Below the pieces are notes generated by a model. It worked only from the letters and a program-made list of their open reading frames with translations. It was not told the origin of the DNA and made no database searches. 64,000 bases of DNA from positions 1 through 64,000 of IMG/VR virus record IMGVR_UViG_3300035698_010625; one strand, written 5' to 3'. Below are positions 1 through 64,000 of the stretch, one piece after another. Within the stretch, counting starts at the first letter, position 1. Each line of letters opens with the position of its first letter. The translations under genes and the position numbers were made by a program. This DNA is from a virus.

Positions 1-1029
1 ACTTTAGATGTTGTTGGAGTTGCTACATTTTCAAATACGATTAATGTTAGAAATAATAGTGCTGGAATTATACTTGAACAAGCTAATAATACTGTTGATG
101 CACAAGTCTGGAAAATGGAAGTTGAAGATGGTGCCTTAAAGATAAGGTCTTATGAGGATGATGAAACAACACTCGTAGCAACTGCTCTTGACATTGCACA
201 TAGTGGCGCTATTACATCTGCGGCGAGTAATTTAATCACCCAAGGTAATTATGGGTTTGCAATAACACGAGCTAGTACTACTACATTAACTATTGGTGCT
301 GGAGGGTGTTGGGATAGTACAGAATCTTATTACTTTACTGTCTCTGAACTCACTGGATGTTCTGGATCAGCTGGTGCTTGGGTAGCTGGAAGTACCCAAG
401 ATAAAATGGATAGTGGTCTTGTAATGCCAGTAAATGCTGTTCTTTATTTATATGCGATGATGAAAGATAGTGATGAAAGTGGAGATGTTATTTTTAGTGC
501 ATCTACTACATGGGCTGGAGTAACTAAACCTTCTGGATATACTTATGGCCGGCGCATTGGCGCAGTTGCAACAAGTGGTACACCGACTTTTCTTGATTTT
601 CATGAAGTAGCTGGTGTTTATTCGTTCAGATCGTCACAGACCCAATGGTATTATACAGGGTTTCCATACGAAAATCCAACGCTACCAATTATGGTATCTG
701 TAAACATACCAGCAGCACCCGCAGATTCACTTGCTTTTCTTACAGCTAATCACTTTGAAGCAACCCCCAACTTTCAAATGCGCATATATTTAGGAACATC
801 AGATACTATAGCTACAGTTGCTGCAGGCGGGGATTTAATAGCTTGGCTATATCAAAGCACTAATGTGTTATATACCAATTGTGGTACAAAAAATATATTA
901 GTTGATTCAAATTCTAACGTTGGCTCACAAATATGGGTATATGCAGCTACGAGTTCTACCAATACACAGTGGGCTATAGCTATATCAGGTTATGACCTTA
1001 TTGATAGATTTCAGGAGTTAAACGCATAA
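1..1029 (+). CDS. tail fibre / adhesin protein, 5' truncated by window edge
   Basis: The reading frame is open from base 1 and ends in TAA at 1027-1029, so only the C-terminal part (342 codons) is present. The visible protein is rich in Gly, Thr, Ser and Ala in short beta-strand-like repeats and has no catalytic motif, as expected for a distal tail fibre or receptor-binding protein. It lies just upstream of a small gene in the position of a fibre-assembly or fibre-tip gene and close to neck genes. The first internal ATG at 115 is not a likely start because coding similarity in style continues upstream. Exact T4 counterpart not recognised. Confidence 0.7.
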   Translation, partial: TLDVVGVATFSNTINVRNNSAGIILEQANNTVDAQVWKMEVEDGALKIRSYEDDETTLVATALDIAHSGAITSAASNLITQGNYGFAITRASTTTLTIGAGGCWDSTESYYFTVSELTGCSGSAGAWVAGSTQDKMDSGLVMPVNAVLYLYAMMKDSDESGDVIFSASTTWAGVTKPSGYTYGRRIGAVATSGTPTFLDFHEVAGVYSFRSSQTQWYYTGFPYENPTLPIMVSVNIPAAPADSLAFLTANHFEATPNFQMRIYLGTSDTIATVAAGGDLIAWLYQSTNVLYTNCGTKNILVDSNSNVGSQIWVYAATSSTNTQWAIAISGYDLIDRFQELNA

Positions 1030-1517
1030 TGAGTACTAAAGCATATCTTGACGCGGATGATTTTTTAATAGAATTTGGATCAAGTAAAAATGATATACCT
1101 ACGGGAGCAGTGACTACACTTAATGATCCACCATCGCCACCATGGATTATTGAATTTGGTTTATCTCATAAATGGAATGGTACTGACTGGGATCAAGCTA
1201 ATCGAAACCCACCAGTCGATCAGCGAATTCAATTAGTTAAAGATAGCAAAACAGAAGCATACAATCGCATCATTGCAGTTTATCCAGAATGGAAACAGCG
1301 TAATCTAACAGCAGAAGCATTAGAACTTGTAGACATTGGTGGAAGTCGAACTTCTGCTCAAACAACTAGATTAAATGAAATACGGGCTGTATGGGCATGG
1401 GTTGAAACTGTGCGTGATGCGTCAGATACTATTCAAGCTGAAATTGCTTTTCTTAGTGATGCTGCTCTTGCTTCATATGATATTTCTGGACACGTAAGTT
1501 GGCCCAATAATCCGTAA
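1029..1517 (+). CDS. small tail-fibre-associated protein
   Basis: 162 residues; its ATG overlaps the stop of the fibre gene in a TAATG junction, implying translational coupling. The N-terminal half contains a W-N-G-T-D-W segment often seen near the tips or chaperones of tail fibres, and the C-terminal half is predicted helical. The position and composition suggest a fibre-tip or fibre-assembly protein. I do not recognise a named family, so the role is inferred from context. Confidence 0.55.
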   Translation: MSTKAYLDADDFLIEFGSSKNDIPTGAVTTLNDPPSPPWIIEFGLSHKWNGTDWDQANRNPPVDQRIQLVKDSKTEAYNRIIAVYPEWKQRNLTAEALELVDIGGSRTSAQTTRLNEIRAVWAWVETVRDASDTIQAEIAFLSDAALASYDISGHVSWPNNP

Positions 1518-1533
1518 AACCAGAGTTCTAACT

Positions 1534-1541
1534 TATAAATA
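1534..1541 (+). promoter_or_regulatory. T4-type late promoter TATAAATA
   Basis: TATAAATA preceded by CT, the same extended CTTATAAATA element found before the tail sheath, gp67, scaffold and capsid genes in this window. It lies 33 bases before the next ATG and is the form expected for the gp55 late sigma factor. Confidence 0.75.
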
Positions 1542-1574
1542 AACTATACCTTTAAACATATAAGCGACTGCCAA

Positions 1575-1883
1575 ATGCCTGAAGAACACATCCAAACAGC
1601 AGCGATTGATATGAATAGGCAGTTAGACTTAATTGCGTCAGTGTCGAAAATTGAAGAACGTACAGGAAGTATGCAAGAAGATGTCCGGAAACTCGGACAC
1701 TCAATAGAAATTCTAAGAATAGACATTGAGAAAAACTTTGTTACTAGAGATGAATTCGCACCTATTAAAGAAAAATTTGTATCTAAAGATCAATTCGAAC
1801 CAGTAAGAAATCTAGTTTATGGTGGTGCAATTCTTCTTCTCACAGCAGTTGTAACAGCTATAGTAGGTTTAATCATTCCATGA
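1575..1883 (+). CDS. coiled-coil protein with C-terminal membrane anchor
   Basis: 102 residues. Residues about 20-75 are charged and heptad-like with two repeated DEF/DQF segments, and residues about 82-101 form one hydrophobic membrane segment ending at the C-terminus. This layout resembles XhlA-like lysis-associated proteins, but no sequence motif proves it. It follows a late promoter and overlaps the next membrane protein by 4 bases, suggesting that the two act together, possibly in lysis or at the host membrane. Confidence 0.55.
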   Translation: MPEEHIQTAAIDMNRQLDLIASVSKIEERTGSMQEDVRKLGHSIEILRIDIEKNFVTRDEFAPIKEKFVSKDQFEPVRNLVYGGAILLLTAVVTAIVGLIIP

Positions 1884-2359
1884 AAATACTAGATAAGTTA
1901 CTACACCCAAGAGTTGCTACATCTTTTGCATATGTAACTTTAATGGTTTTAACAATTGTTATTGGATCATTTCTCTGGATATTAGAACAAGATATAAATT
2001 TTGTCCCTATTCAAGATGTTACTACCCAAGCAGTAACTGTTAAACCTGGTGAAATCGCAAGAATAATATTCACCTATACTAGAATGCAAATACCGCGTAA
2101 ATTAGTTATTGATAGTAGAACTCTAGTGTGTGATGATGGTACGCAATGGAATGTTGAATCTCTAGTAGAATTAAATTCTTCTTGGCCAAGTGGAGTTAAT
2201 CAAAAAGCTACTGTAGCTATAGATATTCCAACAAATGTCAGTAGTCCCCAAACCTGTTATTATTCTTCACAGGTTTGGTATTATCGCTACATACTTCCAC
2301 CATTGCTAGTTAAAATGCCACCTAGTAGTACACTTATATTCATTGAAGAGACTGACTAA
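1880..2359 (+). CDS. N-terminally membrane-anchored protein, unknown function
   Basis: 159 residues. One hydrophobic segment at about residues 18-36 is followed by a hydrophilic, beta-rich domain with two cysteines (in VCDD and TCYY contexts) that could form a disulfide if periplasmic. The ATG overlaps the preceding coiled-coil gene by 4 bases and its stop overlaps gp15 (TAATG). Candidate spanin or inner-membrane partner of the preceding protein, by inference only. Confidence 0.5.
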   Translation: MKILDKLLHPRVATSFAYVTLMVLTIVIGSFLWILEQDINFVPIQDVTTQAVTVKPGEIARIIFTYTRMQIPRKLVIDSRTLVCDDGTQWNVESLVELNSSWPSGVNQKATVAIDIPTNVSSPQTCYYSSQVWYYRYILPPLLVKMPPSSTLIFIEETD

Positions 2360-3093
2360 TGTTTGCACATCAATTTGATCATTCTTTAGTTCGCAAATAT
2401 GTGATTGCTTTTGGAAATCTATTTAACGATATCATTATCCAGCGATACAATCAAGCTGGTGTGAAACAGGATACTATTGCAGTACCGTTATCATATTCCC
2501 CTAAAGAAAAGGCTCTAGCAAGGTTAAACGCAGATCCAGATTTGGATCAAGCAGTAGCGATTACATTACCACGTATCAGTTTTGAAATGAATGGATGGAC
2601 ACCAGATCCAGAAAGACAACTTCCAGCATCTCTTAGAAATTTCAGTGTAAACCCACTAAAGCAAAATACTGTGCAGTCACAATTCGTTGCTGTACCTTAT
2701 GATATTTCATTTTCTATGTCAGTGTTTGCTAAATATTCTAGAGATGGAAATCAAATCATCGAACAGATTCTACCATACTTTAGACCTGAGTTTACTACTA
2801 CACTGAATCTCATTCCAGAAATGGGTATGGTAATAGATTGCCCAGTTATTTTACAGAGTGCTATACCATCTGAAATTTATGAAGGTGATTTTGAATCTCG
2901 CCAAGCATGGACATTCGATATTGAATTTCTCATGAAAGCATACTTCTTCGGGCCTGTTACGACCAAAGGTGTCATAAATAGAGTAATAGTCGATGTTCAT
3001 GATGGTCTTATAGATGGTTCGCCAATAGCCCAAAGAATGACTATTGATTCTTCTAACAACGTTTCCATTAACGCATACGGGTACGGATACTAA
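2359..3093 (+). CDS. 15: tail sheath stabilizer and completion protein (gp15-like)
   Basis: 244 residues; T4 gp15 is 272. Similarity to T4 gp15 is recognisable at the N-terminus and in the block IIEQILPYFRPEF at about residues 133-145, which corresponds to IVEQILPYFQPHF in T4. In T4 this protein caps the tail tube and contracted sheath and joins the tail to the neck. It overlaps gp13 downstream by one base. Gene order is 15-13-14 here rather than the T4 order 13-14-15. Confidence 0.85.
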   Translation: MFAHQFDHSLVRKYVIAFGNLFNDIIIQRYNQAGVKQDTIAVPLSYSPKEKALARLNADPDLDQAVAITLPRISFEMNGWTPDPERQLPASLRNFSVNPLKQNTVQSQFVAVPYDISFSMSVFAKYSRDGNQIIEQILPYFRPEFTTTLNLIPEMGMVIDCPVILQSAIPSEIYEGDFESRQAWTFDIEFLMKAYFFGPVTTKGVINRVIVDVHDGLIDGSPIAQRMTIDSSNNVSINAYGYGY

Positions 3094-3842
3094 TGGCTAC
3101 ACCTACAACACGAATTCAATTTCGCGAATATATCCTTCGTAGACTAGGTAAGCCAGTCCTCGAGGTTAATGTAAGTCCGGAACAAATTGACGATCGTATC
3201 GACGACGCACTAAGATTCTGGCAAGATTATCACTATAACGGTAGTTCACGTGTACTATATAAGCATGTAGTATTAGCAGCTGACATTACCAATGGATACT
3301 TAACACTCCCTGATACCTTCGTAGGTGTAGTACGCGTAGTCCCATTTTCATCTTCATGGAGTGGTGCGGGCGGAGTCTTTAGTGCTCAATATCAGTTACA
3401 TTTAAATGAAGCATTCTATCAAGTACAATCTTCAATGTTACCTTACTATGTTGCACAGCTTCATATGGCAAATGTTGATGAAATGTTTAACACTGAACCA
3501 ATGCATGAGTACAAACGCCACAGTAATCAGCTTACCGTTCACATGGATTGGGTTACAAAACAAACAGCTGGACAGTATATGATCATTGATGGATATACTA
3601 AAACATCTCCAGATACAGTAACTGATGCAGAAGGTTGGAGTGATCATGACCTCCAGCGCCTTGCTACAGCATACACGAAGCGTCAATGGGGAGAAAATCT
3701 TTCAAAATTTAGTGGTGTTCAATTGCTTGGTGGAATGACAATGAATGGAGAAAGAATTTTCCAAGAAGCACAAAATGAAATCGAATTACTTGAGAAAGAA
3801 TTCAAAGAAAACTATAACATTCCTGGGGACTTCATAGGATAA
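3093..3842 (+). CDS. 13: neck protein (gp13-like)
   Basis: 249 residues. The C-terminal portion containing GVQLLGGMTMNGERI and the following acidic helix match the gp13 neck family of T4-like phages. gp13 and gp14 form the collar to which the tail docks after DNA packaging. The gene overlaps both neighbours by one base in TAATG junctions, giving a tightly coupled neck operon. Confidence 0.85.
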   Translation: MATPTTRIQFREYILRRLGKPVLEVNVSPEQIDDRIDDALRFWQDYHYNGSSRVLYKHVVLAADITNGYLTLPDTFVGVVRVVPFSSSWSGAGGVFSAQYQLHLNEAFYQVQSSMLPYYVAQLHMANVDEMFNTEPMHEYKRHSNQLTVHMDWVTKQTAGQYMIIDGYTKTSPDTVTDAEGWSDHDLQRLATAYTKRQWGENLSKFSGVQLLGGMTMNGERIFQEAQNEIELLEKEFKENYNIPGDFIG

Positions 3843-4633
3843 TGCCTCTTAATCCGTGGTTTTCAAATCATTCTCATGAAGGACAGCAAAGTCTTATTGA
3901 GGATCTAGTGATTGAGTCTATCAAAATTCATGGGCAAGAGATTAGATATCTTCCACGCACTATAGTAGATGAAGATAAGATTTTTGGTGAAGATAGATTC
4001 TCAACATTTGATGCAGCTTCATCTATTGAAATGTATCCACGAAACATCGATGGTTTTGAAGGTGAGGGTGATTTCTTATCTCGCTTTGACATTGAAATCA
4101 GAGACACTATAACATTCACTGTTTCAAAGAAAAGATTCTTACAGCATCGTACAGAAGGTGTACTACAACAGAGTGGTTATAACCTTCTGCAGCAGGATGG
4201 CGCAAAAGTTCTACTTCAGGGTAACAATGGTGATGGATATAACATTACATCATCTCGTCCATTAGAAGGTGATCTGATTTATTGGCCACGACTTGATAAA
4301 GTGTATGAAATCAAATTCGTTGAGCATGAGAGCATATTCTATCAAGGTGGCGCACTTCAGACGTATGACGTACGCTGCGAATTATTCGAATATAGTAATG
4401 AAGGTATTAATACTGGTGTGGCAGAGATTGATGACATTGAAACTGAGAATACACAAGATATTCTGTTATATGAGATTCTACAACAAGACGGATCAAAAAT
4501 CTTACAGCAGTCTGGTGGATCAATTCTTATGGAACTCGGATTTAGTAAGAACGCCCAAAACAATGAAATTGAAGCAGCTACAGTGGGTTTGGTCGACTTC
4601 AGTGAAGATAATCCTTTTGCAGAGGACTTTTAA
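3842..4633 (+). CDS. 14: neck protein (gp14-like)
   Basis: 263 residues, close to the 256 of T4 gp14. The N-terminus MPLNPWF and the HEGQQSLIEDLVIES block are typical of gp14 in T4-like phages, and the pairing with gp13 supports the call. A repeated L-L-Q-Q-x-G motif occurs near residues 110-130 and 217-228. It ends the neck operon; 71 non-coding bases follow before the CCA-adding enzyme gene. Confidence 0.85.
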   Translation: MPLNPWFSNHSHEGQQSLIEDLVIESIKIHGQEIRYLPRTIVDEDKIFGEDRFSTFDAASSIEMYPRNIDGFEGEGDFLSRFDIEIRDTITFTVSKKRFLQHRTEGVLQQSGYNLLQQDGAKVLLQGNNGDGYNITSSRPLEGDLIYWPRLDKVYEIKFVEHESIFYQGGALQTYDVRCELFEYSNEGINTGVAEIDDIETENTQDILLYEILQQDGSKILQQSGGSILMELGFSKNAQNNEIEAATVGLVDFSEDNPFAEDF

Positions 4634-4704
4634 AGCATATAAGGTATCATTGACAGTGATTATAGTGTAAAATAGTTATATGGTACTCCATTAAAGAGAA
4701 TATT

Positions 4705-5835
4705 ATGCAAACAATTGATTTTTTCATGGATCTCCCAGATGATCTATTTCCAATTTTTGAAATGTTTAAAGATGCTGATGCAGAACTCTATGTAGTTGGT
4801 GGTGCTGTACGAGACGCTCTTCTTGGTGAAACACCAAAGGACTTCGATCTCGTCACAAACGTTGAACCTGACGTAGTGCTTGAAATGGCACGAAAAGAAG
4901 GTATACACACAACTGCAGTAGGTAAAGCATTTGGAGTTGTCATTGTAAACGGCCATGAGATTGCTACTTTCAGAAAAGATATTGGAAGTGGTAGGCGCCC
5001 AGATTCAGTAGAATTTACTGATATTAACGGCGACGTCTCACGTAGGGATTTAACGATTAATGCACTCTTCTATGACACTGTTAAATGTCAGATTGTTGAC
5101 TTAGTTGGTGGGCTGGATGACCTTCTGGGCGTGGATAACGCAGATAGTCCACTCATCCGAACGGTGGGTGACCCCGCTGAAAGATTTGGGGAAGATCATC
5201 TTCGTAAGCTGCGCGCTGTGCGCTTTACTGCTTCTCTTGCAGGGAAGATGGATGATGACACGTTTACTGCAATCTGCAATAATCCGATGCTCGAAGGCGT
5301 TTCGCCAGAACGTATACGAGATGAGTTCATTAAAGGTTACATTAAAGCAGATAATAAAACAGTATATTTGAAATTGCTTCATTCAACTAGGTTAATGAAT
5401 TATATTTGGCCTACTCTGTGGGAAGTAAATTGGAATTGGGTGTTTGATGCCCTTTTCAATGTAGTCTTCGAAGATTGGAGATTACAACTTGCTGCAATGT
5501 TTGTTGGTACACCAGCAGATATGTTGAAGGACGAACTATTAAAGCTGAAATACAGTAAAGCTGAAGTATACGATATTTGCTTATTGCAGAGCCTTGACCG
5601 TTATGATTACAAAGATATTGTATCAATGAAAAAACGGTTGTCCCACACAACTCTTAGTAATGAGGATATCCTTCTATATGTGCATGACAAAAAGAAACTC
5701 AACAACTTACTGAATTTCGTGCTTACTGTAAAGGGTGGAGATGTAATGGCAGAAGGCTTTGTTGGCCCTGCAATTGCAACAGAAGTTAACCGAAGAGAAT
5801 TAGAACTATTTAGGAAAATGGATGAAGACTTTTAA
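4705..5835 (+). CDS. cca: CCA-adding enzyme / tRNA nucleotidyltransferase
   Basis: 376 residues, about the length of class II CCA-adding enzymes and poly(A) polymerases. It has the family signature GGAVRD at 32-37, the catalytic acidic pair in FDL at about 47-49, and the RRDLTINAL block near 108-116. Class II enzymes add or repair the 3' CCA of tRNAs without a template. The downstream array contains at least eight tRNAs with no encoded CCA, which gives the enzyme an obvious job. It lies between gp14 and the capsid-targeting cassette and overlaps the next ORF by 14 bases. A poly(A) polymerase role cannot be excluded from sequence. Confidence 0.9.
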   Translation: MQTIDFFMDLPDDLFPIFEMFKDADAELYVVGGAVRDALLGETPKDFDLVTNVEPDVVLEMARKEGIHTTAVGKAFGVVIVNGHEIATFRKDIGSGRRPDSVEFTDINGDVSRRDLTINALFYDTVKCQIVDLVGGLDDLLGVDNADSPLIRTVGDPAERFGEDHLRKLRAVRFTASLAGKMDDDTFTAICNNPMLEGVSPERIRDEFIKGYIKADNKTVYLKLLHSTRLMNYIWPTLWEVNWNWVFDALFNVVFEDWRLQLAAMFVGTPADMLKDELLKLKYSKAEVYDICLLQSLDRYDYKDIVSMKKRLSHTTLSNEDILLYVHDKKKLNNLLNFVLTVKGGDVMAEGFVGPAIATEVNRRELELFRKMDEDF

Positions 5836-6232
5836 GCAACTAAACGAATCAAAGAAGCAGGGCTACTTCGCAGTAATCCTCGATAAGCCAAGTCAAAAGA
5901 AAGTTCGTGCTTATGCTTCTTTTGAAGTCATTGATAGTAATCATATGACAGTTGCTTTTACTCCACCTTTAGAAGTATATGAAAATCTCATTAAGAATCA
6001 GGGGACTATTGTCGAGTTACGTTCACAGAGTTATTTAGAAAATGACAACATTGGAGCACTGATGATTTCACGCTCATCAGTAACACGATACGACGATAGT
6101 CCCGCTCACATAACCGTATCTAGAAAGGCTGGAGTGAGTGGAAAAGACGCTAAGAAATTACCAAGTACACACACAAAGAAACAACAAGCTGCTCATAATT
6201 TGCGTGGCAAACTACAATGGATCACGTTATGA
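5822..6232 (+). CDS. 2H-phosphoesterase-like protein with capsid-targeting-like N-terminus
   Basis: 136 residues. Two H-x-T motifs, HMT at 41-43 and HIT at 96-98, each in a hydrophobic strand, match the two catalytic histidine-threonine motifs of 2H phosphoesterases (LigT/CPDase superfamily), which act on 2',3'-cyclic phosphates or 2'-5' RNA bonds. The N-terminus MKTFKQLNES resembles the T4 capsid-targeting peptide, with a possible gp21 cleavage after LNE. Basic C-terminus. The ATG overlaps cca by 14 bases and its stop overlaps the HD gene (ATGA). A role in RNA end repair is inferred; the superfamily match is by motif only. Confidence 0.55.
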   Translation: MKTFKQLNESKKQGYFAVILDKPSQKKVRAYASFEVIDSNHMTVAFTPPLEVYENLIKNQGTIVELRSQSYLENDNIGALMISRSSVTRYDDSPAHITVSRKAGVSGKDAKKLPSTHTKKQQAAHNLRGKLQWITL

Positions 6233-6777
6233 AGTCGTTTGATGAGTACATTACCGAATCACCACTGAAAGCTCTGCGATACGCTAAGAAACAACACAGT
6301 GGACAGACAAGATCTGATGGATCACCTTACATTAAACACCCTATGCGTGTTGCTAGATATTTACGTGATTTCAAAGCGTCAAAACAGTTGGATAAGTTGA
6401 TACAAGCAGCGTGGTTGCATGACACTATTGAAGACACTGACACGACCCATGAAGATTTAGAAAAGATGTTCGGAGGGCTTGTTGCTTCACTTGTTAAAGA
6501 ACTTACTTCTGATAGTGCTCGCATTAAAGAAATCGGAAAAACTGCTTACATGCAGGACAAGATGAAGCATATGTCTTCTTGGGCGCTTGCTATTAAGCTT
6601 GTAGATAGGCTTGATAACGTTCAAGATATCGCTACTGCGCGTACACCTGAATGGCGGGCTAAATATAAGAAACAAACACTCGATGTTATGGCTACACTAG
6701 AGAAGGATAGAACCCTTAGTGGAACTCATACACGAATCATTACTGCTATCAAGAAAAAATTAAGTGAAGTTGATTGA
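6229..6777 (+). CDS. HD-domain hydrolase, RelA/SpoT hydrolase-like (MESH1-like)
   Basis: 182 residues from the ATG that forms an ATGA overlap with the previous gene; an upstream in-frame ATG at 6217 has no such support. KHP (36-38), the HD pair in WLHDTIEDT (62-70) and a later KLVDRLDN block match the hydrolase half of RelA/SpoT and small alarmone hydrolases, which cleave (p)ppGpp using Mn2+. No synthetase domain is present. The N-terminus MKSFDEYITES again resembles a capsid-targeting peptide with a possible cleavage after ITE. If packaged and injected it could remove alarmone early in infection (inference). It overlaps the HAD gene by 4 bases. Confidence 0.75.
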   Translation: MKSFDEYITESPLKALRYAKKQHSGQTRSDGSPYIKHPMRVARYLRDFKASKQLDKLIQAAWLHDTIEDTDTTHEDLEKMFGGLVASLVKELTSDSARIKEIGKTAYMQDKMKHMSSWALAIKLVDRLDNVQDIATARTPEWRAKYKKQTLDVMATLEKDRTLSGTHTRIITAIKKKLSEVD

Positions 6778-7295
6778 AAACTTTTACTACATTTATGGAA
6801 GGAAAGAAAATGAAAAACTTGGGATATCTCTACTTTGATATGGATGGCGTACTCTGTAATTTTGAGAAGCGCGCTAATGAACTCCTACCTGGAGATTCTT
6901 TCAACTACATTGGTGATAAGGAATGGAAAGTTCTCAATCAAGCAAAAGGTTTTTGGTCTGATTTAGAGTGGATACCTGGTGCTAAAGGTATGATTGAAAA
7001 GATGAAACGGTACAGTCCTAGAATCCTATCAGCATACACTAAGAGCAATCCTTCAGTGTCACAAGATGGCAAAATGAAATGGTTAGCGAAAAACATCCCA
7101 TGGATCAAAAAAGGTAATATCAACCTTGTAGTAAGGCGTGATAAGAAACTTCATGCTATGACTGATGGAAAGGTAAATATACTTATTGACGATGTTGGTG
7201 GAAACATCAAAGAATGGAATGCTGCTGGCGGTATCGGAATTTTGCATACAGAAGTACGCATCACAATGAACACATTAAAGAGGTTGGGTTACTAA
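6774..7295 (+). CDS. HAD-family 5'(3')-deoxyribonucleotidase-like phosphatase
   Basis: 173 residues from a TTG start overlapping the HD gene; an ATG in frame at 6810 would give 161 residues and has a better upstream purine run. The long form adds MKTFTTFMEG, a capsid-targeting-like peptide, so two products are possible. FDMDGVLCNF at 21-30 is HAD motif I with both catalytic aspartates, and the late LIDDVGGNIKEW block supplies the metal-binding acidic residues, both typical of the NT5C nucleotidase group. Likely removes 5'-phosphates from (deoxy)nucleotides. Confidence 0.75.
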   Translation: MKTFTTFMEGKKMKNLGYLYFDMDGVLCNFEKRANELLPGDSFNYIGDKEWKVLNQAKGFWSDLEWIPGAKGMIEKMKRYSPRILSAYTKSNPSVSQDGKMKWLAKNIPWIKKGNINLVVRRDKKLHAMTDGKVNILIDDVGGNIKEWNAAGGIGILHTEVRITMNTLKRLGY

Positions 7296-7354
7296 TGAAA
7301 ACATTTTCTAATTTTATAAGTGATACTGGTTATGGGAATGCTGGTGAAATTTGA
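7295..7354 (+). CDS. 19-residue capsid-targeting-like micro-ORF before the nuclease
   Basis: ATG overlaps the HAD stop (TAATG). It encodes MKTFSNFISDTGYGNAGEI and stops at TGA 7352-7354, where ATG of the nuclease overlaps (TGATG). The peptide matches the N-termini of its upstream neighbours. A -1 shift at the GAA ATT TGA junction would fuse it in frame to the nuclease. It may be a coupling leader, a frameshift product, or the true N-terminus of the nuclease split by a one-base error near the AAATTT run. Confidence 0.5.
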   Translation: MKTFSNFISDTGYGNAGEI

Positions 7355-7779
7355 TGTATGAATATAATTGCACCATAACTAGGCATATCGATGGAGATAG
7401 TGTTGAAGTAGCTATAGATTTAGGTTTTGGTGTATGGCTACTTGAGCAATCAATAAGAGTACACGGATTAGATACACCTGAGTCTAGAACTTCTGACGCT
7501 GAAGAAAAAGTCTTCGGATTGATAGCAAAAGATAAAGCAAAAGTATTACTTCCAATTGGCTCGTCACAAACACTTGTCTCGAAGGCGTTTAAGAAAGGAA
7601 AATTTGGTAGGATTTTGGGTGACTTCAAGTTTACAGAAACCACTTATGCAGAATTCATGATAGAAAATCACTACGGTGTTGCATACTTCGGTCAAAGTAA
7701 AGATGATGTTGCTACAGAACATTTGAAAAACAGAGTTACTCTTTTGAGTAAACCAAAGGATGATGATGGCGAAATTTAA
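7354..7779 (+). CDS. staphylococcal nuclease-like (thermonuclease) protein
   Basis: 141 residues from the ATG in the TGATG junction. DGDS at 13-16, R35, the DTPE block at 40-43 and GKFGRILG at 82-89 line up with the SNase fold, including Arg35, Glu43 and the second catalytic Arg (here about R86). SNases cut DNA and RNA using Ca2+. It sits in the capsid-targeting cassette and is probably meant to carry the upstream peptide. No signal peptide. It overlaps gp16 by 14 bases. Confidence 0.8.
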   Translation: MYEYNCTITRHIDGDSVEVAIDLGFGVWLLEQSIRVHGLDTPESRTSDAEEKVFGLIAKDKAKVLLPIGSSQTLVSKAFKKGKFGRILGDFKFTETTYAEFMIENHYGVAYFGQSKDDVATEHLKNRVTLLSKPKDDDGEI

Positions 7780-8215
7780 AGATAACATGACTGAGATATT
7801 CGATCTTCCAGTTGATGATTTTGAAAGTATTGGGAATTTACCAGCAGTTCCAGAAAAACCTGCTACAGAACTAGTTGCTATTAACTCCCGCGATGCCGAT
7901 ATGGAAACGGATTATAAGTTCGCGCGTGAAGTTCTTATTAACACAATCAATGACGCAAGACTCCAATTAGATGAGATTTCACGAGTAGCAGAAGCTACTG
8001 AGCAACCCCGCGCATATGAAGTTGTCGCTAAACTTATAGATACTATTACAAATACTCAAAAAGAGTTAATGGAACTACATAAGAGTATGAACAACCTTAC
8101 TGGTATGTCTAAGTCAGCAAATGAGTCCGGACCTAAATCGATCACTAACAATGCTGTGTTCGTAGGGTCTACAAAGGATCTTGCTGATGCTCTTAAAAGG
8201 CTCCAACAAAGCTAA
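7766..8215 (+). CDS. 16: terminase small subunit (gp16-like)
   Basis: 149 residues from the third of three tandem in-frame ATGs (7760, 7763, 7766); the third has AAAGGA at proper spacing. The block NNAVFVGSTKDLADAL near the C-terminus matches the NATVFMGSPTELM region of T4 gp16, and the central region is helical as in gp16 oligomers. gp16 recognises DNA and stimulates the gp17 motor. It lies directly upstream of gp17, as in T4. Confidence 0.8.
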   Translation: MAKFKDNMTEIFDLPVDDFESIGNLPAVPEKPATELVAINSRDADMETDYKFAREVLINTINDARLQLDEISRVAEATEQPRAYEVVAKLIDTITNTQKELMELHKSMNNLTGMSKSANESGPKSITNNAVFVGSTKDLADALKRLQQS

Positions 8216-8289
8216 GCATATGCAGGAGGTACAGTATATTATACCAAATTTGGGAAGGCTCTGAAAGGTATATTGCTGACAAAGTATAA

Positions 8290-9990
8290 ATGATTGAAGA
8301 AGATTTAGTTCCAAAGTCGGACATGTTCCGATCTAACCCGCTTTTAAAGAGGGCTAATGTACCTATCTCGTGGACTGACGAGATGTTTCAAGAATATGTT
8401 AAATGCTCTGAAAGTGTTACATATTTCATCAATAATCACATCACCATTATTAACCTTGATGAAGGTCTCATAAAATTTAAGTTATGGGATTTCCAAGATA
8501 AAATGGCGAACACGATTGTTGATAATCGTTTCACTATAATCAAAACTCCACGACAGGCTGGAAAGACTACTACTTCAGCTGCTGTAATTCTTTGGCATGT
8601 ACTGTTTAACTCAAATTACACATGCGCTATTCTAGCTAACAAACTCGCAACATCCATCGAAATCCTTTCTAGAGTGCAGCGCGCTTTTGAAAACTTACCG
8701 AAATGGTTGCAAATTGGTGTAGTTGAATGGAATAAAGGAAGTGTTACACTAGAAAATGGAAGTAGAATTCTAGCATCTGCTACAGCTTCTACTGCTATCC
8801 GTGGATACTCAATCAACTTCCTTTATCTTGACGAATTTGCATTCGTACAACGTGGTCTTCAAGACGACTTCTTCACATCAGTATATCCTACAATTATTTC
8901 TGGTAAAAAGACAAAAGTTGTTATCACTTCAACACCAAACGGTTTCGACCTTTTCTACAAACTCTGGACAGATGCTTCAGAAGGTAGAAACGATTACGTT
9001 CCAGTTCCTGTTTACTGGTCAGACATTCCTGGGCGTGATGAAGAATGGAAAAGGAAGACTATCGCTAATACTAGTGAGAGTCAATTCCGCCAAGAATTTG
9101 AAGCAGAATTTATTGGATCAAGTAACACATTAATTTCTCCAGATGTTCTACGCCGACTTGCTTTTACTACACCTATGCTTGAAGAGTATAAAGGTGCACT
9201 GAGAATCTATGAAGAACCCGAAGTAGGGCGGACATATTTCTGCACTGTTGATACATCACGAGGAGTGGGTATCGATAACTCAGCCTTCATAGTGTATGAT
9301 TTAACGGAATATCCTTTCAGAGTAGTTGCTGCTTATTCAGATAATCTCATTGATCCTTTACTATATCCAGACATTATTTTCCAAGTAGTGAAGTGGTACA
9401 ATCAAGCATTTACTCTCATAGAAATAAATGACAACGGCCAACAAATTGCTGACATTCTCCATAACGATCTAGAATATGAGTACGTAGTATTCACATCTAC
9501 TAAAGGTCGAGCAGGACAAGTTATCGGTGGTGGTTTCTCTGGATCATCTCAAAAAGGCGTAAGAACAACCAAAGCAGTTAAACGAATTGGTTGTGCTAAC
9601 GTTAGATCAATGATTGAAAACGATCAGCTAATGTTGCATGACTATGAATTGATCCGAGAATTTTCAACGTTTATTGTTAGTAAAGATTCTTATGAAGCAG
9701 AAGAAGGAGCTAAAGACGATTTAGTAATCTGCTGTGTACTCCTTGCTTGGGCTTCTGAACAGGAATTCTTTAAAGATATTACGAACACAAACTTTAGACA
9801 GAAGCTTCTAGAGCAACGTGCAGATTCAATTTATGATTCAAGTACTCCTTTTGGATTCATGCCAGATCACGCTGATTATTTTGAACAACAATTAGAATCT
9901 GAGCAGCTTATGCAGAAATTTGGACTTGGTGGATTTAGTACTGGTGATGATGGAGACGGATTTAATGGTAGTGGGTTTGAACAATGGTAA
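8290..9990 (+). CDS. 17: terminase large subunit, packaging ATPase-nuclease (gp17-like)
   Basis: 566 residues (T4 gp17: 610). Walker A TPRQAGKT at 86-93, Walker B FLYLDE at 177-182 with catalytic Glu, and the coupling motif around ITSTPNG at 212-218 define the ATPase. The RNase H-fold nuclease begins with the TVDTSRG block (Asp320). It drives DNA into the prohead and makes the packaging cut. The start ATG is preceded by only weak Shine-Dalgarno sequence; the 74-base gap before it holds a GTATATTATAC palindrome. Confidence 0.95.
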   Translation: MIEEDLVPKSDMFRSNPLLKRANVPISWTDEMFQEYVKCSESVTYFINNHITIINLDEGLIKFKLWDFQDKMANTIVDNRFTIIKTPRQAGKTTTSAAVILWHVLFNSNYTCAILANKLATSIEILSRVQRAFENLPKWLQIGVVEWNKGSVTLENGSRILASATASTAIRGYSINFLYLDEFAFVQRGLQDDFFTSVYPTIISGKKTKVVITSTPNGFDLFYKLWTDASEGRNDYVPVPVYWSDIPGRDEEWKRKTIANTSESQFRQEFEAEFIGSSNTLISPDVLRRLAFTTPMLEEYKGALRIYEEPEVGRTYFCTVDTSRGVGIDNSAFIVYDLTEYPFRVVAAYSDNLIDPLLYPDIIFQVVKWYNQAFTLIEINDNGQQIADILHNDLEYEYVVFTSTKGRAGQVIGGGFSGSSQKGVRTTKAVKRIGCANVRSMIENDQLMLHDYELIREFSTFIVSKDSYEAEEGAKDDLVICCVLLAWASEQEFFKDITNTNFRQKLLEQRADSIYDSSTPFGFMPDHADYFEQQLESEQLMQKFGLGGFSTGDDGDGFNGSGFEQW

Positions 9991-10001
9991 ATCACTTTTC
10001 T

Positions 10002-10009
10002 TATAAATA
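10002..10009 (+). promoter_or_regulatory. T4-type late promoter TATAAATA
   Basis: CTTATAAATAC immediately after gp17 and 62 bases before the tail sheath ATG, which has a strong GGGGAG ribosome-binding site. Expected to be read by gp55-RNA polymerase with the gp45 clamp. Confidence 0.8.
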
Positions 10010-10070
10010 CAATTAAAGCTACTAACCGCTTTCAATAACAACAAAAATAATCACCACGGGGAGATGAATT

Positions 10071-12035
10071 ATGCCATTTCAACTATCAGCAGGCGTTAAT
10101 ACCAGCGAAATTGACCTTACCGGTATTGTACCTGCAGTGTCAGTCTCAGTTGGTGCATTAGCTGGACAATATCATTGGGGGCCAATGAAAAAACGCGTAC
10201 TTGTTACTGACGAGGAAGTATATGCTGCACAATTTGGAAAGCCAAACAATGATAATTATCAAGAATGGTTCACTGGAGCAGATTTCCTAGCTTATGCTAA
10301 TCAGCTATATATTACACGTCTTGATAACGGTGCTAATAATGCTACCAGCTCTGGTACCTCTGTTCGCGTACTTAATGACGACGATTACGAAACAAAAGAT
10401 GGTCTTACTTCTCTTAGTACTGCTGGTACTTGGGTTGCTAAGTGGCCAGGTGCCCTGGGTAATTCTTTAAAAGTAGCTGTCTGCCAAGGCGCTAACACTT
10501 ATGAATCTACACCAGCTGTTGCTTGGGTAATTCAAGCTGCTAACACTACAATGAAGACTACTGCAGTAGCTAACGTTGCTTTAACAGTTTCCGCCGGAGA
10601 CAAACTAAGTTACGCAAACAGCACTGTACGTATTGATGTTAAAGTTGCTTCGATTACATCGAACGCTCTTTCTTCAGTAGTAATTCTAGAAGCTGCTCCA
10701 ACAAGCTATCAGTTAGGTGGTACTACTGCCGTGACTACTGTATCTGGAGTTGTTAAGCGTCGTTGGGAATACTTCGATAACTTTAATAGTGCTCCAGGAA
10801 CATCTTCATATGCTACAGTTAAATCTGGTGCTAATGATGAAATGCACGTTATCGTTATTGATGAAGATGGCGAATGGACTGGTGTGAAAGGTTCTGCTCT
10901 TGAAATATACCCATTTGTTTCTCGTGCATCTGATGCAAGAAACACAGATGGTAGTTCGAATTATTACAAGACAATACTTAACACAAAGTCATCCTTTGTA
11001 TGGTGGGCACAACACCCTCACACAACTCTTGGCCTTGCTTCTGCAACCGCAGCTGCTGCCGCTTCATTAACATTCGCGAATGCTAGTGATCTTGGTGCAA
11101 CTCTTTCTAACAGTCTATCTGATGGTACTGACGGTAATGCTCCTTCAGAAGCAGAAGTAATTGATGCTTATGACCTTTACGTAGATGCTGAAGAAGTTGA
11201 TGTATCTCTTGTAATGGGCGCTGATGCGACTGCTACAATTGCACAACATCTGATTCAAGATATTGCTGAAGTTCGTAAGGACTGTGTTGCTATCATCTCT
11301 CCAGAACGAGCAGATGTTGTAGATAACGCTGTTTATGTTGGTGCTGAAGCAGATGATGTTGTTGCATTCAAGGATTCTATCAATGTATCAAGCTCATACG
11401 GTTTCATGGATTCCGGTTGGAAGTACCGCTACGACAAGTACAATGACGTTTACCGTTATGTACCTCTGAACGGTTCTGTTGCTGGTACAATGGCACTAAC
11501 TGATAACGTTCGTGACGCTTGGTGGTCTCCTGCTGGTTTCAATCGCGGTAAGATTCGCGATATTGCTAAGCTTGCATATAACCCACGTAAAGCACATCGC
11601 GACCTTCTATACAAGAACAACATTAACCCTGTTGTATCTTTCCCTGGTGAAGGTACCGTACTTTACGGTGACAAGACAATGTTAACACGTCCGTCTGCAT
11701 TCGATAGAATCAACGTACGTCGTCTATTCATCGTTATGGAAAAGGCAATTGCAACTGCTGCTAAGTACGCTCTATTCGAGTTCAACGATGCATTTACAAG
11801 AGCTCAGTTCCGTAACCTAATCGAACCTTACCTTCGTGATATCCAAGGCCGTCGTGGAATTTACGATTTCCGTGTTGTATGTGATGAGTCAAACAACACT
11901 CCAGAAATTATCGATAGAAATGAATTCGTTGGTGACATCTACGTTAAACCAGCACGCAGCATTAACTTCATTCAATTGAACTTTGTCGCTGTCAGAACTG
12001 GTGTAGAATTCGAAGAAGTCATTGGAAAGTTCTGA
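10071..12035 (+). CDS. 18: tail sheath protein (gp18-like)
   Basis: 654 residues, almost the same as T4 gp18 (659). The N-terminus with GVNTSEIDL and the GQYHWGPM block, and the conserved C-terminal domain with NIEPYLRDIQGRRGI-type sequence, are typical of the family. It forms the contractile sheath. It has its own late promoter and a strong ribosome-binding site, fitting a very abundant late protein. A GATAAATA variant overlaps its stop and could be a weak late promoter for gp19. Confidence 0.93.
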   Translation: MPFQLSAGVNTSEIDLTGIVPAVSVSVGALAGQYHWGPMKKRVLVTDEEVYAAQFGKPNNDNYQEWFTGADFLAYANQLYITRLDNGANNATSSGTSVRVLNDDDYETKDGLTSLSTAGTWVAKWPGALGNSLKVAVCQGANTYESTPAVAWVIQAANTTMKTTAVANVALTVSAGDKLSYANSTVRIDVKVASITSNALSSVVILEAAPTSYQLGGTTAVTTVSGVVKRRWEYFDNFNSAPGTSSYATVKSGANDEMHVIVIDEDGEWTGVKGSALEIYPFVSRASDARNTDGSSNYYKTILNTKSSFVWWAQHPHTTLGLASATAAAAASLTFANASDLGATLSNSLSDGTDGNAPSEAEVIDAYDLYVDAEEVDVSLVMGADATATIAQHLIQDIAEVRKDCVAIISPERADVVDNAVYVGAEADDVVAFKDSINVSSSYGFMDSGWKYRYDKYNDVYRYVPLNGSVAGTMALTDNVRDAWWSPAGFNRGKIRDIAKLAYNPRKAHRDLLYKNNINPVVSFPGEGTVLYGDKTMLTRPSAFDRINVRRLFIVMEKAIATAAKYALFEFNDAFTRAQFRNLIEPYLRDIQGRRGIYDFRVVCDESNNTPEIIDRNEFVGDIYVKPARSINFIQLNFVAVRTGVEFEEVIGKF

Positions 12036-12066
12036 TAAATATAGCAAACAATAGGAGAACTATATA

Positions 12067-12645
12067 GTGGCATTCTCAATTAACGAATTTTACAGCGCAC
12101 TAGAGTTCGGTGGATCTCGTTCAAATCTCTTCGACGTGATTATCACGTGGCCGGGTGGCGAGCTACCAGAAATCAACTTTATGGCAAGAGCGACTCAGAT
12201 CCCTGGGGCGACTCTTAACACTGTAACACAACCGTATTTCGGCCGTGAACTTAAGTTCGCAGGTAACCGTACCTTTGAAGATTGGACGGTAACAATTATC
12301 AATGATGAAGACTATCTAATTAGAGACGGTCTAGAAAGGTGGTCTGAAGCTCTTAACGGATTTGAATCTAACGTCCGTGATCCTGCTCGACTGCAGACTT
12401 CTCAGTACAAAGGAACTGGTACTGTAAATCATTATGGTAAAACTGGTAACATTCTAAGAACCTACGAAATTCGTGGAATTCTTCCAACTGCAATTGCACC
12501 TATCCAGCTTGACTGGGGTAATGATGAAATTGTAAACTTTGATACTACCTTCTCAATGGATTATTGGGTAGCTACCAGAACTAACCGAGCTAACATTACT
12601 GCACGATCAGCGTTCGCTACAGCTGTAGATCTAGCAACTTCATAA
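12067..12645 (+). CDS. 19: tail tube protein (gp19-like)
   Basis: 192 residues from a GTG start with AGGAG upstream; T4 gp19 is 163. The block ATQIPGATLNTV and the FEDWTVTIINDED region are characteristic of T4-like tail tube subunits. It forms the inner tube on which the sheath polymerises, and follows the sheath gene as in T4. A short inverted repeat (GGGGAGG / CTCTCCCC, about 12653-12670) lies after it. Confidence 0.92.
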   Translation: MAFSINEFYSALEFGGSRSNLFDVIITWPGGELPEINFMARATQIPGATLNTVTQPYFGRELKFAGNRTFEDWTVTIINDEDYLIRDGLERWSEALNGFESNVRDPARLQTSQYKGTGTVNHYGKTGNILRTYEIRGILPTAIAPIQLDWGNDEIVNFDTTFSMDYWVATRTNRANITARSAFATAVDLATS

Positions 12646-12693
12646 TTATTATAGGGGAGGCTCTCTCCCCTTTGACCTAAGGATAACAACTGT

Positions 12694-14451
12694 ATGCGTC
12701 TTTTCGGATTTGAAATAAAGAAGTTAGATGAGCTTGAAGATCAAGCAGTTAATCTATCCTTCGTTCCACCAGATACTCAAGACGGTTCACTCGAAATCGC
12801 TACTGGTGGCGCGAGTGGTGCTTTCGTAGATTTTGAAGGAACCGCTACTAACGAAGGTGAGATGATCACGAAATATCGTGTGATGGCTCATAAATTCGAA
12901 GCTGATAATGCTATTCAAGACATTGTAAACGAAGCAATCATCTTAAGTGAAGATGGTGACATCGTAGAAATCAATACTGACAACGTTAAGTTTACACCAA
13001 GAATTAAAAAGAAGATTGGTGATGAATTTAGAAATGTACTGAAACTTTTGGATTTCAATAACAGAGGTTATGAAATTTTTAGATCTTGGTATGTTGATGG
13101 TAGAATGCATTATCACAAAATTGTTGATGTAGAAAAACCTACTGAAGGGCTTCAAGAATTACGGTACATTGATCCCCGCCGTATCAAAAAGGTTAAAGAA
13201 CACATCAAGCAAAAGGATCCCAACACTGGGATTTCTGTATATTTACGTACTAATGAATATTTCATGTACTCCCCAGCCGGTGCTTTCCAAGCAGCTGCTT
13301 CAGCTCCTACACATGCAGGAATTGGAGTTGGCTCATTTGCTATCGCTAAGGATTCAGTAGCATACATTCATTCTGGTCAAATCTGTCCTCTATCTGGTGT
13401 TCCATTATCTTGGCTAAGTAAGGCAACTAAAGCATTGAATATGCTTAACACGCTTGAAGATGCTATCGTAATTTATCGCCTTGCTAGAGCGCCAGAACGT
13501 AGAATCTTCTATATCGATACCGGTAACCTTCCTCGTGCACGTGCCGAAGAGCAAGTTAATAAGGAAATGAATAAGCATCGAAATAAAGTTGCTTATGACG
13601 CAAGTACTGGTGAAATCAAAGATCAAAAACGCTTCCTAACAATGATGGAAGATTACTGGTTCCCACGTCGTGAAGGTGGTAGAGGAACGGAAGTAACAAC
13701 ACTTACTGGTGCTCAGAATCTTGGTGAAATCGAAGATATTCTATACTTCAGAAAGAACCTTTATAAAGCGCTAGGAGTTCCAGTTGCTAGACAGGAATCT
13801 GAAAACACATTTAACTTAGGTCGAAGTCAAGAAATCTCAAGAGATGAAATCAAATTCGCTAAGTTTATTACTAGACTTCGTGCACAATTCTCAGAATTAT
13901 TCGATGATTTACTTGAAACTCAACTAGTTCTAAAAGGTGTAATCAATAGTGAAGAATGGGAATCTGTTCGCCAAGAAATCTCATATGATTGGCAGAATGA
14001 TAACTACTTCTCAGAACTTAAAGACACAGAAATCTGGAGAGAACGCCTTAGTATCCTGAACGATGTTGATGCATACGTTGGTAAATATTTTTCAAGCGAA
14101 TGGGTAAAGAAATATATCCTGAAGTTTAGTGAAGATGATATTGACCAAATTAATCGCGAAATGGATGAAAATGATGATGGGTTCGTTGATGATAATGAAG
14201 ATCCATCTAAACCATTTGATGATTGGGGTGGAGAAGAAGGTGGGCAGCCAGGACAACCTGGAGGTCAAGCAGCACAGGGAAGACCTGCACCACCAGGAGG
14301 ACCTAATGATGCTAGTCCCCGCGCAGGCGAACCAGCAAATCCACCAAAGAGAGAATCTTACAACACTGAATTAGCGCCTGAAGAAAAATTGTTTCTAGAA
14401 AGCGTAACAAACTATCTTGGGGATTTAACTGATGAAGATAGCGGAAGCTAA
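12694..14451 (+). CDS. 20: portal vertex protein (gp20-like)
   Basis: 585 residues (T4 gp20: 524). The DRRI/YIDPRRIKKV block, the APERRIFYIDTGNLPR segment and the QNLGEIEDILYFRKNLYKAL region are strong portal family matches. It forms the dodecameric portal through which gp17 pumps DNA. The extra length is a Gly/Pro/Gln-rich low-complexity stretch at about 515-550 close to the C-terminus, next to a collagen-like gene. It overlaps the next ORF by 20 bases. Confidence 0.93.
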   Translation: MRLFGFEIKKLDELEDQAVNLSFVPPDTQDGSLEIATGGASGAFVDFEGTATNEGEMITKYRVMAHKFEADNAIQDIVNEAIILSEDGDIVEINTDNVKFTPRIKKKIGDEFRNVLKLLDFNNRGYEIFRSWYVDGRMHYHKIVDVEKPTEGLQELRYIDPRRIKKVKEHIKQKDPNTGISVYLRTNEYFMYSPAGAFQAAASAPTHAGIGVGSFAIAKDSVAYIHSGQICPLSGVPLSWLSKATKALNMLNTLEDAIVIYRLARAPERRIFYIDTGNLPRARAEEQVNKEMNKHRNKVAYDASTGEIKDQKRFLTMMEDYWFPRREGGRGTEVTTLTGAQNLGEIEDILYFRKNLYKALGVPVARQESENTFNLGRSQEISRDEIKFAKFITRLRAQFSELFDDLLETQLVLKGVINSEEWESVRQEISYDWQNDNYFSELKDTEIWRERLSILNDVDAYVGKYFSSEWVKKYILKFSEDDIDQINREMDENDDGFVDDNEDPSKPFDDWGGEEGGQPGQPGGQAAQGRPAPPGGPNDASPRAGEPANPPKRESYNTELAPEEKLFLESVTNYLGDLTDEDSGS

Positions 14452-15313
14452 ATTATTTGGCGCGATAGTAAGCTTCGTTGAAAAGAGATTAGACAAATTC
14501 AAGAAAGATCTTTTAACAAGCATTCCTGAAGTATTACCCGAAAGCTTTTCTCAACCTGGCGTACCAGGACCCGCTGGTGAGAAAGGCGAGACTGGTGCAT
14601 CTGGAGGACCAAGAGGACTCCGTGGTCTTCCTGGTCGTGATGGTGTTAATATCATTGGTGAAGAAGGACCACCTGGAAGAGATGGTCGAGATGCACGTCC
14701 TGCGCGTAATGGAAGACCAGGTCTAAAAGGAAATATAGGCGATCCTGGCCGTGACGGTATAAATGGAACTGATGGAAATCATGGGTTACATGGAACTGAT
14801 GGAAAAGATGGTGCGCCTGGAAGAGATGGCAAAGATCACACTGGAAAAGAATATTCTAGATTAAGATTTGAGTTCGATGAATATAGAAGACTCACTCAAA
14901 CACAGATGTCTAGTTTAGGTGGCGGTGGTTCTACAAGAATTCTAGAAATGGATGATGTAGTACAAAATTATCGTGGGCAACTTGCTAATAACGATGTCCT
15001 TTTATGGGATGACTCAATTAATAAATTTCGCTCTTACAACATGGTAACTCTTATAAATACTGTGACAGATACCGTGACAACTAATGTGGAAACTATGTAT
15101 GATAAGCTTATAGATGATAGTACCGTTAATGGCGCTAACACCTTTACTTACATTGGCGAATCACTTCCGGGTGCTGTAACTGCAAATCCTGTTTGGAGAA
15201 TTAAAAGAATTGCAGCATATTCGGATGACACAACAAATATACTTTGGGCTAACAATCAAGCTACTTTCGTGCAAACTTGGGATGATAGAGCTAGCTACGT
15301 ATACGACGTTTAA
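14432..15313 (+). CDS. collagen-like structural protein
   Basis: 293 residues. A helical, basic head (1-40) is followed by about 30 Gly-X-Y triplets (roughly 42-140), many of the GRDG and GPPG type, then a C-terminal beta-rich domain including LEMDDVVQNYRGQLANNDVL that resembles fibre trimerisation or whisker segments. Collagen-like repeats in phage virions form trimeric fibres. The gene is coupled to the portal gene, an unusual place in T4-like genomes, so a head or neck fibre is plausible. Confidence 0.75.
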   Translation: MKIAEAKLFGAIVSFVEKRLDKFKKDLLTSIPEVLPESFSQPGVPGPAGEKGETGASGGPRGLRGLPGRDGVNIIGEEGPPGRDGRDARPARNGRPGLKGNIGDPGRDGINGTDGNHGLHGTDGKDGAPGRDGKDHTGKEYSRLRFEFDEYRRLTQTQMSSLGGGGSTRILEMDDVVQNYRGQLANNDVLLWDDSINKFRSYNMVTLINTVTDTVTTNVETMYDKLIDDSTVNGANTFTYIGESLPGAVTANPVWRIKRIAAYSDDTTNILWANNQATFVQTWDDRASYVYDV

Positions 15314-15342
15314 AAATAATAATAATAAGAAAGGTGTAACCA

Positions 15343-17268
15343 ATGGCAATTGCTGATGACTTTACAATTGACCGTACAAATCGAAGAATTTATCACTCTT
15401 CTGGTACTACGGTTTATACAACAAATGCATTCTTCTCATGGATCATGGATGAAGCAGATGACGCGGATGATACTGATTTAGACATCACGAACGATGTACC
15501 AATGAAGTTTCTAACACCAACCGCTTATCGTGTTGGCTCAATTGAAGCTGATGCTGCTTCGCCGTGGTTTTTAGATCCAGAAGCTACTAAATATCTTAGT
15601 GGTGGTGGTATCGATACAACAGGCTGGAGTGGATTCATTCACAAGATCGCTTTTGGTTCAACTGCAGGTGCAGTATCTGGTGATATTGGTAAAGTGGTTA
15701 CTGATGGCACCAACAGCGGTACATTGGTAGGTTACAACAGTGCAGGTACAATTTGGTATGTCCGAACTGCAGCAACACAAAGCGCTGGATACTTCAGTAC
15801 TGGTGTTACTACATCTGTAACTGCAGGAACAGGAACAGGAACATCGACTGCTGCGTCTATCACTGGTGAAACAGTATGGCACAATATCTTCACTCTAGGT
15901 TCTGGTAACGATATTTCACAAATTAAATTAATGGTTGTGCAAAACGGCTCTACCATTACAAATGAAGTAACAGATGGTGGTGCAGCTTGGTGGACCCGTG
16001 GTCAAATTGATATTTTAGTTGCTACTGTAGATTCAGGCGCTACTATTGATTCTGGTGACCTTCGAGTACAGGCTAGAGAGCTTGGATTTTCTTATGACTA
16101 TTTCGATCAGCCTGCATTAACAGCTGTTGGTAGAACACCTTTCGCTATCGCGATCGCCGACGATGCTGATGACGATCAGGCGCAGGGTGCTCATACAGGT
16201 GGAACTCACGCAACTATCTTAACTGATTCTACAAAAGATTTCACAGCACTTGGTATTTTAACATCTGGATATACAGTAACAAATATTTCAGATGGATCTA
16301 GTGGTGTAATCACCGCAGTTGGTACTACAACTGTTACTGTAGGTGGTGGATTATCTGGTGGTTCTGGTGATAATTTTGTAACAGCAGATGAATACGAAAT
16401 TCACCAAACTTCTACTTCCGTAGTATTCAATTGGGGCGATACAACTGCCGATGTTGATGCTACTGGTGGATCTGAAAATTATAACATGACTGCTGATCTT
16501 AACACTGACACAATTGCTGAAGCATATATGTACTTTAAATATGTTACGCGTAGAGGCGGTGGTGCATTACCAGGAACTGCTTCACCTGGTAATGGTGAAC
16601 TATATACTTCTGAAAATGAAGCAACATATACCGTAGTCAAATCTGCACCAATAGGTACACTTGCTGGTGGTAAATTCTTCGGCGCGCAAGGCGTTCTTAT
16701 CATTGATATGGCTGGTGCCGATTCAAACAACTATGAACTTATCGATGCAGCTGGATTAACAAAAGTACCACCTTCTAGCGTAACAATTCTATTCGGATCT
16801 GTTGTTTCTGGTGACCAACTTCTTATCGCAAGATTAACTGGAATTGCTGGATCACTTGATAAAGCAGAATATACTCTTAATGGCGCTGCAAGTACTACTG
16901 ACGCAACAGTTGTTGTTAATGAAGCAATTTCATCTGATACACCAGCGACTGGAACAATTCGCTTAGGTGTCAATGAAAAGAGATATACATATTCATCATG
17001 GGCAACTTCTACATTTACTCTAGATGTGTCAGATCATGCAAGTGGATTAGATGAAAATCATTTAAATGCAGCCCAAGTTTATGTACCATTTATTGACTTA
17101 ACAGCAAGTACAACATCACACAGTACATCAATCATTTATAATGCTGATGTTCCAGTACTTGCTCGTTGCCGTAAGAAAGGTATTATTCCATTTGGTGCTG
17201 AAGGAACAATCACAAGTACTGGATTCACAGTATCAGCAGTGAGAACAACAGACGATATCGTAACCTAA
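15343..17268 (+). CDS. large fibre/adhesin-like virion protein
   Basis: 641 residues, rich in Thr, Ser, Gly, Asp and Ala with beta-repeat character and no enzyme motif. The N-terminal FTIDRTNRRIYHSSG segment resembles the starts of the 17282 and 20706 products, suggesting a shared attachment domain. It follows the collagen-like gene after a short AAT-rich spacer with an AAGG ribosome-binding site. Probably a head- or tail-attached fibre; no specific family recognised. Confidence 0.6.
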   Translation: MAIADDFTIDRTNRRIYHSSGTTVYTTNAFFSWIMDEADDADDTDLDITNDVPMKFLTPTAYRVGSIEADAASPWFLDPEATKYLSGGGIDTTGWSGFIHKIAFGSTAGAVSGDIGKVVTDGTNSGTLVGYNSAGTIWYVRTAATQSAGYFSTGVTTSVTAGTGTGTSTAASITGETVWHNIFTLGSGNDISQIKLMVVQNGSTITNEVTDGGAAWWTRGQIDILVATVDSGATIDSGDLRVQARELGFSYDYFDQPALTAVGRTPFAIAIADDADDDQAQGAHTGGTHATILTDSTKDFTALGILTSGYTVTNISDGSSGVITAVGTTTVTVGGGLSGGSGDNFVTADEYEIHQTSTSVVFNWGDTTADVDATGGSENYNMTADLNTDTIAEAYMYFKYVTRRGGGALPGTASPGNGELYTSENEATYTVVKSAPIGTLAGGKFFGAQGVLIIDMAGADSNNYELIDAAGLTKVPPSSVTILFGSVVSGDQLLIARLTGIAGSLDKAEYTLNGAASTTDATVVVNEAISSDTPATGTIRLGVNEKRYTYSSWATSTFTLDVSDHASGLDENHLNAAQVYVPFIDLTASTTSHSTSIIYNADVPVLARCRKKGIIPFGAEGTITSTGFTVSAVRTTDDIVT

Positions 17269-17281
17269 TAAAGGATATACA

Positions 17282-17740
17282 ATGGAAGACTCTACAACAT
17301 TTGCGGGGCGTACCATGCACGTAAATTATGCAACAAGAGTGTTAACAATAAGTGATGCAGGTGCTGGTGTGTTAGTGTTTGACACTGATAAAGAATATTA
17401 CTTTGCATTAAGAGAAGCTTGGTTAGATATGAATCCAGTAGCAGATGTTCAGTCTCAATTGTTAATCGCGAGAGGTGGCTGGACATTGACTCTCGAAGCA
17501 GTTACAGCAGGAAATGATTTCTTTATCGATGCTTTTATACATGGTAGACATGTACTACACGATACTGAATCTGGACAAATTTCAGTTACTTTTGGTGGCG
17601 TCCGATTTCCAGATCTAGTAGATCAACAGTATATTGATGGAGCAAATATGATTTGGGATGATTCTTCACCAATTCGCAAAGTTAATGATTTTGTTATAAA
17701 TGTACAAAAAGGCTGGACAGTAACGGATGATACGATTTAA
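17282..17740 (+). CDS. small fibre-associated virion protein
   Basis: 152 residues. HVNYATRVLTIS near the N-terminus resembles the related segments in 15343 and 20706, followed by a mixed beta domain. Its stop overlaps the start of the 988-residue gene (TAATG), so the products are probably made together. Candidate connector or base protein for the large fibre; inferred from context. Confidence 0.5.
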   Translation: MEDSTTFAGRTMHVNYATRVLTISDAGAGVLVFDTDKEYYFALREAWLDMNPVADVQSQLLIARGGWTLTLEAVTAGNDFFIDAFIHGRHVLHDTESGQISVTFGGVRFPDLVDQQYIDGANMIWDDSSPIRKVNDFVINVQKGWTVTDDTI

Positions 17741-20706
17741 TGGCTACTAGATACATCGACAGCCTAACAACAGAAGCTACATTTGCTTTAATGGACGCGA
17801 ATGGAATCTTAACCGATACTGATCTTATATTAATAACTGGTCTTGACTTTGTTTGTGATGAAGAAGTTAATTGGTCATATGGGTTATCTATTAGTGGCCC
17901 ATGGGCCACTCAAGCTAGTACACAAGGATCTGTGACTTATGATTCCACCCGTACTCGATTAATCAAATACGATGGAGGTACCGGAACTCCAGTACCTGTT
18001 ATGTTTGACACTATAACTGGTGATGATTCTAGTGCAGTAGGTCAAATTATCCAATTCCTCGATTCATCTATGGTACCTAACGCTTCACATCAATCTTCAG
18101 CTGGATATTTAAAATTCAGAGAAGTTACTGGTACTTTCACAGACAACGAACTTATTCGTAAAACTGGAAGTACTGGTGAATGGGAAGCATCTGCTGATGG
18201 TGCAGACACAGTAGGATTTCTTGAAATTCTCCATCGTTCTAATGGTAACTGGACTACAAGCATCAATGTACCTATCACTATACAAGGTACTTGGTGGGAA
18301 CTTGGTACTAGTGATGGTACAGCTGACCAAACATTTACATCTTATACTTCTGGTAAAATTCCAATTATTTGGGTAGAAACTGCGGAAAGTTCTGGTGTAT
18401 TTGACATGTGGGTCAACGTGGAAGGTACTGGAGAAGGTCTTGGTATGGCTAATCATGAAGCGGGAGTTTTGGGCCGTATTTTTGAACAAGCAAATGCAAG
18501 TACTAGTATACTATTTGGTGATGATATCAATGGAGCTATTCCTCCTAATAATGCAATCATCAAGATCCCAAATATGTACATGGGAATTCATGATGAACCA
18601 ACTGATTACACAACACCATATTTTCCTACTCAAGCGTCGGATTCAAGTGCTATGCACCCAGACTGGACTGCGGGTGGTAACGGTGCTAGAGGTGAATTAT
18701 CCCTAGACACGGTTATATTTGGAGGCTGGGAAGGTAAATTCGATGATCTTAACAACATCTACGTAGACAATGTGGGTATGTTTGGTAAGTGCCAATGGAA
18801 CCTAATTCGAGGCATTCGTAAATTCGAAAATATTGGATCTGCACCAGTCACCAATCATTATAGTAACTCTGGACAATTTTTTATAGCTGGCGCTGGAGGT
18901 GGTTTAACAATTGGCCCAATTTTATCAGTTGCAGTAGATACTGGTAGGTTATCAAAGGGGTTCGTAATCACCTCATCAGATGGGGTGGTTATCAATGGGC
19001 TATATTGTGCATTTTTAAATCCGGGTTTTTTTGGAGAGTATCCTCTCTATATCATTAACGTCAATGACATTGTGATTAATGATGTGACTATGATTGGTGG
19101 GGGCAGTCCTCTGCACATGCGAAACTGCAACAATGTTAAGTTGACTAACATGACGATGGCTACAAAAACTAATACAGCCCACACTATTGCAGCGAGATAT
19201 ATGGCGGATATTAGTGCTTGCGCGGGCGTGACATTGGATGGATTAACTATATTAGGGCCATACATCCAATCGGTAGCTACTAACTATTACTTTATGCGGA
19301 TCTTTTCAAATTATGGTCCATTCAAGCTACAGAATTTTGGAACCAGAGCAGCACCCCTTGATCTAGGAACTATGAGCTCGAATGCAAACATTTTCCAGAT
19401 CTCTGATACCCCTAGTATACGACTAGCTAGAATCTGGTTTAAAAACCAACCCCAAGCAGCTTCTGCATATCACTTTGGAAACATGACTGGTTCTTCTCTC
19501 CACACAGTACAAGATGTTGGAAACCCAGAAGCGTACGACACTAGATATTACCCAACTGAAGGAGTTACCGTACTTAATTATTATGGTAGTAATGGAGTTG
19601 ATGCTTTCCAAGGATCGTTTTATCCGGGGTATGTATCGCCATGCAACGACCCATTCTCAACTAACTTCCGAAGTGATACTACCGGATACTTGCGTGTATT
19701 CCTAACGCAGAGTTTGGGAACGGTATCACCTTACGCTACGCTGGAAGGTGATACCGTATTGACGGGTGCAATATGGTTCTCTGCTAGTGCATCTGATAAA
19801 ATAACATTTACAGCTAGAACGCCTCTTTACGGGATCACCAGTTTCGATAGTGCCGAGCGAATTTCAGGATGGGTTGGTAGTTCTTCCTTCGCCTATTACA
19901 CAGATATGCCGACAAATGCTGCCAGCGGTTCTCAATATTCCATTGAGTATCAACTAGACAAGGGCGACGGTAATGGATGGGTCGCGGGTGGTGCGGATGA
20001 TACGTGGAGAGCATTGGACAACGGTGATACTTTCACCCAGTCCATGACGTTTGATGCCGCCGCTAAAACAATTGTACGTAGCTCTGGTAATTGGGCGGAC
20101 GACGATTTCGATGAACCTCTAATGCTGTATGCGAGTGCCGATACGATGATTCGTATTTCCGGTACTGCGAGTAATGATGGTTGGTATAAAGTAAGTGCGC
20201 TTTCAACTACAACTCTTACTGTTGATGCTGCTCACACTTTAACTAATGAAACCATCAGTTGTACTGCGTATTATGGAATATGTGGTGAGGAGGATATAAG
20301 TGACACTCTTGGTGTATTGTTTAAACTAAGAATTTCAAATCTTACTGCAGCAGTACCAAATCATCAACCACGTTTCTTAAACATTCCGTTCATAACATCT
20401 ACAACTGCACAAAACGCGGCATTGATATCGCTTAACGCTGCAACAATTAGTATTGATAATATTATCGATGGTAGTACGTATCGCGTGTACAATAGAACTA
20501 CATCAACTCAATTATCTAGTGGAGTGGTGTCTGGTACATCGTTAACATTAACTGATATGGACGCTGCAGATGATGATATCCTTTCTATTAGGGTGCGAAA
20601 GAGTACTACTGGAACAAGATACGTTCCATTCTATTCCGAAGCAACTGTCTCAAATGATGCAGCAAGTTTTTACATCATCCAAATTGAAGATGTGGTGGTA
20701 ATCTAA
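17740..20706 (+). CDS. large tail-spike/adhesin with beta-helix-like region
   Basis: 988 residues, the largest gene here. Residues about 400-560 contain stacked N-x-V/I repeats such as IIN-V-N-DIVINDVT, CNNVKLTNMT and AGVTLDGLTI, the pattern of right-handed parallel beta-helices in spikes and depolymerases. Flanking parts are beta-sandwich-like. No catalytic residues can be assigned. Receptor binding or surface-polysaccharide processing is plausible. It is coupled to both neighbours. Confidence 0.65.
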   Translation: MATRYIDSLTTEATFALMDANGILTDTDLILITGLDFVCDEEVNWSYGLSISGPWATQASTQGSVTYDSTRTRLIKYDGGTGTPVPVMFDTITGDDSSAVGQIIQFLDSSMVPNASHQSSAGYLKFREVTGTFTDNELIRKTGSTGEWEASADGADTVGFLEILHRSNGNWTTSINVPITIQGTWWELGTSDGTADQTFTSYTSGKIPIIWVETAESSGVFDMWVNVEGTGEGLGMANHEAGVLGRIFEQANASTSILFGDDINGAIPPNNAIIKIPNMYMGIHDEPTDYTTPYFPTQASDSSAMHPDWTAGGNGARGELSLDTVIFGGWEGKFDDLNNIYVDNVGMFGKCQWNLIRGIRKFENIGSAPVTNHYSNSGQFFIAGAGGGLTIGPILSVAVDTGRLSKGFVITSSDGVVINGLYCAFLNPGFFGEYPLYIINVNDIVINDVTMIGGGSPLHMRNCNNVKLTNMTMATKTNTAHTIAARYMADISACAGVTLDGLTILGPYIQSVATNYYFMRIFSNYGPFKLQNFGTRAAPLDLGTMSSNANIFQISDTPSIRLARIWFKNQPQAASAYHFGNMTGSSLHTVQDVGNPEAYDTRYYPTEGVTVLNYYGSNGVDAFQGSFYPGYVSPCNDPFSTNFRSDTTGYLRVFLTQSLGTVSPYATLEGDTVLTGAIWFSASASDKITFTARTPLYGITSFDSAERISGWVGSSSFAYYTDMPTNAASGSQYSIEYQLDKGDGNGWVAGGADDTWRALDNGDTFTQSMTFDAAAKTIVRSSGNWADDDFDEPLMLYASADTMIRISGTASNDGWYKVSALSTTTLTVDAAHTLTNETISCTAYYGICGEEDISDTLGVLFKLRISNLTAAVPNHQPRFLNIPFITSTTAQNAALISLNAATISIDNIIDGSTYRVYNRTTSTQLSSGVVSGTSLTLTDMDAADDDILSIRVRKSTTGTRYVPFYSEATVSNDAASFYIIQIEDVVVI

Positions 20707-21218
20707 TGTCATTTGTTTATGATCAATATACAAGGCGCTTTACTGTAGCGGGTGGGCAAAGTACTCTTGAAGTACAAGACATTGTGAATTTGGGTAGAAC
20801 TGAAGAATCATCTGAAGATGGTATAGTCCAAGATCCTATCTTTGCTGCTGCTTCTGGTAAGTTTACACTTGATACTGGAATCACAACTGGAATTGATTGT
20901 GAATTAGCAGATGATGTGGACATACTCTTTGAAGCTGGAACTTATTCTGCTGTAGTTAAAGGCGGAAATCTAGTTGGTGGTATATCAGGTGAACCCATCG
21001 CATATTCTGCTGGTGTTAGAGTTAAAAACATTCAAGCAGAAGGACATTCAATTTCAACAGCTGGCGCACCTTCATTATCTGATGCTGATAAAGAAGACAT
21101 TGCTGAGAGAGTCTTTAAACAACCATTTAGTGATGTTACATTACAAGCAACAGGAACTTGGGGTGAATATCTTGGTAAGAAAATTATGACAATATCTGAT
21201 TATTTCAAATTTAGTTAA
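20706..21218 (+). CDS. small fibre-associated virion protein
   Basis: 170 residues; ATG overlaps the preceding stop. The N-terminal YDQYTRRFTVAGG segment resembles those of the 15343 and 17282 products. The C-terminal part carries a LSDADKEDIAERVFKQPF helix like trimerisation or linker segments. It closes the adhesin cassette and is followed by a late promoter. Unknown specific role. Confidence 0.5.
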   Translation: MSFVYDQYTRRFTVAGGQSTLEVQDIVNLGRTEESSEDGIVQDPIFAAASGKFTLDTGITTGIDCELADDVDILFEAGTYSAVVKGGNLVGGISGEPIAYSAGVRVKNIQAEGHSISTAGAPSLSDADKEDIAERVFKQPFSDVTLQATGTWGEYLGKKIMTISDYFKFS

Positions 21219-21232
21219 CCAAAACCCGAACT

Positions 21233-21240
21233 TATAAATA
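21233..21240 (+). promoter_or_regulatory. T4-type late promoter TATAAATA
   Basis: CTTATAAATAC 15 bases after the adhesin cassette and 29 bases before the gp67 ATG; it starts the prohead-core transcription unit. Confidence 0.8.
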
Positions 21241-21268
21241 CATTTAAAGAAAGATATGGAGAATGATT

Positions 21269-21544
21269 ATGTCGACAAGAGATGCACTAGTTGCACTATT
21301 CAATGGCGAGAGCCACCAGTTCCGAACAATTATCGAAGATGAATTGCAGTCACGTTCAATGGAAGCAATTGAAGCAGATCGTTTTTCATTAGGCGCTAAC
21401 CTTTTTGCAGAAGGTTGTGACGATGAAGAGTCAGAAGATGACTACGGTAAAAAGAAGAAGAAAGAATCTGATTACGAAGAAGATGACGAATCTAGCGAAG
21501 ATGATTCTGATGAAGACGAGTATGAGGACGAGGAGGACGACTAA
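21269..21544 (+). CDS. 67: acidic prohead core protein (gp67-like)
   Basis: 91 residues from the ATG with GGAG at good spacing (an in-frame ATG at 21263 is too close to it). The first half is helical and the second half is almost entirely Asp, Glu and Lys. Size, composition and position before gp68, gp21 and gp22 match T4 gp67 (80 residues), a core protein chopped by the gp21 protease. Overlaps gp68 by one base. Confidence 0.7.
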   Translation: MSTRDALVALFNGESHQFRTIIEDELQSRSMEAIEADRFSLGANLFAEGCDDEESEDDYGKKKKKESDYEEDDESSEDDSDEDEYEDEEDD

Positions 21545-21963
21545 TGAATTCTCTCCAATTAATGACAATCCTTAAAGAAGCGACGGATTACGATCCTAAG
21601 TATAAAAAGAAGTATGATGATGAAAAAGGACCACCTGTTACGTCTAAGGGCGATGAGGATTTTCGCGCTATCCACAAAGTTGAAACTACTAGCGAAGACG
21701 ATTTCGATGCCGCAAGTGGCGGAAAGACTAAGAAGCAATCACGTAAAAAGTTCGAAGGTGGAAGCCCAGACGAAAAGTTAAACGCTGTAAAAGATACTTC
21801 TGGTAAAATGCCTGGACCACGTGCTGGTAAAAGACCTACAGATAGTAACCAAGGCGATTGGAAAACTCCTACAGTTAAAGAGAATACTACACCTGGTATT
21901 AGTGAATCTACTTCTCTCACTTCATTAAAGAGCGCTCTAAGTTCTATGAGTAAAAGAGGCTAA
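21544..21963 (+). CDS. basic prohead core protein (gp68-position)
   Basis: 139 residues, similar in length to T4 gp68 (141) and in the same place. Lys-rich and low-complexity, with an N-terminus containing MTILKEATD, whose LKE/A could be a gp21 cleavage site. Function in prohead core assembly is inferred from position; sequence similarity to gp68 is not clear by eye. Confidence 0.5.
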   Translation: MNSLQLMTILKEATDYDPKYKKKYDDEKGPPVTSKGDEDFRAIHKVETTSEDDFDAASGGKTKKQSRKKFEGGSPDEKLNAVKDTSGKMPGPRAGKRPTDSNQGDWKTPTVKENTTPGISESTSLTSLKSALSSMSKRG

Positions 21964-21966
21964 ATC

Positions 21967-22338
21967 ATGGCACAACAATTTACATTTAATCAAAATCACG
22001 GCAGCCGAGGAACTAGTGTTGTTGTAGTTCGTGCTACATCAAACGGCCATATTCGAATGAACGATACACTCAATGGCGCTAACGTTATTGGTGAAACTGT
22101 TGTTGATATGACTATTGCTGATATTGCTTGGTCTACGCCTTCTGGTGTATACTGGTCTGTTAAACGCGGCGATCACGAAATGTGGCGCGCCCATGGTAAT
22201 GGACATCTGAATTGTGCAGATAATCAAATGCGTTTAGAATCAAATTCTATGCATATGACTTCCAATTGTGTATTTGAATTATCAGGATCTGGTAACGCTA
22301 GTATCTTGATTAAACTTCACAAACGTTCAGGAGCATAA
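21967..22338 (+). CDS. hypothetical virion/head protein
   Basis: 123 residues, beta-rich, with the N-terminal MAQQF shared with the major capsid protein. It lies between gp68 and gp21 with no T4 equivalent at this position. Co-transcription with head genes suggests a head accessory or decoration protein. No family recognised. Confidence 0.45.
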   Translation: MAQQFTFNQNHGSRGTSVVVVRATSNGHIRMNDTLNGANVIGETVVDMTIADIAWSTPSGVYWSVKRGDHEMWRAHGNGHLNCADNQMRLESNSMHMTSNCVFELSGSGNASILIKLHKRSGA

Positions 22339-22339
22339 T

Positions 22340-22987
22340 ATGAAACTGATTACCGAAGTACGTTTTACTGATGTCGAAACATTTTCGGAGTCAGTTAAAA
22401 GTGGTGGAAAGAATTACTATATTGAAGGTGTGTTCATGCAGGGCGATATTAAGAATCGCAATGGCAGATCATATCCAATGGGTATTCTTGAAAGAGAAGT
22501 TAACAAAATTAATGAATCTCAAATTCAACATAATGCTGGATATGGAGAACTTGGTCACCCAGACGGTCCAACCATTAACCTTGAGAGAGTGTCGCATTTA
22601 ACACAATCACTTGTTAAAGAAGGTAATAACTTCATCGGTAAAGCAAAAATTATTGCTACGCCTTATGGAGAAATTGCTAAGACATTTGTCGACGAAGGTT
22701 CTAGACTTGGTGTATCATCACGTGGTATGGGTTCACTGCGTGATAGAGATGGAGCTAGTGAAGTTCAAGAAGATTTCACATTAGCAACACCAGCAGATAT
22801 CGTTTCTGATCCTTCTGCTCCAGATGCCTTCGTTAAAGGTATTATGGAAGGTAGAGAGTTCTATTATGATTCTGATCGCAAGACTTGGATTTCAGAAGAA
22901 ATCAAACACCAAATCAATGGAATGAGCAAGAGCAAACTTCAAGAAACTAAACTTGCTCTATTTCATAGGTTCTTACGTAACCTGTAA
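22340..22987 (+). CDS. 21: prohead core scaffold protease (gp21-like)
   Basis: 215 residues (T4 gp21: 212). The NRNGRSYP block, the catalytic His in GELGHPD (His73) and the catalytic Ser in VSSRG (about 126-127) identify the herpesvirus-assemblin-type serine protease that matures T4 heads. It cuts after Glu in [hydrophobic]-x-E, cleaves gp23 and core proteins, and removes capsid-targeting peptides from internal proteins, which links it to the 5822-7779 cassette. Confidence 0.92.
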   Translation: MKLITEVRFTDVETFSESVKSGGKNYYIEGVFMQGDIKNRNGRSYPMGILEREVNKINESQIQHNAGYGELGHPDGPTINLERVSHLTQSLVKEGNNFIGKAKIIATPYGEIAKTFVDEGSRLGVSSRGMGSLRDRDGASEVQEDFTLATPADIVSDPSAPDAFVKGIMEGREFYYDSDRKTWISEEIKHQINGMSKSKLQETKLALFHRFLRNL

Positions 22988-22998
22988 GAACACATTCT

Positions 22999-23006
22999 TA
23001 TAAATA
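22999..23006 (+). promoter_or_regulatory. T4-type late promoter TATAAATA
   Basis: CTTATAAATAC 12 bases after gp21, 47 bases before the scaffold ATG with its AGGGAG site. Confidence 0.8.
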
Positions 23007-23052
23007 CTTTTATAGTTACAAACTAAATATTTCCTAAGAGGGAGAAGCGGTT

Positions 23053-24207
23053 ATGCCAGACAAAAATATCATTGACGAGCTTGAGGAAGAAATTGCAGCA
23101 GAGTTAGATGATGACGATAATGAGCTCGAAGATAAAACACCTCGGCGTAAGCGTAAGAAGGCTTCTGCTGAAGATTCGGATGATCTAGGAGAAGGTAAAG
23201 CATCTATGGGTGATCCATCTGAAGATGCTACTATTATTGCTATGTCCGATAAAAAGAACAAAGCTTCAATTAAGATGAAGGGTAAGGCTACTGCAGCTAA
23301 ACTCAAGGGCGTTGAAACCCGTGGTGGAAAGATGGAAAGCAAGTTTGCTATCATCAACAACATCATTTCTGAAATGCAGGGAATGGATAAAAGTGAAATC
23401 GCTGCCGTTTACTCTAACATGTTCGAAGGAGCAGGAGTAGAAGGTTCTGAAGACGAAGTTGATTTCTCAGTAGAAATTGATGGCTTGTTTGAAGGCGAAG
23501 AGTTAACAGAAGAATTCCGTGTAAAAGCATCCACAATTTTTGAAGCTGCAGTTGCTGCAAAGGCTAACGAACGAATTGAAGAATTCGTAGTAGAAGCTAA
23601 TGCAAATATTGAAGTTGAAAAAGAAGAAATGCTTGACCAGCTCACAGAGCAACTAGACACATATCTTGACTATGTTGTTGAACAGTGGAGCGACGAGAAC
23701 AAACTAGCAATTACATCTGGAATCAAATCAGAAGTTGTTGAATCTTTCCTTGGTGGCCTGAAAGAACTATTCGTAGAACATTACGTTGATATTCCAGAAG
23801 ACCAAGTAGATGCAGTTACTGCTCTCGGTGATAAGGTCGCATCTCTTGAAGAAGATCTAAACAGTCTTACTTCAGAAAACGTACATCTTCGCGAATCTGT
23901 TAAAGGTTTCGAAAAGACTGCTGTGCTAGAAGAAGTTGGTGAAGATCTTTCTGACTCCGATTTCGAAAAGCTAAGAGTGTTTGCAGAATCTGTAGATGCT
24001 GGATCAGCTGGTGATTACCGCAAGAAGTTGGTTACTATTAGTGAGCACTACTTCGATGTTAATCCTAACAAGAAGACTCTAAGCGAAAGCAAGAAGACTC
24101 TTAACGAAGACGTAAATCCTTACACTCAATTAGATGAAGACGCTAATAAAGCTCGTTCTGCAAATAGAGTTAAAGGTGTAGCGGAAGCTATCTCAAGAAT
24201 CGTATAA
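23053..24207 (+). CDS. 22: prohead scaffold protein (gp22-like)
   Basis: 384 residues, strongly acidic and helical, with long Glu/Asp-rich segments and a coiled coil around residues 255-300. Many x-x-E sites fit digestion by gp21. T4 gp22 (269 residues) is the main scaffold; this one is longer, with an extra acidic/basic N-terminus. Position between gp21 and gp23 makes the call secure although primary sequence is poorly conserved. Confidence 0.8.
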   Translation: MPDKNIIDELEEEIAAELDDDDNELEDKTPRRKRKKASAEDSDDLGEGKASMGDPSEDATIIAMSDKKNKASIKMKGKATAAKLKGVETRGGKMESKFAIINNIISEMQGMDKSEIAAVYSNMFEGAGVEGSEDEVDFSVEIDGLFEGEELTEEFRVKASTIFEAAVAAKANERIEEFVVEANANIEVEKEEMLDQLTEQLDTYLDYVVEQWSDENKLAITSGIKSEVVESFLGGLKELFVEHYVDIPEDQVDAVTALGDKVASLEEDLNSLTSENVHLRESVKGFEKTAVLEEVGEDLSDSDFEKLRVFAESVDAGSAGDYRKKLVTISEHYFDVNPNKKTLSESKKTLNEDVNPYTQLDEDANKARSANRVKGVAEAISRIV

Positions 24208-24229
24208 CATCACTTAAAATAAACTAACT

Positions 24230-24237
24230 TATAAATA
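24230..24237 (+). promoter_or_regulatory. T4-type late promoter TATAAATA
   Basis: CTTATAAATA 42 bases before the capsid gene ATG, which has an AGGAG site; the strongest expected late unit. Confidence 0.8.
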
Positions 24238-24278
24238 ACTTAAAATAAACCATATTAGGTTATCTAGGAGAACTCACA

Positions 24279-25700
24279 ATGGCACAACAATTTCAGGGTC
24301 TAACTGAAGCGATGAAAGCTCGTTGGGACGATGTAATCAATCATCCTGACCTTCCACCGATTACAGATCAGCACCGAAGAGAAGTAACAATTCGTCTACT
24401 GGAAAACCAGTTAGAAGATACGGCAAGTACGCCTGCACACATGCTACCAACATTGCTTGGTGAAGCAGCACCTTCAAACGCTGTCGTTGACGCGGCTGGT
24501 GGTGGTCAGATGGATACATACGATCCTGTCCTAATCGGCATGATTCGACGTTCCGCTCCTCAGATGATGGCTTATGATATCTGTGGTGTTCAGCCAATGT
24601 CCGGACCTTCTGGTCTTATCTTTGCAATGCGCTCACAGTACATTGTTGATGCTATTCCAGCTGGAACAGTACAGCCTGGCTCGACTGCTGCATCTCGTCA
24701 AGAAACTTTCTATAACGAAGTTGATACTAGATTCTCAGCTCTTGCTAACAACGTTATTGGTGGCGTTTATGACGTTACAGATAACTTCCCAGCATCTTCT
24801 AACCCAGCGCTAAACGATCCACATGATACTTCGGGTACATATGGTGTTCGTCAAGCAATGGCAACAGCTCTTGCTGAAGCACTTGGTGATACTACATCCA
24901 ATCCTTTCTCAGAAATGGGATTCAGTATTGAGAAGTTCACCGTATCTGTTAAGAGTCGTGCTCTTAAAGCTGAATACACAACAGAACTTGCACAGGATCT
25001 TAAAGCCGTTCACGGTTTGGATGCTGAAAAAGAACTTGCTAATATCCTTGCTACAGAAACTCTAGCAGAAGTTAACCGCGAAATTGTTCGTCTTATCAAC
25101 ATTATCGCTAAGACTGGTGCTCAAGAGAACGTAGCAACTGCAGGTACTTTCGATCTTGACTTAGACGCTAACGGCCGTTGGTCGGTAGAACGTTTCAAGG
25201 GCCTTATGTTCCAGCTAGAACGTGAAGCTAACAAGATTGCTAAGGATACAAGACGTGGTAAGGGTAACATCCTAATCTGTTCATCTGATGTAGCTTCGGC
25301 TCTTCGCATGGCTGGTGTACTGGATTATACTCCTGCTTTGAATAACGATCTTAAGGTTGACGATACTGGTAACACATTCGTTGGAGTACTTAACGGTCAG
25401 TTCAAGGTCTATGTTGATCCTTACTTCGCATCTGCTCAGGGTCTGCAGTACGCAAACGTTGGCTTCAAGGGAAGCAACAAGTACGACGCTGGTCTATTCT
25501 ACTGCCCATACGTTCCATTACAGATGGTTCGCTCAATCGGTGAACAGACATTCCAGCCAAAGATCGCTTTCAAGACTCGTTACGCAATTGCTGTCAATCC
25601 TTTCTCGAAAGGTGCTGCTGTTCTATCCAACCCGGATGCACGACCAGAAGCTGACGCAAACGTATACTACCGTCTGTTTGCTATCAAGAACCTTATGTAA
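24279..25700 (+). CDS. 23: major capsid protein (gp23-like)
   Basis: 473 residues. The PMSGPSGLIFAMRSQY block and the C-terminal NPFSKGAAV region are hallmark gp23 sequences. A gp21 cleavage site is visible after Glu62 in LLGE/AAP, so the mature protein starts at Ala63. Own late promoter upstream and strong terminator downstream. No separate gp24 vertex gene is seen in this window. Confidence 0.95.
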   Translation: MAQQFQGLTEAMKARWDDVINHPDLPPITDQHRREVTIRLLENQLEDTASTPAHMLPTLLGEAAPSNAVVDAAGGGQMDTYDPVLIGMIRRSAPQMMAYDICGVQPMSGPSGLIFAMRSQYIVDAIPAGTVQPGSTAASRQETFYNEVDTRFSALANNVIGGVYDVTDNFPASSNPALNDPHDTSGTYGVRQAMATALAEALGDTTSNPFSEMGFSIEKFTVSVKSRALKAEYTTELAQDLKAVHGLDAEKELANILATETLAEVNREIVRLINIIAKTGAQENVATAGTFDLDLDANGRWSVERFKGLMFQLEREANKIAKDTRRGKGNILICSSDVASALRMAGVLDYTPALNNDLKVDDTGNTFVGVLNGQFKVYVDPYFASAQGLQYANVGFKGSNKYDAGLFYCPYVPLQMVRSIGEQTFQPKIAFKTRYAIAVNPFSKGAAVLSNPDARPEADANVYYRLFAIKNLM

Positions 25701-25746
25701 AACTGGTTCGACAAAAATAAGAGCTTCTGTCAGGGGCCAATTTCAG

Positions 25747-25770
25747 GGGAGTCTTCGGGCTCCCTTTTTT
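25747..25770 (+). terminator. Rho-independent terminator after capsid gene
   Basis: 7-bp stem GGGAGTC/GGCTCCC closed by a TTCG loop and followed by six T. It ends the capsid transcript. Confidence 0.9.
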
Positions 25771-25802
25771 GTGTGTATAGATACATAAAAGAGGAATCAG
25801 TA

Positions 25803-26291
25803 ATGCCAGTAAATCCAAGCCAAAATTTTCTTTCCGATAAAGGTTTCCGCTTTATACTTGAAAGAACTCCAAACGTACAATACTTTACTCAAGAGGTATC
25901 GTTACCATCGATAAGTTTGGGTGGTGTTGAATCTGTTATGCCTTTCCACAGACACCAACGGCATGGAAGTAAACTGACTTGGAGCCCACTAGTACTCAAT
26001 TTTGCTGTTGATGAAAATCTCATTAATTACAAAGAAATCCATAATTGGATGTTCGGATTAGCTCCAGCAACACCAAGTGAAAGTAATACAATTCTGAATG
26101 ATAAAGGTCCAGTTTCTGATGGCACATTATTCATCCTAAATTCAAATCATTCAGACGGCCTTCAAATTACTTTTGAAAACCTTTGGCCAACAGATTTATC
26201 AGAACTCAGTTTTTCATCAACAAGTGGTGACCTGCGATATCTGAAAGCAACGGTAACCTTTGAGTATATGCAATACACCTTTAAAGAGTGA
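25803..26291 (+). CDS. tail-tube-fold structural protein (gp19/gp54-like)
   Basis: 162 residues from the ATG with GAGGAA upstream; a longer in-frame reading upstream would run into the terminator. The EVSLPSISLGGVESVMPF block resembles the LP/IPG strand of T4 tail-tube-fold proteins (gp19, gp48, gp54). It probably joins the tube to the baseplate or caps it. It lacks the late promoter of its upstream neighbours. Specific identity uncertain. Confidence 0.55.
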   Translation: MPVNPSQNFLSDKGFRFILERTPNVQYFTQEVSLPSISLGGVESVMPFHRHQRHGSKLTWSPLVLNFAVDENLINYKEIHNWMFGLAPATPSESNTILNDKGPVSDGTLFILNSNHSDGLQITFENLWPTDLSELSFSSTSGDLRYLKATVTFEYMQYTFKE

Positions 26292-26299
26292 TTTAAACC

Positions 26300-26328
26300 T
26301 TTACAGAAAGGTAGAAGCATGGTATAAT
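26300..26328 (+). promoter_or_regulatory. sigma70-type early promoter before uvsY
   Basis: TTTACA, 17-base spacer, perfect TATAAT. It lies 48 bases before the uvsY-like ATG and starts the recombination operon, which host RNA polymerase could read without phage factors. Confidence 0.75.
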
Positions 26329-26375
26329 AATCTTGCTGCTTCTGCATATACTAGTAGTAACTAGAAGAGGTAGTA

Positions 26376-26819
26376 ATGACAATTGATGAAGTAATTGCAA
26401 TGTGGATTATAGATGCTCCACTGAATGAATTAGATCTACAACGTTCCATATACGATATCCCTAAAATGTTATCTAAGTATTTGAAACTACTTGCTAGATC
26501 ACGTAAACAAAGAATTCTGCTACAACGCAAAAGAAAACTACTCCAGATAAAACTAATGGAGTACTATTCCGGAGATTTGAATAATCCGAAGGATCTCGAA
26601 GAGATCAAAAGACAGCCATTTGAAAAGTCTATACTCAACTCTCAAATCAAAGATTATATCGAAGCAGACAAAGAGATGATAGATCTCAATCTGAGTAATG
26701 GATATAATAATGAGCTAATTGCCATTCTTGAAGACATAATGAAGTCTCTCCACAACAGAAATTTCTTAATCAAGAATTCAATCGATTACCAAAAATTCAT
26801 TTCTGGGTCGCAATACTAA
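26376..26819 (+). CDS. uvsY: recombination mediator (UvsY-like)
   Basis: 147 residues (T4 UvsY: 137). Highly helical and charged, with MEYYSGD in mid-protein like the DYYSGRGDG of T4 UvsY. UvsY loads the UvsX recombinase onto gp32-coated ssDNA. Position immediately before uvsW agrees with T4. No uvsX or gene 32 is in this window. Confidence 0.75.
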   Translation: MTIDEVIAMWIIDAPLNELDLQRSIYDIPKMLSKYLKLLARSRKQRILLQRKRKLLQIKLMEYYSGDLNNPKDLEEIKRQPFEKSILNSQIKDYIEADKEMIDLNLSNGYNNELIAILEDIMKSLHNRNFLIKNSIDYQKFISGSQY

Positions 26820-26843
26820 GATATATACACTATAGGAAGGATT

Positions 26844-26915
26844 ATGGAAGACAAACAATTAAACATTACAGAAGCATCTCAGTTAGTAAATTCAGATGTA
26901 GAATTTTTTGGATAA
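26844..26915 (+). CDS. 23-residue conserved-position peptide between uvsY and uvsW
   Basis: A short ORF with a strong AGGAAGG ribosome-binding site, ending 3 bases before the uvsW ATG. The product begins MEDKQLNITEA and is acidic. T4 carries small uvsY.-1/-2 ORFs in this place. Real translation is suggested by the ribosome-binding site; function unknown. Confidence 0.4.
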   Translation: MEDKQLNITEASQLVNSDVEFFG

Positions 26916-26918
26916 AAT

Positions 26919-28355
26919 ATGACGGATATAAGCATCAGAAAATATAATGAAGTTCACATGTATATTGACTGTGAACCTGGCATTGCTATGGAGCTTTCTG
27001 ATGCTTTTTCCTTTGAGATTGCTAATGCTAAGTTCAACCCAAAAGTGCGTAACGGTATCTGGGATGGAAGGATTCGTCTATTTAATCGAATGACTCATTT
27101 GATGTATATCGGCCTTCTAGATAGGGTTAAGACCTTTGCTCACGCTCGTGACTACACGTACGATGTAATGGGTGAACTTGCAAATGATATCAATTTTTCT
27201 TTATCGGATGCAGATGAGTTTGTTAAAAATCTCAAAGCACCTTTTGAAGCAAGACGGTATCAATTAGAATCTTTTGCTGAGTGTATACGCCGCGATAGAA
27301 GTTTGGTAGTATCACCAACAGGATCTGGTAAATCATTTATTATCTATACCGTCTTACAATATTACAGAAAGACATCATTAATCATTGTTCCAACTAGAGG
27401 TCTTCTCACCCAAATGGAGAAGGATCTATGTGATTATGGCATGGCACCATCTCATATTCAGATAGGACCATCTGATAAAATTACTAAGGGTGTTACTATA
27501 TGCACGTGGCAGTCTATCTACAAGAAAAAGAAAGATTGGTTCGCGCAATTTGATGTTGTTGTAGGTGATGAGGTTCATCTGTTTGCTGCTAAAAGTTTAG
27601 TAGGAATCATGGAGAAACTCGTACACTGTCAATATCGTTTTGGATTTACTGGAACACTGGGTGAAACAAAGACAAATGAACTAGTGCTTGCTGGATTATT
27701 TGGGCCAGTTAAACAGTTCGTGAAAACAAAAGATCTGATTAAAGAAAAGCATCTATCAGACTTCCGGATTCGCTGTTTGATCCTTGATCATAAGGATAAA
27801 CCAAAGGGTAAGATGGATTACCCAAATGAAATGGCGTATCTAGTAAGTAATGCAAAACGTAATGCGTTCATTGCTAAATTAGTCATGTCATTAGAAGGAA
27901 ACACACTAGTACTATTCCAATACGTAGAAAAACACGGTAAAATATTACATGACTTATTTGAAGAAAAAATCGCTCGTGATGGAACAGATAGAACTCTATC
28001 ATTTATACACGGAGGCGTCAAAGCAGAAGTTCGGGAAGACACTAGGAACAATATTGAGTCTGTTTCTAACGGTATCATTATTGCCTCTTATGGTACTTTC
28101 TCTACTGGTATTAATATTAGGAATCTCCATAACCTTGTGTTCGCTTCTCCTAGTAAGTCTCGCATACGAAACCTTCAAAGCATTGGGCGTGTACTCCGCA
28201 CCGGAGACAACAAATCCAAAGCCGTATTATACGACATCAGCGACAAAACTTCTAGAACAAAGAAACCCAACTACACATATCTCCACTTTCGAGAAAGAAT
28301 GAAAGCTTACGTCGAAGAAGAATTCGACTACAAAATATATAACATTAACCTTTAA
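26919..28355 (+). CDS. uvsW: RNA-DNA and DNA-DNA helicase UvsW
   Basis: 478 residues. An N-terminal DNA-binding domain with KVRNGIWDGRIRLF is followed by Walker A SPTGSGKS (132-139), the DEVH box (217-220) and C-terminal motif VI in QSIGRVLR, all typical of the SF2 helicase UvsW. UvsW unwinds R-loops and branched DNA and switches replication from origin-dependent to recombination-dependent mode. Confidence 0.92.
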   Translation: MTDISIRKYNEVHMYIDCEPGIAMELSDAFSFEIANAKFNPKVRNGIWDGRIRLFNRMTHLMYIGLLDRVKTFAHARDYTYDVMGELANDINFSLSDADEFVKNLKAPFEARRYQLESFAECIRRDRSLVVSPTGSGKSFIIYTVLQYYRKTSLIIVPTRGLLTQMEKDLCDYGMAPSHIQIGPSDKITKGVTICTWQSIYKKKKDWFAQFDVVVGDEVHLFAAKSLVGIMEKLVHCQYRFGFTGTLGETKTNELVLAGLFGPVKQFVKTKDLIKEKHLSDFRIRCLILDHKDKPKGKMDYPNEMAYLVSNAKRNAFIAKLVMSLEGNTLVLFQYVEKHGKILHDLFEEKIARDGTDRTLSFIHGGVKAEVREDTRNNIESVSNGIIIASYGTFSTGINIRNLHNLVFASPSKSRIRNLQSIGRVLRTGDNKSKAVLYDISDKTSRTKKPNYTYLHFRERMKAYVEEEFDYKIYNINL

Positions 28356-28366
28356 AGAGATATGTG

Positions 28367-28395
28367 TTAACTGTTATACTGGAATAGTGTATAAT
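28367..28395 (+). promoter_or_regulatory. sigma70-type promoter before 28419
   Basis: TTAACT, 17-base spacer, perfect TATAAT; 23 bases to the next ATG. It would drive the small Sm-like gene, gp55, gp47 and gp46. Confidence 0.65.
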
Positions 28396-28418
28396 TGATC
28401 TATAATAAAGGATAATCT

Positions 28419-28784
28419 ATGCACGTTTTTATGAAACTATTAACCGGAGAGGACGTAATCGGTACTGTCCACTCTCAATCAAACTCCGATACATCTGCGC
28501 CATCTCTTCTTGTTACAAACCCTTACGTTGTAAGCCTTGTTCGTGACAGTGAAGGGTATGAATGTAACGCTCATAAATGGATGCCGTTTGCAGAGAAGGT
28601 TCCAGATGAAATAGAAAGTTATTGGATTCCAAAGAAAATCATCATTGTTACAGCTAAAGCTGACCCTGATATCATCGATATGTATAAATCTTGGATTGAA
28701 GAAGATGATGACGAAACTGATGAAGAATTTCATGGGCGTATATTGGAATCCTTAGAACCCGAAGAAGAGGGTAATTTACACTAA
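28419..28784 (+). CDS. small Sm/LSm-like phage protein
   Basis: 121 residues. The N-terminal FMKLLTGEDVIGTV strand pair, a following NPYVVSL strand and KWMPFAEKV resemble small LSm-like proteins found beside replication genes in T4-like phages. The C-terminal 40 residues are very acidic. Unknown role; the fold assignment is by pattern. Coupled to gp55 (TAATG). Confidence 0.5.
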   Translation: MHVFMKLLTGEDVIGTVHSQSNSDTSAPSLLVTNPYVVSLVRDSEGYECNAHKWMPFAEKVPDEIESYWIPKKIIIVTAKADPDIIDMYKSWIEEDDDETDEEFHGRILESLEPEEEGNLH

Positions 28785-29449
28785 TGGAAAAGAAAAAAAG
28801 AACAAGAGTCAAAAATAGAGATAAATCCAGAGATTATGTAGATAACGTTTTACTCTGCGAAGAAGTAGTAAAATTCCGAGATAGAGTTATTGCTGCTAAA
28901 GAATTAGGACACTATCTAGACGACGATCCAGAAGAAGAAAATCTCGTTTATGATCGCCCTAAAATTCCGGAATATATTGGCAAATCTATTATGGACATTG
29001 CCAAACGTAGATCAATGGAACGTGGATTCATTAATTATCCATATCGCGATGAAATGGTTTGTGACGGTATTGAAAACTGCTTACGGTATATTGACAATTT
29101 CAATCCAGCGGTTACTACAAACCCATTCGCATATTTTTCTCAAATCATTTACTTTGCCTTTATCAGAAGGATCTTAAAAGAAGAAAAGCAAAAGTATGTG
29201 AAATTCAAAGCTATGGTCGACACTTCTTGGGTTACACAATCTGAAGATGGTATTAGTACACACGCTAAAGCTGCACCTGATGATCATTCTATGGAATACA
29301 TCAACCAGTTTATCAAGAAATTTGAAGATTCAAAGCGTAAGCCTCTAAAGAAAAAGAAACCTAAGAAAGTAATCGATACATCAAATACTGTGTTTGACAG
29401 TGTAGTTAACGTACTAGAAACAACCTATGAAGATAGCACTAATAACTGA
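28784..29449 (+). CDS. 55: late-transcription sigma factor (gp55-like)
   Basis: 221 residues (T4 gp55: 185). The block NYPYRDEMVCDGIENCLRY and the FNPAVTTNPFAYFSQIIYFAFIRR helix match the region-2-like core of T4 gp55. It recognises TATAAATA late promoters together with the gp45 clamp and gp33. Those promoters occur at least six times in this window. A Lys-rich tail precedes the C-terminus. Overlaps gp47 by 23 bases. Confidence 0.92.
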   Translation: MEKKKRTRVKNRDKSRDYVDNVLLCEEVVKFRDRVIAAKELGHYLDDDPEEENLVYDRPKIPEYIGKSIMDIAKRRSMERGFINYPYRDEMVCDGIENCLRYIDNFNPAVTTNPFAYFSQIIYFAFIRRILKEEKQKYVKFKAMVDTSWVTQSEDGISTHAKAAPDDHSMEYINQFIKKFEDSKRKPLKKKKPKKVIDTSNTVFDSVVNVLETTYEDSTNN

Positions 29450-30503
29450 TACGCACTTTGGTGCGCGTAGTGATAGCCAAACCTTTATAAGAGCATTCGA
29501 TAGATTTTACAGTAACATCTTCTTTCCAACTCTTAAAGAACGCGACATTGATACAATCTTTCACTTGGGTGACATTGTAGATAAACGTAAACACATCAGT
29601 TATGTTACACTTAAATCCTTCCGAGAGCAGTTTGTTGATGTATGCGTAGACCAAAAGATTAACCTTCATGTAATCGTAGGTAATCATGACATCCCATATC
29701 GTAACACTAATTCTGTTAACGCGATGACTGAATTGTTTAGAGGTTATGGAACTGATTGGTTAAACTTTTATGCTGATCCAACTGAAGTTTCATTTGATGG
29801 TCTGGACATTGCTATAAGTCCGTGGATTAACAGTGAAAACTATCTTGATACTCTTGAATTTATAGCAAAGACTAATGCTGAAGTTTGCTTCGGACATTTT
29901 GATTTTAACGGATTTGAAATGCATCGTGGAATGGTGCAAGAAAACGGTATGGACACCACAGCTTTCCAGAAATTCGATATTGTTTATTCTGGTCATTTTC
30001 ATCATAAATCACAGAAGGGGAACATCACGTACCTCGGGAATCCTTACGAGTTAACATGGAGTGACTACGGAGATTCCCGCGGATTTCATATTTTTGATAC
30101 TAATACTCGTGAATTAGAATTCATTGAAAATCCTTACAGAATGTTCTATAAGGTAGTCTACAATGATTTAGATGCTGAATACAATGATGTAGTAAATCGC
30201 AACTTTGCTGGATTTAAAGACACATACGTTAAAGTTATAGTCCAAGAAAAAACTAATCCTTATTGGTTTGATTTGATGTTGGATAATCTATACGCTGCAA
30301 ATCCTTCTAACGTCACTATTGTTGATGATAATCGCAATATGGATAAGTTGTCTGAAACAGAAATCATTGATGAGGCAGAAGACACATTAACAATAATGAA
30401 TAAGTACGTGGATACTACAGTAAATAATGTAGATGTCACTAAACTTAAGAAATTGTTACATACTCTATATATTGATGCACAGTCGGTGGAAATCGTTGAA
30501 TGA
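29427..30503 (+). CDS. 47: recombination nuclease subunit (gp47-like, Mre11 family)
   Basis: 358 residues (T4: 339). Metallophosphoesterase motifs DTHFG (8-12), GDIVDKR (48-54), GNHD (85-88) and SGHFHHK give the Mn2+ site of Mre11/SbcD nucleases. With gp46 it resects DNA ends for recombination and degrades host DNA. Overlaps gp46 by 4 bases (ATGA). Confidence 0.95.
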   Translation: MKIALITDTHFGARSDSQTFIRAFDRFYSNIFFPTLKERDIDTIFHLGDIVDKRKHISYVTLKSFREQFVDVCVDQKINLHVIVGNHDIPYRNTNSVNAMTELFRGYGTDWLNFYADPTEVSFDGLDIAISPWINSENYLDTLEFIAKTNAEVCFGHFDFNGFEMHRGMVQENGMDTTAFQKFDIVYSGHFHHKSQKGNITYLGNPYELTWSDYGDSRGFHIFDTNTRELEFIENPYRMFYKVVYNDLDAEYNDVVNRNFAGFKDTYVKVIVQEKTNPYWFDLMLDNLYAANPSNVTIVDDNRNMDKLSETEIIDEAEDTLTIMNKYVDTTVNNVDVTKLKKLLHTLYIDAQSVEIVE

Positions 30504-32203
30504 TACTCTTCAAAAAAATAAAGTACAAAAACTTCCTTTCTACAGGGAACAACTTTACTGAGATCCAGTTAAATAGAAGTCCAACAACTTTAATCGTTGG
30601 AGAAAATGGATCTGGTAAAAGTACTATGCTTGATGCATTGTGCTACGTTCTTTTTGGTAAACCATTTAGAAAAATCAACAAACCTCAACTGTTAAATAGT
30701 GTCAACAAGCGTAACTGCATTGTGGAAATTGATTTTGATATTGGCCCTAATAGTTACAAAATTACTAGAGGTATGAAGCCTGGCATATTTGAGATTCTAT
30801 ACAATGGTAAATTGATTGACCAAGATGCTGCTTCAAAGGATTACCAAGAACATCTAGAAAAGAACATTTTGAAATTGAATCACACTTCATTTACTCAAAT
30901 TGTTATCTTGGGTTCTTCTACTTTTATACCGTTTATGCAACTACGTGCACGGGATCGTCGTGAGATTATTGAAGACCTTCTAGATATTAAGATCTTCACG
31001 ATCATGAATACACTCCTTAAAGCAAAGGTTCAAAAGAACCGAGATGCTTTGAATGACTTGAAAACAAAATTGGATTTCGAACGTGAAAAATCTGCATTTG
31101 TTAAGAAGCAAATTGAAAGTATCCTCAATAAACAAGAAGAAAAGAAAGGCAAATTTGACGATCAAATAGCAGATGTTCAAGAACAGGTTACTCAATTAGA
31201 AGCATTACGATATACTGTTTTAGATCAACAGCAAGATCTTGCTATAGATAAAGTACCTTCTGTAGCAGCTGATATCGACCAGCGTTATAGAACAATGACG
31301 ATACATTCTAAGAGTATAAAGACACATCAAGAACTGAGTAATTTTTATATCGATAATCCAGTCTGTCCTACATGTACTCAAAATATTGATAAAGAACACC
31401 GTGATGAAAAACTCACTGCACATAAGACAGAAATATCTAACATTCAAGAAGAACTTCTTAGAATTCAAAAAGAAATTGAAATATTGGTAGCACAGGAAGA
31501 AGCATCTAAAAAACTAGAATCTGAATACCAACTCCTTGTATCGCGCGAAACTTCAATTCGTTTGGAAATCTTTAATCTTACTACGCGTATAACAATGCTG
31601 ACTGAGCAACATGCTAGTGTAGATAATAGTAGTGAAATCCACGAAGCACAAGCTAAGCTGAAAGAAATTAATGAGAAAGCGAAGAAACTCCAAAGCCTTC
31701 GTGAAAGGTCTATTATTCAGCGTGAAATGTTCGCAGCTGCTGGAATTCTATTAAAAGATAGTGGAATCAAAACTCAAATTGTTAAGCAATACATTCCAGT
31801 TATGAATAAGCTTATCAATAAATATTTGGCTCAAATGGAATTCTTTGTTAAATTTGAACTAGATGAAAACTTCAATGAATGTATCCGTTCTAGATTCCGT
31901 GATGACTTTAGTTACGCATCCTTCTCAGAAGGTGAAAAGTCCCGATTAGATTTAGCATTGATGTTAACATGGCGTGCTGTTGCAAAGATGAAAAACTCAG
32001 CACACACAAATCTCTTGATTCTCGATGAAGTATTCGATGGATCACTTGACATCGTTGGACTTGACACACTAATGGAAATCCTTGGTGAAATGTATGAGAC
32101 TAACATATTCGTAATTTCACATAAGGGTGAGCACTTACAAGACAAAATGCAATCTGTTGTGAAATTTGAGAAAGTTAAGAATTTTTCGAGGATGGTTACA
32201 TGA
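30500..32203 (+). CDS. 46: recombination ATPase subunit (gp46-like, Rad50 family)
   Basis: 567 residues (T4: 560). Walker A GENGSGKST at 34-42, long coiled coils on both sides of a CPTC zinc hook (289-292), the SEGEKSRLDLAL signature and a C-terminal LLILDEVFDGSLD Walker B form a complete Rad50/SbcC protein. Partner of gp47. Confidence 0.95.
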   Translation: MILFKKIKYKNFLSTGNNFTEIQLNRSPTTLIVGENGSGKSTMLDALCYVLFGKPFRKINKPQLLNSVNKRNCIVEIDFDIGPNSYKITRGMKPGIFEILYNGKLIDQDAASKDYQEHLEKNILKLNHTSFTQIVILGSSTFIPFMQLRARDRREIIEDLLDIKIFTIMNTLLKAKVQKNRDALNDLKTKLDFEREKSAFVKKQIESILNKQEEKKGKFDDQIADVQEQVTQLEALRYTVLDQQQDLAIDKVPSVAADIDQRYRTMTIHSKSIKTHQELSNFYIDNPVCPTCTQNIDKEHRDEKLTAHKTEISNIQEELLRIQKEIEILVAQEEASKKLESEYQLLVSRETSIRLEIFNLTTRITMLTEQHASVDNSSEIHEAQAKLKEINEKAKKLQSLRERSIIQREMFAAAGILLKDSGIKTQIVKQYIPVMNKLINKYLAQMEFFVKFELDENFNECIRSRFRDDFSYASFSEGEKSRLDLALMLTWRAVAKMKNSAHTNLLILDEVFDGSLDIVGLDTLMEILGEMYETNIFVISHKGEHLQDKMQSVVKFEKVKNFSRMVT

Positions 32204-32412
32204 AAAATCAAAAATGGGGTATCAAATTAAGCACCGCTGGCCGATCTTTATTTGTTATAGATATAAAGGAGGTCGCTGGTCGAGCTATCATATCGGTAGA
32301 TGCTAGTGAAGAAAACAAAAACAACGAAGTATTATCATTTGATAGTCAAGAATTAGCAACTAATTACGCGGAGAGAATGGGATGGATACTGTACAGGATC
32401 GCACCGATCTAG
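32200..32412 (+). CDS. small hypothetical protein after gp46
   Basis: 70 residues, ATGA overlap with gp46. A DSQELATNYAERMGW segment gives a beta-alpha pattern like that of small NDUFS4-type domains, but too little is conserved to name it. T4 has small 45.1/45.2 ORFs at the corresponding place. It overlaps the deformylase ORF by 31 bases. Confidence 0.5.
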   Translation: MKNQKWGIKLSTAGRSLFVIDIKEVAGRAIISVDASEENKNNEVLSFDSQELATNYAERMGWILYRIAPI

Positions 32413-32924
32413 AAACAATGGATCGTAATATTGTAAAACATGACCACGCTAGCCTTCGTAGAGTGTGCCGATACTTTAACTTTGAAAATCCACCAGCCGA
32501 TCCTATGTACATAGCAGAGGTTATGATATATAATCTTATTAAGCACCGCGGCCTTGGTCTTGCAGCACCACAAATTGGATTTCCGTATAACGTTTTTGCA
32601 GTAGGTAATCCAGACCTTCCAGATAAGGTTATGGTTTTCTTTAATTCAACAATCGTACATTTCTCGGAAAATGTTATACTCTTAGATGAAGGTTGCTTAT
32701 CATTTCCAAGTCTATTTATGAAAATTAAAAGACCAGATTCTATCCGAATGAGATTTACTGATCCAGATGGGGTTAAGAAAACAGAAAAATTTGATGGAAT
32801 ATTAGGGCGTGTAATTCAACATGAGTACGATCATATCAATGGCAAACTATTCACATCTCGAGTTAACCCAATTGAATACGATCGAGCAAAACGTCGTCAA
32901 AAAAAAATATTGAGAAAGGTATAA
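32382..32924 (+). CDS. def: peptide deformylase
   Basis: 180 residues. All three motifs are present: GLGLAAPQ (57-64), EGCLS (103-107) with the metal-binding Cys, and HEYDH (147-151). It removes the formyl group from initiator methionine on nascent proteins. An ATG at 32418 would shorten the N-terminus by 12 residues without affecting motifs. Deformylases are known in marine phages; here it accompanies a phage initiator tRNA. Confidence 0.93.
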   Translation: MDTVQDRTDLETMDRNIVKHDHASLRRVCRYFNFENPPADPMYIAEVMIYNLIKHRGLGLAAPQIGFPYNVFAVGNPDLPDKVMVFFNSTIVHFSENVILLDEGCLSFPSLFMKIKRPDSIRMRFTDPDGVKKTEKFDGILGRVIQHEYDHINGKLFTSRVNPIEYDRAKRRQKKILRKV

Positions 32925-32927
32925 AGT

Positions 32928-33365
32928 ATGTCTAGTAACTGGGTTAATGATATTCGTCTAATGCACGAACACTTTGGTGTTACTGATTGGATGGATGATC
33001 TTAAAAATGAAACGAAGTTCGATGAATTTTTAGCATTTAGATTAAGGTTTCTCCAAGAAGAACTGGATGAAACAATGAAAGCTTGGAAAGAAGGTGATTG
33101 TGAAGAAATTGTTGATGGTTTAATAGATCTTTGTGTAGTAGCTATTGGAACACTTGATGCTTTCAATATTGACTCTAATAAAGCATGGAATAATGTATTA
33201 AAAGCAAATATGAGTAAAAATACAGGCGTAAATAAAACTCGCCCTAATGCACTTGGTCTTCCAGATTTGATTAAACCTATAGATTGGGAAGCACCTACAC
33301 ATAAAGAAAATCATGGATTGTTACTTGCGTGGCGTAATATTTCATCATTAGGTGAAGGCACATGA
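32928..33365 (+). CDS. MazG-like all-alpha NTP pyrophosphohydrolase
   Basis: 145 residues. QEELDETMKAW (about 43-53) followed by CEEIVDGLIDL (about 58-68) supplies the EExxE...ExxD acidic metal site of the MazG/dUTPase-like superfamily. A KAWNNVLKANMSK block is typical of phage members. It probably hydrolyses a (deoxy)nucleotide triphosphate, helping to shape the pool for the adjacent modification genes. Overlaps the next gene by 4 bases. Confidence 0.75.
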   Translation: MSSNWVNDIRLMHEHFGVTDWMDDLKNETKFDEFLAFRLRFLQEELDETMKAWKEGDCEEIVDGLIDLCVVAIGTLDAFNIDSNKAWNNVLKANMSKNTGVNKTRPNALGLPDLIKPIDWEAPTHKENHGLLLAWRNISSLGEGT

Positions 33366-33733
33366 AGCCCGAACTACCAAAAATGCCAGATGCTACATTA
33401 CCTATGCCATCACAATCTGCTTCTTTAGATGTTTTAATGGAATGTGCTGGTCTTCAGAGACGCAAATCTAACGATTATCAAAATCCGAATTCTAACATCA
33501 AGCAAGCAATGCATTACCGTCGTGGTATAGATACTATTCATGACATGATTGCACAAAAACTCCTTCGGGCCCAATCTTTACTAGAATCTAAAGAAGATCC
33601 AAATAACGAATCATTAGAAGATACATATAAAGATATGATTAACTATTGCTCATTCGCAGTAGTATATTTGAGAAAACAGATGGATGGACAGGATCCTTCC
33701 AGGGATATTTTTAATGCACCAGAACGTACGTGA
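33362..33733 (+). CDS. nucleotide-modification-associated domain 1 protein (DUF1599-like)
   Basis: 123 residues. The KSNDYQNPNSNIKQAMHY segment, KLLRAQSLLE and ESLEDTYKDMINY match the Nmad1/DUF1599 family, which is linked by gene neighbourhood to phage base-modification systems. The biochemical activity is not established. It is followed by a thymidylate-synthase-fold gene and a glycosyltransferase, in agreement with that link. Confidence 0.65.
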   Translation: MKPELPKMPDATLPMPSQSASLDVLMECAGLQRRKSNDYQNPNSNIKQAMHYRRGIDTIHDMIAQKLLRAQSLLESKEDPNNESLEDTYKDMINYCSFAVVYLRKQMDGQDPSRDIFNAPERT

Positions 33734-34409
33734 TATACGCGATAGATTTCGTGATGAACTGAAAAACGCTAGATACATTACAGATAAAAGTGGTGTAAAA
33801 ACTATTGAATTAATGTCTGTCAATTTCAAAGCAGATGAGACAAGTATCTTCGGTAAGGTTGATGAAAATTTTGTAAAGAGAGAAACTAATTGGTATTTAA
33901 GTCAATCGTTAAATGTTAATGATTTAGTAGATGCTCCTGCGATATGGAAATCTGTTGCATCACGCCATGGTGCAATCAATTCAAATTACGGATGGTGTGT
34001 ATACAGTAGAGAAAATGGTGACCAATACGGGTTTGTTTGTAATGAACTTTGGACTAATCCAGATTCACGTAGAGCTATCATGATTTACACTCGCCCTGAT
34101 ATGCACACTGCAGCTTTTAAAGAAAATATGAATGATTTTATGTGCACGAACACTGTACAGTATCTCATTCGTGATAGCAAACTTCATGCACATGTAAGTA
34201 TGAGAAGTAATGATGCAGTCTTTGGATATAAAAATGATTTTGCTTGGCAGCACCGTGTTTTTAGTCGGGTGTTAGAACTTATAAATCACCGCCGTGCTGT
34301 ATACGATGAAGATCCATTAATAGCTGGCGACATTATCTGGAATGTTGGTTCACTTCACATATACGAAAGACATTTTCATATAGTAGATTCACAGCAGGTA
34401 CTTTTATGA
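33714..34409 (+). CDS. thymidylate synthase / dCMP hydroxymethylase-fold enzyme
   Basis: 231 residues from the ATG with AGGGAT upstream (longer in-frame reading overlaps the Nmad1 gene further). NSNYGWCVY, the MCTNTVQYLIRD block with the likely catalytic Cys, and RSNDAVFGYKNDFAWQ are TS-family sequences, the last being the nucleotide-binding region. It may methylate or hydroxymethylate a pyrimidine deoxynucleotide. Context favours making a precursor for modified DNA. Confidence 0.7.
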   Translation: MHQNVRDIRDRFRDELKNARYITDKSGVKTIELMSVNFKADETSIFGKVDENFVKRETNWYLSQSLNVNDLVDAPAIWKSVASRHGAINSNYGWCVYSRENGDQYGFVCNELWTNPDSRRAIMIYTRPDMHTAAFKENMNDFMCTNTVQYLIRDSKLHAHVSMRSNDAVFGYKNDFAWQHRVFSRVLELINHRRAVYDEDPLIAGDIIWNVGSLHIYERHFHIVDSQQVLL

Positions 34410-35284
34410 TTAAAAGAATTTACATCCCTACATATGGACGTGTAGACAAACAAGAAACGTATGATTATCTTCCAAAGAAATGGCAGAAGCGCTGTCTTCT
34501 AGTAATTGCTGAAAAAGAAAGAGAAGCATTTGAGAAAACAGATTATCCGTTTGTTGTTTCACCATGTCAAGGACCTGCACCAGAAGGCGCTGACCCATTA
34601 GATTATGGTTTGAGTCCTACAAGAAAATGGATTGCTTATCACGCGGGTGATATGAAGTATGGTGTGCTGGATGATGACATTAACGAATTTGTGTATACAC
34701 CAAGACCTTCTGAAGTTGACTATCACGAATACACAAATGCTCAAATCAATGAACACAATAAGAAACTAGGGTATGGTGGTTATTTTGATGATATGATGAC
34801 AATGCTCGACGAGTGGCTTGAAGATTTTGTTACTGTTGGACTTGAAGTATCATGGAATCCACCTTTTGAAGAAGATCATACAGAATGCTGGAGACAAACA
34901 ACTAATCACTTTTACAATGGAGCTAATTTTCCAAAAGATGACATCGATTTCACATCTCTGAAATGTGCTCAGGATTACTTTATCCTTCTCCAGTTGCTAG
35001 TTATGGGATATAAAAATCGAATCAGTTTGAGATATCGCGTACGTCCTGCTATGACACAAGAAAAAGGTGGTTGTGAAGTATACAGAACTATTCAAGTCCA
35101 TAATGACTCGATGGAAAAATTACGAGATGCTTTTCCAGATTTCGTAAATCTGAATACTAAAATCACAAAGACTGGACCTTGGGCAGGACAGGAAAAATTC
35201 AGCGCTTCTATCCAATGGAAAAAGGCGTATAAATCTAGTATAGGAAAGACAAAACCAACTAACTCTTTAGCAGATTTCTTTTAG
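34406..35284 (+). CDS. GT-A fold glycosyltransferase
   Basis: 292 residues. IPTYGRVDKQ at the N-terminus, GLSPTRKWIAYHAG, then YGVLDDDINEF with a DDD metal site, are typical of GT-A enzymes found in phage DNA-modification clusters (TAGT-like). It may glycosylate hydroxymethylated bases made by the neighbouring TS-fold enzyme. Alternative: a surface glycosyltransferase. ATGA overlap with the TS-fold gene supports a joint role. Confidence 0.65.
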   Translation: MIKRIYIPTYGRVDKQETYDYLPKKWQKRCLLVIAEKEREAFEKTDYPFVVSPCQGPAPEGADPLDYGLSPTRKWIAYHAGDMKYGVLDDDINEFVYTPRPSEVDYHEYTNAQINEHNKKLGYGGYFDDMMTMLDEWLEDFVTVGLEVSWNPPFEEDHTECWRQTTNHFYNGANFPKDDIDFTSLKCAQDYFILLQLLVMGYKNRISLRYRVRPAMTQEKGGCEVYRTIQVHNDSMEKLRDAFPDFVNLNTKITKTGPWAGQEKFSASIQWKKAYKSSIGKTKPTNSLADFF

Positions 35285-35293
35285 AGGTATATA

Positions 35294-36082
35294 ATGAACG
35301 ATTACATAATGAAATTCCTTGGAACTGGTAACGCATTCCCTTACGATCTTAACCTTCCACCAGAGGATCAAAACTTCCAGTCAAACGCTATGTTGATTGC
35401 ACCTAGTGGTAGAAAGTTACTCATTGATGCTGGTGGATTGATTCAAAATGCATTAGGTTTTTACCAAATGTCTTCAGCGGATCTTGACAGTGTCTATATT
35501 TCTCATCCACACGGTGATCATATCGGTGGATTGGAGTATATTGCATTCACTACTTATTTCAATCCAACACTCCCGAAACCACGTCTAATTGCAAATAAGA
35601 AACTTGTTCGTGAATTATGGAACAATAGTCTATCTGGTGGACTTGGTAGCATTCAAGGACAAATCACTGACTTAGATACTTTCTTCAATGTCGATGCTGT
35701 TGGAAAGAATCAAACATTTCGTTGGTCAAATATCGATTTTCAGCCAGTACAAGTAGTACACTATATGGATGGATTTGATATTGTGCCTTCTTATGGCTTG
35801 TTCTGGGAAGTTAACGATAAGAAATATTTCTTCACCAGTGATACACAACATTGCCCAAATCAAATTAAAGATTTCTACAATGTTGCTGATTTGATTTTCC
35901 AAGATTGTGAAACAGCACCATTTCCTTCTGGTGTACACGCTCACTATACAGAACTTGTTACTTTGCCAGATGACATTAAAGCAAAAATGCATCTATATCA
36001 TTATCACCCAGGTGAAAAGCCAGACTGTGTTACTGATGGTTTTGCAGGATGGATCACACGAGGTCAGGAATTTATTCTATGA
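35294..36082 (+). CDS. RNase Z-like metallo-beta-lactamase hydrolase
   Basis: 262 residues. FLGTGNAFP (8-16), SNAMLI, KLLIDAGG and HPHGDHIGG (71-79) follow the tRNase Z N-terminal pattern, with FTSDTQHCPN supplying the second metal-binding Asp region. tRNase Z cuts tRNA precursors after the discriminator base when CCA is not encoded. Several downstream tRNAs are of that kind. A PhnP-like or other MBL phosphodiesterase is the alternative. ATGA overlap with the first methyltransferase homologue. Confidence 0.6.
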   Translation: MNDYIMKFLGTGNAFPYDLNLPPEDQNFQSNAMLIAPSGRKLLIDAGGLIQNALGFYQMSSADLDSVYISHPHGDHIGGLEYIAFTTYFNPTLPKPRLIANKKLVRELWNNSLSGGLGSIQGQITDLDTFFNVDAVGKNQTFRWSNIDFQPVQVVHYMDGFDIVPSYGLFWEVNDKKYFFTSDTQHCPNQIKDFYNVADLIFQDCETAPFPSGVHAHYTELVTLPDDIKAKMHLYHYHPGEKPDCVTDGFAGWITRGQEFIL

Positions 36083-37296
36083 TTACCCATGCGAGTATAG
36101 TCCCACTGATGGGCAGTGCTACATTAGCAGCTGATGAAGTTTTTGAAAATGATTCAAAATATCTCTTATCTTATAGTGATTATGAAGTCAATGATTCACA
36201 CTTAGTCCATTACTATAAGCAAACAAATAAAGATGTACCGTACACTTTTGTTACAGGAGACACTGTTCCAGAGTATGTGGATGTTGTTACTACACAATGC
36301 TATCCAGGCGCTCTAGCTAGTTTTAGTGATGATGTTTATCCGGGTAATCACCAGAACAATGAAATTGAAAAAGTAACAACTTTTGTTCTTAACAAAATTA
36401 AGCCAAAGGTTTTTTGGGGTGAAGCAGCACCTTCATTCTCACATACAATTGGTAAGAGAATTCGAATGAAATTAGCAGCACTTGCCACTGCTAATGGATA
36501 TTCAATGTCAGTGTTTCGATCTAAAGCAACATTTCATGGATCACCACAAGTTAGACAAAGATCGTTTTTCATATTCTGGAAAGAAGTTAGAAATGTACCA
36601 ATTCTAAAATTCTTCGAAACAGTATGTGTGCCAGTTAAGGATTTAATTCCTTCTCTCAAAGGTGATACACAGCATCATTTAGTCAACTCTCAAGATCCTA
36701 TAGATAATCCTTATTACCACTATCTAATGGATCAAATTCATCCTAATACTACACACGAAGATTTCATCGATAGTTTGCTACAATCCTACGATGTAATTCA
36801 GTATATGAGAGAACAAGGAGTTGAATATAGGGAAATGACATTGTGGTTTAATTCTAACGGATATGAATCTGAATCTATAAAAATCAAAGAACAGTACATT
36901 TCTACGAATAAGAAATTAGATTCTAGTGGAGTACTTTTACCTCGCTCAGTGTTCGCTCCTAAGCAACATATAAATGGCTTTGTAAAGCACTTTCCACGAA
37001 CGATGATGCACCCAGTGATACGACGTCATTTAACATATCGTGAATGTATGGGTTTCATGGGATTCCCAGAAGATTTTGAAATGTTAAACCCTGAAAAAAA
37101 TCTCGATCATGTCTGTGAAAATATTATTGGTGATGTAGCAAAAGATATTCTCGGTGAAATTAAAGCCTATCTAGAAGGTAATCGTGAAATGGTTCGTTGC
37201 GATATGGTAATACAGTATAATGAAATTAAGAAAACGAAATTGATTAATCCTGATACTACGGGTGATGTTGGTGGGTTAAGTAACTTTTTAACATAG
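36079..37296 (+). CDS. cytosine-C5 methyltransferase homologue with altered catalytic motif
   Basis: 405 residues from the ATGA-overlap ATG. It aligns along its length with the next gene (FWGE, SPQVRQRSFFIFWKE, LTYRECMGFMGFPEDFEML). Where active enzymes have Pro-Cys, it reads QCYPGALA at 73-80 so the catalytic Cys is displaced, and the ENV motif is GEAAP (114-118) with Asn replaced. The SAM motif is also weak. Probably catalytically inactive and perhaps a partner or target-recognition subunit of 37310. Confidence 0.7.
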   Translation: MITHASIVPLMGSATLAADEVFENDSKYLLSYSDYEVNDSHLVHYYKQTNKDVPYTFVTGDTVPEYVDVVTTQCYPGALASFSDDVYPGNHQNNEIEKVTTFVLNKIKPKVFWGEAAPSFSHTIGKRIRMKLAALATANGYSMSVFRSKATFHGSPQVRQRSFFIFWKEVRNVPILKFFETVCVPVKDLIPSLKGDTQHHLVNSQDPIDNPYYHYLMDQIHPNTTHEDFIDSLLQSYDVIQYMREQGVEYREMTLWFNSNGYESESIKIKEQYISTNKKLDSSGVLLPRSVFAPKQHINGFVKHFPRTMMHPVIRRHLTYRECMGFMGFPEDFEMLNPEKNLDHVCENIIGDVAKDILGEIKAYLEGNREMVRCDMVIQYNEIKKTKLINPDTTGDVGGLSNFLT

Positions 37297-37309
37297 GCAA
37301 ATAACAATA

Positions 37310-38512
37310 ATGAAACACGCGACTATTATCCCTCTTATCGGTGGAATTTCACTAGCATCTGACCAAGTGTACGGAACCAAACCAAAGTGGATTGCATCCT
37401 ACGATGTATTCAAAGGCAATGACGCCCATCTTCGTAATTATTACGAATTCCAGAATCATGATGTACCGTATAAATTGCTTGACGTTGAAGCACATAATGG
37501 TATTAAATTAGAGCAAGGAATGGATGTCATCTCAACAGTATGCCCGTGCGCTGGCCTTTCCACAATGAGTCTTACATCTGGTGCTGATAATCCTCTGAAT
37601 GAATGGATGGCTCATAGTGCTGAATATGTGTTGACTAACCTTAAGCCAAAGGTTTTCTGGGGTGAGAACGCCCCAACTTTTGCTGGAAACACTGGTAAGA
37701 AAATCCGCGATCGTATCTATGAAATCGGTAGAAAGAATGGTTATACAATGACAGTTTATAGAACTAAATCATTGTTACATGGTCTTCCACAAATTCGCCA
37801 ACGCTCATTCTACTTTTTCTGGAAAGAGAAAAATCACGTACCTATGATGGAATATTTCCGGCGCCCTAATATTGACATCAAAGATTTCATTGAAGGAATG
37901 GGTGGTAACTCTCAACAGGAATTGGTTAACCCTAAAATTCCAACTGATAATCCTTATTACAAATTCATCCTTGAGAAGATGCATCCAGGAATGCAGCACC
38001 ATGAATTTGTTGAGCAACTCGATAAATCATATGAGCTTACACGTTACATCAGAAAAAATGGAATTCAATTTCCAGAATTAGGAGAATACTTTTATGGTCT
38101 TGGCCTTGAGAAAGAAGGTGATAAGTGTTACCGCCGCCAAGCAAAACTAGATAGTGGTGGAGGAATCATGACCCGCGCCCTATATATTCCAAAGGATTAT
38201 ACTGGAGCATTTGTTGGTCATCTTCCACGTGACATGACTCACCCTGTTGAAAATCGCTTTTTGACTTATCGTGAATGTATGGGTATGATGGGATTGCCAG
38301 AAGATTTTGAATTGTTAAATCCTAATAAAAATCTCAATCACGTTTGTCAGAATGTTCCAGTAACAACTGCTAAGGATATGGCAACTGAAGTTAAAGCTTA
38401 TCTAGAAGGCAACCGCCCTATGGTAAAAGCGACTCAACTATTTCAACGTAATGATCCACGCACCCATGAAATTATGGAAGCAGATCATAGTACTCTTGGA
38501 GATTTTATATAA
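37310..38512 (+). CDS. DNA cytosine-C5 methyltransferase-like enzyme
   Basis: 400 residues. Motif I-like PLIGGISLASD, motif IV CPCAGLS with catalytic Cys80, motif VI GENAP (118-122), motif VIII LPQIRQRSFYFF and motif X with LTYRECMGMMGLP are in the usual order. It transfers a methyl (or other one-carbon group) to C5 of cytosine in DNA. The neighbouring paralogue lacks the nucleophile, so the pair may be a heterodimer from a tandem duplication. Confidence 0.8.
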   Translation: MKHATIIPLIGGISLASDQVYGTKPKWIASYDVFKGNDAHLRNYYEFQNHDVPYKLLDVEAHNGIKLEQGMDVISTVCPCAGLSTMSLTSGADNPLNEWMAHSAEYVLTNLKPKVFWGENAPTFAGNTGKKIRDRIYEIGRKNGYTMTVYRTKSLLHGLPQIRQRSFYFFWKEKNHVPMMEYFRRPNIDIKDFIEGMGGNSQQELVNPKIPTDNPYYKFILEKMHPGMQHHEFVEQLDKSYELTRYIRKNGIQFPELGEYFYGLGLEKEGDKCYRRQAKLDSGGGIMTRALYIPKDYTGAFVGHLPRDMTHPVENRFLTYRECMGMMGLPEDFELLNPNKNLNHVCQNVPVTTAKDMATEVKAYLEGNRPMVKATQLFQRNDPRTHEIMEADHSTLGDFI

Positions 38513-38958
38513 TGCCTGGTGAAAGTGATCGTGAAAAAATACTACTTGATGATTATTTCTCAAGTTTAAACACCGCCCGTGGTGCTACTACTCAAAAATT
38601 AGTTAAAGCATTTAATGACTTACAAAAAGGCGACGTAAATGAAATGGTGAATTCTAGTCCTCTCCCAGCAGGTATAAAGAACGATAAAGGTAAAGATCGT
38701 TGGGATTTGTTACCTATAGGACCTGTACGTGAAATTGTTAAAGTACTCACATTTGGCGCAGAAAAATACTCTCCAGATAATTGGAAATATGTTGATAATC
38801 ACAAAGCCCGCTACTTTGCAGCAATGCAGAGACATATAACTAGTTGGTGGGAAGACGATGAAATGTTCGACCCTGAAACTGGCATCCATCATTTAGCTCA
38901 TGCTGGATGCTGTATGCTTTTCGCAATTTGGCATGATATGAATCCTGGTAAAAAGTAA
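38512..38958 (+). CDS. dATP/dGTP diphosphohydrolase-like protein (DUF5664)
   Basis: 148 residues. DKGKDRWDLLPIGPVREIVKVLTFGAEKYS and a C-terminal ETGIHHLAHAGCCMLF match the DUF5664/dGTP-diphosphohydrolase N-domain family known from phages that alter purine pools. The start overlaps the methyltransferase stop (TAATG). It likely adjusts dNTPs for replication or base replacement. Confidence 0.7.
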   Translation: MPGESDREKILLDDYFSSLNTARGATTQKLVKAFNDLQKGDVNEMVNSSPLPAGIKNDKGKDRWDLLPIGPVREIVKVLTFGAEKYSPDNWKYVDNHKARYFAAMQRHITSWWEDDEMFDPETGIHHLAHAGCCMLFAIWHDMNPGKK

Positions 38959-39834
38959 ATGAATGAAGAATCAATTGCAGAAATTTCTCTTAGTGAACTA
39001 CGTAAAAGAAAGATCTTTGTAGCAACACCAATGTATGGCGGAATGTGTACTGGGCAATTCACAAAATCCTGTACTGATTTAGCAAAAATGGGAGCATTGA
39101 ATGGAATTGAAATTGAATTCTTTTCACTGTTTAATGAAAGCCTTATCACACGCGCACGTAACTATTGTGTTGATGAGTTCCTTCGTAGAGAGGAATTTAC
39201 TCACCTTATGTTCATCGATGCTGACATTGGATTTAATCCAAAAGATGTAATCGATCTAGCAATTCTATCAGATCCAGAAAGTGATTACGATATTCTTTGT
39301 GGTCCTTATCCAAAGAAAACTATCTCTTGGGAAAAGATTGCTGCTGCTGTAGACCAGGGATTCGCTGATGAAAATCCAGAAAATCTATCACGTTTTGTTG
39401 GTGATTATGTTTTCAATCCAGTAGATACTAAAGATGGTAAAATTCATCTGGATCGGCCAGCAGAAGTTCTAGAAGGTGGTACTGGATTCATGATGATTCA
39501 GCGTAAAGTATTTGCAAAATTTGCTGAAGGTTATCCTGAACTTAAGTACAAACCAGATCATGTAAGAACAAAACACTTCGATGGTTCCCGATATATTCAT
39601 GCTTATTTTGAAACGGTAATTGATCGTGATGAAAATGGAGAAGGCTCTGAAAGGTATCTCTCTGAAGATTATATGTTCTGTCAGTATTCTAGAAAACTTG
39701 GGATGAAAGTTTGGATGTGCCCTTGGATGAAGATGATGCATATCGGGACTTACTTCTTTGGAGGAAGTTTGATGGACCTCGCGCAAATTGGAGCACATGC
39801 TACTGCCGATCCTTCTAAATTAAAGAAAAAGTGA
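38959..39834 (+). CDS. GT-A fold glycosyltransferase (phage type)
   Basis: 291 residues. IFVATPMYGGMCT, SLITRARNYCVDEFL and THLMFIDADIGF (DxD metal site about residues 90-92) are the standard opening of a phage glycosyltransferase family; LEGGTGFMMIQR and a late SEDYMFCQ acidic motif complete the acceptor side. It starts immediately after the previous stop. Acceptor unknown: modified DNA base or a protein. Confidence 0.7.
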   Translation: MNEESIAEISLSELRKRKIFVATPMYGGMCTGQFTKSCTDLAKMGALNGIEIEFFSLFNESLITRARNYCVDEFLRREEFTHLMFIDADIGFNPKDVIDLAILSDPESDYDILCGPYPKKTISWEKIAAAVDQGFADENPENLSRFVGDYVFNPVDTKDGKIHLDRPAEVLEGGTGFMMIQRKVFAKFAEGYPELKYKPDHVRTKHFDGSRYIHAYFETVIDRDENGEGSERYLSEDYMFCQYSRKLGMKVWMCPWMKMMHIGTYFFGGSLMDLAQIGAHATADPSKLKKK

Positions 39835-39854
39835 TGTACGTATACCGTCTAGAA

Positions 39855-39863
39855 TGTTATAAT
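39855..39863 (+). promoter_or_regulatory. extended -10 promoter before the sliding clamp gene
   Basis: TGTTATAAT gives TGn plus a perfect TATAAT, 27 bases before the clamp ATG. No good -35 is seen, so an activator or the extended -10 may compensate. Confidence 0.5.
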
Positions 39864-39889
39864 AATCCTTTATATACAGGAAATAAACT

Positions 39890-40540
39890 ATGAATATTTC
39901 GAAAGAAACCTTGGCATACCTGAAAAGTTTCGCGCAAATTAACCCTTCAATCTGGGTTAATTCTGGAAGCACACTCCGGACTATGTCGACGAATAAGACA
40001 ATTGTCGCCTCGGCTAAAGTACCAGAAGAGTTCCCAATTGATTTTGGTATCTATGACCTTAATACTTTCCTAAGTGTTATTAGTCTTATGGAACAACCAG
40101 AATTTGAGTTCAGCCCAAATCACGTTGAAATCTCTGCAGGCAAAACGAAGGTTCAATATCGTTATGTCTCGAAGAAAGTTATTGTTACTCCTCCAGAAAA
40201 GGAACTAACTATTCCTGATGAAGCACTTGCATTCTTGCTTACTAATGAAGATATGCAGCGTGTCATGCGTGCTGCTAAAGTAATGAGTCTTCCTAACATT
40301 GTTGTTGATACTCGAAATAATGAACTGTTTCTAGTTGCAACTGATGATTCAAATAATGACAGTAATGAATATCGAATTGTTGTTGGCGAAACATCTCCAG
40401 ATGAGCAGTCATTTACTTTCCGTGAAGAGAACCTTAAACTTATTGAGGGTGATTATGAAGTCATTATCTCCAGTAAGGGTATTGCACAATTCACGGGCAA
40501 ATCACAGGATGTAACATACTTTATCGCTACTGAGTCTTGA
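39890..40540 (+). CDS. 45: DNA polymerase sliding clamp (gp45-like)
   Basis: 216 residues (T4: 228). Beta-rich with the MNISKETLAYLKSFAQINPS opening and DLNTFLSVISLM block typical of gp45. It is the trimeric processivity clamp and also links gp55-RNA polymerase to replication for late transcription. Confidence 0.92.
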   Translation: MNISKETLAYLKSFAQINPSIWVNSGSTLRTMSTNKTIVASAKVPEEFPIDFGIYDLNTFLSVISLMEQPEFEFSPNHVEISAGKTKVQYRYVSKKVIVTPPEKELTIPDEALAFLLTNEDMQRVMRAAKVMSLPNIVVDTRNNELFLVATDDSNNDSNEYRIVVGETSPDEQSFTFREENLKLIEGDYEVIISSKGIAQFTGKSQDVTYFIATES

Positions 40541-40554
40541 TATGAAACGCAGAT

Positions 40555-40576
40555 AATACTCCATTTCTGGAGTATT
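40555..40576 (+). terminator. hairpin after the clamp gene
   Basis: Perfect 9-bp stem AATACTCCA/TGGAGTATT with a TTTC loop, 14 bases after the stop. No T-run follows, so it may be a processing or attenuating hairpin rather than a full terminator. The clamp is needed in large amounts relative to the loader. Confidence 0.6.
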
Positions 40577-40660
40577 ACGTCTTAATGTACAGTATAAACC
40601 CCATTCAATTTCCTATATTGTTATTGAAGCAAAACTAGGTCCACAAGGATACACTATATA

Positions 40661-41593
40661 ATGAATCAACTTTGGGTAGAAAAATACCGTCCAGGAACTG
40701 TTGGAGAATGTATCCTCCCAGCAGCAACGAAAGCAGCATTTCAAACTTTCGTTGATAAAAAATATGTACCAAATCTTCTTTTATCTGGAGGACCGGGAAT
40801 TGGCAAAACCACTATCGCTAAAGCAATGCTTGCTGAGTGTGATTTCGACTCTATTGTTATCAATAGTTCCATGGATGGTAACATCGACATATTACGCACT
40901 CGTATTCGTGACTACGCATCTACCGTATCTTTCAGCGGCAGTCGCAAGTATGTTATTCTAGATGAAGCTGATCATCTGAATCCACAATCGACTCAGCCTG
41001 CTCTACGTAACTTTATGGAAGAGTATAGTGAGAACTGTGGGTTTATCATGACCTGCAATTACAAGAAACGTATCATTGAACCTTTGCACTCCAGATGCTC
41101 TGTTGTTGATTTTAAGATTGGTACGAAAGAACGTGCTGAAGTCGCAAAGCAAATGATGGCGCGTATTCAATATATTCTAGATGAAGAAAAAGTACCTTAT
41201 GAGAAGCCTGTATTAGCACAATTGCTACTCCAGCATTTTGGTGATTGGCGTCGTCTTATCAATGAACTCCAGAGATATTCTGCATCTGGAACTATTGACG
41301 CTGGAATTTTGGTAAATCTTGGTGATGATAATTTCAAGAAACTCATTAAGAGCCTTAAAGGAAAGGATTTTAAAGCAGCTCGTGTATGGGTAGGTACGAA
41401 CACTGATCTGGATTCTTCTGAGATTTTTCGTGCACTTTACGATCAATCGGTGGAAATTATGACACCACCTAGTATCCCACAGTTAGTTCTGATTCTTGCT
41501 GATTACTCTTATAAAGCAGCTTTCGTTGCTGACCAAGAGATTAATCTGATTGCATGTTTAACTGAAGTGATGACATCTTGTGAGTTTAAATAA
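40661..41593 (+). CDS. 44: clamp loader ATPase subunit (gp44-like)
   Basis: 310 residues (T4: 319). WVEKYRP at the N-terminus, Walker A GGPGIGKTT (43-51), DEAD (101-104) and the SRC arginine-finger motif in LHSRC are complete. It loads gp45 on DNA together with gp62. Confidence 0.95.
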   Translation: MNQLWVEKYRPGTVGECILPAATKAAFQTFVDKKYVPNLLLSGGPGIGKTTIAKAMLAECDFDSIVINSSMDGNIDILRTRIRDYASTVSFSGSRKYVILDEADHLNPQSTQPALRNFMEEYSENCGFIMTCNYKKRIIEPLHSRCSVVDFKIGTKERAEVAKQMMARIQYILDEEKVPYEKPVLAQLLLQHFGDWRRLINELQRYSASGTIDAGILVNLGDDNFKKLIKSLKGKDFKAARVWVGTNTDLDSSEIFRALYDQSVEIMTPPSIPQLVLILADYSYKAAFVADQEINLIACLTEVMTSCEFK

Positions 41594-41949
41594 TGAAATT
41601 ACTAGTATGTGGCGGGAGAGATTATAAGGATAGGCACCGAATCTATAGGTCTCTCGATAAAGTATTAAAAGCTCAAAATGGTGATTTAACAATCATCGCT
41701 GGTGGCGCTAACGGTGTAGATACTATTGCTGAAGAATGGGCAGTAGAAAATAATCTGGAGACAGATATCTACCCTGCTGACTGGGATAATCTAGGGAAGA
41801 AAGCTGGATATGTCAGAAACGCACAAATGCTTGAAGAAGGTAAACCCGATTATGTCCTAGCCTTTCCCGGAGGTCCAGGGACTAAAATGATGAAAAATCT
41901 AGCACGCAAGAAAAAGATTGGTGTTCTTGTAGTATCTAGTAAAGGATAG
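41593..41949 (+). CDS. SLOG/YspA-like family protein (DUF2493)
   Basis: 118 residues. LLVCGGRDYKD at the start, IIAGGANGVDTIAEEWA and AFPGGPGTKMM are the Rossmann-like nucleotide-binding motifs of the YspA/DUF2493 group in the SLOG superfamily. Such proteins are thought to bind nucleotide-derived ligands. Inserted between gp44 and gp62, which are adjacent in T4. Confidence 0.8.
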   Translation: MKLLVCGGRDYKDRHRIYRSLDKVLKAQNGDLTIIAGGANGVDTIAEEWAVENNLETDIYPADWDNLGKKAGYVRNAQMLEEGKPDYVLAFPGGPGTKMMKNLARKKKIGVLVVSSKG

Positions 41950-41952
41950 ATA

Positions 41953-42321
41953 ATGAAATTATGGGATCACGTAAACGCAATTAATAGCGGTAAAGGTACT
42001 CTTGCCGATGATCTGTCAGAATACAAACCCTTTCTCATTAACCGTCAGTTATCGTATTTCAAAGATACAGTCTTCATAGCAGCAGAAATGAATTCTCATG
42101 CAAATCTCGATAAAGATATGCAACATGCTTTTCTTATAAATATTGTGAGGCCGAGGAAACGTTTTTCTAAATGGGCGAAAGCTCCGAAGGACGCTGATTT
42201 TTCTGCTGTTATGGAGTACTTTGGTTATGGACCCGTGAAAGCCAAGGAAGCTCTTAAAATCCTTACCGATGATGATCTACGCGATCTGAAAAAAGAATTA
42301 GAAAAAGGCGGTAAACAATGA
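41953..42321 (+). CDS. 62: clamp loader small subunit (gp62-like)
   Basis: 122 residues, shorter than T4 gp62 (187). PFLINRQLSYFKDT, AAEMNSHANLDKDMQ, RKRFSKWAKAP and a C-terminal acidic helix match the short gp62 of marine T4-like phages. It lies between gp44 and regA. A TATAAATA at 42135-42142 inside the gene is probably coincidental. Confidence 0.75.
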   Translation: MKLWDHVNAINSGKGTLADDLSEYKPFLINRQLSYFKDTVFIAAEMNSHANLDKDMQHAFLINIVRPRKRFSKWAKAPKDADFSAVMEYFGYGPVKAKEALKILTDDDLRDLKKELEKGGKQ

Positions 42322-42719
42322 ACTTTGATATTAACGATTTAGTGGAGGTGTCTTTAAAAACTGACGATGATTTTCTGAAGATTAAAGAGACACTAACTAG
42401 AATTGGAATTGCTTCTAAGAAAGATAATGTACTATACCAATCGTGCCACATCCTACACAAACGTGGACGATACTTTATCATTCATTTTAAGGAATTATTT
42501 GCTTTAGACGGTAAGCCATTTAACATGACAGAGGATGACATTGGAAGGCGTAATACCATCTCTAGCCTTATCGCAGAGTGGGGTTTAGCTGCAATTGTAA
42601 ATCCGGAATCTATGGAGCAACCACGCGCTCCTATGGCGAAAATCAAAATCCTACCTTGGAAAGAAAAGGACGACTGGGACCTAGTAGCCAAGTACGATAT
42701 CGGTAAAAAGCGTACATAA
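42318..42719 (+). CDS. regA: translational repressor RegA
   Basis: 133 residues (T4: 122). FLKIKETLTRIGIASKKDNVLYQSCHIL is nearly the T4 sequence, including the RNA-binding region. It represses early mRNAs, including those for gp44, gp45 and itself in T4, by binding at start sites. The ATGA overlap with gp62 matches T4 organisation. Confidence 0.95.
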   Translation: MNFDINDLVEVSLKTDDDFLKIKETLTRIGIASKKDNVLYQSCHILHKRGRYFIIHFKELFALDGKPFNMTEDDIGRRNTISSLIAEWGLAAIVNPESMEQPRAPMAKIKILPWKEKDDWDLVAKYDIGKKRT

Positions 42720-42723
42720 GAAA

Positions 42724-42740
42724 GGGGCCATGTCGGCCCC
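42724..42740 (-). terminator. hairpin between convergent regA and 42773 genes
   Basis: Perfect 6-bp GGGGCC/GGCCCC stem with a 5-base loop. On the minus strand it is followed by TTTCTTA, so it suits termination of the leftward block; on the plus strand there is no T-run. Confidence 0.6.
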
Positions 42741-42772
42741 CGATCCCTCCATAAACGGTCAATCATGGCCGC

Positions 42773-43078
42773 TTAATTATTGATTTCCACCTGCACTTTA
42801 GTAGTTACCACCACAGGTTCTACTTTAAATGCACGATATTTTGGTGGCCCTCCTGAGCGTTTTTCCATTTCAGAAATCGCTAGAACAAAATCTTCTTTAT
42901 CTGTGTATGCAACATAATCTAGATTAGGCTCATTGCTAGCAGGATAACCATGCCCTAGATTACTCCTCGAGCGCTCATCACCGGGAACATATCTAGTAGT
43001 GAAGTGCATGATTCCCCAATGTGGACCTTTAGGACAATCCCTTTCTCGGCGAACATAAAACGTATTACTATTTTTCAT
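42773..43078 (-). CDS. hypothetical protein
   Basis: 101 residues from the ATG that overlaps the upstream stop (ATGA). Contains TFYVRRERDCPKGPHWG near the N-terminus and a TDKEDFVLAISEMEKRSGG helix. Last gene of the leftward block. Not recognised. Confidence 0.5.
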   Translation of the reverse strand: MKNSNTFYVRRERDCPKGPHWGIMHFTTRYVPGDERSRSNLGHGYPASNEPNLDYVAYTDKEDFVLAISEMEKRSGGPPKYRAFKVEPVVVTTKVQVEINN

Positions 43079-43455
43079 GATGCTAATTTTCCATTGTAAA
43101 CGTGTTTCCAAATATCGTCTTCATTAAATGAGCTTCTAAATCCAGCGCGTACTAAATCAAAACTCTCCATATGATGATCATGTGCTAACACAGCAACTGC
43201 CGTGTGCATACCTTCCATACTATCTTCATCTTCATAAAAATCAGCGTATTGTTCTCCACTGTTAAATAGAAGATTTGTTAGATAAATCATTCGGGCACTA
43301 TTACCACCTTCCAAAATAATGAGGGTTTTGTGATCTTCACACCACTGATTTACATATTCATTATTTTGATGAACCAATTCTGCTACTGCATGAGCGCTCT
43401 GGATGCCTTTCTGCAAAGGACTCAACCACGTATGGGCAAACACATATACTCTCAT
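43075..43455 (-). CDS. PTH2-like small protein (possible peptidyl-tRNA hydrolase fold)
   Basis: 126 residues from the ATG overlapping the previous stop (TAATG). PLQKGIQSAHAVAELV resembles the KGKxAAQxxHA signature of PTH2, and the later MHTAVAVLAHD strand resembles the GTxTVLAIGP end of that family. PTH2 releases tRNA from stalled peptidyl-tRNA. The fit is partial and the catalytic residues are not certain, but the tRNA-rich context makes it worth testing. Confidence 0.4.
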   Translation of the reverse strand: MRVYVFAHTWLSPLQKGIQSAHAVAELVHQNNEYVNQWCEDHKTLIILEGGNSARMIYLTNLLFNSGEQYADFYEDEDSMEGMHTAVAVLAHDHHMESFDLVRAGFRSSFNEDDIWKHVYNGKLAS

Positions 43456-43862
43456 TACCATTCTCCCCCAAATTCATTATTTGGATCAGTATCAATTCTG
43501 ATATCACCAAAGTAAATAGTACTCTCATCCATTCCAACTTCAAATGGCTCTTTAAAAGTAATTACAGCACCAGATCCTCTTTCGACGAGTTTAGCAAGAT
43601 CAACACCATTAATGTCCCCAACAGTGAAATCGTCGAAGTGGATGCAACCGATAGTACCGGAATCCACAGAGTACTTCCGGCCGAAATCATCTTCGAAACG
43701 TCCATCCCCATAAGTTGTATTGAAAGCAGCCATGTGCGCATTGTTTCTCTCCTTTACTTTAAAGTCATTATTTTCAATTACATATTCACACATATAATCC
43801 CAATCATTATCATCAATCACGTAGCAAAGATCACCTACGTAATATCGTCCAGGTTTCATCAT
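43455..43862 (-). CDS. conserved phage protein with GRYYVGDLCYV motif
   Basis: 135 residues. The opening PGRYYVGDLCYVI and a central YSVDSGTIGCIHF motif occur in a widespread family of small phage proteins of unknown function. Predicted all-beta. TAATG overlap with its upstream neighbour. Confidence 0.55.
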   Translation of the reverse strand: MMKPGRYYVGDLCYVIDDNDWDYMCEYVIENNDFKVKERNNAHMAAFNTTYGDGRFEDDFGRKYSVDSGTIGCIHFDDFTVGDINGVDLAKLVERGSGAVITFKEPFEVGMDESTIYFGDIRIDTDPNNEFGGEW

Positions 43863-44185
43863 TATTCAAATTCTCTCTTAAGTTCTTCAAATTCCCGTAG
43901 TCGCGCTGCTTTAGCAACAACCTCCCGCTCAGTAATTCGGTCATGTTTACGATTAGAAACCCTTACAATAACATCTGTCATAGCTTCACTGGATTGTTCA
44001 ATAATTTCAAATGTTATTAGTTTACAATCTTTATAAACATTCTCCGCAGCATATGTACCCATCATTACAATATGATTAGATATATGTCCCAATGCAGCCC
44101 AAGTTTTTCCTCTTGGATTGAATTTAGGGTGACTTGTTCCAGTAGAAAAGTTACCATTCTTATCGCGTATTTTAAAGACTAACAT
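43862..44185 (-). CDS. hypothetical protein
   Basis: 107 residues with a beta-rich N-terminal half (STGTSHPKFNPRGKTW) and a charged helical C-terminus. Overlaps the HNH gene by 14 bases. Not recognised. Confidence 0.5.
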   Translation of the reverse strand: MLVFKIRDKNGNFSTGTSHPKFNPRGKTWAALGHISNHIVMMGTYAAENVYKDCKLITFEIIEQSSEAMTDVIVRVSNRKHDRITEREVVAKAARLREFEELKREFE

Positions 44186-44741
44186 CTTTGATTGTTATCT
44201 CCCCTTTCCATGGCTGAATGAAATCTACCCAAGACTCGTGATCCAAAGTAATAGGATATTTTCTACGCAGTGAAACTAGCTTTGAATAGGACGGTGTATA
44301 TGGTTTGTGCCGTGGCTTTTTGTTTTTCGCATCTGTGTCACCATAATTATGATTACAAGGACCACACGACGCGAGATAATTGTTCCAACCATCTCGCCCT
44401 CCTTTTGCTTTCGGAATGTAATGATCATAAGTAAGTGTATCAATTGAAAGCGGACAACTGCAGTATACACACTTGTAGTTGTCTCTCAGAAGGATATATT
44501 GCTTATTGTAAGGAACTGTCTCAGGTCTCTTAAAGTATTTAGTTCGCGCCATCACTGACGGTACAGGGATATGGTGTTTCCCACCTGCAGTACTAAAGAC
44601 ACGATCATATGTCGCAACAGTAAAGCACGTCCCATTAAGTACGCGTACAATAGCTTGTTCTACCTGATTAGCACGCATAGTCAGTGCATTCACTGGCATC
44701 ATGTCAGCATTTAATACAAGTGTCTTTAGTCCAATACTCAT
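44172..44741 (-). CDS. HNH endonuclease
   Basis: 189 residues. CVYC and CGPC zinc knuckles flank the catalytic LTYDHYIPKAKGGRDGWNNY segment, the standard HNH arrangement of the McrA-like type. The N-terminal LVLNADMMPVNAL block is common to a phage/bacterial HNH subfamily. It may be a free-standing homing nuclease. It begins directly after a 44-residue membrane ORF. Confidence 0.85.
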   Translation of the reverse strand: MSIGLKTLVLNADMMPVNALTMRANQVEQAIVRVLNGTCFTVATYDRVFSTAGGKHHIPVPSVMARTKYFKRPETVPYNKQYILLRDNYKCVYCSCPLSIDTLTYDHYIPKAKGGRDGWNNYLASCGPCNHNYGDTDAKNKKPRHKPYTPSYSKLVSLRRKYPITLDHESWVDFIQPWKGEITIKDVSL

Positions 44742-44876
44742 TTACTTTCTTCTCTTAACTTGAAACGTAATTCTCCAGTAAAGTTTAACTTTACACCAAA
44801 ACTCTTGGGGAATGCCAGCAGCGCAAAATAGCATCACTAGCATCGCTGCTACAGATATATATGCTACCCACTCCAT
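44742..44876 (-). CDS. 44-residue single-span membrane protein
   Basis: Opens with MEWVAYISVAAMLVMLFCAAG, one membrane span, then a basic tail. ATG overlaps the previous stop (TAATG) and the stop abuts the HNH ATG, so it fits the operon exactly. Function unknown. Confidence 0.55.
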   Translation of the reverse strand: MEWVAYISVAAMLVMLFCAAGIPQEFWCKVKLYWRITFQVKRRK

Positions 44877-45259
44877 TAGAGAGCTTCCCAAGCTGCATTA
44901 CCAGTACAACGTGGCTTTCCATCTGAACCTAGTAGAGGTGTTAGAAAATCACTAACGCGAATGTACGTACACCCAGTTTCTAGATCTTTGTACAATCTGA
45001 AATTATCTGCTGGTTTATCTACTCGTGGAAATCTATCAACGCTACTAGTAGTTTTTGTTGTTTCTCCTCTTGCTTCTGCCATCGCTTCTTGTTTTCCTTC
45101 AACAATTGCTATTACAGAGAGCATAAGGAACACAATCAGAGAACAGAAAGAGAGAGTCCAAGCTTCATCTCCAATCTTGCTTCGCACAAAATAAGAATGC
45201 ATTATATAGCATACTGTACAAAGAAAAATAAGTGCTGATAGAAATATAAAAAAGTCCAT
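44876..45259 (-). CDS. membrane protein with DUF6440-like tail
   Basis: 127 residues. Two hydrophobic segments (about 2-22 and 37-55) are followed by a charged linker and a C-terminal DLETGCTYIRVSDFLTPLLG motif resembling DUF6440. The domain would face the cytoplasm or periplasm depending on topology. Unknown role. Confidence 0.55.
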   Translation of the reverse strand: MDFFIFLSALIFLCTVCYIMHSYFVRSKIGDEAWTLSFCSLIVFLMLSVIAIVEGKQEAMAEARGETTKTTSSVDRFPRVDKPADNFRLYKDLETGCTYIRVSDFLTPLLGSDGKPRCTGNAAWEAL

Positions 45260-45261
45260 AA

Positions 45262-46020
45262 TTAAATCTCCAGTAGAAGTTCGGGATTATGGTCAGTTTC
45301 TTCTGCCCATGTTGATGTTACATATCCAAAAGCATTACAAACGACGCGCGTATCACCAATGGTATAGTTACTAGGAGAATGAATGTGCCCGTGGAACCAA
45401 TACTTCGCTCGGGAAATTCGGACTACTTCATCAAGATTAGATGCAAAGTAACAATTTGATGTTTCTCCTGCATACTTAGCACCAATTGATCGTTCACTTG
45501 GAGCATGATGTGTAACAATCACTCGAGGAAGGTCTGTCTCCTTTTCCATCTCAGACAGTAACCAAGCAAGGTCCCGTTTGTGACGGTCAAGAATCTCCCA
45601 CCCTGTAGTTTTACTATGTTTTGCATCATTAAGAACTCGGTGATACATTTTCTCCATGAATATACCGTCACCGTAAAGATTAAAGTCAGTCCATAGCGTG
45701 CAGCCAATGAACTGAACTCCTTCAACAGTAACTACATCACGATTCAAAAAGTAAACGTCATCATAAAACTCAGCTGCTTCTTTCATTGCAAAGTAGTTAG
45801 GTGCTAACCCCGCTTTGTTGTAATGTTCATGGTTCCCAGCAACCAAGATAACTGGCACCCCTCCAGATCGTGCTCCAATTTGCGCTCCAACATCTACCAT
45901 CGTTGGGTTATCAAAGAGATCCCCTGCAATGACAATGATGTCAGTACCTTCTGGTGCTTTATACTCAGCACCAGGTGTAAATTCATGGTGAAGGTCACTC
46001 ACTAAATGTATATTTGTCAT
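45262..46020 (-). CDS. calcineurin-like metallophosphoesterase
   Basis: 252 residues. SDLHHEF, AGDLFDNP, AGNHEHYN, VTHHAP and GHIHSP are all five metal-site motifs in order. Family members act on phosphodiesters, cyclic nucleotides or Ap4A-like compounds; the substrate cannot be inferred. Confidence 0.85.
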   Translation of the reverse strand: MTNIHLVSDLHHEFTPGAEYKAPEGTDIIVIAGDLFDNPTMVDVGAQIGARSGGVPVILVAGNHEHYNKAGLAPNYFAMKEAAEFYDDVYFLNRDVVTVEGVQFIGCTLWTDFNLYGDGIFMEKMYHRVLNDAKHSKTTGWEILDRHKRDLAWLLSEMEKETDLPRVIVTHHAPSERSIGAKYAGETSNCYFASNLDEVVRISRAKYWFHGHIHSPSNYTIGDTRVVCNAFGYVTSTWAEETDHNPELLLEI

Positions 46021-46023
46021 AAG

Positions 46024-46227
46024 TTAAGGTCTCGTTAATCCAAGGATCGAATCAACATAGAGCTTCCATGCTGGTTCGTTTAAAGGTTCTGGCTGTCGCA
46101 CTCCCATTTTTCGAAGCGCATCGGGATTGCGTACTTCCATGAATTCATGTCTTATAAACCCATCTGCGTTTTTGAAATAAGAGTAAATAAAACCGCGATA
46201 TGAATATGTAAGAACGTGAATTTTCAT
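46024..46227 (-). CDS. hypothetical small protein
   Basis: 67 residues beginning MKIHVLTYSYRGFIYSYF, probably a small alpha/beta protein. ATGA overlap with its upstream gene. Not recognised. Confidence 0.45.
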   Translation of the reverse strand: MKIHVLTYSYRGFIYSYFKNADGFIRHEFMEVRNPDALRKMGVRQPEPLNEPAWKLYVDSILGLTRP

Positions 46228-46397
46228 GAAATATCAAATCTCCTTTGGATTGCAGTATCCATAATATATATTGCGGTTATGTTATCAGCATCCAAAGATA
46301 TCGCACCTAGCGCTGCTTCAAGAAATAGTTTTTCACTCCCAACAATGCGGTGTTCGCCACCTTCAACCACAATATTAATCGTATACTGTTTATGCAT
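46224..46397 (-). CDS. 57-residue hypothetical protein
   Basis: An intact small ORF starting MHKQYTINIVVEGGEH and overlapping genes on both sides (ATGA downstream). Coupled in the leftward operon. Unknown function. Confidence 0.45.
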   Translation of the reverse strand: MHKQYTINIVVEGGEHRIVGSEKLFLEAALGAISLDADNITAIYIMDTAIQRRFDIS

Positions 46398-46605
46398 CAG
46401 TCAGGCGTCCAGATCCAGCCGCCGCGTTTCTCCGGTTCGATGCTCCCATGTATTGCTTCAAGGTCAGCGATTTTTCTGCCCAGTCTTCAGCATTTTCCAA
46501 CGTACCACATATAAAAGCATGGTGTTGGATAGAAGTAAATCCAACGTGCCCACAAGGTGAAATTTTCAAATATTTCATACTTTCAATTTCGTAAATGATA
46601 AACAT
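46390..46605 (-). CDS. hypothetical protein
   Basis: 71 residues from the ATG in an ATGA overlap with the previous gene. Helical centre with ENAEDWAEKSLTLKQ. Not recognised. Confidence 0.45.
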   Translation of the reverse strand: MFIIYEIESMKYLKISPCGHVGFTSIQHHAFICGTLENAEDWAEKSLTLKQYMGASNRRNAAAGSGRLTDA

Positions 46606-46982
46606 CAAACCAAATCTCCATGTTTTTCAATGAGATAAGCAAGTCGCTCACGTAAAGCTTTTATTTCTTCAAGTGCTTCATATCGAGCTCGCGTTCTTTT
46701 ATTCGTTGCGATCGCTTGAACAACCTTGGGATAATCACGAATCATTAAACTACGTTTGGGTACGAATGCATCACCAACCCACATTACAACAAATCCACCA
46801 TCCAATTCAAGAGCGAGTGAATGATAGTTGTTGCGAATGATAATGTCAGCAACCCGTCCAGCATCGAGAATTGAGTTATAACGCTCGGCTTCCCACATTG
46901 AACCCGTAAGTGACATTGTTTTGTCATCGTCTAATTTGAAATAACGCAAGCTAGTAGCTTCTTTGATAACGTAATAAGCCAT
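46605..46982 (-). CDS. hypothetical protein
   Basis: 125 residues from the ATG with GGAGAA upstream; a longer in-frame start lacks a ribosome-binding site. Starts MAYYVIKEATSLRYFK and ends in a charged helix with EALEEIKALRERL. Unknown. Confidence 0.5.
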   Translation of the reverse strand: MAYYVIKEATSLRYFKLDDDKTMSLTGSMWEAERYNSILDAGRVADIIIRNNYHSLALELDGGFVVMWVGDAFVPKRSLMIRDYPKVVQAIATNKRTRARYEALEEIKALRERLAYLIEKHGDLV

Positions 46983-47031
46983 AAAAATTCTCCAATGCTG
47001 GGTGAGACAGCGCCCCACCCAGTAAGGTTAA

Positions 47032-47280
47032 TTAGAAGAGAGGGCATTCCAGTGCAACCGCCCGGACAACGCCTTGCCAGCTGTGTTTGGAGACGAGTGC
47101 AGAGACTGCTTCATCTGCTGCTTTGTCATCCCCGTAAAGCCAGAGTCGATTAGCGTCAAGACAAGCTTCGACCGCTTCATGATTATCGCTGATACCCTCC
47201 ATGCAGTCGGGGCCGATGCAGTTCCAAGTAGTGTACACTGCAGTTTTGATAGCGTCAGAGATTTCAATGTCCATGTTCAC
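47032..47280 (-). CDS. hypothetical protein, acidic
   Basis: 82 residues from a GTG in a GTGA overlap, or 80 from ATG at 47274. Acidic helical protein (AIKTAVYTTWNCIG, EAVEACLDANRLW). This gene and its upstream neighbours are noticeably GC-richer than the rest of the leftward block, suggesting separate acquisition. Unknown. Confidence 0.45.
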   Translation of the reverse strand: MNMDIEISDAIKTAVYTTWNCIGPDCMEGISDNHEAVEACLDANRLWLYGDDKAADEAVSALVSKHSWQGVVRAVALECPLF

Positions 47281-47474
47281 CAGCCCAGTTGTTTTTCGAG
47301 AAGTTCAATCCGCGCAGCAGCTACGGTGGCGCGTTCATTGAGGTCGAACGCTTTCTTTTCATCGCCAGCAGTGATAGCGTCATCACGGTCCAAGATGAGA
47401 ATGTCGTACCCAGCGTTTTCACTGAGAAGTTGGAGGCCGTTGCGGACGTCGCGCATCAATTGAGTGTCTGGCAT
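47277..47474 (-). CDS. 65-residue helical protein
   Basis: Start ATG lies 4 bases after the upstream stop. Composition suggests two helices (MRDVRNGLQLLSENAG, ATVAAARIELLEKQLGW), the second coiled-coil-like. Unknown function. Confidence 0.45.
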   Translation of the reverse strand: MPDTQLMRDVRNGLQLLSENAGYDILILDRDDAITAGDEKKAFDLNERATVAAARIELLEKQLGW

Positions 47475-47478
47475 GTTA

Positions 47479-47667
47479 TTAAACCTTCTTGGATTTGTAG
47501 ATGAAAGGCAGTTCGCGTTTTGGGGTGATGCGACAGTTGTGCACTTTCCATTTTCCAGAGCGACAAGCTTCGATGCGGCGTTTGCGCGAGATTTTCTTCG
47601 CTGGGAGGATTTCAATGACTCCGCCTGCAGCGTAGAAGTGAGCCATTTCGCGTTCAGTAGCGTTCAT
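47479..47667 (-). CDS. small basic protein
   Basis: 62 residues starting MNATEREMAHFYAAGG, with a Lys/Arg-rich middle (PAKKISRKRRIEA) that suggests nucleic-acid binding. A TTG-started form four residues longer is possible. Unknown. Confidence 0.45.
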   Translation of the reverse strand: MNATEREMAHFYAAGGVIEILPAKKISRKRRIEACRSGKWKVHNCRITPKRELPFIYKSKKV

Positions 47668-47680
47668 AAGAGTAACCAAG

Positions 47681-47824
47681 TCAGAGGGAGAGAGCGCCCC
47701 GAGTGTAATTTTTCTCGGCCCAAGCTTTCATTTTAGTGACCACTTGGTCCTGGCGCCGTGTCATCGTGTAAGGCGCAGATGGCATGTGGTTGGCCGTTTT
47801 TGCTGTTGGAGTTGATAAGTCCAT
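47681..47824 (-). CDS. 47-residue basic protein
   Basis: First ORF of the leftward block, starting MDLSTPTAKTANHM and containing a basic helix around TRRQDQVVTKMKAW. The ribosome-binding site is weak. Supported mainly by fit to the operon. Confidence 0.35.
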   Translation of the reverse strand: MDLSTPTAKTANHMPSAPYTMTRRQDQVVTKMKAWAEKNYTRGALSL

Positions 47825-47864
47825 TCTATATGGTTGAGCCAAATGTTACACATATAAAACCTTA

Positions 47865-48287
47865 ATAAAATCAGCCACTTACGGGCCGGTTGCGCTAAGT
47901 GATTGATTCTATTAGGAAATCATTTGAACTTGTCGTTCGTTCACGCCTATATAAAGGACTAAAAAATATAGTGTAGAATCAGGCACTTAGAGCACATCAC
48001 TCTAGAGGAAATATAGTGTAAAGACAGGCACTTAGAGACCAAAAGGGCACTAGAGTTAGGTAACCAAGGTTGACACCTTAATGACCGTCTCAGAAATGAC
48101 ACTAGAGTGAATCCACGAAAAACGTAACGAAATCAGGCACTTAGAGCCGAATTTCGTGGTTATTTTCTTACCACAAATGGTCATTTTATGTGCAATTGTA
48201 TCAAAATCAATCACTTACGTCACACTCTGGCTTTTTAGTGTAGAATCAATCACTTAGATCATCAGGCTGCTAAGTGCCTGATTTCGT
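47865..48287. repeat. iteron-like repeat cluster, candidate replication origin
   Basis: Eight copies of the core ATCARNCACTTA (one, at 48020, reads GACAGGCACTTA). Six are in plus orientation (about 47867, 47975, 48020, 48130, 48203, 48242) and two inverted (about 47894, 48270). Some copies have GTGTAGA before and GAG after the core. The cluster lies between divergent gene blocks with no ORF inside and directly upstream of an AAA+ ATPase gene. This is the architecture of an iteron origin or a large operator. Confidence 0.7.
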
Positions 48288-48323
48288 TAACAATTTAGGT
48301 ATGTTTTTTATTACCACACTGTA

Positions 48324-48329
48324 TATAAT
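48324..48329 (+). promoter_or_regulatory. probable -10 (TATAAT) for the AAA+ gene
   Basis: TATATAAT element 74 bases before the AAA+ ATG; no convincing -35. Between it and the gene is a CGCACTGCACT direct repeat (about 48359 and 48373). Confidence 0.4.
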
Positions 48330-48402
48330 GGTCCTTGTCAACACAACAACCTAAACCACGCACTGCACTGACACGCACTGCACTCGACACTAGGAGATAC
48401 GA

Positions 48403-49374
48403 ATGGCACGCCGCTTTCGTATGACTGCAAAACGAAAAGCCCGCCTCGATTTTTTGGGCCTTTCGCTTGATGACCTCGACACTGACGTTCAAGGGATTCG
48501 CGTAACACGCGACGCCATCGACGCCATGGAAGAACTGATGGACGCCGCTGAGTCTGACATGCATCGCCAGCGCTTTTCAGCTGCGACGCTCGCTGAAGAC
48601 ACGCAGGAAACTGACGACGAAATCTTGGAGCGCTTGAACGACCGCTTCGAAATTTTGCAGGAACTGACTTCACTGGCCATCAAGGGTACCGCCAAGGGAC
48701 TCATCGTCTCTGGCCCACCCGGCCTTGGAAAATCGCACACCATCATGGAGATGGTTGCTGCTCTCGAACTCGAAGGCAAAGCTGAAGTCATCTCTGGGAA
48801 AGTCAAGACCACCGGCTTGTACAAAGTTCTGCACCGCCACCGCAAGCCCGGCCACGTGGTTGTCTTTGACGACTGCGACTCCATCTTCAGCGATGAAGAT
48901 TCGCTCAACATGCTGAAGAAGGTTTGCGACTCCACCAAGACGCGCCGCTTGTCATATCTTTCTGAATACCAGATTGTCGACGAGACCACACTCGAAGTCT
49001 GCCCTAACACTTTCGACTTCGAAGGCGCCGTGATTTTCATCACCAACTACAACTTCGATGATATGATCGAACGCGCCCATCGCCTTTCGCCACATCTCGA
49101 AGCCATGGTTTCACGCTCGCACTACATCGACTTGGCGATGCGCACCAAGCGCGACTACATGCTCCGCATCAAGCATGTAGTCGCGCATGGGATGCTACGC
49201 GACAACGGCCTCAACGCTGAACAAGAAGCAGATGTCATGGATTTCATCGCTGAAAACACCGACAATCTCCGTGAGCTTTCACTCCGCATCGCCCTCAAAA
49301 TTGGCGCCCTGCGGCTGACAAATGGAAATTGGCAGAAAACGGCCCGGGTCACCTGCTGCAGAAACCTAGCATAA
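48403..49374 (+). CDS. AAA+ ATPase, possible helicase loader or initiator
   Basis: 323 residues with a helical N-terminal region (about 1-95) and an AAA+ module: Walker A GPPGLGKS (104-111), Walker B VVVFDDCD (152-159), sensor-like VIFITNYN. AGGAG ribosome-binding site. The gene is clearly GC-richer with different codon use than its neighbours, pointing to recent transfer. Its place beside the iteron cluster suggests a DnaC/initiator-like role; a chaperone-type AAA+ is the alternative. Confidence 0.7.
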   Translation: MARRFRMTAKRKARLDFLGLSLDDLDTDVQGIRVTRDAIDAMEELMDAAESDMHRQRFSAATLAEDTQETDDEILERLNDRFEILQELTSLAIKGTAKGLIVSGPPGLGKSHTIMEMVAALELEGKAEVISGKVKTTGLYKVLHRHRKPGHVVVFDDCDSIFSDEDSLNMLKKVCDSTKTRRLSYLSEYQIVDETTLEVCPNTFDFEGAVIFITNYNFDDMIERAHRLSPHLEAMVSRSHYIDLAMRTKRDYMLRIKHVVAHGMLRDNGLNAEQEADVMDFIAENTDNLRELSLRIALKIGALRLTNGNWQKTARVTCCRNLA

Positions 49375-49387
49375 TCACTGAGGGCGT

Positions 49388-49486
49388 GGTTGCACCGGGT
49401 CACTCTGGTCCGGTTGCACCACACTCTACAAAGGCTGAACTACAATGCACCCAACACTGACTGAAAATCTCAACCGCGGTTGCACC
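49388..49486 (+). repeat. three direct copies of GGTTGCACC
   Basis: Copies at 49388, 49412 and 49478, the last within the next small gene. The first two are separated by GGGTCACTCTGGTCC. Possibly operator sites; no known factor. Confidence 0.4.
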
Positions 49487-49621
49487 ATCGCTTTTCGCAT
49501 TGCAATCGCCATCACTCTCATCAAAATTATGGGAGTCGAGTGGAGTATCGATAGCGCCTTGGTTACTTTCGCCGCCGTCTTCGCTTCAGGGTTAAATGTC
49601 ACTTGGATAGAAGAGGTGTAA
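49445..49621 (+). CDS. 58-residue membrane protein
   Basis: Starts MHPTLTENLNRG; residues about 14-30 and 38-52 are hydrophobic, suggesting one or two spans. AAAGG ribosome-binding site. First of three small genes following the AAA+ gene. Unknown. Confidence 0.45.
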   Translation: MHPTLTENLNRGCTIAFRIAIAITLIKIMGVEWSIDSALVTFAAVFASGLNVTWIEEV

Positions 49622-49624
49622 CCC

Positions 49625-49765
49625 ATGGAATGGTTTGGATTTTGGATTTTTCTCACTGCACTCGTTTCAGCTGAATATATAGATAGAATGTACAGCAATT
49701 ATTGTAAGAAGCGAATTGCTGAAGTTAAACTTTTACTCACAACAAAGGCACAAGATAATGAATGA
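49625..49765 (+). CDS. 46-residue membrane protein
   Basis: Starts MEWFGFWIFLTALVSAEY, a single N-terminal span with a basic C-terminal tail. Begins 4 bases after the previous stop and overlaps the next gene by 8 bases. Unknown. Confidence 0.45.
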   Translation: MEWFGFWIFLTALVSAEYIDRMYSNYCKKRIAEVKLLLTTKAQDNE

Positions 49766-49922
49766 ACAGACCAAGCGTAAGACCGGTAAGCGTCGTTCTG
49801 CACTACGCAAAGCGGTTGCTGATCCCAACGGTATGTTCACTACGCGTAAGCATGCTGACCGCTCCAAATATGAGCGTAAAGCACGCTACAAAAATGATGG
49901 CTACCACAACGACGAGAGTTAA
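49758..49922 (+). CDS. 54-residue basic protein
   Basis: Starts MNEQTKRKTGKRRSALRKAV and remains Lys/Arg-rich, so RNA or DNA binding is likely. An upstream in-frame extension from 49716 lacks a ribosome-binding site. Unknown family. Confidence 0.5.
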   Translation: MNEQTKRKTGKRRSALRKAVADPNGMFTTRKHADRSKYERKARYKNDGYHNDES

Positions 49923-49925
49923 ACA

Positions 49926-50085
49926 ATGGACATCACAGTATACCGTTGGTGCGCTTCGAATGAAAGTGGCTGGTCGACTACTATTTACGGGTCAACACAA
50001 AAACGGTATACTGTGAGATGGGAGAACACCCCACCCCTGCCCTCGATGTAATGAAGCTCTCAAACCCGTAGCAGTTTCCGTTTAA
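49926..50085 (+). pseudogene. small zinc-ribbon-like gene with a frameshift
   Basis: The frame from ATG 49926 (MDITVYRWCASNESGW...) stops at 50049-50051, but skipping one C in the C-rich run near 50032-50038 continues into CPRCNEALKPVAVSV with a stop at 50083-50085. The CPRC pair would suit a small metal-binding protein. Either a one-base insertion or an assembly error. Confidence 0.4.
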
Positions 50086-50105
50086 CTTTAAGTGAGGTTG
50101 CACAG

Positions 50106-50472
50106 ATGCCTTCAACAGATACATACATGAAAAAAACTCCGCGTGTCCGTTAATGACATGCTTGTAGTTATCCCAGAAAATATCAACAGTATGAAGTTTG
50201 ATGTTGATATAAATGGCAATCAATTGTCACTGAGCGCTAGTGACATTATTGAAGCAGTAGTTGAATCGGCAGTTAATCTCCGTGCAGGTGCTGAACTTGG
50301 TGGTGACAATACAGATGGTGGGTGTCGCAAAGCTATCACTGCGCTGAACTTGTGGTTGATTGGACTCATGGGAGAAATGCCAATGCAATTTTCAGCAAAT
50401 GTTTATGCAATGCGCCACCATCATCCTGAGTATAAAGAGTATTTGAGATTGAAGAAACTTTTTGAGAAATAA
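50106..50472 (+). CDS. hypothetical protein, apparently frameshifted at an A7 run
   Basis: A well-placed GTGAGG precedes ATG 50106 (MPSTDTYMKK), but that frame ends at 50153. The other frame, free from about 50131 to 50472, encodes the bulk of the protein (VSVNDMLVVIPENI to LRLKKLFEK, about 110 residues). A one-base change in the A run at 50130-50136 would join them. Within the intact frame only GTG 50143 or ATG 50158 could start, both without ribosome-binding sites. Function unknown. Confidence 0.5.
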
Positions 50473-50876
50473 TCTCTAAAACATCTCCGGTGTGTATATA
50501 TAATAGTACAAAAGGAACGGTACATCTGTTCCTATTAACCTTTGCTTTAAAAGTTAATCATGTGTTATCCACCTTGCATCTAAGGTATAATTGATACATC
50601 GATTGGAACAAAATGGCTTGCGCCATTACACTGATTAACTTTTACTTTAAGTGTTAACTGTATGTTTTCTGATCGGTAGCTGATATACAATAGCTACTTG
50701 ATTGGAGGAAAGGAAACGGTAATTACTGCTTCTGATTACTTCAATATCGAATTTAAGTGTAATGCGAAACGAGCTCGCCGGGACACTCTAAAATCCTAAA
50801 AGGGGCGGAACCGAGGATGGCGTATTTTTACAATACTCAAAAATCCGGATTTCAACAATAATAAGTTTTCATTGGT
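50473..50876 (+). other. 404-base non-coding region with tandem promoter-like units before the tRNA array
   Basis: Two similar units, about 50541-50591 and 50638-50690, each read CTTTGCTTTA/TTTTACTTTA, then GTTAA, then a -10-like TATAAT (50586-50591) or TATACA (50684-50689). TTTGCTTTA resembles a T4 MotA box. A GTATTTTTACAATAC hairpin lies at 50823-50837. These probably drive the RNA array. No ORF seen. Confidence 0.5.
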
Positions 50877-50951
50877 GTGGCCGTGGCCGAATGGTTTAGG
50901 TGCCTGACTGTGAATCAGATTATATGGGTTCAATTCCCATCGGTCACCCCA
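50877..50951 (+). tRNA. tRNA-His (GUG)
   Basis: Complete 7-bp acceptor, loop CTGTGAA, T-arm ATGGG/CCCAT, C73 and encoded CCA. The base before position 1 is T, not the usual encoded G-1. First gene of the array. Confidence 0.85.
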
Positions 50952-50966
50952 ATGAAAATTTACAAT

Positions 50967-51043
50967 GCCCTTCTAGCTAAACTGGACAAGGCCCTCGGCT
51001 ACGAACTGAGAGATTGAAGGTTCGAATCCTTCGGAGGGTACCA
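50967..51043 (+). tRNA. tRNA-Arg (ACG)
   Basis: Anticodon loop CTACGAA in a CTCGG/CTGAG stem; T-loop TTCGAAT; encoded CCA. Confidence 0.9.
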
Positions 51044-51059
51044 TATTAAGGAGTTTGTT

Positions 51060-51218
51060 ATGAGTAAATGGGATTACCCCAAGACTAAGAAGAATTCTGA
51101 TGGAGCAAAACTGACTGCTGCTGAATTACGCGCACAAAGAAAAGCTCATCGGAAAGCAATTAAAGCTACTGCTCATACTGAACTCAAGACGAAGAAAAAT
51201 AAAGATCAAATTAAGTAA
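51060..51218 (+). CDS. 52-residue basic protein inside the tRNA array
   Basis: AAGGAG ribosome-binding site at ideal spacing; product starts MSKWDYPKTKKNSDGAKL and is rich in Lys, Arg and Ala, helical in its centre. Sits between two tRNA genes only 5-20 bases from each, so the mRNA must be cut out of a tRNA precursor. Possibly nucleic-acid binding. Confidence 0.55.
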   Translation: MSKWDYPKTKKNSDGAKLTAAELRAQRKAHRKAIKATAHTELKTKKNKDQIK

Positions 51219-51223
51219 CAATT

Positions 51224-51300
51224 GGGTGCTTCGTATAACGGCACATTATGTCGGACTCTTAATCCGAACGATCTGGGTTCGAATCCCAGGGTACCCACCA
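51224..51300 (+). tRNA. tRNA-Lys (CUU)
   Basis: Stem TCGGA/TCCGA around loop CTCTTAA; T-arm CTGGG/CCCAG; encoded CCA. Confidence 0.9.
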
Positions 51301-51315
51301 AACAAAGGTATTATT

Positions 51316-51588
51316 ATGGAATTCACTGCTGAACTTGCTAAACAAATAGTTGAAGAAGATCATGATGATTGGGAACAAGTTAATGAAGAATCTTCTAATT
51401 CTTCCCGATGGCATACTCATTACAGTGGTGTTTATAAAAATACATTAACTGGAAAATACTATGAATTTATTTGGCAGCGTGGTTCTACTGAATATCAAGA
51501 TGAAGGTACAGAATTTTACACTGACCCAATAGAAGCTGTAGAAGTTATTGAAAAATCAGTAACTGTAATGCGCTGGGTTGCTGTTTAG
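51316..51588 (+). CDS. hypothetical protein in tRNA array
   Basis: 90 residues from ATG 51316 (MEFTAELAKQIVEED); an upstream in-frame extension runs through the tRNA-Lys gene and is not real. Contains YSGVYKNTLTGKYYEF and a FYTDPIEAVEVIEK helix, an alpha+beta protein. Unknown family. Confidence 0.55.
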   Translation: MEFTAELAKQIVEEDHDDWEQVNEESSNSSRWHTHYSGVYKNTLTGKYYEFIWQRGSTEYQDEGTEFYTDPIEAVEVIEKSVTVMRWVAV

Positions 51589-51596
51589 TTTGTACG

Positions 51597-51655
51597 CGGA
51601 CGGTACTGCTTGGCAGTCCACTTGAATATCTTGTGGGTCACTGCACAGTCCGGGT
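51597..51655 (+). ncRNA. small structured RNA element
   Basis: CGGAC/GTCCG closing stem around an ACTGC-TTG-GCAGT hairpin. Lies between a small gene and tRNA-Asp. Not a tRNA; unknown. Confidence 0.35.
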
Positions 51656-51683
51656 TGAAGAACCTTAAACTTAACTAACAATT

Positions 51684-51759
51684 GCCGGTGAAGCAATCAG
51701 GGTATTGCAACTCGTTGTCTGCGAGAGATAGGAGGGTTCGAGTCCCTTCATCGGCGCCA
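51684..51759 (+). tRNA. tRNA-Asp (GUC)
   Basis: Full acceptor, loop TTGTCTG in CTCG/CGAG stem, G73 as expected for Asp, encoded CCA. U at position 37 is unusual. Confidence 0.75.
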
Positions 51760-51765
51760 ATTTTT

Positions 51766-51841
51766 GGGGGATTAGCTCATCTGGGAGAGCGTCTGTTTTG
51801 CAAGCAGAAGGTGATCGGTTCGAGTCCGATATCTTCCACCA
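51766..51841 (+). tRNA. tRNA-Ala (UGC)
   Basis: Acceptor GGGGGAT/ATCTTCC, loop TTTGCAA, T-loop TTCGAGT, A73, encoded CCA. The G3-U70 wobble pair that marks alanine tRNAs is present. Confidence 0.88.
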
Positions 51842-51876
51842 TTTTACTAGAAAGATTCATATACTTTCTAGACATT

Positions 51877-51954
51877 CGTTCGGTAGCTCAGCCTGGTTAG
51901 AGCACCCGTCTGATACGCGGTAGGTCGAAGGTTCAACTCCTTCTCGAACGACCA
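51877..51954 (+). tRNA. tRNA-Ile (GAU)
   Basis: Acceptor CGTTCGG/TCGAACG, loop CTGATAC, A73, encoded CCA. Confidence 0.88.
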
Positions 51955-51960
51955 ATTTAA

Positions 51961-52195
51961 AGAGCTTAGGTGTAGAAACGAGAATGCACCTTTAAGAAAA
52001 CCTTGTTGCTGGGCTACCCGATAAATCATCTTCTCAGATGTATGCAACACAAACTTCAGCTCTTCCTTTTGTACTGTCATGCGGGGTCGCCTCGGTGACG
52101 AAAGTGCTAGCGGGTACCGTCTTAGTAACGGTTTCACGAGGTGCAGGACCTCGGGGGTTTTCAGTTTCCACAATCGGGCTAGCTAAAACTGAAGT
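51961..52195 (+). ncRNA. large structured non-tRNA RNA
   Basis: A 235-base ORF-free spacer packed with hairpins: AGGTG/CACCT (51968/51987); GTTGC/GCAAC (52005/52044) enclosing GGG-CTA-CCC and CATC/GATG hairpins; ACTTCAG/CTGAAGT (52053/52189) enclosing GTCGCC/GGTGAC, GCTAGC/GCTAGC, ACCGT/ACGGT and GAGGT/ACCTC. It does not match tmRNA, SRP or 6S RNA by eye. Function unknown. Confidence 0.5.
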
Positions 52196-52211
52196 ACAAT
52201 TTTATTACAAT

Positions 52212-52288
52212 GCTACGTTCGTCTAATGGACTAGGACTCTGGGTTTTCACTTCAGATAATATCGGTTCGAATCCGATACGTAGTACCA
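52212..52288 (+). tRNA. tRNA-Glu (UUC)
   Basis: Loop TTTTCAC in a CTGGG/TTCAG stem, acceptor GCTACGT/ACGTAGT, encoded CCA. Carries the CGTCTAA D-arm also found in the 53400-53812 group. Confidence 0.85.
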
Positions 52289-52296
52289 ATTTCAAT

Positions 52297-52372
52297 TCCT
52301 AGTTAGTATTCTTGGTGAGCACGGGTGACTGTTAATCACTTCAGGTAGGTTCGAATCCTACACTAGGAGCCA
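52297..52372 (+). tRNA. tRNA-Asn (GUU)
   Basis: Perfect acceptor TCCTAGT/ACTAGGA, loop CTGTTAA, G73, encoded CCA. Confidence 0.9.
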
Positions 52373-52379
52373 AATCAAT

Positions 52380-52452
52380 GAGAGTTTAGTTCAAGTTAGA
52401 ACATCTGGCGCAATAGTCAGAAGATGCTGGTATCGAATCCAGTCCCTTTCAC
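52380..52452 (+). tRNA. degenerate tRNA-like gene, anticodon unclear, no CCA
   Basis: Acceptor TGAGAG/CTTTCA and a T-arm-like CTGG/CCAG with TATCGAAT loop; the anticodon stem TCTGG/TCAGA encloses an 8-base loop (CGCAATAG). The 3' end continues CGA instead of CCA. Possibly nonfunctional or a frame-shifting variant. Confidence 0.45.
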
Positions 52453-52460
52453 CGAATAAT

Positions 52461-52546
52461 GGATGTGATGTACCGGTGGTGGTATAGCGGGCTGTAACCC
52501 CGTGGCTCTTATGGGCGAGTAGGTTCGACTCCTTCCACATCCACCA
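52461..52546 (+). tRNA. tRNA-Tyr (GUA)
   Basis: Perfect acceptor GGATGTG/CACATCC, loop CTGTAAC, long variable arm as in bacterial Tyr tRNAs, encoded CCA. Confidence 0.9.
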
Positions 52547-52634
52547 ATTTCGTTGGCAGTAAGGTCACGCATTGAGATTGACCTCCTAGTAATAGGTACC
52601 TGATGGGTAAATTAAAAAGTGCGATTTCAAATTC
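52547..52634 (+). other. 88-base structured spacer
   Basis: GGTCA/TGACC hairpin followed by a CCTA-GTAA-TAGG GNRA hairpin, which recurs at 54078-54089. No ORF or tRNA assigned. Confidence 0.35.
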
Positions 52635-52712
52635 CGGTGATTAGCTCAGCCTGGTTAGAGCTCTCCGTTTGGGGCGGAGTTGCCAGAGGTTCGAATCCTC
52701 TATCACCGACCA
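52635..52712 (+). tRNA. tRNA-Pro (UGG)
   Basis: Perfect acceptor CGGTGAT/ATCACCG, perfect CTCCG/CGGAG anticodon stem with loop TTTGGGG, encoded CCA. A second Pro(UGG) lies at 55692. Confidence 0.9.
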
Positions 52713-52805
52713 ATAACTAATTATCTAATGTGCTTGCCGGCATATGCGGATGATTGCACGAACTTCTATTGATAACAAGCGGTAACTTGTAATCATAAGA
52801 TGAGT

Positions 52806-52869
52806 TAATTAGTAGTTTAACGGTAGATCGCCTGGCTGGAAGATGCGGGTTCGAATCCTGTCTAATTAC
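52806..52869 (+). tRNA. degenerate tRNA-like gene, no CCA
   Basis: Perfect acceptor TAATTAG/CTAATTA, D-arm-like TAGTTTAACGGTAGA, T-arm GCGGG/CCTGT with TTCGAAT loop, but the anticodon arm is too short to fold normally. C73 followed by TTT. The preceding 90 bases (52713-52805) contain a CAAG/CTTG hairpin. Confidence 0.45.
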
Positions 52870-52885
52870 TTTCGTGATTTACAAC

Positions 52886-52960
52886 AGTTCCTTAACTCAG
52901 AGGCAGAGTATCGCTTTTACACAGCGAAGGTCGAGATTTCGAAATTCTCAGGAACTACCA
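52886..52960 (+). tRNA. tRNA-Val (UAC)
   Basis: Perfect acceptor AGTTCCT/AGGAACT, TCGCT/AGCGA stem with loop TTTACAC, encoded CCA. Confidence 0.9.
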
Positions 52961-52978
52961 GTAACTAATCAACAGCTC

Positions 52979-53022
52979 GATGGGAGTCTTGCTATTTGAT
53001 TGCACAGCGTCTTACTCCCATA
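52979..53022 (+). other. 8-bp inverted repeat, possible tRNA remnant
   Basis: ATGGGAGT (52980-52987)/ACTCCCAT enclose about 26 bases; the arms resemble the acceptor stems of the Leu tRNAs at 53149 and 57877, suggesting a deleted tRNA. Confidence 0.35.
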
Positions 53023-53026
53023 AGAT

Positions 53027-53097
53027 TTATTGATAGTGTAATGGATGCACACTGGGGTTTAAACCTGGAAGTACGGTTCGATTCCGTGATTAATAAC
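53027..53097 (+). tRNA. tRNA-like gene with apparent UUA (ochre-reading) anticodon, no CCA
   Basis: Acceptor TTATTGA/TTAATAA, anticodon stem CTGGG/CCTGG (with wobble pairs) around loop GTTTAAA, T-arm TACGG/CCGTG. Anticodon 5'-UUA-3' would read the stop codon UAA. It has no long variable arm, so it is not a Leu(UAA) tRNA. C73 then TTG, no CCA. Confidence 0.5.
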
Positions 53098-53148
53098 TTG
53101 GGCTGTGATTTACAAATCGCTTGAGCAACTGCTCGCGTACAATACAAT

Positions 53149-53236
53149 GGGAGTGTGGTGGAATTGGTATACACATTGGTCTTAGAAACCAACGACTGTA
53201 ATGGTCACGCAGGTTCGACTCCTGTCACTCCTACCA
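53149..53236 (+). tRNA. tRNA-Leu (UAG)
   Basis: Acceptor GGGAGTG/CACTCCT, TTGGT/ACCAA stem with loop CTTAGAA, long variable arm, encoded CCA. Confidence 0.92.
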
Positions 53237-53242
53237 ATCAAT

Positions 53243-53310
53243 GTTCGATTAGCATAATGCAATGCGGCAAGTACTTGTAGAAGAAAGCTCGAATCTTTCA
53301 TCGAACTCCA
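53243..53310 (+). tRNA. short (68-base) tRNA-like gene
   Basis: Perfect acceptor GTTCGAT/ATCGAAC, T-arm GAAAG/CTTTC, T73 and CCA, but about 10 bases short between D- and T-arms so no normal anticodon arm forms. U73 hints at Cys or Gly origin. Confidence 0.45.
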
Positions 53311-53319
53311 AATTTAAAC

Positions 53320-53393
53320 GCTCAATTAGTTCAATGGTAGAACAACGGCCCGGTAAGTCGTTAACGTAAGTTCGATTCTTACATTGAGCACCA
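53320..53393 (+). tRNA. tRNA-Thr (GGU)
   Basis: Perfect acceptor GCTCAAT/ATTGAGC, ACGGC/GTCGT stem with loop CCGGTAA (C33 instead of U33), A73, encoded CCA. Confidence 0.75.
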
Positions 53394-53399
53394 ATTAAT

Positions 53400-53476
53400 G
53401 CCCGGTTCGTCTAAATATTAGGACCTCTGCCATATTTGAGCAGAAAATAAAAGTGAGATTCTTTTACCGGACACCA
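53400..53476 (+). tRNA. degenerate Glu-like tRNA copy
   Basis: Same TCGTCTAA D-arm as the Glu tRNAs, TCTGC/GCAGA stem with a 9-base loop, T-arm AAAAG/CTTTT with altered loop TGAGATT, encoded CCA. Anticodon not assignable. Confidence 0.45.
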
Positions 53477-53482
53477 AACAAT

Positions 53483-53555
53483 GCCAAGGTCGTCTAATAA
53501 TCTAAGACCCTCTCGTGATAGAGAGAAATGAGGTGTAAATCCCCCCGAGGCACCA
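53483..53555 (+). tRNA. degenerate Glu-like tRNA copy
   Basis: GTCGTCTAA D-arm, CTCTC/GAGAG stem with 6-base loop GTGATA, disrupted acceptor and T-arm, encoded CCA. Probably a decaying duplicate. Confidence 0.4.
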
Positions 53556-53561
53556 AACAAT

Positions 53562-53637
53562 GCTGGAGTCGTCTAACGGCTAGGACTTTACATTCTCAGT
53601 GTAAACAATGCGAGTTCGAATCTCGTCTCCAGTACCA
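53562..53637 (+). tRNA. tRNA-Glu (CUC)
   Basis: Acceptor GCTGGAG/CTCCAGT, TTACA/TGTAA stem with loop TTCTCAG, T-loop TTCGAAT, encoded CCA. Confidence 0.85.
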
Positions 53638-53642
53638 AATCT

Positions 53643-53729
53643 GGATTGATCCGCTGGGTAGGCCGGCAGCACGGTTTGAACCCGTGGGTGACCGAAAGGT
53701 TAGGGGTTCGACTCCTCATCTCTCCGCCA
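53643..53729 (+). tRNA. tRNA-Ser (UGA)
   Basis: CACGG/CCGTG stem with loop TTTGAAC, long variable arm, G73, encoded CCA. Two mismatches in the acceptor stem. Confidence 0.8.
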
Positions 53730-53736
53730 ATTTTAT

Positions 53737-53812
53737 CCTTCGCTCGTCTAATGTTAAGACACCAAACCGTGGAGGTTTGGGGATAGAGGTTTGATTCCTT
53801 TGCTTAGGACCA
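53737..53812 (+). tRNA. Glu-like tRNA copy with unusual anticodon arm
   Basis: CTCGTCTAA D-arm; a 7-bp CCAAACC/GGTTTGG arm leaves only a GTGGA loop (or CGTGGAG with five pairs, reading UGG). Encoded CCA. Identity unclear. Confidence 0.4.
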
Positions 53813-53820
53813 ATTTTAAT

Positions 53821-53871
53821 GACTACTTCCTATACGTAGGTTAATAACTGAAAAGTTAAGAGTGGTCACCA
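53821..53871 (+). ncRNA. 51-base mini tRNA-like RNA ending in CCA
   Basis: 7-bp acceptor GACTACT/AGTGGTC, one CCTA-TACG-TAGG hairpin, one TAACT-GAAA-AGTTA hairpin, then A-CCA. It lacks a T-loop and anticodon arm. It is intact and well folded, unlike the degenerate tRNAs. Function unknown. Confidence 0.5.
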
Positions 53872-53965
53872 AGTTATCCCACACTCATCGAATGGTACGG
53901 TAAACGTTAAGAAACGTTTCGTGGGGAGTTTATCAGAAAGCCGTGACAGATAGACAACTAACAAT
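53872..53965 (+). other. 94-base structured spacer
   Basis: CCCAC/GTGGG closing stem (53878/53921) around an AAACG/CGTTT hairpin. No tRNA or ORF. Confidence 0.35.
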
Positions 53966-54039
53966 AGCTGCATAGCATAGTGGTAATGCGGGGGTCTTTG
54001 AAACCTCTCAGTAAGGTTCGATTCCTTATGCGGCTGCCA
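53966..54039 (+). tRNA. tRNA-Gln (UUG)
   Basis: Acceptor AGCTGCA/TGCGGCT, loop CTTTGAA, G73, encoded CCA. Confidence 0.88.
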
Positions 54040-54043
54040 ATTT

Positions 54044-54115
54044 TGATGTGGATATAATCTATCCCTTGTGCGGGTGCCCCTAGTAATAGGTCAAGGCAGC
54101 AAACTGCTCACATCA
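54044..54115 (+). ncRNA. 72-base tRNA-shaped RNA without T-loop or CCA
   Basis: Perfect 7-bp TGATGTG/CACATCA closing stem and three arms: GATA/TATC, CCTTG/CAAGG containing CCTA-GTAA-TAGG, and GCAG-CAAA-CTGC. tRNA length and cloverleaf layout but no TTCRA loop and no CCA. A mimic or another structured RNA. Confidence 0.5.
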
Positions 54116-54125
54116 GATTTAATAT

Positions 54126-54212
54126 GGAAGATTAACTAGACAGGGTTCTAGAGCTGTTTGCTAAACAGATGGTACCGCAAGGTATGAGTTTCGAATACTC
54201 AATTTTCCGCCA
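54126..54212 (+). tRNA. tRNA-Ser (GCU)
   Basis: Acceptor GGAAGAT/ATTTTCC, loop TTGCTAA, long variable arm, G73, encoded CCA. Confidence 0.88.
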
Positions 54213-54241
54213 AACATAAAGAAAAATTAAGTATTAACAAT

Positions 54242-54316
54242 GGGACTCAGGTGTAACTGGGTGCACGGCGGACTTTTAATCCGTAAGGACAGGGTTCAAG
54301 CCCTGGGGTCCCACCA
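54242..54316 (+). tRNA. tRNA-Lys (UUU)
   Basis: Acceptor GGGACTC/GGGTCCC, GCGGA/TCCGT stem with loop CTTTTAA, encoded CCA. Confidence 0.9.
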
Positions 54317-54323
54317 AATGTAA

Positions 54324-54363
54324 ATGGAAATGCTTCGGCATTGTAAAACTCACCGAAAGGTTT
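54324..54363 (+). ncRNA. small two-hairpin RNA element
   Basis: GGAAA/TTTCC closing stem around AATGC-TTCG-GCATT and ACC-GAAA-GGT hairpins, both with stable tetraloops. Unknown. Confidence 0.4.
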
Positions 54364-54403
54364 CCACCCAAGTGTGGATATAAAGAAGTTCCGATTAGTC
54401 AAT

Positions 54404-54477
54404 GCGTCTAAGTACAAGGTGTATCCTCGGGTTTCCAACCCGTAGTGAGTGGGTTTCGATTACCCCTAGTCGCTCCA
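54404..54477 (+). tRNA. tRNA-Gly (UCC)
   Basis: Loop TTTCCAA in CGGG/CCCG stem, U73 as expected for Gly, encoded CCA; one acceptor mismatch. Confidence 0.8.
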
Positions 54478-54482
54478 ACAAT

Positions 54483-54555
54483 AGTTATCTAGCTCAACTG
54501 GCAGAGCACTAGCTTCATACGTTAGGGAATCTCGGTTCAAATCCGAGGGTAACTA
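54483..54555 (+). tRNA. tRNA-Met or Ile2 (CAU), CCA not encoded
   Basis: Acceptor AGTTATC/GGTAACT, CTAGC/GTTAG stem with loop TTCATAC, A73 followed by CAA. Without initiator features. The C34 could be lysidine-modified in an Ile role. Confidence 0.8.
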
Positions 54556-54561
54556 CAATCT

Positions 54562-54569
54562 TATAAATA
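54562..54569 (+). promoter_or_regulatory. T4-type late promoter inside the tRNA array
   Basis: CTTATAAATAC, identical to the head/tail gene promoters, 27 bases before an ORF with a capsid-targeting-like N-terminus. Confidence 0.75.
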
Positions 54570-54595
54570 CTCTTTTAATAAACGAGTATCAGAAA

Positions 54596-54850
54596 ATGCA
54601 AACTTTTAAAAGTTTCACCGAAGGAAATGTCGTTAAATTTCCTAAGAAGAAAAAACAAACCCACGATGAAATTACTGGATTGCCAATTGATTCACGTCTT
54701 CCAGATACCCCAGACGAATGGATGGTTGTATCAAAGGATGAGAGTGTAGCATATAGCACTTCACCAACTCGTCAAGAAGCACAGAAAAAACTTAAGACGT
54801 ATATGATGAAGACAGGTAAGAGAGATCTTAAAGTCATCAAATTTGGCTAA
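54596..54850 (+). CDS. candidate internal virion protein with capsid-targeting-like N-terminus
   Basis: 84 residues starting MQTFKSFTEG, like T4 internal-protein leaders and the 5822-7354 genes here, with possible gp21 cleavage after FTE. The rest is basic (FPKKKKQ) with SPTRQEAQKKLKTYM near the C-terminus, suiting packaged DNA or host targets. It has its own late promoter, unlike the surrounding RNA genes. Confidence 0.6.
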   Translation: MQTFKSFTEGNVVKFPKKKKQTHDEITGLPIDSRLPDTPDEWMVVSKDESVAYSTSPTRQEAQKKLKTYMMKTGKRDLKVIKFG

Positions 54851-54858
54851 GATAATCC

Positions 54859-54887
54859 TCGCCAAGAAGGTCTAAACCATATATAAT
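54859..54887 (+). promoter_or_regulatory. sigma70-type promoter before tRNA-Gly(GCC)
   Basis: TCGCCA, 17-base spacer, TATAAT; the -35 to -10 segment is nearly the same as at 61425-61453, so this is a duplicated promoter. It restarts transcription of the array after the late gene. Confidence 0.65.
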
Positions 54888-54898
54888 GATATAACAAA

Positions 54899-54970
54899 GC
54901 GGGTATAGCTCAGTGGTAGAGCGGAACGTTGCCAACGTCCAGGTCGAGAGTTCGAATCTCTCTACCCGCT
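54899..54970 (+). tRNA. tRNA-Gly (GCC), CCA not encoded
   Basis: Perfect acceptor GCGGGTA/TACCCGC, loop TTGCCAA, T-arm GAGAG/CTCTC, U73 followed by CTA. Confidence 0.9.
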
Positions 54971-54985
54971 CTAATTTAGGATTAT

Positions 54986-55177
54986 ATGATGAATTTGGGA
55001 CTAACAAGTGATTGTGAGGCAGAAGCATATTTTGATAGCGCTGATACTTACATCAAACAATACAACGCTACTTATATGTTTGAGAATAGTTCTGCGAGAG
55101 TCCGAACTATCATTGCTGAATATTTTGCTAATCTAGATAATAAAACTATTTGGCTTTGGAAAACTAAGAGTGATTGA
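54986..55177 (+). CDS. hypothetical protein
   Basis: 63 residues starting MMNLGLTSDCEAEAYF, with AGGA at 5 or 8 bases from the two tandem ATGs. Acidic, helical. Unknown. Confidence 0.45.
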   Translation: MMNLGLTSDCEAEAYFDSADTYIKQYNATYMFENSSARVRTIIAEYFANLDNKTIWLWKTKSD

Positions 55178-55180
55178 ATC

Positions 55181-55399
55181 ATGCGCCTTATCATTTCGCG
55201 GACTAACAATGACAGCACTTTGGACTTCGAAGTTCATGATGCACGTTGGGTTACTTTTAGTGATAAAATGAAAGCATTTGCTTGGACTCGTCCGGGTAAT
55301 AAGCTTGGAATTTACTTCTCCGAGGAATATGTCAATCGCCGCTTTGTGAACATCTTTTGCATTAGCGCGCTTGAGAACATGCACTGGCAGGTTAAGTGA
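55181..55399 (+). CDS. hypothetical protein
   Basis: 72 residues starting MRLIISRTNNDSTLDFEV, mainly beta-strand, with a C-terminal VNRRFVNIFCISAL segment. Follows the previous stop by 3 bases. Unknown. Confidence 0.45.
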   Translation: MRLIISRTNNDSTLDFEVHDARWVTFSDKMKAFAWTRPGNKLGIYFSEEYVNRRFVNIFCISALENMHWQVK

Positions 55400-55409
55400 G
55401 GATTACATT

Positions 55410-55601
55410 ATGTGGATTCGATTTGAAGAGAAACAACCCAAACAAGATAAAGACCTTTATTACTTCTTCGATGTAGTAGGTGTTCACTCAGGGCGCTATT
55501 ACGGCGGTGATACATTTCAAGGCCGAAGAGGTTTTCTCAATGGTGACGTTACTCATTGGCAATATGATAAAGGGCAGGGAAAACCTGCTGAACCAAAATG
55601 A
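55410..55601 (+). CDS. DUF551-like small protein
   Basis: 63 residues from ATG 55410 with GTGAGGA upstream. MWIRFEEKQPKQDKDLYYFF and the terminal GDVTHWQ resemble the DUF551 pattern (WISVxDxLP ... VTHWxP). Function of that family is unknown. Confidence 0.55.
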   Translation: MWIRFEEKQPKQDKDLYYFFDVVGVHSGRYYGGDTFQGRRGFLNGDVTHWQYDKGQGKPAEPK

Positions 55602-55606
55602 ATAAT

Positions 55607-55683
55607 GCAAGAGTGGCTCGACTGGTGAAGGCCGGCGTCTTATATGCGTCTATATGTGGGTTCGAATCCCGCCTCTTGTACCA
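55607..55683 (+). tRNA. tRNA-Ile (UAU)
   Basis: Acceptor GCAAGAG/CTCTTGT, loop CTTATAT, T-arm GTGGG/CCCGC, encoded CCA. Reads the rare AUA codon. Confidence 0.85.
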
Positions 55684-55691
55684 AAATATTT

Positions 55692-55768
55692 CAGGGTATA
55701 AGTCAGTCTGGTAGACACCCCGGTTTGGAACTGGGAAGCCGTTGGTTCGAATCCAACTACCCTGACCA
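55692..55768 (+). tRNA. tRNA-Pro (UGG), second copy
   Basis: Perfect acceptor CAGGGTA/TACCCTG, loop TTTGGAA, encoded CCA. Sequence differs from the 52635 Pro tRNA, so not a recent duplicate. Confidence 0.9.
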
Positions 55769-55785
55769 TTTAAAGAGAGTACATT

Positions 55786-56046
55786 ATGCTTACATTCAAT
55801 ATTAAAGATTTCTTTTGTTGGCATAGTATTCAAAAAGAAGAGTCATTTGAAGCTTTTCATGCAAGAGCAGAAGCACTGCATGAAACTTATCAACATTGGA
55901 CTCCTGTAAATGAAATTGAAAGAACAAATAGAGCAGTATGTTTTGTATCTTTTATTAACAATCACCCAAAAATCGTAAATCCATATACTGGTAAAACAAA
56001 AAAACAATTTTCTTTAACGGAATATCCTATATCTACCTTGTCTTAA
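55786..56046 (+). CDS. hypothetical protein
   Basis: 86 residues starting MLTFNIKDFFCWHSIQ; mixed alpha/beta with a terminal TKKQFSLTEYPIS segment. AGAGAG ribosome-binding site. Unknown. Confidence 0.5.
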   Translation: MLTFNIKDFFCWHSIQKEESFEAFHARAEALHETYQHWTPVNEIERTNRAVCFVSFINNHPKIVNPYTGKTKKQFSLTEYPISTLS

Positions 56047-56069
56047 AGGTTGTATAATGATTATTCAAT

Positions 56070-56145
56070 ACACGGTAAGCAATTATGGTTAATGCGCTGG
56101 CTTGAAGTCCCAGATAACTAAGTTCGATTCTTAGACCGTGTACCA
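56070..56145 (+). tRNA. tRNA-Phe (GAA)
   Basis: Acceptor ACACGGT/ACCGTGT, loop TTGAAGT, T-arm CTAAG/CTTAG, encoded CCA. Confidence 0.82.
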
Positions 56146-56168
56146 ATTTATTATGGAGTGACTGTGAT

Positions 56169-56870
56169 ATGTTTGCTGATTTTTGCACTGATCATTTCTC
56201 GACGAGTAACAATGCACATTACAGAAATCCGCGAACTGTTGACCAAAATGTAATTGCTAATGAGACAATGCTATTTAGCGCATCTCCAGAATTTGCTACT
56301 GCAAATGGTGGCCCACTTACTGCTTACTTTCTCTCCAAGCTTTTTGATGGTGGATTTGAAAGCATTGATACTCGAGGAATGCATTGGGTCATTGATACTC
56401 GCTCGCACATGCTGATGCCAGGTCAATTTCCTTCTATTCCAGGTTGGCATTGTGATGCTTGGGAGCGAGATCCAAAGACACAACAACCACTTTTATGGCA
56501 GCACCCACATGGTACCGCTATGCATTTTGTAATGACACTTGGTACTAATGATGATGGTGTATCACTTACAAAATTCATACTTCCTTTTGGTGTGCCGATT
56601 CGTGTATCTTACGATCCATCCAAAGTTTGGGGTTCTGTAAACGAATCAATTGAACACCAAATTGAAGATCTCGTTATATCACCAGATAGAATTATTAGTG
56701 CGCCTTCAGGGACACTCATTTCGTTTGGACAAAACATATTACATACGGCTAGTGTAGCTACCAGTAAAGGCTGGCGCTTCTTTGCTCGTATAAGTTTAAT
56801 GACAAATCCACCACTCAACAAAATTCGAAAACAGGTACAAGTTTACGCTGATTCAAATGTTGGTTGGTAA
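56169..56870 (+). CDS. 2OG-Fe(II) oxygenase-like protein
   Basis: 233 residues. GWHCDAW (H93-x-D95) and LHTASVATSKGWRFFARISL (H192 with Arg about 203/207) fit the H-x-D...H...R iron and 2-oxoglutarate site of the double-stranded beta-helix oxygenases. Substrate unknown; tRNA, DNA or protein hydroxylation are all possible. It sits in the tRNA array and is followed by a tRNA 3' fragment. Confidence 0.55.
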   Translation: MFADFCTDHFSTSNNAHYRNPRTVDQNVIANETMLFSASPEFATANGGPLTAYFLSKLFDGGFESIDTRGMHWVIDTRSHMLMPGQFPSIPGWHCDAWERDPKTQQPLLWQHPHGTAMHFVMTLGTNDDGVSLTKFILPFGVPIRVSYDPSKVWGSVNESIEHQIEDLVISPDRIISAPSGTLISFGQNILHTASVATSKGWRFFARISLMTNPPLNKIRKQVQVYADSNVGW

Positions 56871-56876
56871 ATGAAT

Positions 56877-56912
56877 TAAGGGAAACGTTGGTTCGAGTCC
56901 AACTCCTGCGCT
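56877..56912 (+). tRNA. tRNA 3'-half remnant
   Basis: A good T-arm, GTTGG/CCAAC with loop TTCGAGT, followed by TCCTGCGC and TGG, but no D- or anticodon arm upstream, where the oxygenase gene ends. Looks like a tRNA truncated by insertion of that gene. Confidence 0.5.
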
Positions 56913-56959
56913 GGTGCAAAGGATCGTAATTGATGGCCAAGACACCCTTACGTTACAAT

Positions 56960-57033
56960 GTTGATATGGCAGAATGGTTATGCCGTGGCTTGCAAACCCA
57001 CTTACTCTGGTTCGATTCCGGATATCAACTCCA
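56960..57033 (+). tRNA. tRNA-Cys (GCA)
   Basis: Perfect acceptor GTTGATA/TATCAAC, GTGG/CCAC stem with loop TTGCAAA, U73 as expected for Cys, encoded CCA. Confidence 0.88.
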
Positions 57034-57085
57034 AGATAAGGCTTTAGCCGCAGCAGAGTAGTCAGGCATGACATAAAAGGTCGAA

Positions 57086-57281
57086 ATGAAAAAGTTTAGC
57101 CGGCTCGACCAGCTTTATTTCTGAGTTCAAAGGTGGTCCTGAGCACGATGGATATGCACCAATTGTAAAAAATGTCTGTGATGGTGATTATACCGAATTC
57201 TCAGTTTGTTTGGAATGTGGTACTCTGAAAGGTACTTTCCCGGTTGATGATCCTGTTTGGAATGATGAAGAAGAAGATTAA
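57086..57281 (+). pseudogene. small CxxC protein gene with +1 frameshift
   Basis: ATG 57086 with AAGG upstream gives MKKFSRLDQLYF and a TGA at 57122-57124. Skipping one base continues into FKGGPEHDGYAPIVKN...CLEC...DDPVWNDEEED to a TAA at 57279-57281. The second part has coding character and a VCLECG motif but no start. A frameshift at UUC UGA, a mutation or an assembly error. Confidence 0.45.
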
Positions 57282-57285
57282 CAAT

Positions 57286-57355
57286 GCGCCGCGCTCTGGG
57301 TAAGCAGTATGGTTTCCAATGCCTCGCGTGTGGAGTTCGATTCTCTGGCGGCGTG
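57286..57355 (+). tRNA. tRNA-like gene, anticodon unclear, no CCA
   Basis: Good acceptor GCGCCGC/GCGGCGT and T-arm TGGAG/CTCTG with loop TTCGATT; the anticodon region (around TTTCCAA) does not form a clean stem. G73 followed by CAC. Confidence 0.45.
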
Positions 57356-57380
57356 CACCTGTAATAGATTAAAGAATAAT

Positions 57381-57456
57381 AAGAGTATAGTATAATGGCT
57401 CATTACCCCGGGCTCTGAACTCGGTAATCTAGGTTCGAATCCTAGTACTCTTGCCA
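57381..57456 (+). tRNA. tRNA-Gln (CUG)
   Basis: Acceptor AAGAGTA/TACTCTT, CCGGG/CTCGG stem with loop CTCTGAA, G73, encoded CCA. Confidence 0.85.
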
Positions 57457-57463
57457 AATATAC

Positions 57464-57538
57464 GCCTGCTAAGCATTAATGGTGATGCACTGGTTTTGTA
57501 ATCCAGAGAAGAGGGATCGTTACCTTCAGTCGGCACCA
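57464..57538 (+). tRNA. tRNA-Thr (UGU)
   Basis: CTGG/CCAG stem with loop TTTGTAA, A73, encoded CCA; one acceptor mismatch and an altered T-loop (ATCGTTA). Confidence 0.78.
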
Positions 57539-57541
57539 AAT

Positions 57542-57615
57542 CGCGAGATGTTGAAATGGCATCCTGCTGGGCTCATAACCCTTCGTTGGCGGTTCAACTC
57601 CGTCTTTCGCTACCA
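57542..57615 (+). tRNA. initiator tRNA-fMet (CAU)
   Basis: Loop CTCATAA above GGG/CCC, the three G-C pairs that mark initiator tRNAs, and an unpaired first position (C1 opposite U72) in an acceptor CGCGAGA/TTTCGCT that is otherwise paired; E. coli has C1 opposite A72. A73, encoded CCA. Directs formyl-Met to the ribosomal P site. Confidence 0.88.
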
Positions 57616-57617
57616 AC

Positions 57618-57720
57618 TTTGTGAGATCGTCAAGTGTAATTATGTTAAAGCCCGAGATGATGACATTACAAAATGTACGAATCGGTTAATCTTTAACTAG
57701 CACAAGGGACATCTCACAAA
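57618..57720 (+). ncRNA. 103-base long-hairpin RNA
   Basis: Perfect 10-bp TTTGTGAGAT/ATCTCACAAA ends, then GTTAAAG/CTTTAAC (57644/57691) and ACATT-ACAA-AATGT inside. C and a T6 run follow, which could act as terminator. No tRNA or ORF. Unknown regulatory or decoy RNA. Confidence 0.55.
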
Positions 57721-57729
57721 CTTTTTTAT

Positions 57730-57868
57730 GTTGTAACTGCAAGGATAATGCAGGGTGGTTGGAGAGCTTGTGAGGGTGTACAACCTTTTATCCACAGGTA
57801 TAAAGTTAGCTTTAACAAATCGAGGCGCTTTATAAATCTCTAGTGAAGTTCGATTCTTCATTACAACA
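57730..57868 (+). tRNA. tRNA interrupted in the anticodon region
   Basis: Perfect acceptor GTTGTAA/TTACAAC, D-arm CTGC/GCAG and T-arm TGAAG/CTTCA (TTCGATT loop) surround about 90 bases containing GGTTG/CAACC and AAAG-TTAG-CTTT hairpins. Too small for a known group I intron. No CCA encoded. Anticodon not assignable. Confidence 0.5.
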
Positions 57869-57876
57869 CTTTCAAT

Positions 57877-57964
57877 GGGAGTATGGTGGAATTGGTATAC
57901 ACAGCAGACTTAAAATCTGCCGCCTGTAATGGGCTCGGGGGTTCGAATCCCTCTACTCCTACCA
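57877..57964 (+). tRNA. tRNA-Leu (UAA)
   Basis: Acceptor GGGAGTA/TACTCCT, GCAGA/TCTGC stem with loop CTTAAAA, long variable arm, encoded CCA. Close relative of the Leu(UAG) gene at 53149. Confidence 0.92.
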
Positions 57965-57977
57965 AATTAAGGTAAAT

Positions 57978-58130
57978 ATGATGCAGGAAACAAGCACTAA
58001 AACTATAGCAGATAAAGAAGCATTGATTCTGTCTGCTGGTGAATGTTATCCAGATACATCTAGTTTTATACGAGATGAAGTTGTGAAAGACATTAATTTT
58101 AAGCTAGTTGATAAGATGTGGGGCAAATAA
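57978..58130 (+). CDS. 50-residue hypothetical protein
   Basis: Starts MMQETSTKTIADKEAL after AAGG; acidic with a helical N-terminal half. Overlaps the next ORF by 13 bases. Unknown. Confidence 0.45.
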   Translation: MMQETSTKTIADKEALILSAGECYPDTSSFIRDEVVKDINFKLVDKMWGK

Positions 58131-58393
58131 CGAGTGTTGCTCATGCTCCAACCTTCATATACAATGGTGAATGTAAACCTTGTGTAAGTAGGTTGTACCG
58201 TAGCTATTTGAGATACACTTATATAACTGCTGCACACATTAATGCACTGGTGTATGACATGGTAGTGGAATTAGATGATTTACTTATAGATGCTTCTGAA
58301 TTTCACCCATATATGATGGCGATACCACAATTAGCTGAAGAAGAATATATTGAATTTAATCGAATTGCATTCAAACTTCGATTTGCATTTTAA
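58118..58393 (+). CDS. hypothetical protein, GTG start
   Basis: 91 residues from a GTG. N-terminal CKPCVSRL gives a CxxC pair, and a DMVVELDDLLIDASEF acidic helix follows. The start is uncertain because no ATG is present early in the frame. Unknown. Confidence 0.45.
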   Translation: MGQITSVAHAPTFIYNGECKPCVSRLYRSYLRYTYITAAHINALVYDMVVELDDLLIDASEFHPYMMAIPQLAEEEYIEFNRIAFKLRFAF

Positions 58394-58404
58394 AGATTAA
58401 CAAT

Positions 58405-58474
58405 GCCCCGGGTGTTGGATACACAGCAGAGGTTTCTACCCTCAGCCTTCTGGGTTCGACTCCTAGTCGGGGTA
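58405..58474 (+). tRNA. tRNA-Arg (UCU), CCA not directly encoded
   Basis: Acceptor GCCCCGG/TCGGGGT, GAGG/CCTC stem with loop TTTCTAC, A73 followed by CACCA, so a CA insertion separates the acceptor from a CCA. Confidence 0.78.
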
Positions 58475-58492
58475 CACCATTTAAGGTTCATT

Positions 58493-58771
58493 ATGAAATA
58501 TCTTCTTGAGTTGTATTGGATGTGGAGGGACCGCCAAAGAGCAGAAGCTGAACTCGATAAATTCATAGCTGTTAAAAAGTGGGATGCTAGCATTCGTTGG
58601 AATAATGACAAATCGGTTGAAAACATTCTTTATATTGGTCTTGAAAATGGCCGTGGTGAACGTAAAATACAAATTCATGATTATGGATTAACCCGTACTT
58701 ATTCTAAGTCGAAGGCCCATCTCATTTATACAAAGTACGTTTTGCCATGGCAGCATAAAATAAATGAATAA
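58493..58771 (+). CDS. hypothetical protein
   Basis: 92 residues from ATG 58493 with TAAGG upstream; longer in-frame reading crosses the Arg tRNA. Starts MKYLLELYWMWRDRQRAEAE, a long amphipathic helix, then a beta-rich part. Unknown. Confidence 0.5.
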   Translation: MKYLLELYWMWRDRQRAEAELDKFIAVKKWDASIRWNNDKSVENILYIGLENGRGERKIQIHDYGLTRTYSKSKAHLIYTKYVLPWQHKINE

Positions 58772-58776
58772 TAACC

Positions 58777-58805
58777 TTTATCTTAAGGTCCTATATTGAT
58801 ATAAT
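58777..58805 (+). promoter_or_regulatory. sigma70-type promoter before the TAXI gene
   Basis: TTTATC, 17-base spacer, TATAAT, 73 bases before ATG 58878. A GC-containing inverted repeat followed by TTTTTT (about 58830-58857) lies in the leader and may be a terminator or attenuator. Confidence 0.55.
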
Positions 58806-58877
58806 ATACTTATTGGAACGCACCTATTTTGCTGTCAACGCAATGTTGGCTTTTTTGTAATTAAACGGGGATACATT

Positions 58878-59702
58878 ATGATTACGCGAAACAAATTGGC
58901 TGTTGCTATTCTTGCTGCAGTTTCCATTACTACCGCAGCACACGCATCTGAAGTTACTACAATCACCGCTGGCTCCAAGGGCGGTGCATACGCTACTTAT
59001 GGCAACAATCTTGCAACTATGCTCACCCAGAATGATTGGAAGAGTAAGGTTATTCGCAGTAAGGGTTCAATTCAGAATATTGCCCGTCTTGTAGATGGCT
59101 CAGCACAAATTGGTTTCACCCAGGGCGATGCTTTGCAGCTCTCAAAGGCTGGTGGTAAGATTGATATTCTTGGAGCACTTGGAATGGAATGTGCTTTCAT
59201 TGTTTACAGTAAGAAGGGTAAGGTCACTGACGAAGATCATCTTCAGAATGAGGGTGTGAAAATTGCTGTTGGTAAGAAAGGTACTGGTTCACAAGCAACG
59301 TGGTCTTACATGGTTCAGCTAGAACCTGCATACGGTAATGCATCTGCACAGTATACTGGCGGAGCTCGCGCACTTGGCGCACTCAAAGCAGGCACTGTTG
59401 ACGCTGTTCTCTTTGTCACCGATCCCACTAATCTGAGTCATAAGCTTATTCAAGCAGTAAATGGTGATCCAGACCTCGATTTTCTAGACGTTGATGACAG
59501 TGACTTGAATGATGATCTACCTAATGGCACGCCTGTCTATGAATTCAAAGAAGTTGACACTGAAACGGGTGCTTTCGCGGATGACGTAGATACTATCTGT
59601 ACGCCTTTGCTAGTAATTGCTAGTGCAGATGCTGACGAAGACATGCTTGATGATGCTGCAGGAATTATGCTAAGCAATCGCAATGCGGTGCTTGGTAAGT
59701 AA
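58878..59702 (+). CDS. TAXI-family TRAP-type solute-binding protein, secreted
   Basis: 274 residues. A Sec signal peptide (basic MITRNK, hydrophobic core, AHA/SE cleavage about residue 23) precedes a body with TAGSKGGAYATYGNNLA, SAQIGFTQGDAL and GTGSQATW, characteristic of TAXI solute receptors. These bind a carboxylate or amino-acid-like ligand in the periplasm for a TRAP permease. No permease gene is nearby, so it must use host partners or only bind ligand. Base composition is slightly GC-richer than the surroundings. Confidence 0.8.
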   Translation: MITRNKLAVAILAAVSITTAAHASEVTTITAGSKGGAYATYGNNLATMLTQNDWKSKVIRSKGSIQNIARLVDGSAQIGFTQGDALQLSKAGGKIDILGALGMECAFIVYSKKGKVTDEDHLQNEGVKIAVGKKGTGSQATWSYMVQLEPAYGNASAQYTGGARALGALKAGTVDAVLFVTDPTNLSHKLIQAVNGDPDLDFLDVDDSDLNDDLPNGTPVYEFKEVDTETGAFADDVDTICTPLLVIASADADEDMLDDAAGIMLSNRNAVLGK

Positions 59703-59727
59703 CAATGCAAAAGATAGTCGTTCCCAA

Positions 59728-59930
59728 GTTAGTACTTAATCGCTCTACGGAGAGGAAAGTCGGGACAAGCGGCATGATCGTGTGGGAGGAGTTAACTCCG
59801 CTTTACCACCGTGACATAGCTTGCAACACAAACAGGATTAGACAAATTGTGCATCAATGATATCCGGGTTGTGGCCAATAGACGAATGATAGCATAGAAC
59901 AGGATCCCGCTTACGGATTACTTACTACTT
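59728..59930 (+). ncRNA. rnpB: RNase P RNA (compact, bacterial type)
   Basis: GAGGAAAGTCGGGA (59751-59764) and ATCCCGCTTACGG (59904-59916) form the universal P4 helix AAG(U)CGGGA/TCCCGCTT with the bulged U; E. coli has AAG(U)CCGG/CCGGCUU, so both strands have changed together. TAGACGAATGAT (59879-59890) matches the CR-V AGAUGAAUGA region and TGCAACACAAAC the J11/12 region. P1 pairs 59730-59741 with 59916-59927. P3 is reduced to CTCT-ACGG-AGAG and P2 is not apparent. It cleaves tRNA 5' leaders; its protein partner is presumably host RnpA. Confidence 0.88.
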
Positions 59931-59941
59931 ACAAGGAGCAA

Positions 59942-60121
59942 ATGATGAGCAAGGTATACCCTCACTCAAGCACTAAGCAACGCGAACGATACGTGAAACA
60001 AAACGCTATTAAAGGCGAACGCTCTATCGGGCAAACTGATGCTTCAGTAGGCTGGTATGGACTTACAGTAAATTGGAAAGCTATTGTGCGTGGTGCACCG
60101 TGTTACATTACAACTAACTAA
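59942..60121 (+). CDS. 59-residue basic protein
   Basis: AAGGAG ribosome-binding site followed by tandem ATGs (59942, 59945). Product starts MMSKVYPHSSTKQRERYVKQ. Basic, possibly RNA-binding. It directly follows the RNase P RNA; whether it aids that RNA is speculation. It does not look like RnpA. Confidence 0.5.
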   Translation: MMSKVYPHSSTKQRERYVKQNAIKGERSIGQTDASVGWYGLTVNWKAIVRGAPCYITTN

Positions 60122-60133
60122 AAGGAGCAAGAT

Positions 60134-60172
60134 ATGCGCTTGATGAATTTAGAGCACCTCCTTAAATTGTGA
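60134..60172 (+). CDS. 12-residue micro-ORF with strong ribosome-binding site
   Basis: AAAGGAGCAAGAT then ATG; encodes MRLMNLEHLLKL. The ribosome-binding region repeats that of the previous gene. Could be a leader peptide for 60213, which begins 40 bases later. Confidence 0.3.
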   Translation: MRLMNLEHLLKL

Positions 60173-60212
60173 TTTTTGGTAAAACACTAATTCACACTTA
60201 AGGAAACATCTA

Positions 60213-60590
60213 ATGAAAATCACTTATCTCAAAATTAAAGTAAAGTCACTAGCAGCAGAGTCACGCATGATCCGCCAAGAGGAGTTGAAACTCAAACGTC
60301 GATACCAGGCGATTAAACTGTTGGACAATCAGTATGACACTGCAGCAGAAGAGGGAGACATAAGGTCTACTCGTTTAGGTCTTTATGAACACCGTACAGA
60401 TGATGTACGTCGAGAGTCGCGTGTAGCTAATATTGCTTACGGTCTACTTCGAGGAAGAGAGTATAGCAAAATTGAGCGAGGAGTTCGGGAGTTTAATCAA
60501 CCGAAATGGACACGCGTTACAAAGTTGATTGAGAAGTATTCAAACAGTGAGGAGCAGAAGGTTAAAGCTTTTCAACTGATTGAGCAGTAA
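60213..60590 (+). CDS. helical basic protein
   Basis: 125 residues starting MKITYLKIKVKSLAAESRMI; highly charged helices with many Arg, Lys and Glu. Followed by a strong terminator. Possibly RNA-binding; no family recognised. Confidence 0.5.
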   Translation: MKITYLKIKVKSLAAESRMIRQEELKLKRRYQAIKLLDNQYDTAAEEGDIRSTRLGLYEHRTDDVRRESRVANIAYGLLRGREYSKIERGVREFNQPKWTRVTKLIEKYSNSEEQKVKAFQLIEQ

Positions 60591-60601
60591 ATATCATGAC
60601 G

Positions 60602-60624
60602 GAGCGCTTCGGCGCTCTCGTTTT
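60602..60624 (+). terminator. Rho-independent terminator
   Basis: 6-bp GAGCGC-TTCG-GCGCTC stem followed by TCGTTTT, 12 bases after the stop of 60213. Confidence 0.75.
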
Positions 60625-60693
60625 GGCTGACACGGTGACTACCTGGCTTTCAATCCAAAGGAGTTTAGGGTTCGATTCCCTTATCAGCCACCA
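60625..60693 (+). tRNA. tRNA-like gene, possibly Glu or UGA-reading
   Basis: Acceptor GGCTGA/TCAGCC, T-arm AGGG/CCCT with TTCGATT, encoded CCA. The anticodon stem CCTGG/CCaaaGG carries two extra bases and an 8-base loop CTTTCAAT, so UUC or UCA cannot be decided. Confidence 0.5.
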
Positions 60694-60711
60694 AATTTTA
60701 GGAGAGGCATT

Positions 60712-60831
60712 ATGAGTATATTTGCTTGGATTGTTTTTCCATTTTTATTCCCCGTGGTTGTCGCAATGTTTTGGGTGCTGACACATGTGGATCCATACAC
60801 TGGTAAGGTTCATTGGAATCTTACGTGGTAA
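60712..60831 (+). CDS. 39-residue membrane protein
   Basis: GGAGAGG ribosome-binding site; starts MSIFAWIVFPFLFPVVVAMF, one membrane span, with a short C-terminal tail. Unknown. Confidence 0.55.
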   Translation: MSIFAWIVFPFLFPVVVAMFWVLTHVDPYTGKVHWNLTW

Positions 60832-60838
60832 ACGATAT

Positions 60839-61128
60839 CATGTAGTAGTTTAAATGTTGGCATTATGAGGAAAGGTGAAGATTATTTGAAAGTAAAATTA
60901 AGTTAGTAGCAATTCTGTAGTGGTGATGTAACGAGACGTGTAGGTAAAAACGTGAGCCAAATGAAAGATTGGACAGGCATCATCATCGAGGGCGTTGCGA
61001 ATTCTTCTTTTGAACCCTTTAATTAGTAACCTTTACTTACGTGTCACACGGAAAAACGCTAGGAACCCCCCCGCTTACGCGTCTCTTAATCCTGGATATC
61101 CACGGTTCAATACCGGGCTACATGGCCA
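60839..61128 (+). tRNA. candidate intron-containing tRNA
   Basis: CATGTAG (60839-60845) pairs perfectly with CTACATG (61118-61124), which is followed by G-CCA and preceded by a T-arm (CACGG/CCGGG, TTCAATA loop). The 5' part continues TAGTTTAAATGTTGGCAT like other D-arms here. About 220 extra bases lie between; no group I core was recognised. The gap is otherwise ORF-free. Confidence 0.45.
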
Positions 61129-61152
61129 ATTTCTTGAAACGGAGTTTATAAT

Positions 61153-61398
61153 ATGAATGATTATTTTAATGCGTTTATTATGATTTTGGTTATAGCGATA
61201 GTAACAAATGTTGGTTGGATTATTAATTATGATGATCTTAAAACACTTCATGAAAAGGCGTTAAGTATTCATAAGATTGAAGTCATGCAACATAGACAAG
61301 CTATTTGTCGTAGTGCAACAGCTGAACACGCAACTAATACTGCTACACTCTTCGAAGCAATCAATAAGCTCAATTCTGCTGCTAAGGCTGCAGAATAA
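61153..61398 (+). CDS. membrane-anchored coiled-coil protein
   Basis: 81 residues: a span at about 7-25 (IMILVIAIVTNVGWII) then a helical tail ending LFEAINKLNSAAKAAE. GGAG ribosome-binding site. Unknown. Confidence 0.5.
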   Translation: MNDYFNAFIMILVIAIVTNVGWIINYDDLKTLHEKALSIHKIEVMQHRQAICRSATAEHATNTATLFEAINKLNSAAKAAE

Positions 61399-61424
61399 TT
61401 TACTTTAATGGCATAAGATATACC

Positions 61425-61453
61425 TTGCCAAGAAGGTCGAAACCATATATAAT
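61425..61453 (+). promoter_or_regulatory. strong sigma70-type promoter before structured RNAs
   Basis: TTGCCA, 17-base spacer, perfect TATAAT. The unit GCCAAGAAGGTC-AAACCATATATAATG is shared with 54861-54888. A second TATAAT lies at 61459-61464. Confidence 0.8.
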
Positions 61454-61464
61454 GGTACTATAAT

Positions 61465-61905
61465 CTGAACACAAACTAATAGATTGGGTCGCGTGGGATC
61501 CATAAGATAAGTAGCAGTAATGTTACGAAAGGCTATCTCATTTACGGATAGCGCCACTTTTATGAAGGTGGACATCTACGCAAGCCAAGCTCTTTACGGG
61601 TACCTCCGGGTGCTCTGGAAGATAAGTTGTGACCGACAAACACATCCAGGCCAACGGTGAGGATGATAGATTCCGCAAGAATCTCGGGTCAAGCAAAAGC
61701 AACGAACTTCAATGAGCAAAGGGTAGATTGAAAAGTTAAGCTTGCAGGTAAGGCTTTCAATCAATACGATAGGTGAAAGAAGATACAGCCTTCTGGAATC
61801 TAGAAATATTGCTAAGTAGCTCGCAAGGCGAAAGGTACGAGGTGGGTGGTATTTGGTAACTCAAAGGTTATTGAGCCACAGGCATTCGCTCATCTTAAAA
61901 TGTAA
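61465..61905 (+). ncRNA. about 440-base structured RNA, unknown
   Basis: No ORF. Hairpins include GGCTATC/GATAGC, CCACTTT/AGGTGG, CATCC/GGATG, GATTC-CGCAA-GAATC, GATTGAAA/TTTCAATC enclosing AAGC/GCTT, and CTCA/TGAG before tRNA-Trp. Transcribed from a consensus promoter. It does not look like tmRNA or a group I intron to me. Confidence 0.5.
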
Positions 61906-61912
61906 ATATGTA

Positions 61913-61987
61913 AACGGAATAGGGGAATAGGTACACCCGCCCGGCCGCCAAAGCCAGGATCTGTTGGTTCGAATCCAACTTTCGTTA
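61913..61987 (+). tRNA. tRNA-Trp (CCA anticodon), 3' CCA not encoded
   Basis: Acceptor AACGGAA/TTTCGTT, GGC/GCC-based stem with loop CGCCAAA (G33), T-arm GTTGG/CCAAC with TTCGAAT, A73 followed by TCA. Confidence 0.75.
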
Positions 61988-61989
61988 TC

Positions 61990-62350
61990 AACTTTGTATT
62001 GATAACAAATCTTAAATGCAAAGACGAATGCCACCGTGAAGTGGAAATTGCTTAATCCTCAAACCCATAGGGTAATTGAGGTTCAGGATGCTCGCAAGGC
62101 GGATTGAATTAGTTGGAGTCACAGGTAAATTCTTAGCGGAGTTACACAGCCCAGCAAGGCTGACCGGTCGATGAATGCTGAAAAGCTCGCGGATAGAGGA
62201 ATCGCTACCTCTTTAAACAAAGCAGCAATGGTTGATTACTATGCCGCTCTTCGGAGGGTAAAGTGGAAAAGAGAAGAACCTAGCGGATCGCACCGTGTGG
62301 ATAATTTCTCGAAGGATCAACTGCATATGAGTATATTCTCAACTCATCTG
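61990..62350 (+). ncRNA. about 360-base structured non-coding region
   Basis: Contains CCTCAA/TTGAGG with inner CCC-ATA-GGG, CAGCC/GGCTG and GAGG/CCTC hairpins. An 81-codon ORF (62171-62416) crosses it but has no ribosome-binding site and overlaps the perfect inverted repeat downstream, so I do not call it. Confidence 0.4.
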
Positions 62351-62451
62351 TTTACTTATGGCAGGTTGTACGTTCTCTGCCTTAAACGTACTGGCTTTCT
62401 GGGGAGGCTCAGATAACCGGGTAGTTCACCTAACTACCTGCCATAAGTAAA
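62351..62451 (+). ncRNA. 101-base RNA with 15-bp perfect closing stem
   Basis: TTTACTTATGGCAGG (62351-62365) pairs perfectly with 62437-62451. Inside are GTACGTT/AACGTAC and GGTAGTT/AACTACC hairpins, giving a three-way junction. Clear selected structure; function unknown. Confidence 0.6.
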
Positions 62452-62463
62452 TAGGAAGATAAT

Positions 62464-62592
62464 ATGAACATTGATAAAGTTGAACTTCAGAAGATCTTTC
62501 TTGAAGTTTTTACTAAACACCCAGAAGCTGCAAAGATTTTTCTAAAGGGTAATAACTATGAGCACGACCCCTACAAGAAGTTTGAGAGTTGA
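62464..62592 (+). CDS. 42-residue hypothetical protein
   Basis: AGGAAG ribosome-binding site; starts MNIDKVELQKIFLEVFTKH, helical and charged. Overlaps the next gene by 35 bases. Unknown. Confidence 0.5.
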   Translation: MNIDKVELQKIFLEVFTKHPEAAKIFLKGNNYEHDPYKKFES

Positions 62593-62857
62593 AAGATCAT
62601 ATACAAATAAGTTTAACCAAGTAATTGAAGTTGGTGATGAAGTAGTATTTGTTGCAACTTCTTGGGGTGGTACTGATATTCGCCAAGGTGTTTATCTTGG
62701 ATATTACCCACGCACTGGTTGGGATGGTCGCCCTGCACTTCATGCTGCTAGTGTATCATACATTGGTAAGGAGTGGGATGGAAGAAAATGGATTGACGAT
62801 GCAGTACTTCATTCTGTTCTTGAACTCGGTCGTGTTTTCAAAATTGAGAAAGTATAA
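62558..62857 (+). CDS. small beta-barrel-like protein, paralogue A
   Basis: 99 residues. NQVIEVGDEVVFVA and RQGVYLGYYP suggest an SH3-like barrel. The next product shares the same opening (IEVGDRVIAVA, RPGIYEGYH) and the ending R-V-x-x-G-x-I/V-F-K-I, so the two are tandem duplicates. Unknown. Confidence 0.55.
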   Translation: MSTTPTRSLRVERSYTNKFNQVIEVGDEVVFVATSWGGTDIRQGVYLGYYPRTGWDGRPALHAASVSYIGKEWDGRKWIDDAVLHSVLELGRVFKIEKV

Positions 62858-63174
62858 TGGCATTCCTCGAAGAGTCATTTGTCAATGAAATCGGGCAACG
62901 TATTGAAGTTGGGGATCGTGTAATAGCGGTCGCACATGGATACAATCTCAACTGCCGTCCTGGTATCTATGAAGGTTATCACAGTCATGGCGAACAATAT
63001 TATACTATCTCACAACTTGTAGAAACTGCAGATGGTGGGTTTAAGAAAGATGAACGTGGTAATTATGTGAGATATACGAAAAAACATTATTACATTCGAA
63101 TGTTACATCGCGTATTGTACGATGAAGGTTGGCGTGGAATACTTCAGAATGGTAACATTTTCAAAATTGCATAA
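62857..63174 (+). CDS. small beta-barrel-like protein, paralogue B
   Basis: 105 residues; its ATG overlaps the stop of paralogue A (TAATG). Contains IEVGDRVIAVAHGY, PGIYEGYH and a terminal GNIFKIA. Divergent duplicate of the previous gene. Confidence 0.55.
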   Translation: MAFLEESFVNEIGQRIEVGDRVIAVAHGYNLNCRPGIYEGYHSHGEQYYTISQLVETADGGFKKDERGNYVRYTKKHYYIRMLHRVLYDEGWRGILQNGNIFKIA

Positions 63175-63178
63175 CAAT

Positions 63179-63268
63179 GGCATTGTGGTGGAACTAAGGT
63201 ATACACAGCGTCTTCAAAAGCCGCCGGTCTTTGAGACTATGAGGGTTCGACTCCCTCCGATGCTACCA
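63179..63268 (+). tRNA. tRNA-Leu (CAA)
   Basis: Acceptor GGCATTG/CGATGCT, loop TTCAAAA in a GCGTC/GCCGC stem, long variable arm, Leu-type D-arm GGTGGAACTAAGGTATACACA, encoded CCA. Confidence 0.82.
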
Positions 63269-63381
63269 AGTTTAGGTTAACGAGTAACAGGCTTATAAGA
63301 AGTCGCGGTTCTTAGGTTCCTCTCCATACTGTTAATTTGGAGGAAAAGTTACTCACTCACACTATACAAAGGATCTTTATT

Positions 63382-63831
63382 ATGGGTATTATTAAACGTG
63401 ATAGTATGCTTGGCCGTTGGATCTTTTCACCCAATACTTTTATCTATCAAGATGCTAAACTCTCTAGTGTTGAAACTATTAATTCTTGTCAAATTGTGCA
63501 AATGATTCTTTGGCGGTGCTTTGTAACTGTCGCAGTACTTTTTCTTGGATTTGTACTTGGTACACTAACCATCGGCTTGGTTACTGGGTTAGGCACTATG
63601 GTTGGTTTTTTCGACTTTGCTGCAATTTTCTTGTATGATTCATATTTTGGTGGTGCAGTAATGCTAGCTGGATTGATGTCAGTAATGGGATTAGTTATCG
63701 CTGGTTCATATTATTTTGAAGAATGGAAGATAGCCCGTCAGCACAAGCCCCGTGATGTTGACTCTGTTGTTGAAATCATGTATGATGGTTTCAAAAATAA
63801 GTTCTGCCCAATTTTTAAGGTAGTCGATTAA
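63382..63831 (+). CDS. multi-span membrane protein
   Basis: 149 residues from ATG 63382 with AAAGGA upstream. Three hydrophobic stretches (about 42-62, 66-86, 91-113) and charged ends. Unknown; could modify the host envelope. Confidence 0.55.
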   Translation: MGIIKRDSMLGRWIFSPNTFIYQDAKLSSVETINSCQIVQMILWRCFVTVAVLFLGFVLGTLTIGLVTGLGTMVGFFDFAAIFLYDSYFGGAVMLAGLMSVMGLVIAGSYYFEEWKIARQHKPRDVDSVVEIMYDGFKNKFCPIFKVVD

Positions 63832-64000
63832 ATGAAGTATTATGTAGATTCTATGAGACATTTGGTATGTGTGCCTTACAGTATATCTAATCTACATAAA
63901 TGGCAGAAGTGTTAGAAATTAATCGTTGTTGGTTTCACAAAAATCATTACGACGTACCTAAAAGAAGAATCAAAGAAATCCAAGCAAAAGCTACATTAGT
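63832..64000 (+). pseudogene. DUF4031-like gene split by a one-base shift, 3' end outside window
   Basis: Frame from ATG 63832 gives MKYYVDSMRHLVCVPYSISNLHK then stops at 63915. The overlapping frame from ATG 63900 continues MAEVLEINRCWFHKNHYDVPKRR to the window edge. Together they match the DUF4031 layout (YVDxM...LH-MAxxxGxxxxWF...HYD). One missing A in the AAA run would explain it. Confidence 0.55.

Follow-up and report, generated by a model that had tools for sequence, protein, structure and literature searches.

The window analyzed here is a 64,000-nt stretch of a 105,618-b IMG/VR record from a T4-like myovirus. The record encodes a terminase, tail sheath, portal, scaffold, and major head protein as well as SbcCD and a clamp loader, and its major head protein is nearest, among named phages, to that of Stenotrophomonas phage DLP6 (58%). 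Host contamination was ruled out, as the window itself has the terminase, portal, sheath, scaffold, and major head genes and phage isolates carry the RNA described below.

The (+) strand from 50877 to 58475 contains an array of 27 ARAGORN tRNAs, the presumed substrates of that RNA, which together with the tRNAs at 61913 and 63179 serve all 20 amino acids. CCA is encoded in 24 of the 29 ARAGORN tRNAs as called, and in at least one other it lies immediately past the called end. The tRNA leaders (50877–63268) favor U at −1 (23 of 28), A at −3 (22 of 28), and C at −4 (16 of 28); the string ACAAU occurs in 10 of 28, with a wider leaning toward A-A-C-A-A-U in this record. Read from this phage's leaders alone, the consensus is only suggestive as an RNase P recognition feature. 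A further low-scoring tRNA call at 53028–53097 has the anticodon TTA, which would read a stop codon, and looks degenerate. Downstream, a GOLLD RNA occupies 61839–62345 on the (+) strand (RF02032, 151.6 bits, just over the gathering score) and hosts a tRNA-Trp (61913–61987).

Between an ORF at 58878–59702 and a 58-aa ORF starting at ~59943 lies a non-coding stretch of the (+) strand, within which we place an RNase P RNA gene at 59726–59930, from P1 to P1′, beginning 23 nt past the stop of the upstream ORF. The upstream ORF encodes an NMT1-like protein (PF16868) common to jumbo phages (e.g., Erwinia phage phiEaH2, 40.9%); some records label it a TRAP transporter solute receptor, which would be odd cargo for a phage.

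Identification and anatomy of the RNA

The initial annotation had proposed that the phage encodes a compact RNase P RNA next to a large array of tRNAs and suggested a cmsearch with the Rfam RNase P model as a check. A permissive cmscan of 59500–60200 against all 4,227 Rfam families returned RF00010 (RNaseP_bact_a) as the sole match, at 59728–59929 on the (+) strand over the full model (1–367), with 38.3 bits and a significant E-value of 2.1e-10 (7.6e-12 over the whole record). The gathering score of RF00010 is 100 bits, so a default Rfam scan misses the RNA; an ordinary scan here reported tRNAs and the GOLLD RNA only. We gathered relatives by a short P4 pattern scan of IMG/VR and by blastn against phage records, and built a covariance model, R1, from nine viral relatives with the window sequence excluded. 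R1 matched 59752–59914 with 85.2 bits (E-value of 1.6e-17), the sole match in the 105.6-kb record (114.6 kb searched). Covariance models, covariation, and genomic context thus bear out the proposal, and the sequence evidence confirms 59726–59930 as a phage-encoded RNase P RNA; its sequence and core structure place it among the bacterial-type RNase P RNAs. The lack of a significant covariance match, one of the two grounds on which the annotation would have been refuted, did not materialize. A resemblance due to chance or to coding sequence might be suspected from the RF00010 score lying under the gathering cut-off, but its probability is negligible given the E-values of 2e-10 and, with the leave-out model, 1.6e-17, the intergenic position, and a homologue in DLP6, whose major capsid protein is the closest among named phages; the R1 match and the base-pair changes between the window and DLP6 RNAs (see below) already refute it.

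All parts of the RNA are given on the (+) strand. Its termini form P1, as had been claimed: AAGU-U-AGUA-CU-UAAUC (59726–59741) pairs with GAUUA-CU-UACUACUU (59916–59930), which lies directly 5′ of the next ORF's Shine-Dalgarno sequence, to give three blocks totaling 13 bp. Of P3, only a 3-bp hairpin of the UNCG type remains, CUC-UACG-GAG (59743–59752). The CR-I block, or P4 5′ strand, reads GAGGAAAGUCGGGAC (59752–59766), and the CR-V/P4 3′ strand, placed by the RF00010 and R1 alignments, reads ACAGGAUCCCGCUUA (59899–59913). P4 itself is intact, with AAG-U-CGGGA paired to UCCCG-CUU (UCCCGCUU) and the bulged U at 59760, in agreement with the first reading of the helix. The P5 5′ strand CAAGC (59766–59770) pairs with GCUUG at 59819–59823, and the P6 pseudoknot joins GCAUGAU (59772–59778) to AUUGUGC (59846–59852) in 7 bp that include a tandem G-U. 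The stretch 59823–59875 holds J5/15 (GCAA), P15 (CAC/GUG), J15/16 (AAACAG), P16 (GGAU/AUCC), and L15 (GGGUU), with the tRNA 3′ CCA-binding motif GGU at 59867–59869; P15 and P16 covary. The CR-V-like block noticed at the outset, AGACGAAUGA (P2 3′ side and J2/4), was located at 59880–59889 by sequence and by the RF00010 and R1 alignments. CR-I, J5/15, and the CR-V blocks follow in order, and P1 closes the ends.

In comparison, the specificity (S) domain with its J11/12-J12/11 T-loop modules is not present. Where bacteria carry it, P7 (GUGG/CCAC) encloses only the 20 nt at 59786–59805, and this remnant, GAG-GAGUUAACUC-CGCUUUA (P7 included, 59782–59809), substitutes for the whole domain. The GCAACA...AAAC block had been read as J11/12-like; that assignment was wrong because the S domain is gone, and an identity as J11/12 was ruled out by the RF00010 and R1 alignments, which place the block in J5/15-P15-J15/16 of the catalytic domain. 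A reduction of P2/P3 had also been noted. P3 has 3 bp, and P2 is doubtful in the window copy (3–4 bp candidates at best, compared with 6 covarying bp in relatives), but the size reduction reflects chiefly the loss of the S domain. P18 is absent, and P17 is small and competes with P6. The MFE fold of the (+) strand yields P1, P3, P4, P5, P7, P15, and P16, with an energy not below that of shuffled sequences (z of 0.61).

Covariation and distribution of the family

The family comprises 23 distinct sequences from IMG/VR contigs and huge phages (the window RNA included) plus that of cultured DLP6; in the records checked, its members are unannotated. The original impression that a phage with its own ribozyme is very unusual therefore needs qualifying: with about two dozen related phage sequences, the window RNA is not a one-off. 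In an alignment of ten sequences with a hand-named structure of 40 pairs, P2 and P6 included, 92.9% of cells were paired and 31 of the 40 pairs had changed on both sides, a level reached by 0 of 500 shuffles, and sliding the partners lowered pairing to 31–43%. An alignment of 24 distinct sequences, which was fitted to the model structure and is thereby biased toward it, gave 97.9% paired cells, both-side changes at 24 of 27 pairs, and a score of 0.698 (0.170 when shuffled). Here P4 covaried at seven of its eight pairs, with the bulged U constant in 24 of 24 sequences; the L15 GGU was constant in 25 of 25. For P6, complementarity was greater within than across sequences (mean Watson-Crick best run of 6.1 versus 4.2 among 16 distinct strand pairs), and the DLP6 version forms 7 bp (GUGAGAA/UUCUCAC). 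The stretch enclosed by P7 varied from 19 to 86 nt and mostly consisted of GAG, a variable hairpin, and CGnnUGCA.

Between the window and DLP6 RNAs, 14 of 31 pairs differ on both sides (three of them in P4), one differs on one side, and 16 are the same. These 14 compensatory changes, together with full conservation of the core, show selection on the RNA, which makes it very improbable that the gene is a decaying, non-functional relic of a host-derived RNase P RNA, even though P2 is weak in the window copy and another phage contig contains a truncated 5′ fragment.

Outside the sequences used to build R1, 13 further viral contigs scored 97–157 bits, compared with at most 52.4 bits for 51 bacterial loci that share the P4 sequence and at most 59.5 bits for phage RNase P RNAs of a different build. 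A C-to-G flip in P4 was considered as a phage signature and ruled out, the same P4 being found in many bacterial genomes, e.g., in Bacteroidales and Acidimicrobiia. None of 38 contigs whose major capsid genes are related gave a family match, though most of these contigs are short fragments, nor did R1 match T4, KVP40, phage G, RaK2, CcrColossus, S-SKS1, phiM12, Melnitz, Mosig, S-CREM1, phiEaH2, IME-SM1, or S-CRM01.

Among huge phages, the family model scored 147–164 bits on LR756501 (735 kb), LR756502 (642 kb), and LR756511 (595 kb), all of which belonged to its training set. An RF00010 search of these three genomes returned nothing, indicating that Rfam alone under-reports such RNAs. LR756502 has, in addition, a gene for an RnpA-like protein whose RNR motif is intact (LR756502.1:525189-525473, locus L344; PF00825 E-value of 3e-14, TIGR00188 above cut-off), so that, judging from the two genes, its RNA and RnpA possibly make up a complete phage RNase P. 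In two cultured phages, an RNase P RNA lies in a gap of the tRNA array that carries no annotation: DLP6 (KU682439.2:105774-106022; RF00010 54.7 bits, R1 75.1 bits) and Microbacterium phage A3Wally (93852–94072; RF00010 72 bits, R1 56.3 bits). Membership of the A3Wally RNA in the subtype of the window RNA is less certain because of its low R1 score.

Other viral contigs contain related elements. In L015 (IMGVR_UViG_3300005965_000002, 258,580 b), an isolated 5′ part with the P4 5′ strand and the P6 5′ side lies on the reverse strand at ~4500 and directly abuts a tRNA-Lys. A search of that record for the 3′ half found none, and a split gene was ruled out, the sole 3′ candidate being a coding-type match; the fragment is either a relic or a tRNA-interrupted copy. 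The RNase P RNAs of two further phage contigs, L021 and L022, lie in dense tRNA arrays and, read by eye, keep the S domain and have apparently lost P15–17 and GGU, a reduction opposite to that of the window family; all L021 tRNAs and nearly no L022 tRNAs encode CCA. Sequences resembling RNase P RNA form additional distinct groups in viral contigs (L302/L304/L312, L278/L280/L314, and L274/L296), and several of them adjoin tRNA genes. For the two of these groups that were used in blast searches, no named phage matched.

Predicted function in phage tRNA maturation

We consider it probable, and with good confidence, that the window RNA is a catalytic-domain-only RNase P RNA that matures the pre-tRNAs of the phage together with the host's RnpA. 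The sequences themselves show the homology, the covarying core, the invariant bulged U and GGU, the recurrence with tRNA arrays, and the lack of an RnpA gene in the available record. Specifically, with the S domain swapped for the 20-nt P7 hairpin and P1, P3–P7, P15–P16 (P17 being small), the L15 GGU, and CR-V retained, the RNA would be transcribed together with the tRNA region, would bind host RnpA, and would then cut the 5′ leaders off the pre-tRNAs that the phage itself encodes. Substrates would be recognized through the acceptor stem, the 3′ CCA (by L15), and the leader U at −1 (by a J5/15 adenosine), and not through the tRNA elbow. In bacterial RNase P, the J5/15 adenosine contacts base −1, and the CCA-encoding tRNAs and U−1 leaders of this phage suit recognition by the L15 GGU and that adenosine. 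In this way the phage may process its full set of tRNAs with more capacity than the host alone provides, or without depending on the host RNA.

Previous work on the E. coli type A RNA showed that the C domain cleaves without the S domain, that P15–17 are needed, that a P6-like contact aids cleavage with and without protein, and that the RNA acting alone can do without P18 (PMC5839562). As aligned here, the parts on which C-domain cleavage relies, P15–17 and P6, are kept in the phage family, and P18 is absent from the window RNA. Without its S domain, the E. coli RNA cleaved a model substrate almost 500-fold less well (PMC5839562), which by analogy counts against a catalytic role in pre-tRNA maturation. 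Also counting against it are the score far under the gathering cut-off, the weak P2, the MFE not under that of shuffles, and a promoter search that gave no signal above chance at the RNA.

Two other readings accept the homology and assign a different role. First, the RNA might be an RNase P of altered specificity, unable to read the elbow, whose main substrates are host RNAs, tRNA-like elements, or the tRNA embedded in GOLLD. A short hairpin built to a conserved plan replaces the S domain throughout the family, which, like the strong leader consensus of the record's tRNAs, would fit such an enzyme; however, the RNA recurs within tRNA arrays, and the CCA-binding GGU is retained in a phage most of whose tRNAs encode CCA, leaving this reading unlikely. 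Second, the RNA might act mainly as a decoy that ties up the host's RnpA and so slows tRNA maturation in the host to the benefit of phage control. No RnpA (PF00825) was found in the 105.6-kb record, in keeping with a decoy; because the record may not cover the whole genome, an RnpA gene of the phage could lie beyond it. Loss of the S domain and the score under the cut-off would also fit. Nevertheless, the best-conserved features are the catalytic ones (bulged U, GGU, and CR-V), a decoy has no use for a CCA-binding loop, the phage itself requires processed tRNAs, and one phage (LR756502) encodes RnpA as well, and we regard a decoy as rather improbable. Maturation of phage pre-tRNAs remains the preferred role.

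Comparison with known RNase P RNAs

No report of a phage RNase P RNA was found in the open-access literature, subscription journals and preprints lying outside that scope, and papers on huge-phage genomes and on the DLP6 genome leave RNase P RNA unmentioned. To our knowledge, RNase P has been regarded as cellular or organellar equipment, with tRNA-rich phages assumed to depend on the enzyme of the host; this view changes with a family of phages that supply the ribozyme themselves. We likewise know of no natural RNase P RNA lacking the S domain other than archaeal type T, and the phage family is predicted to supply natural enzymes of this kind of the bacterial type. Through its covarying P4, the family also shows how the sequence of the catalytic helix varies in nature. 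We lean toward a broader proposal, namely that phages have evolved their own RNase P RNA subtype: a natural bacterial-style C-domain-only ribozyme of ~200 nt, with a mini-hairpin in place of the elbow-reading domain and a P4 whose freedom to covary has few parallels in cells. Such a ribozyme would serve phage pre-tRNAs exclusively and, in certain huge phages, would pair with a phage RnpA to make a complete phage RNase P. The viral need for RNase P is directly testable because cultured phages carry the RNA (DLP6, with a relative in A3Wally).

With bacterial type A (RF00010, E. coli M1 RNA), the window RNA shares P1, P3, P4 with its bulged U, P5–P7, P15–P16 with GGU, and the order of CR-I and CR-V. 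It differs in lacking the S domain (P8–P14, J11/12) and P18, in its length of about 205 nt, in its doubtful P2, and in its P4 sequence (AAGUCGGGA/UCCCGCUU); lacking the S-domain feature, it is not an ordinary member of type A. The DLP6 RNA, also within a tRNA array, resembles it in the sequence of J5/7 and the P7 3′ strand but has a 6-bp P2, extra hairpins between P15 and CR-V, and a P4 of the AGU-U-CGCGA type.

Archaeal type T (type P) of Pyrobaculum likewise consists of the catalytic domain only, with a degenerate S domain, P6 kept, and P18 absent (PMC4919922, PMC5839562). Compared by description of the architecture, type T is archaeal and works with archaeal proteins, whereas the phage RNAs match the bacterial model and have the bacterial L15 GGU. 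The engineered E. coli C-domain RNA (Eco CP RPR, PMC5839562) has the same architecture without an S domain and relies on P15–17 and the P6 interaction; it is an artificial truncation, whereas the phage family is natural, its P6 covaries, and its P7 is closed by a hairpin that follows a conserved plan.
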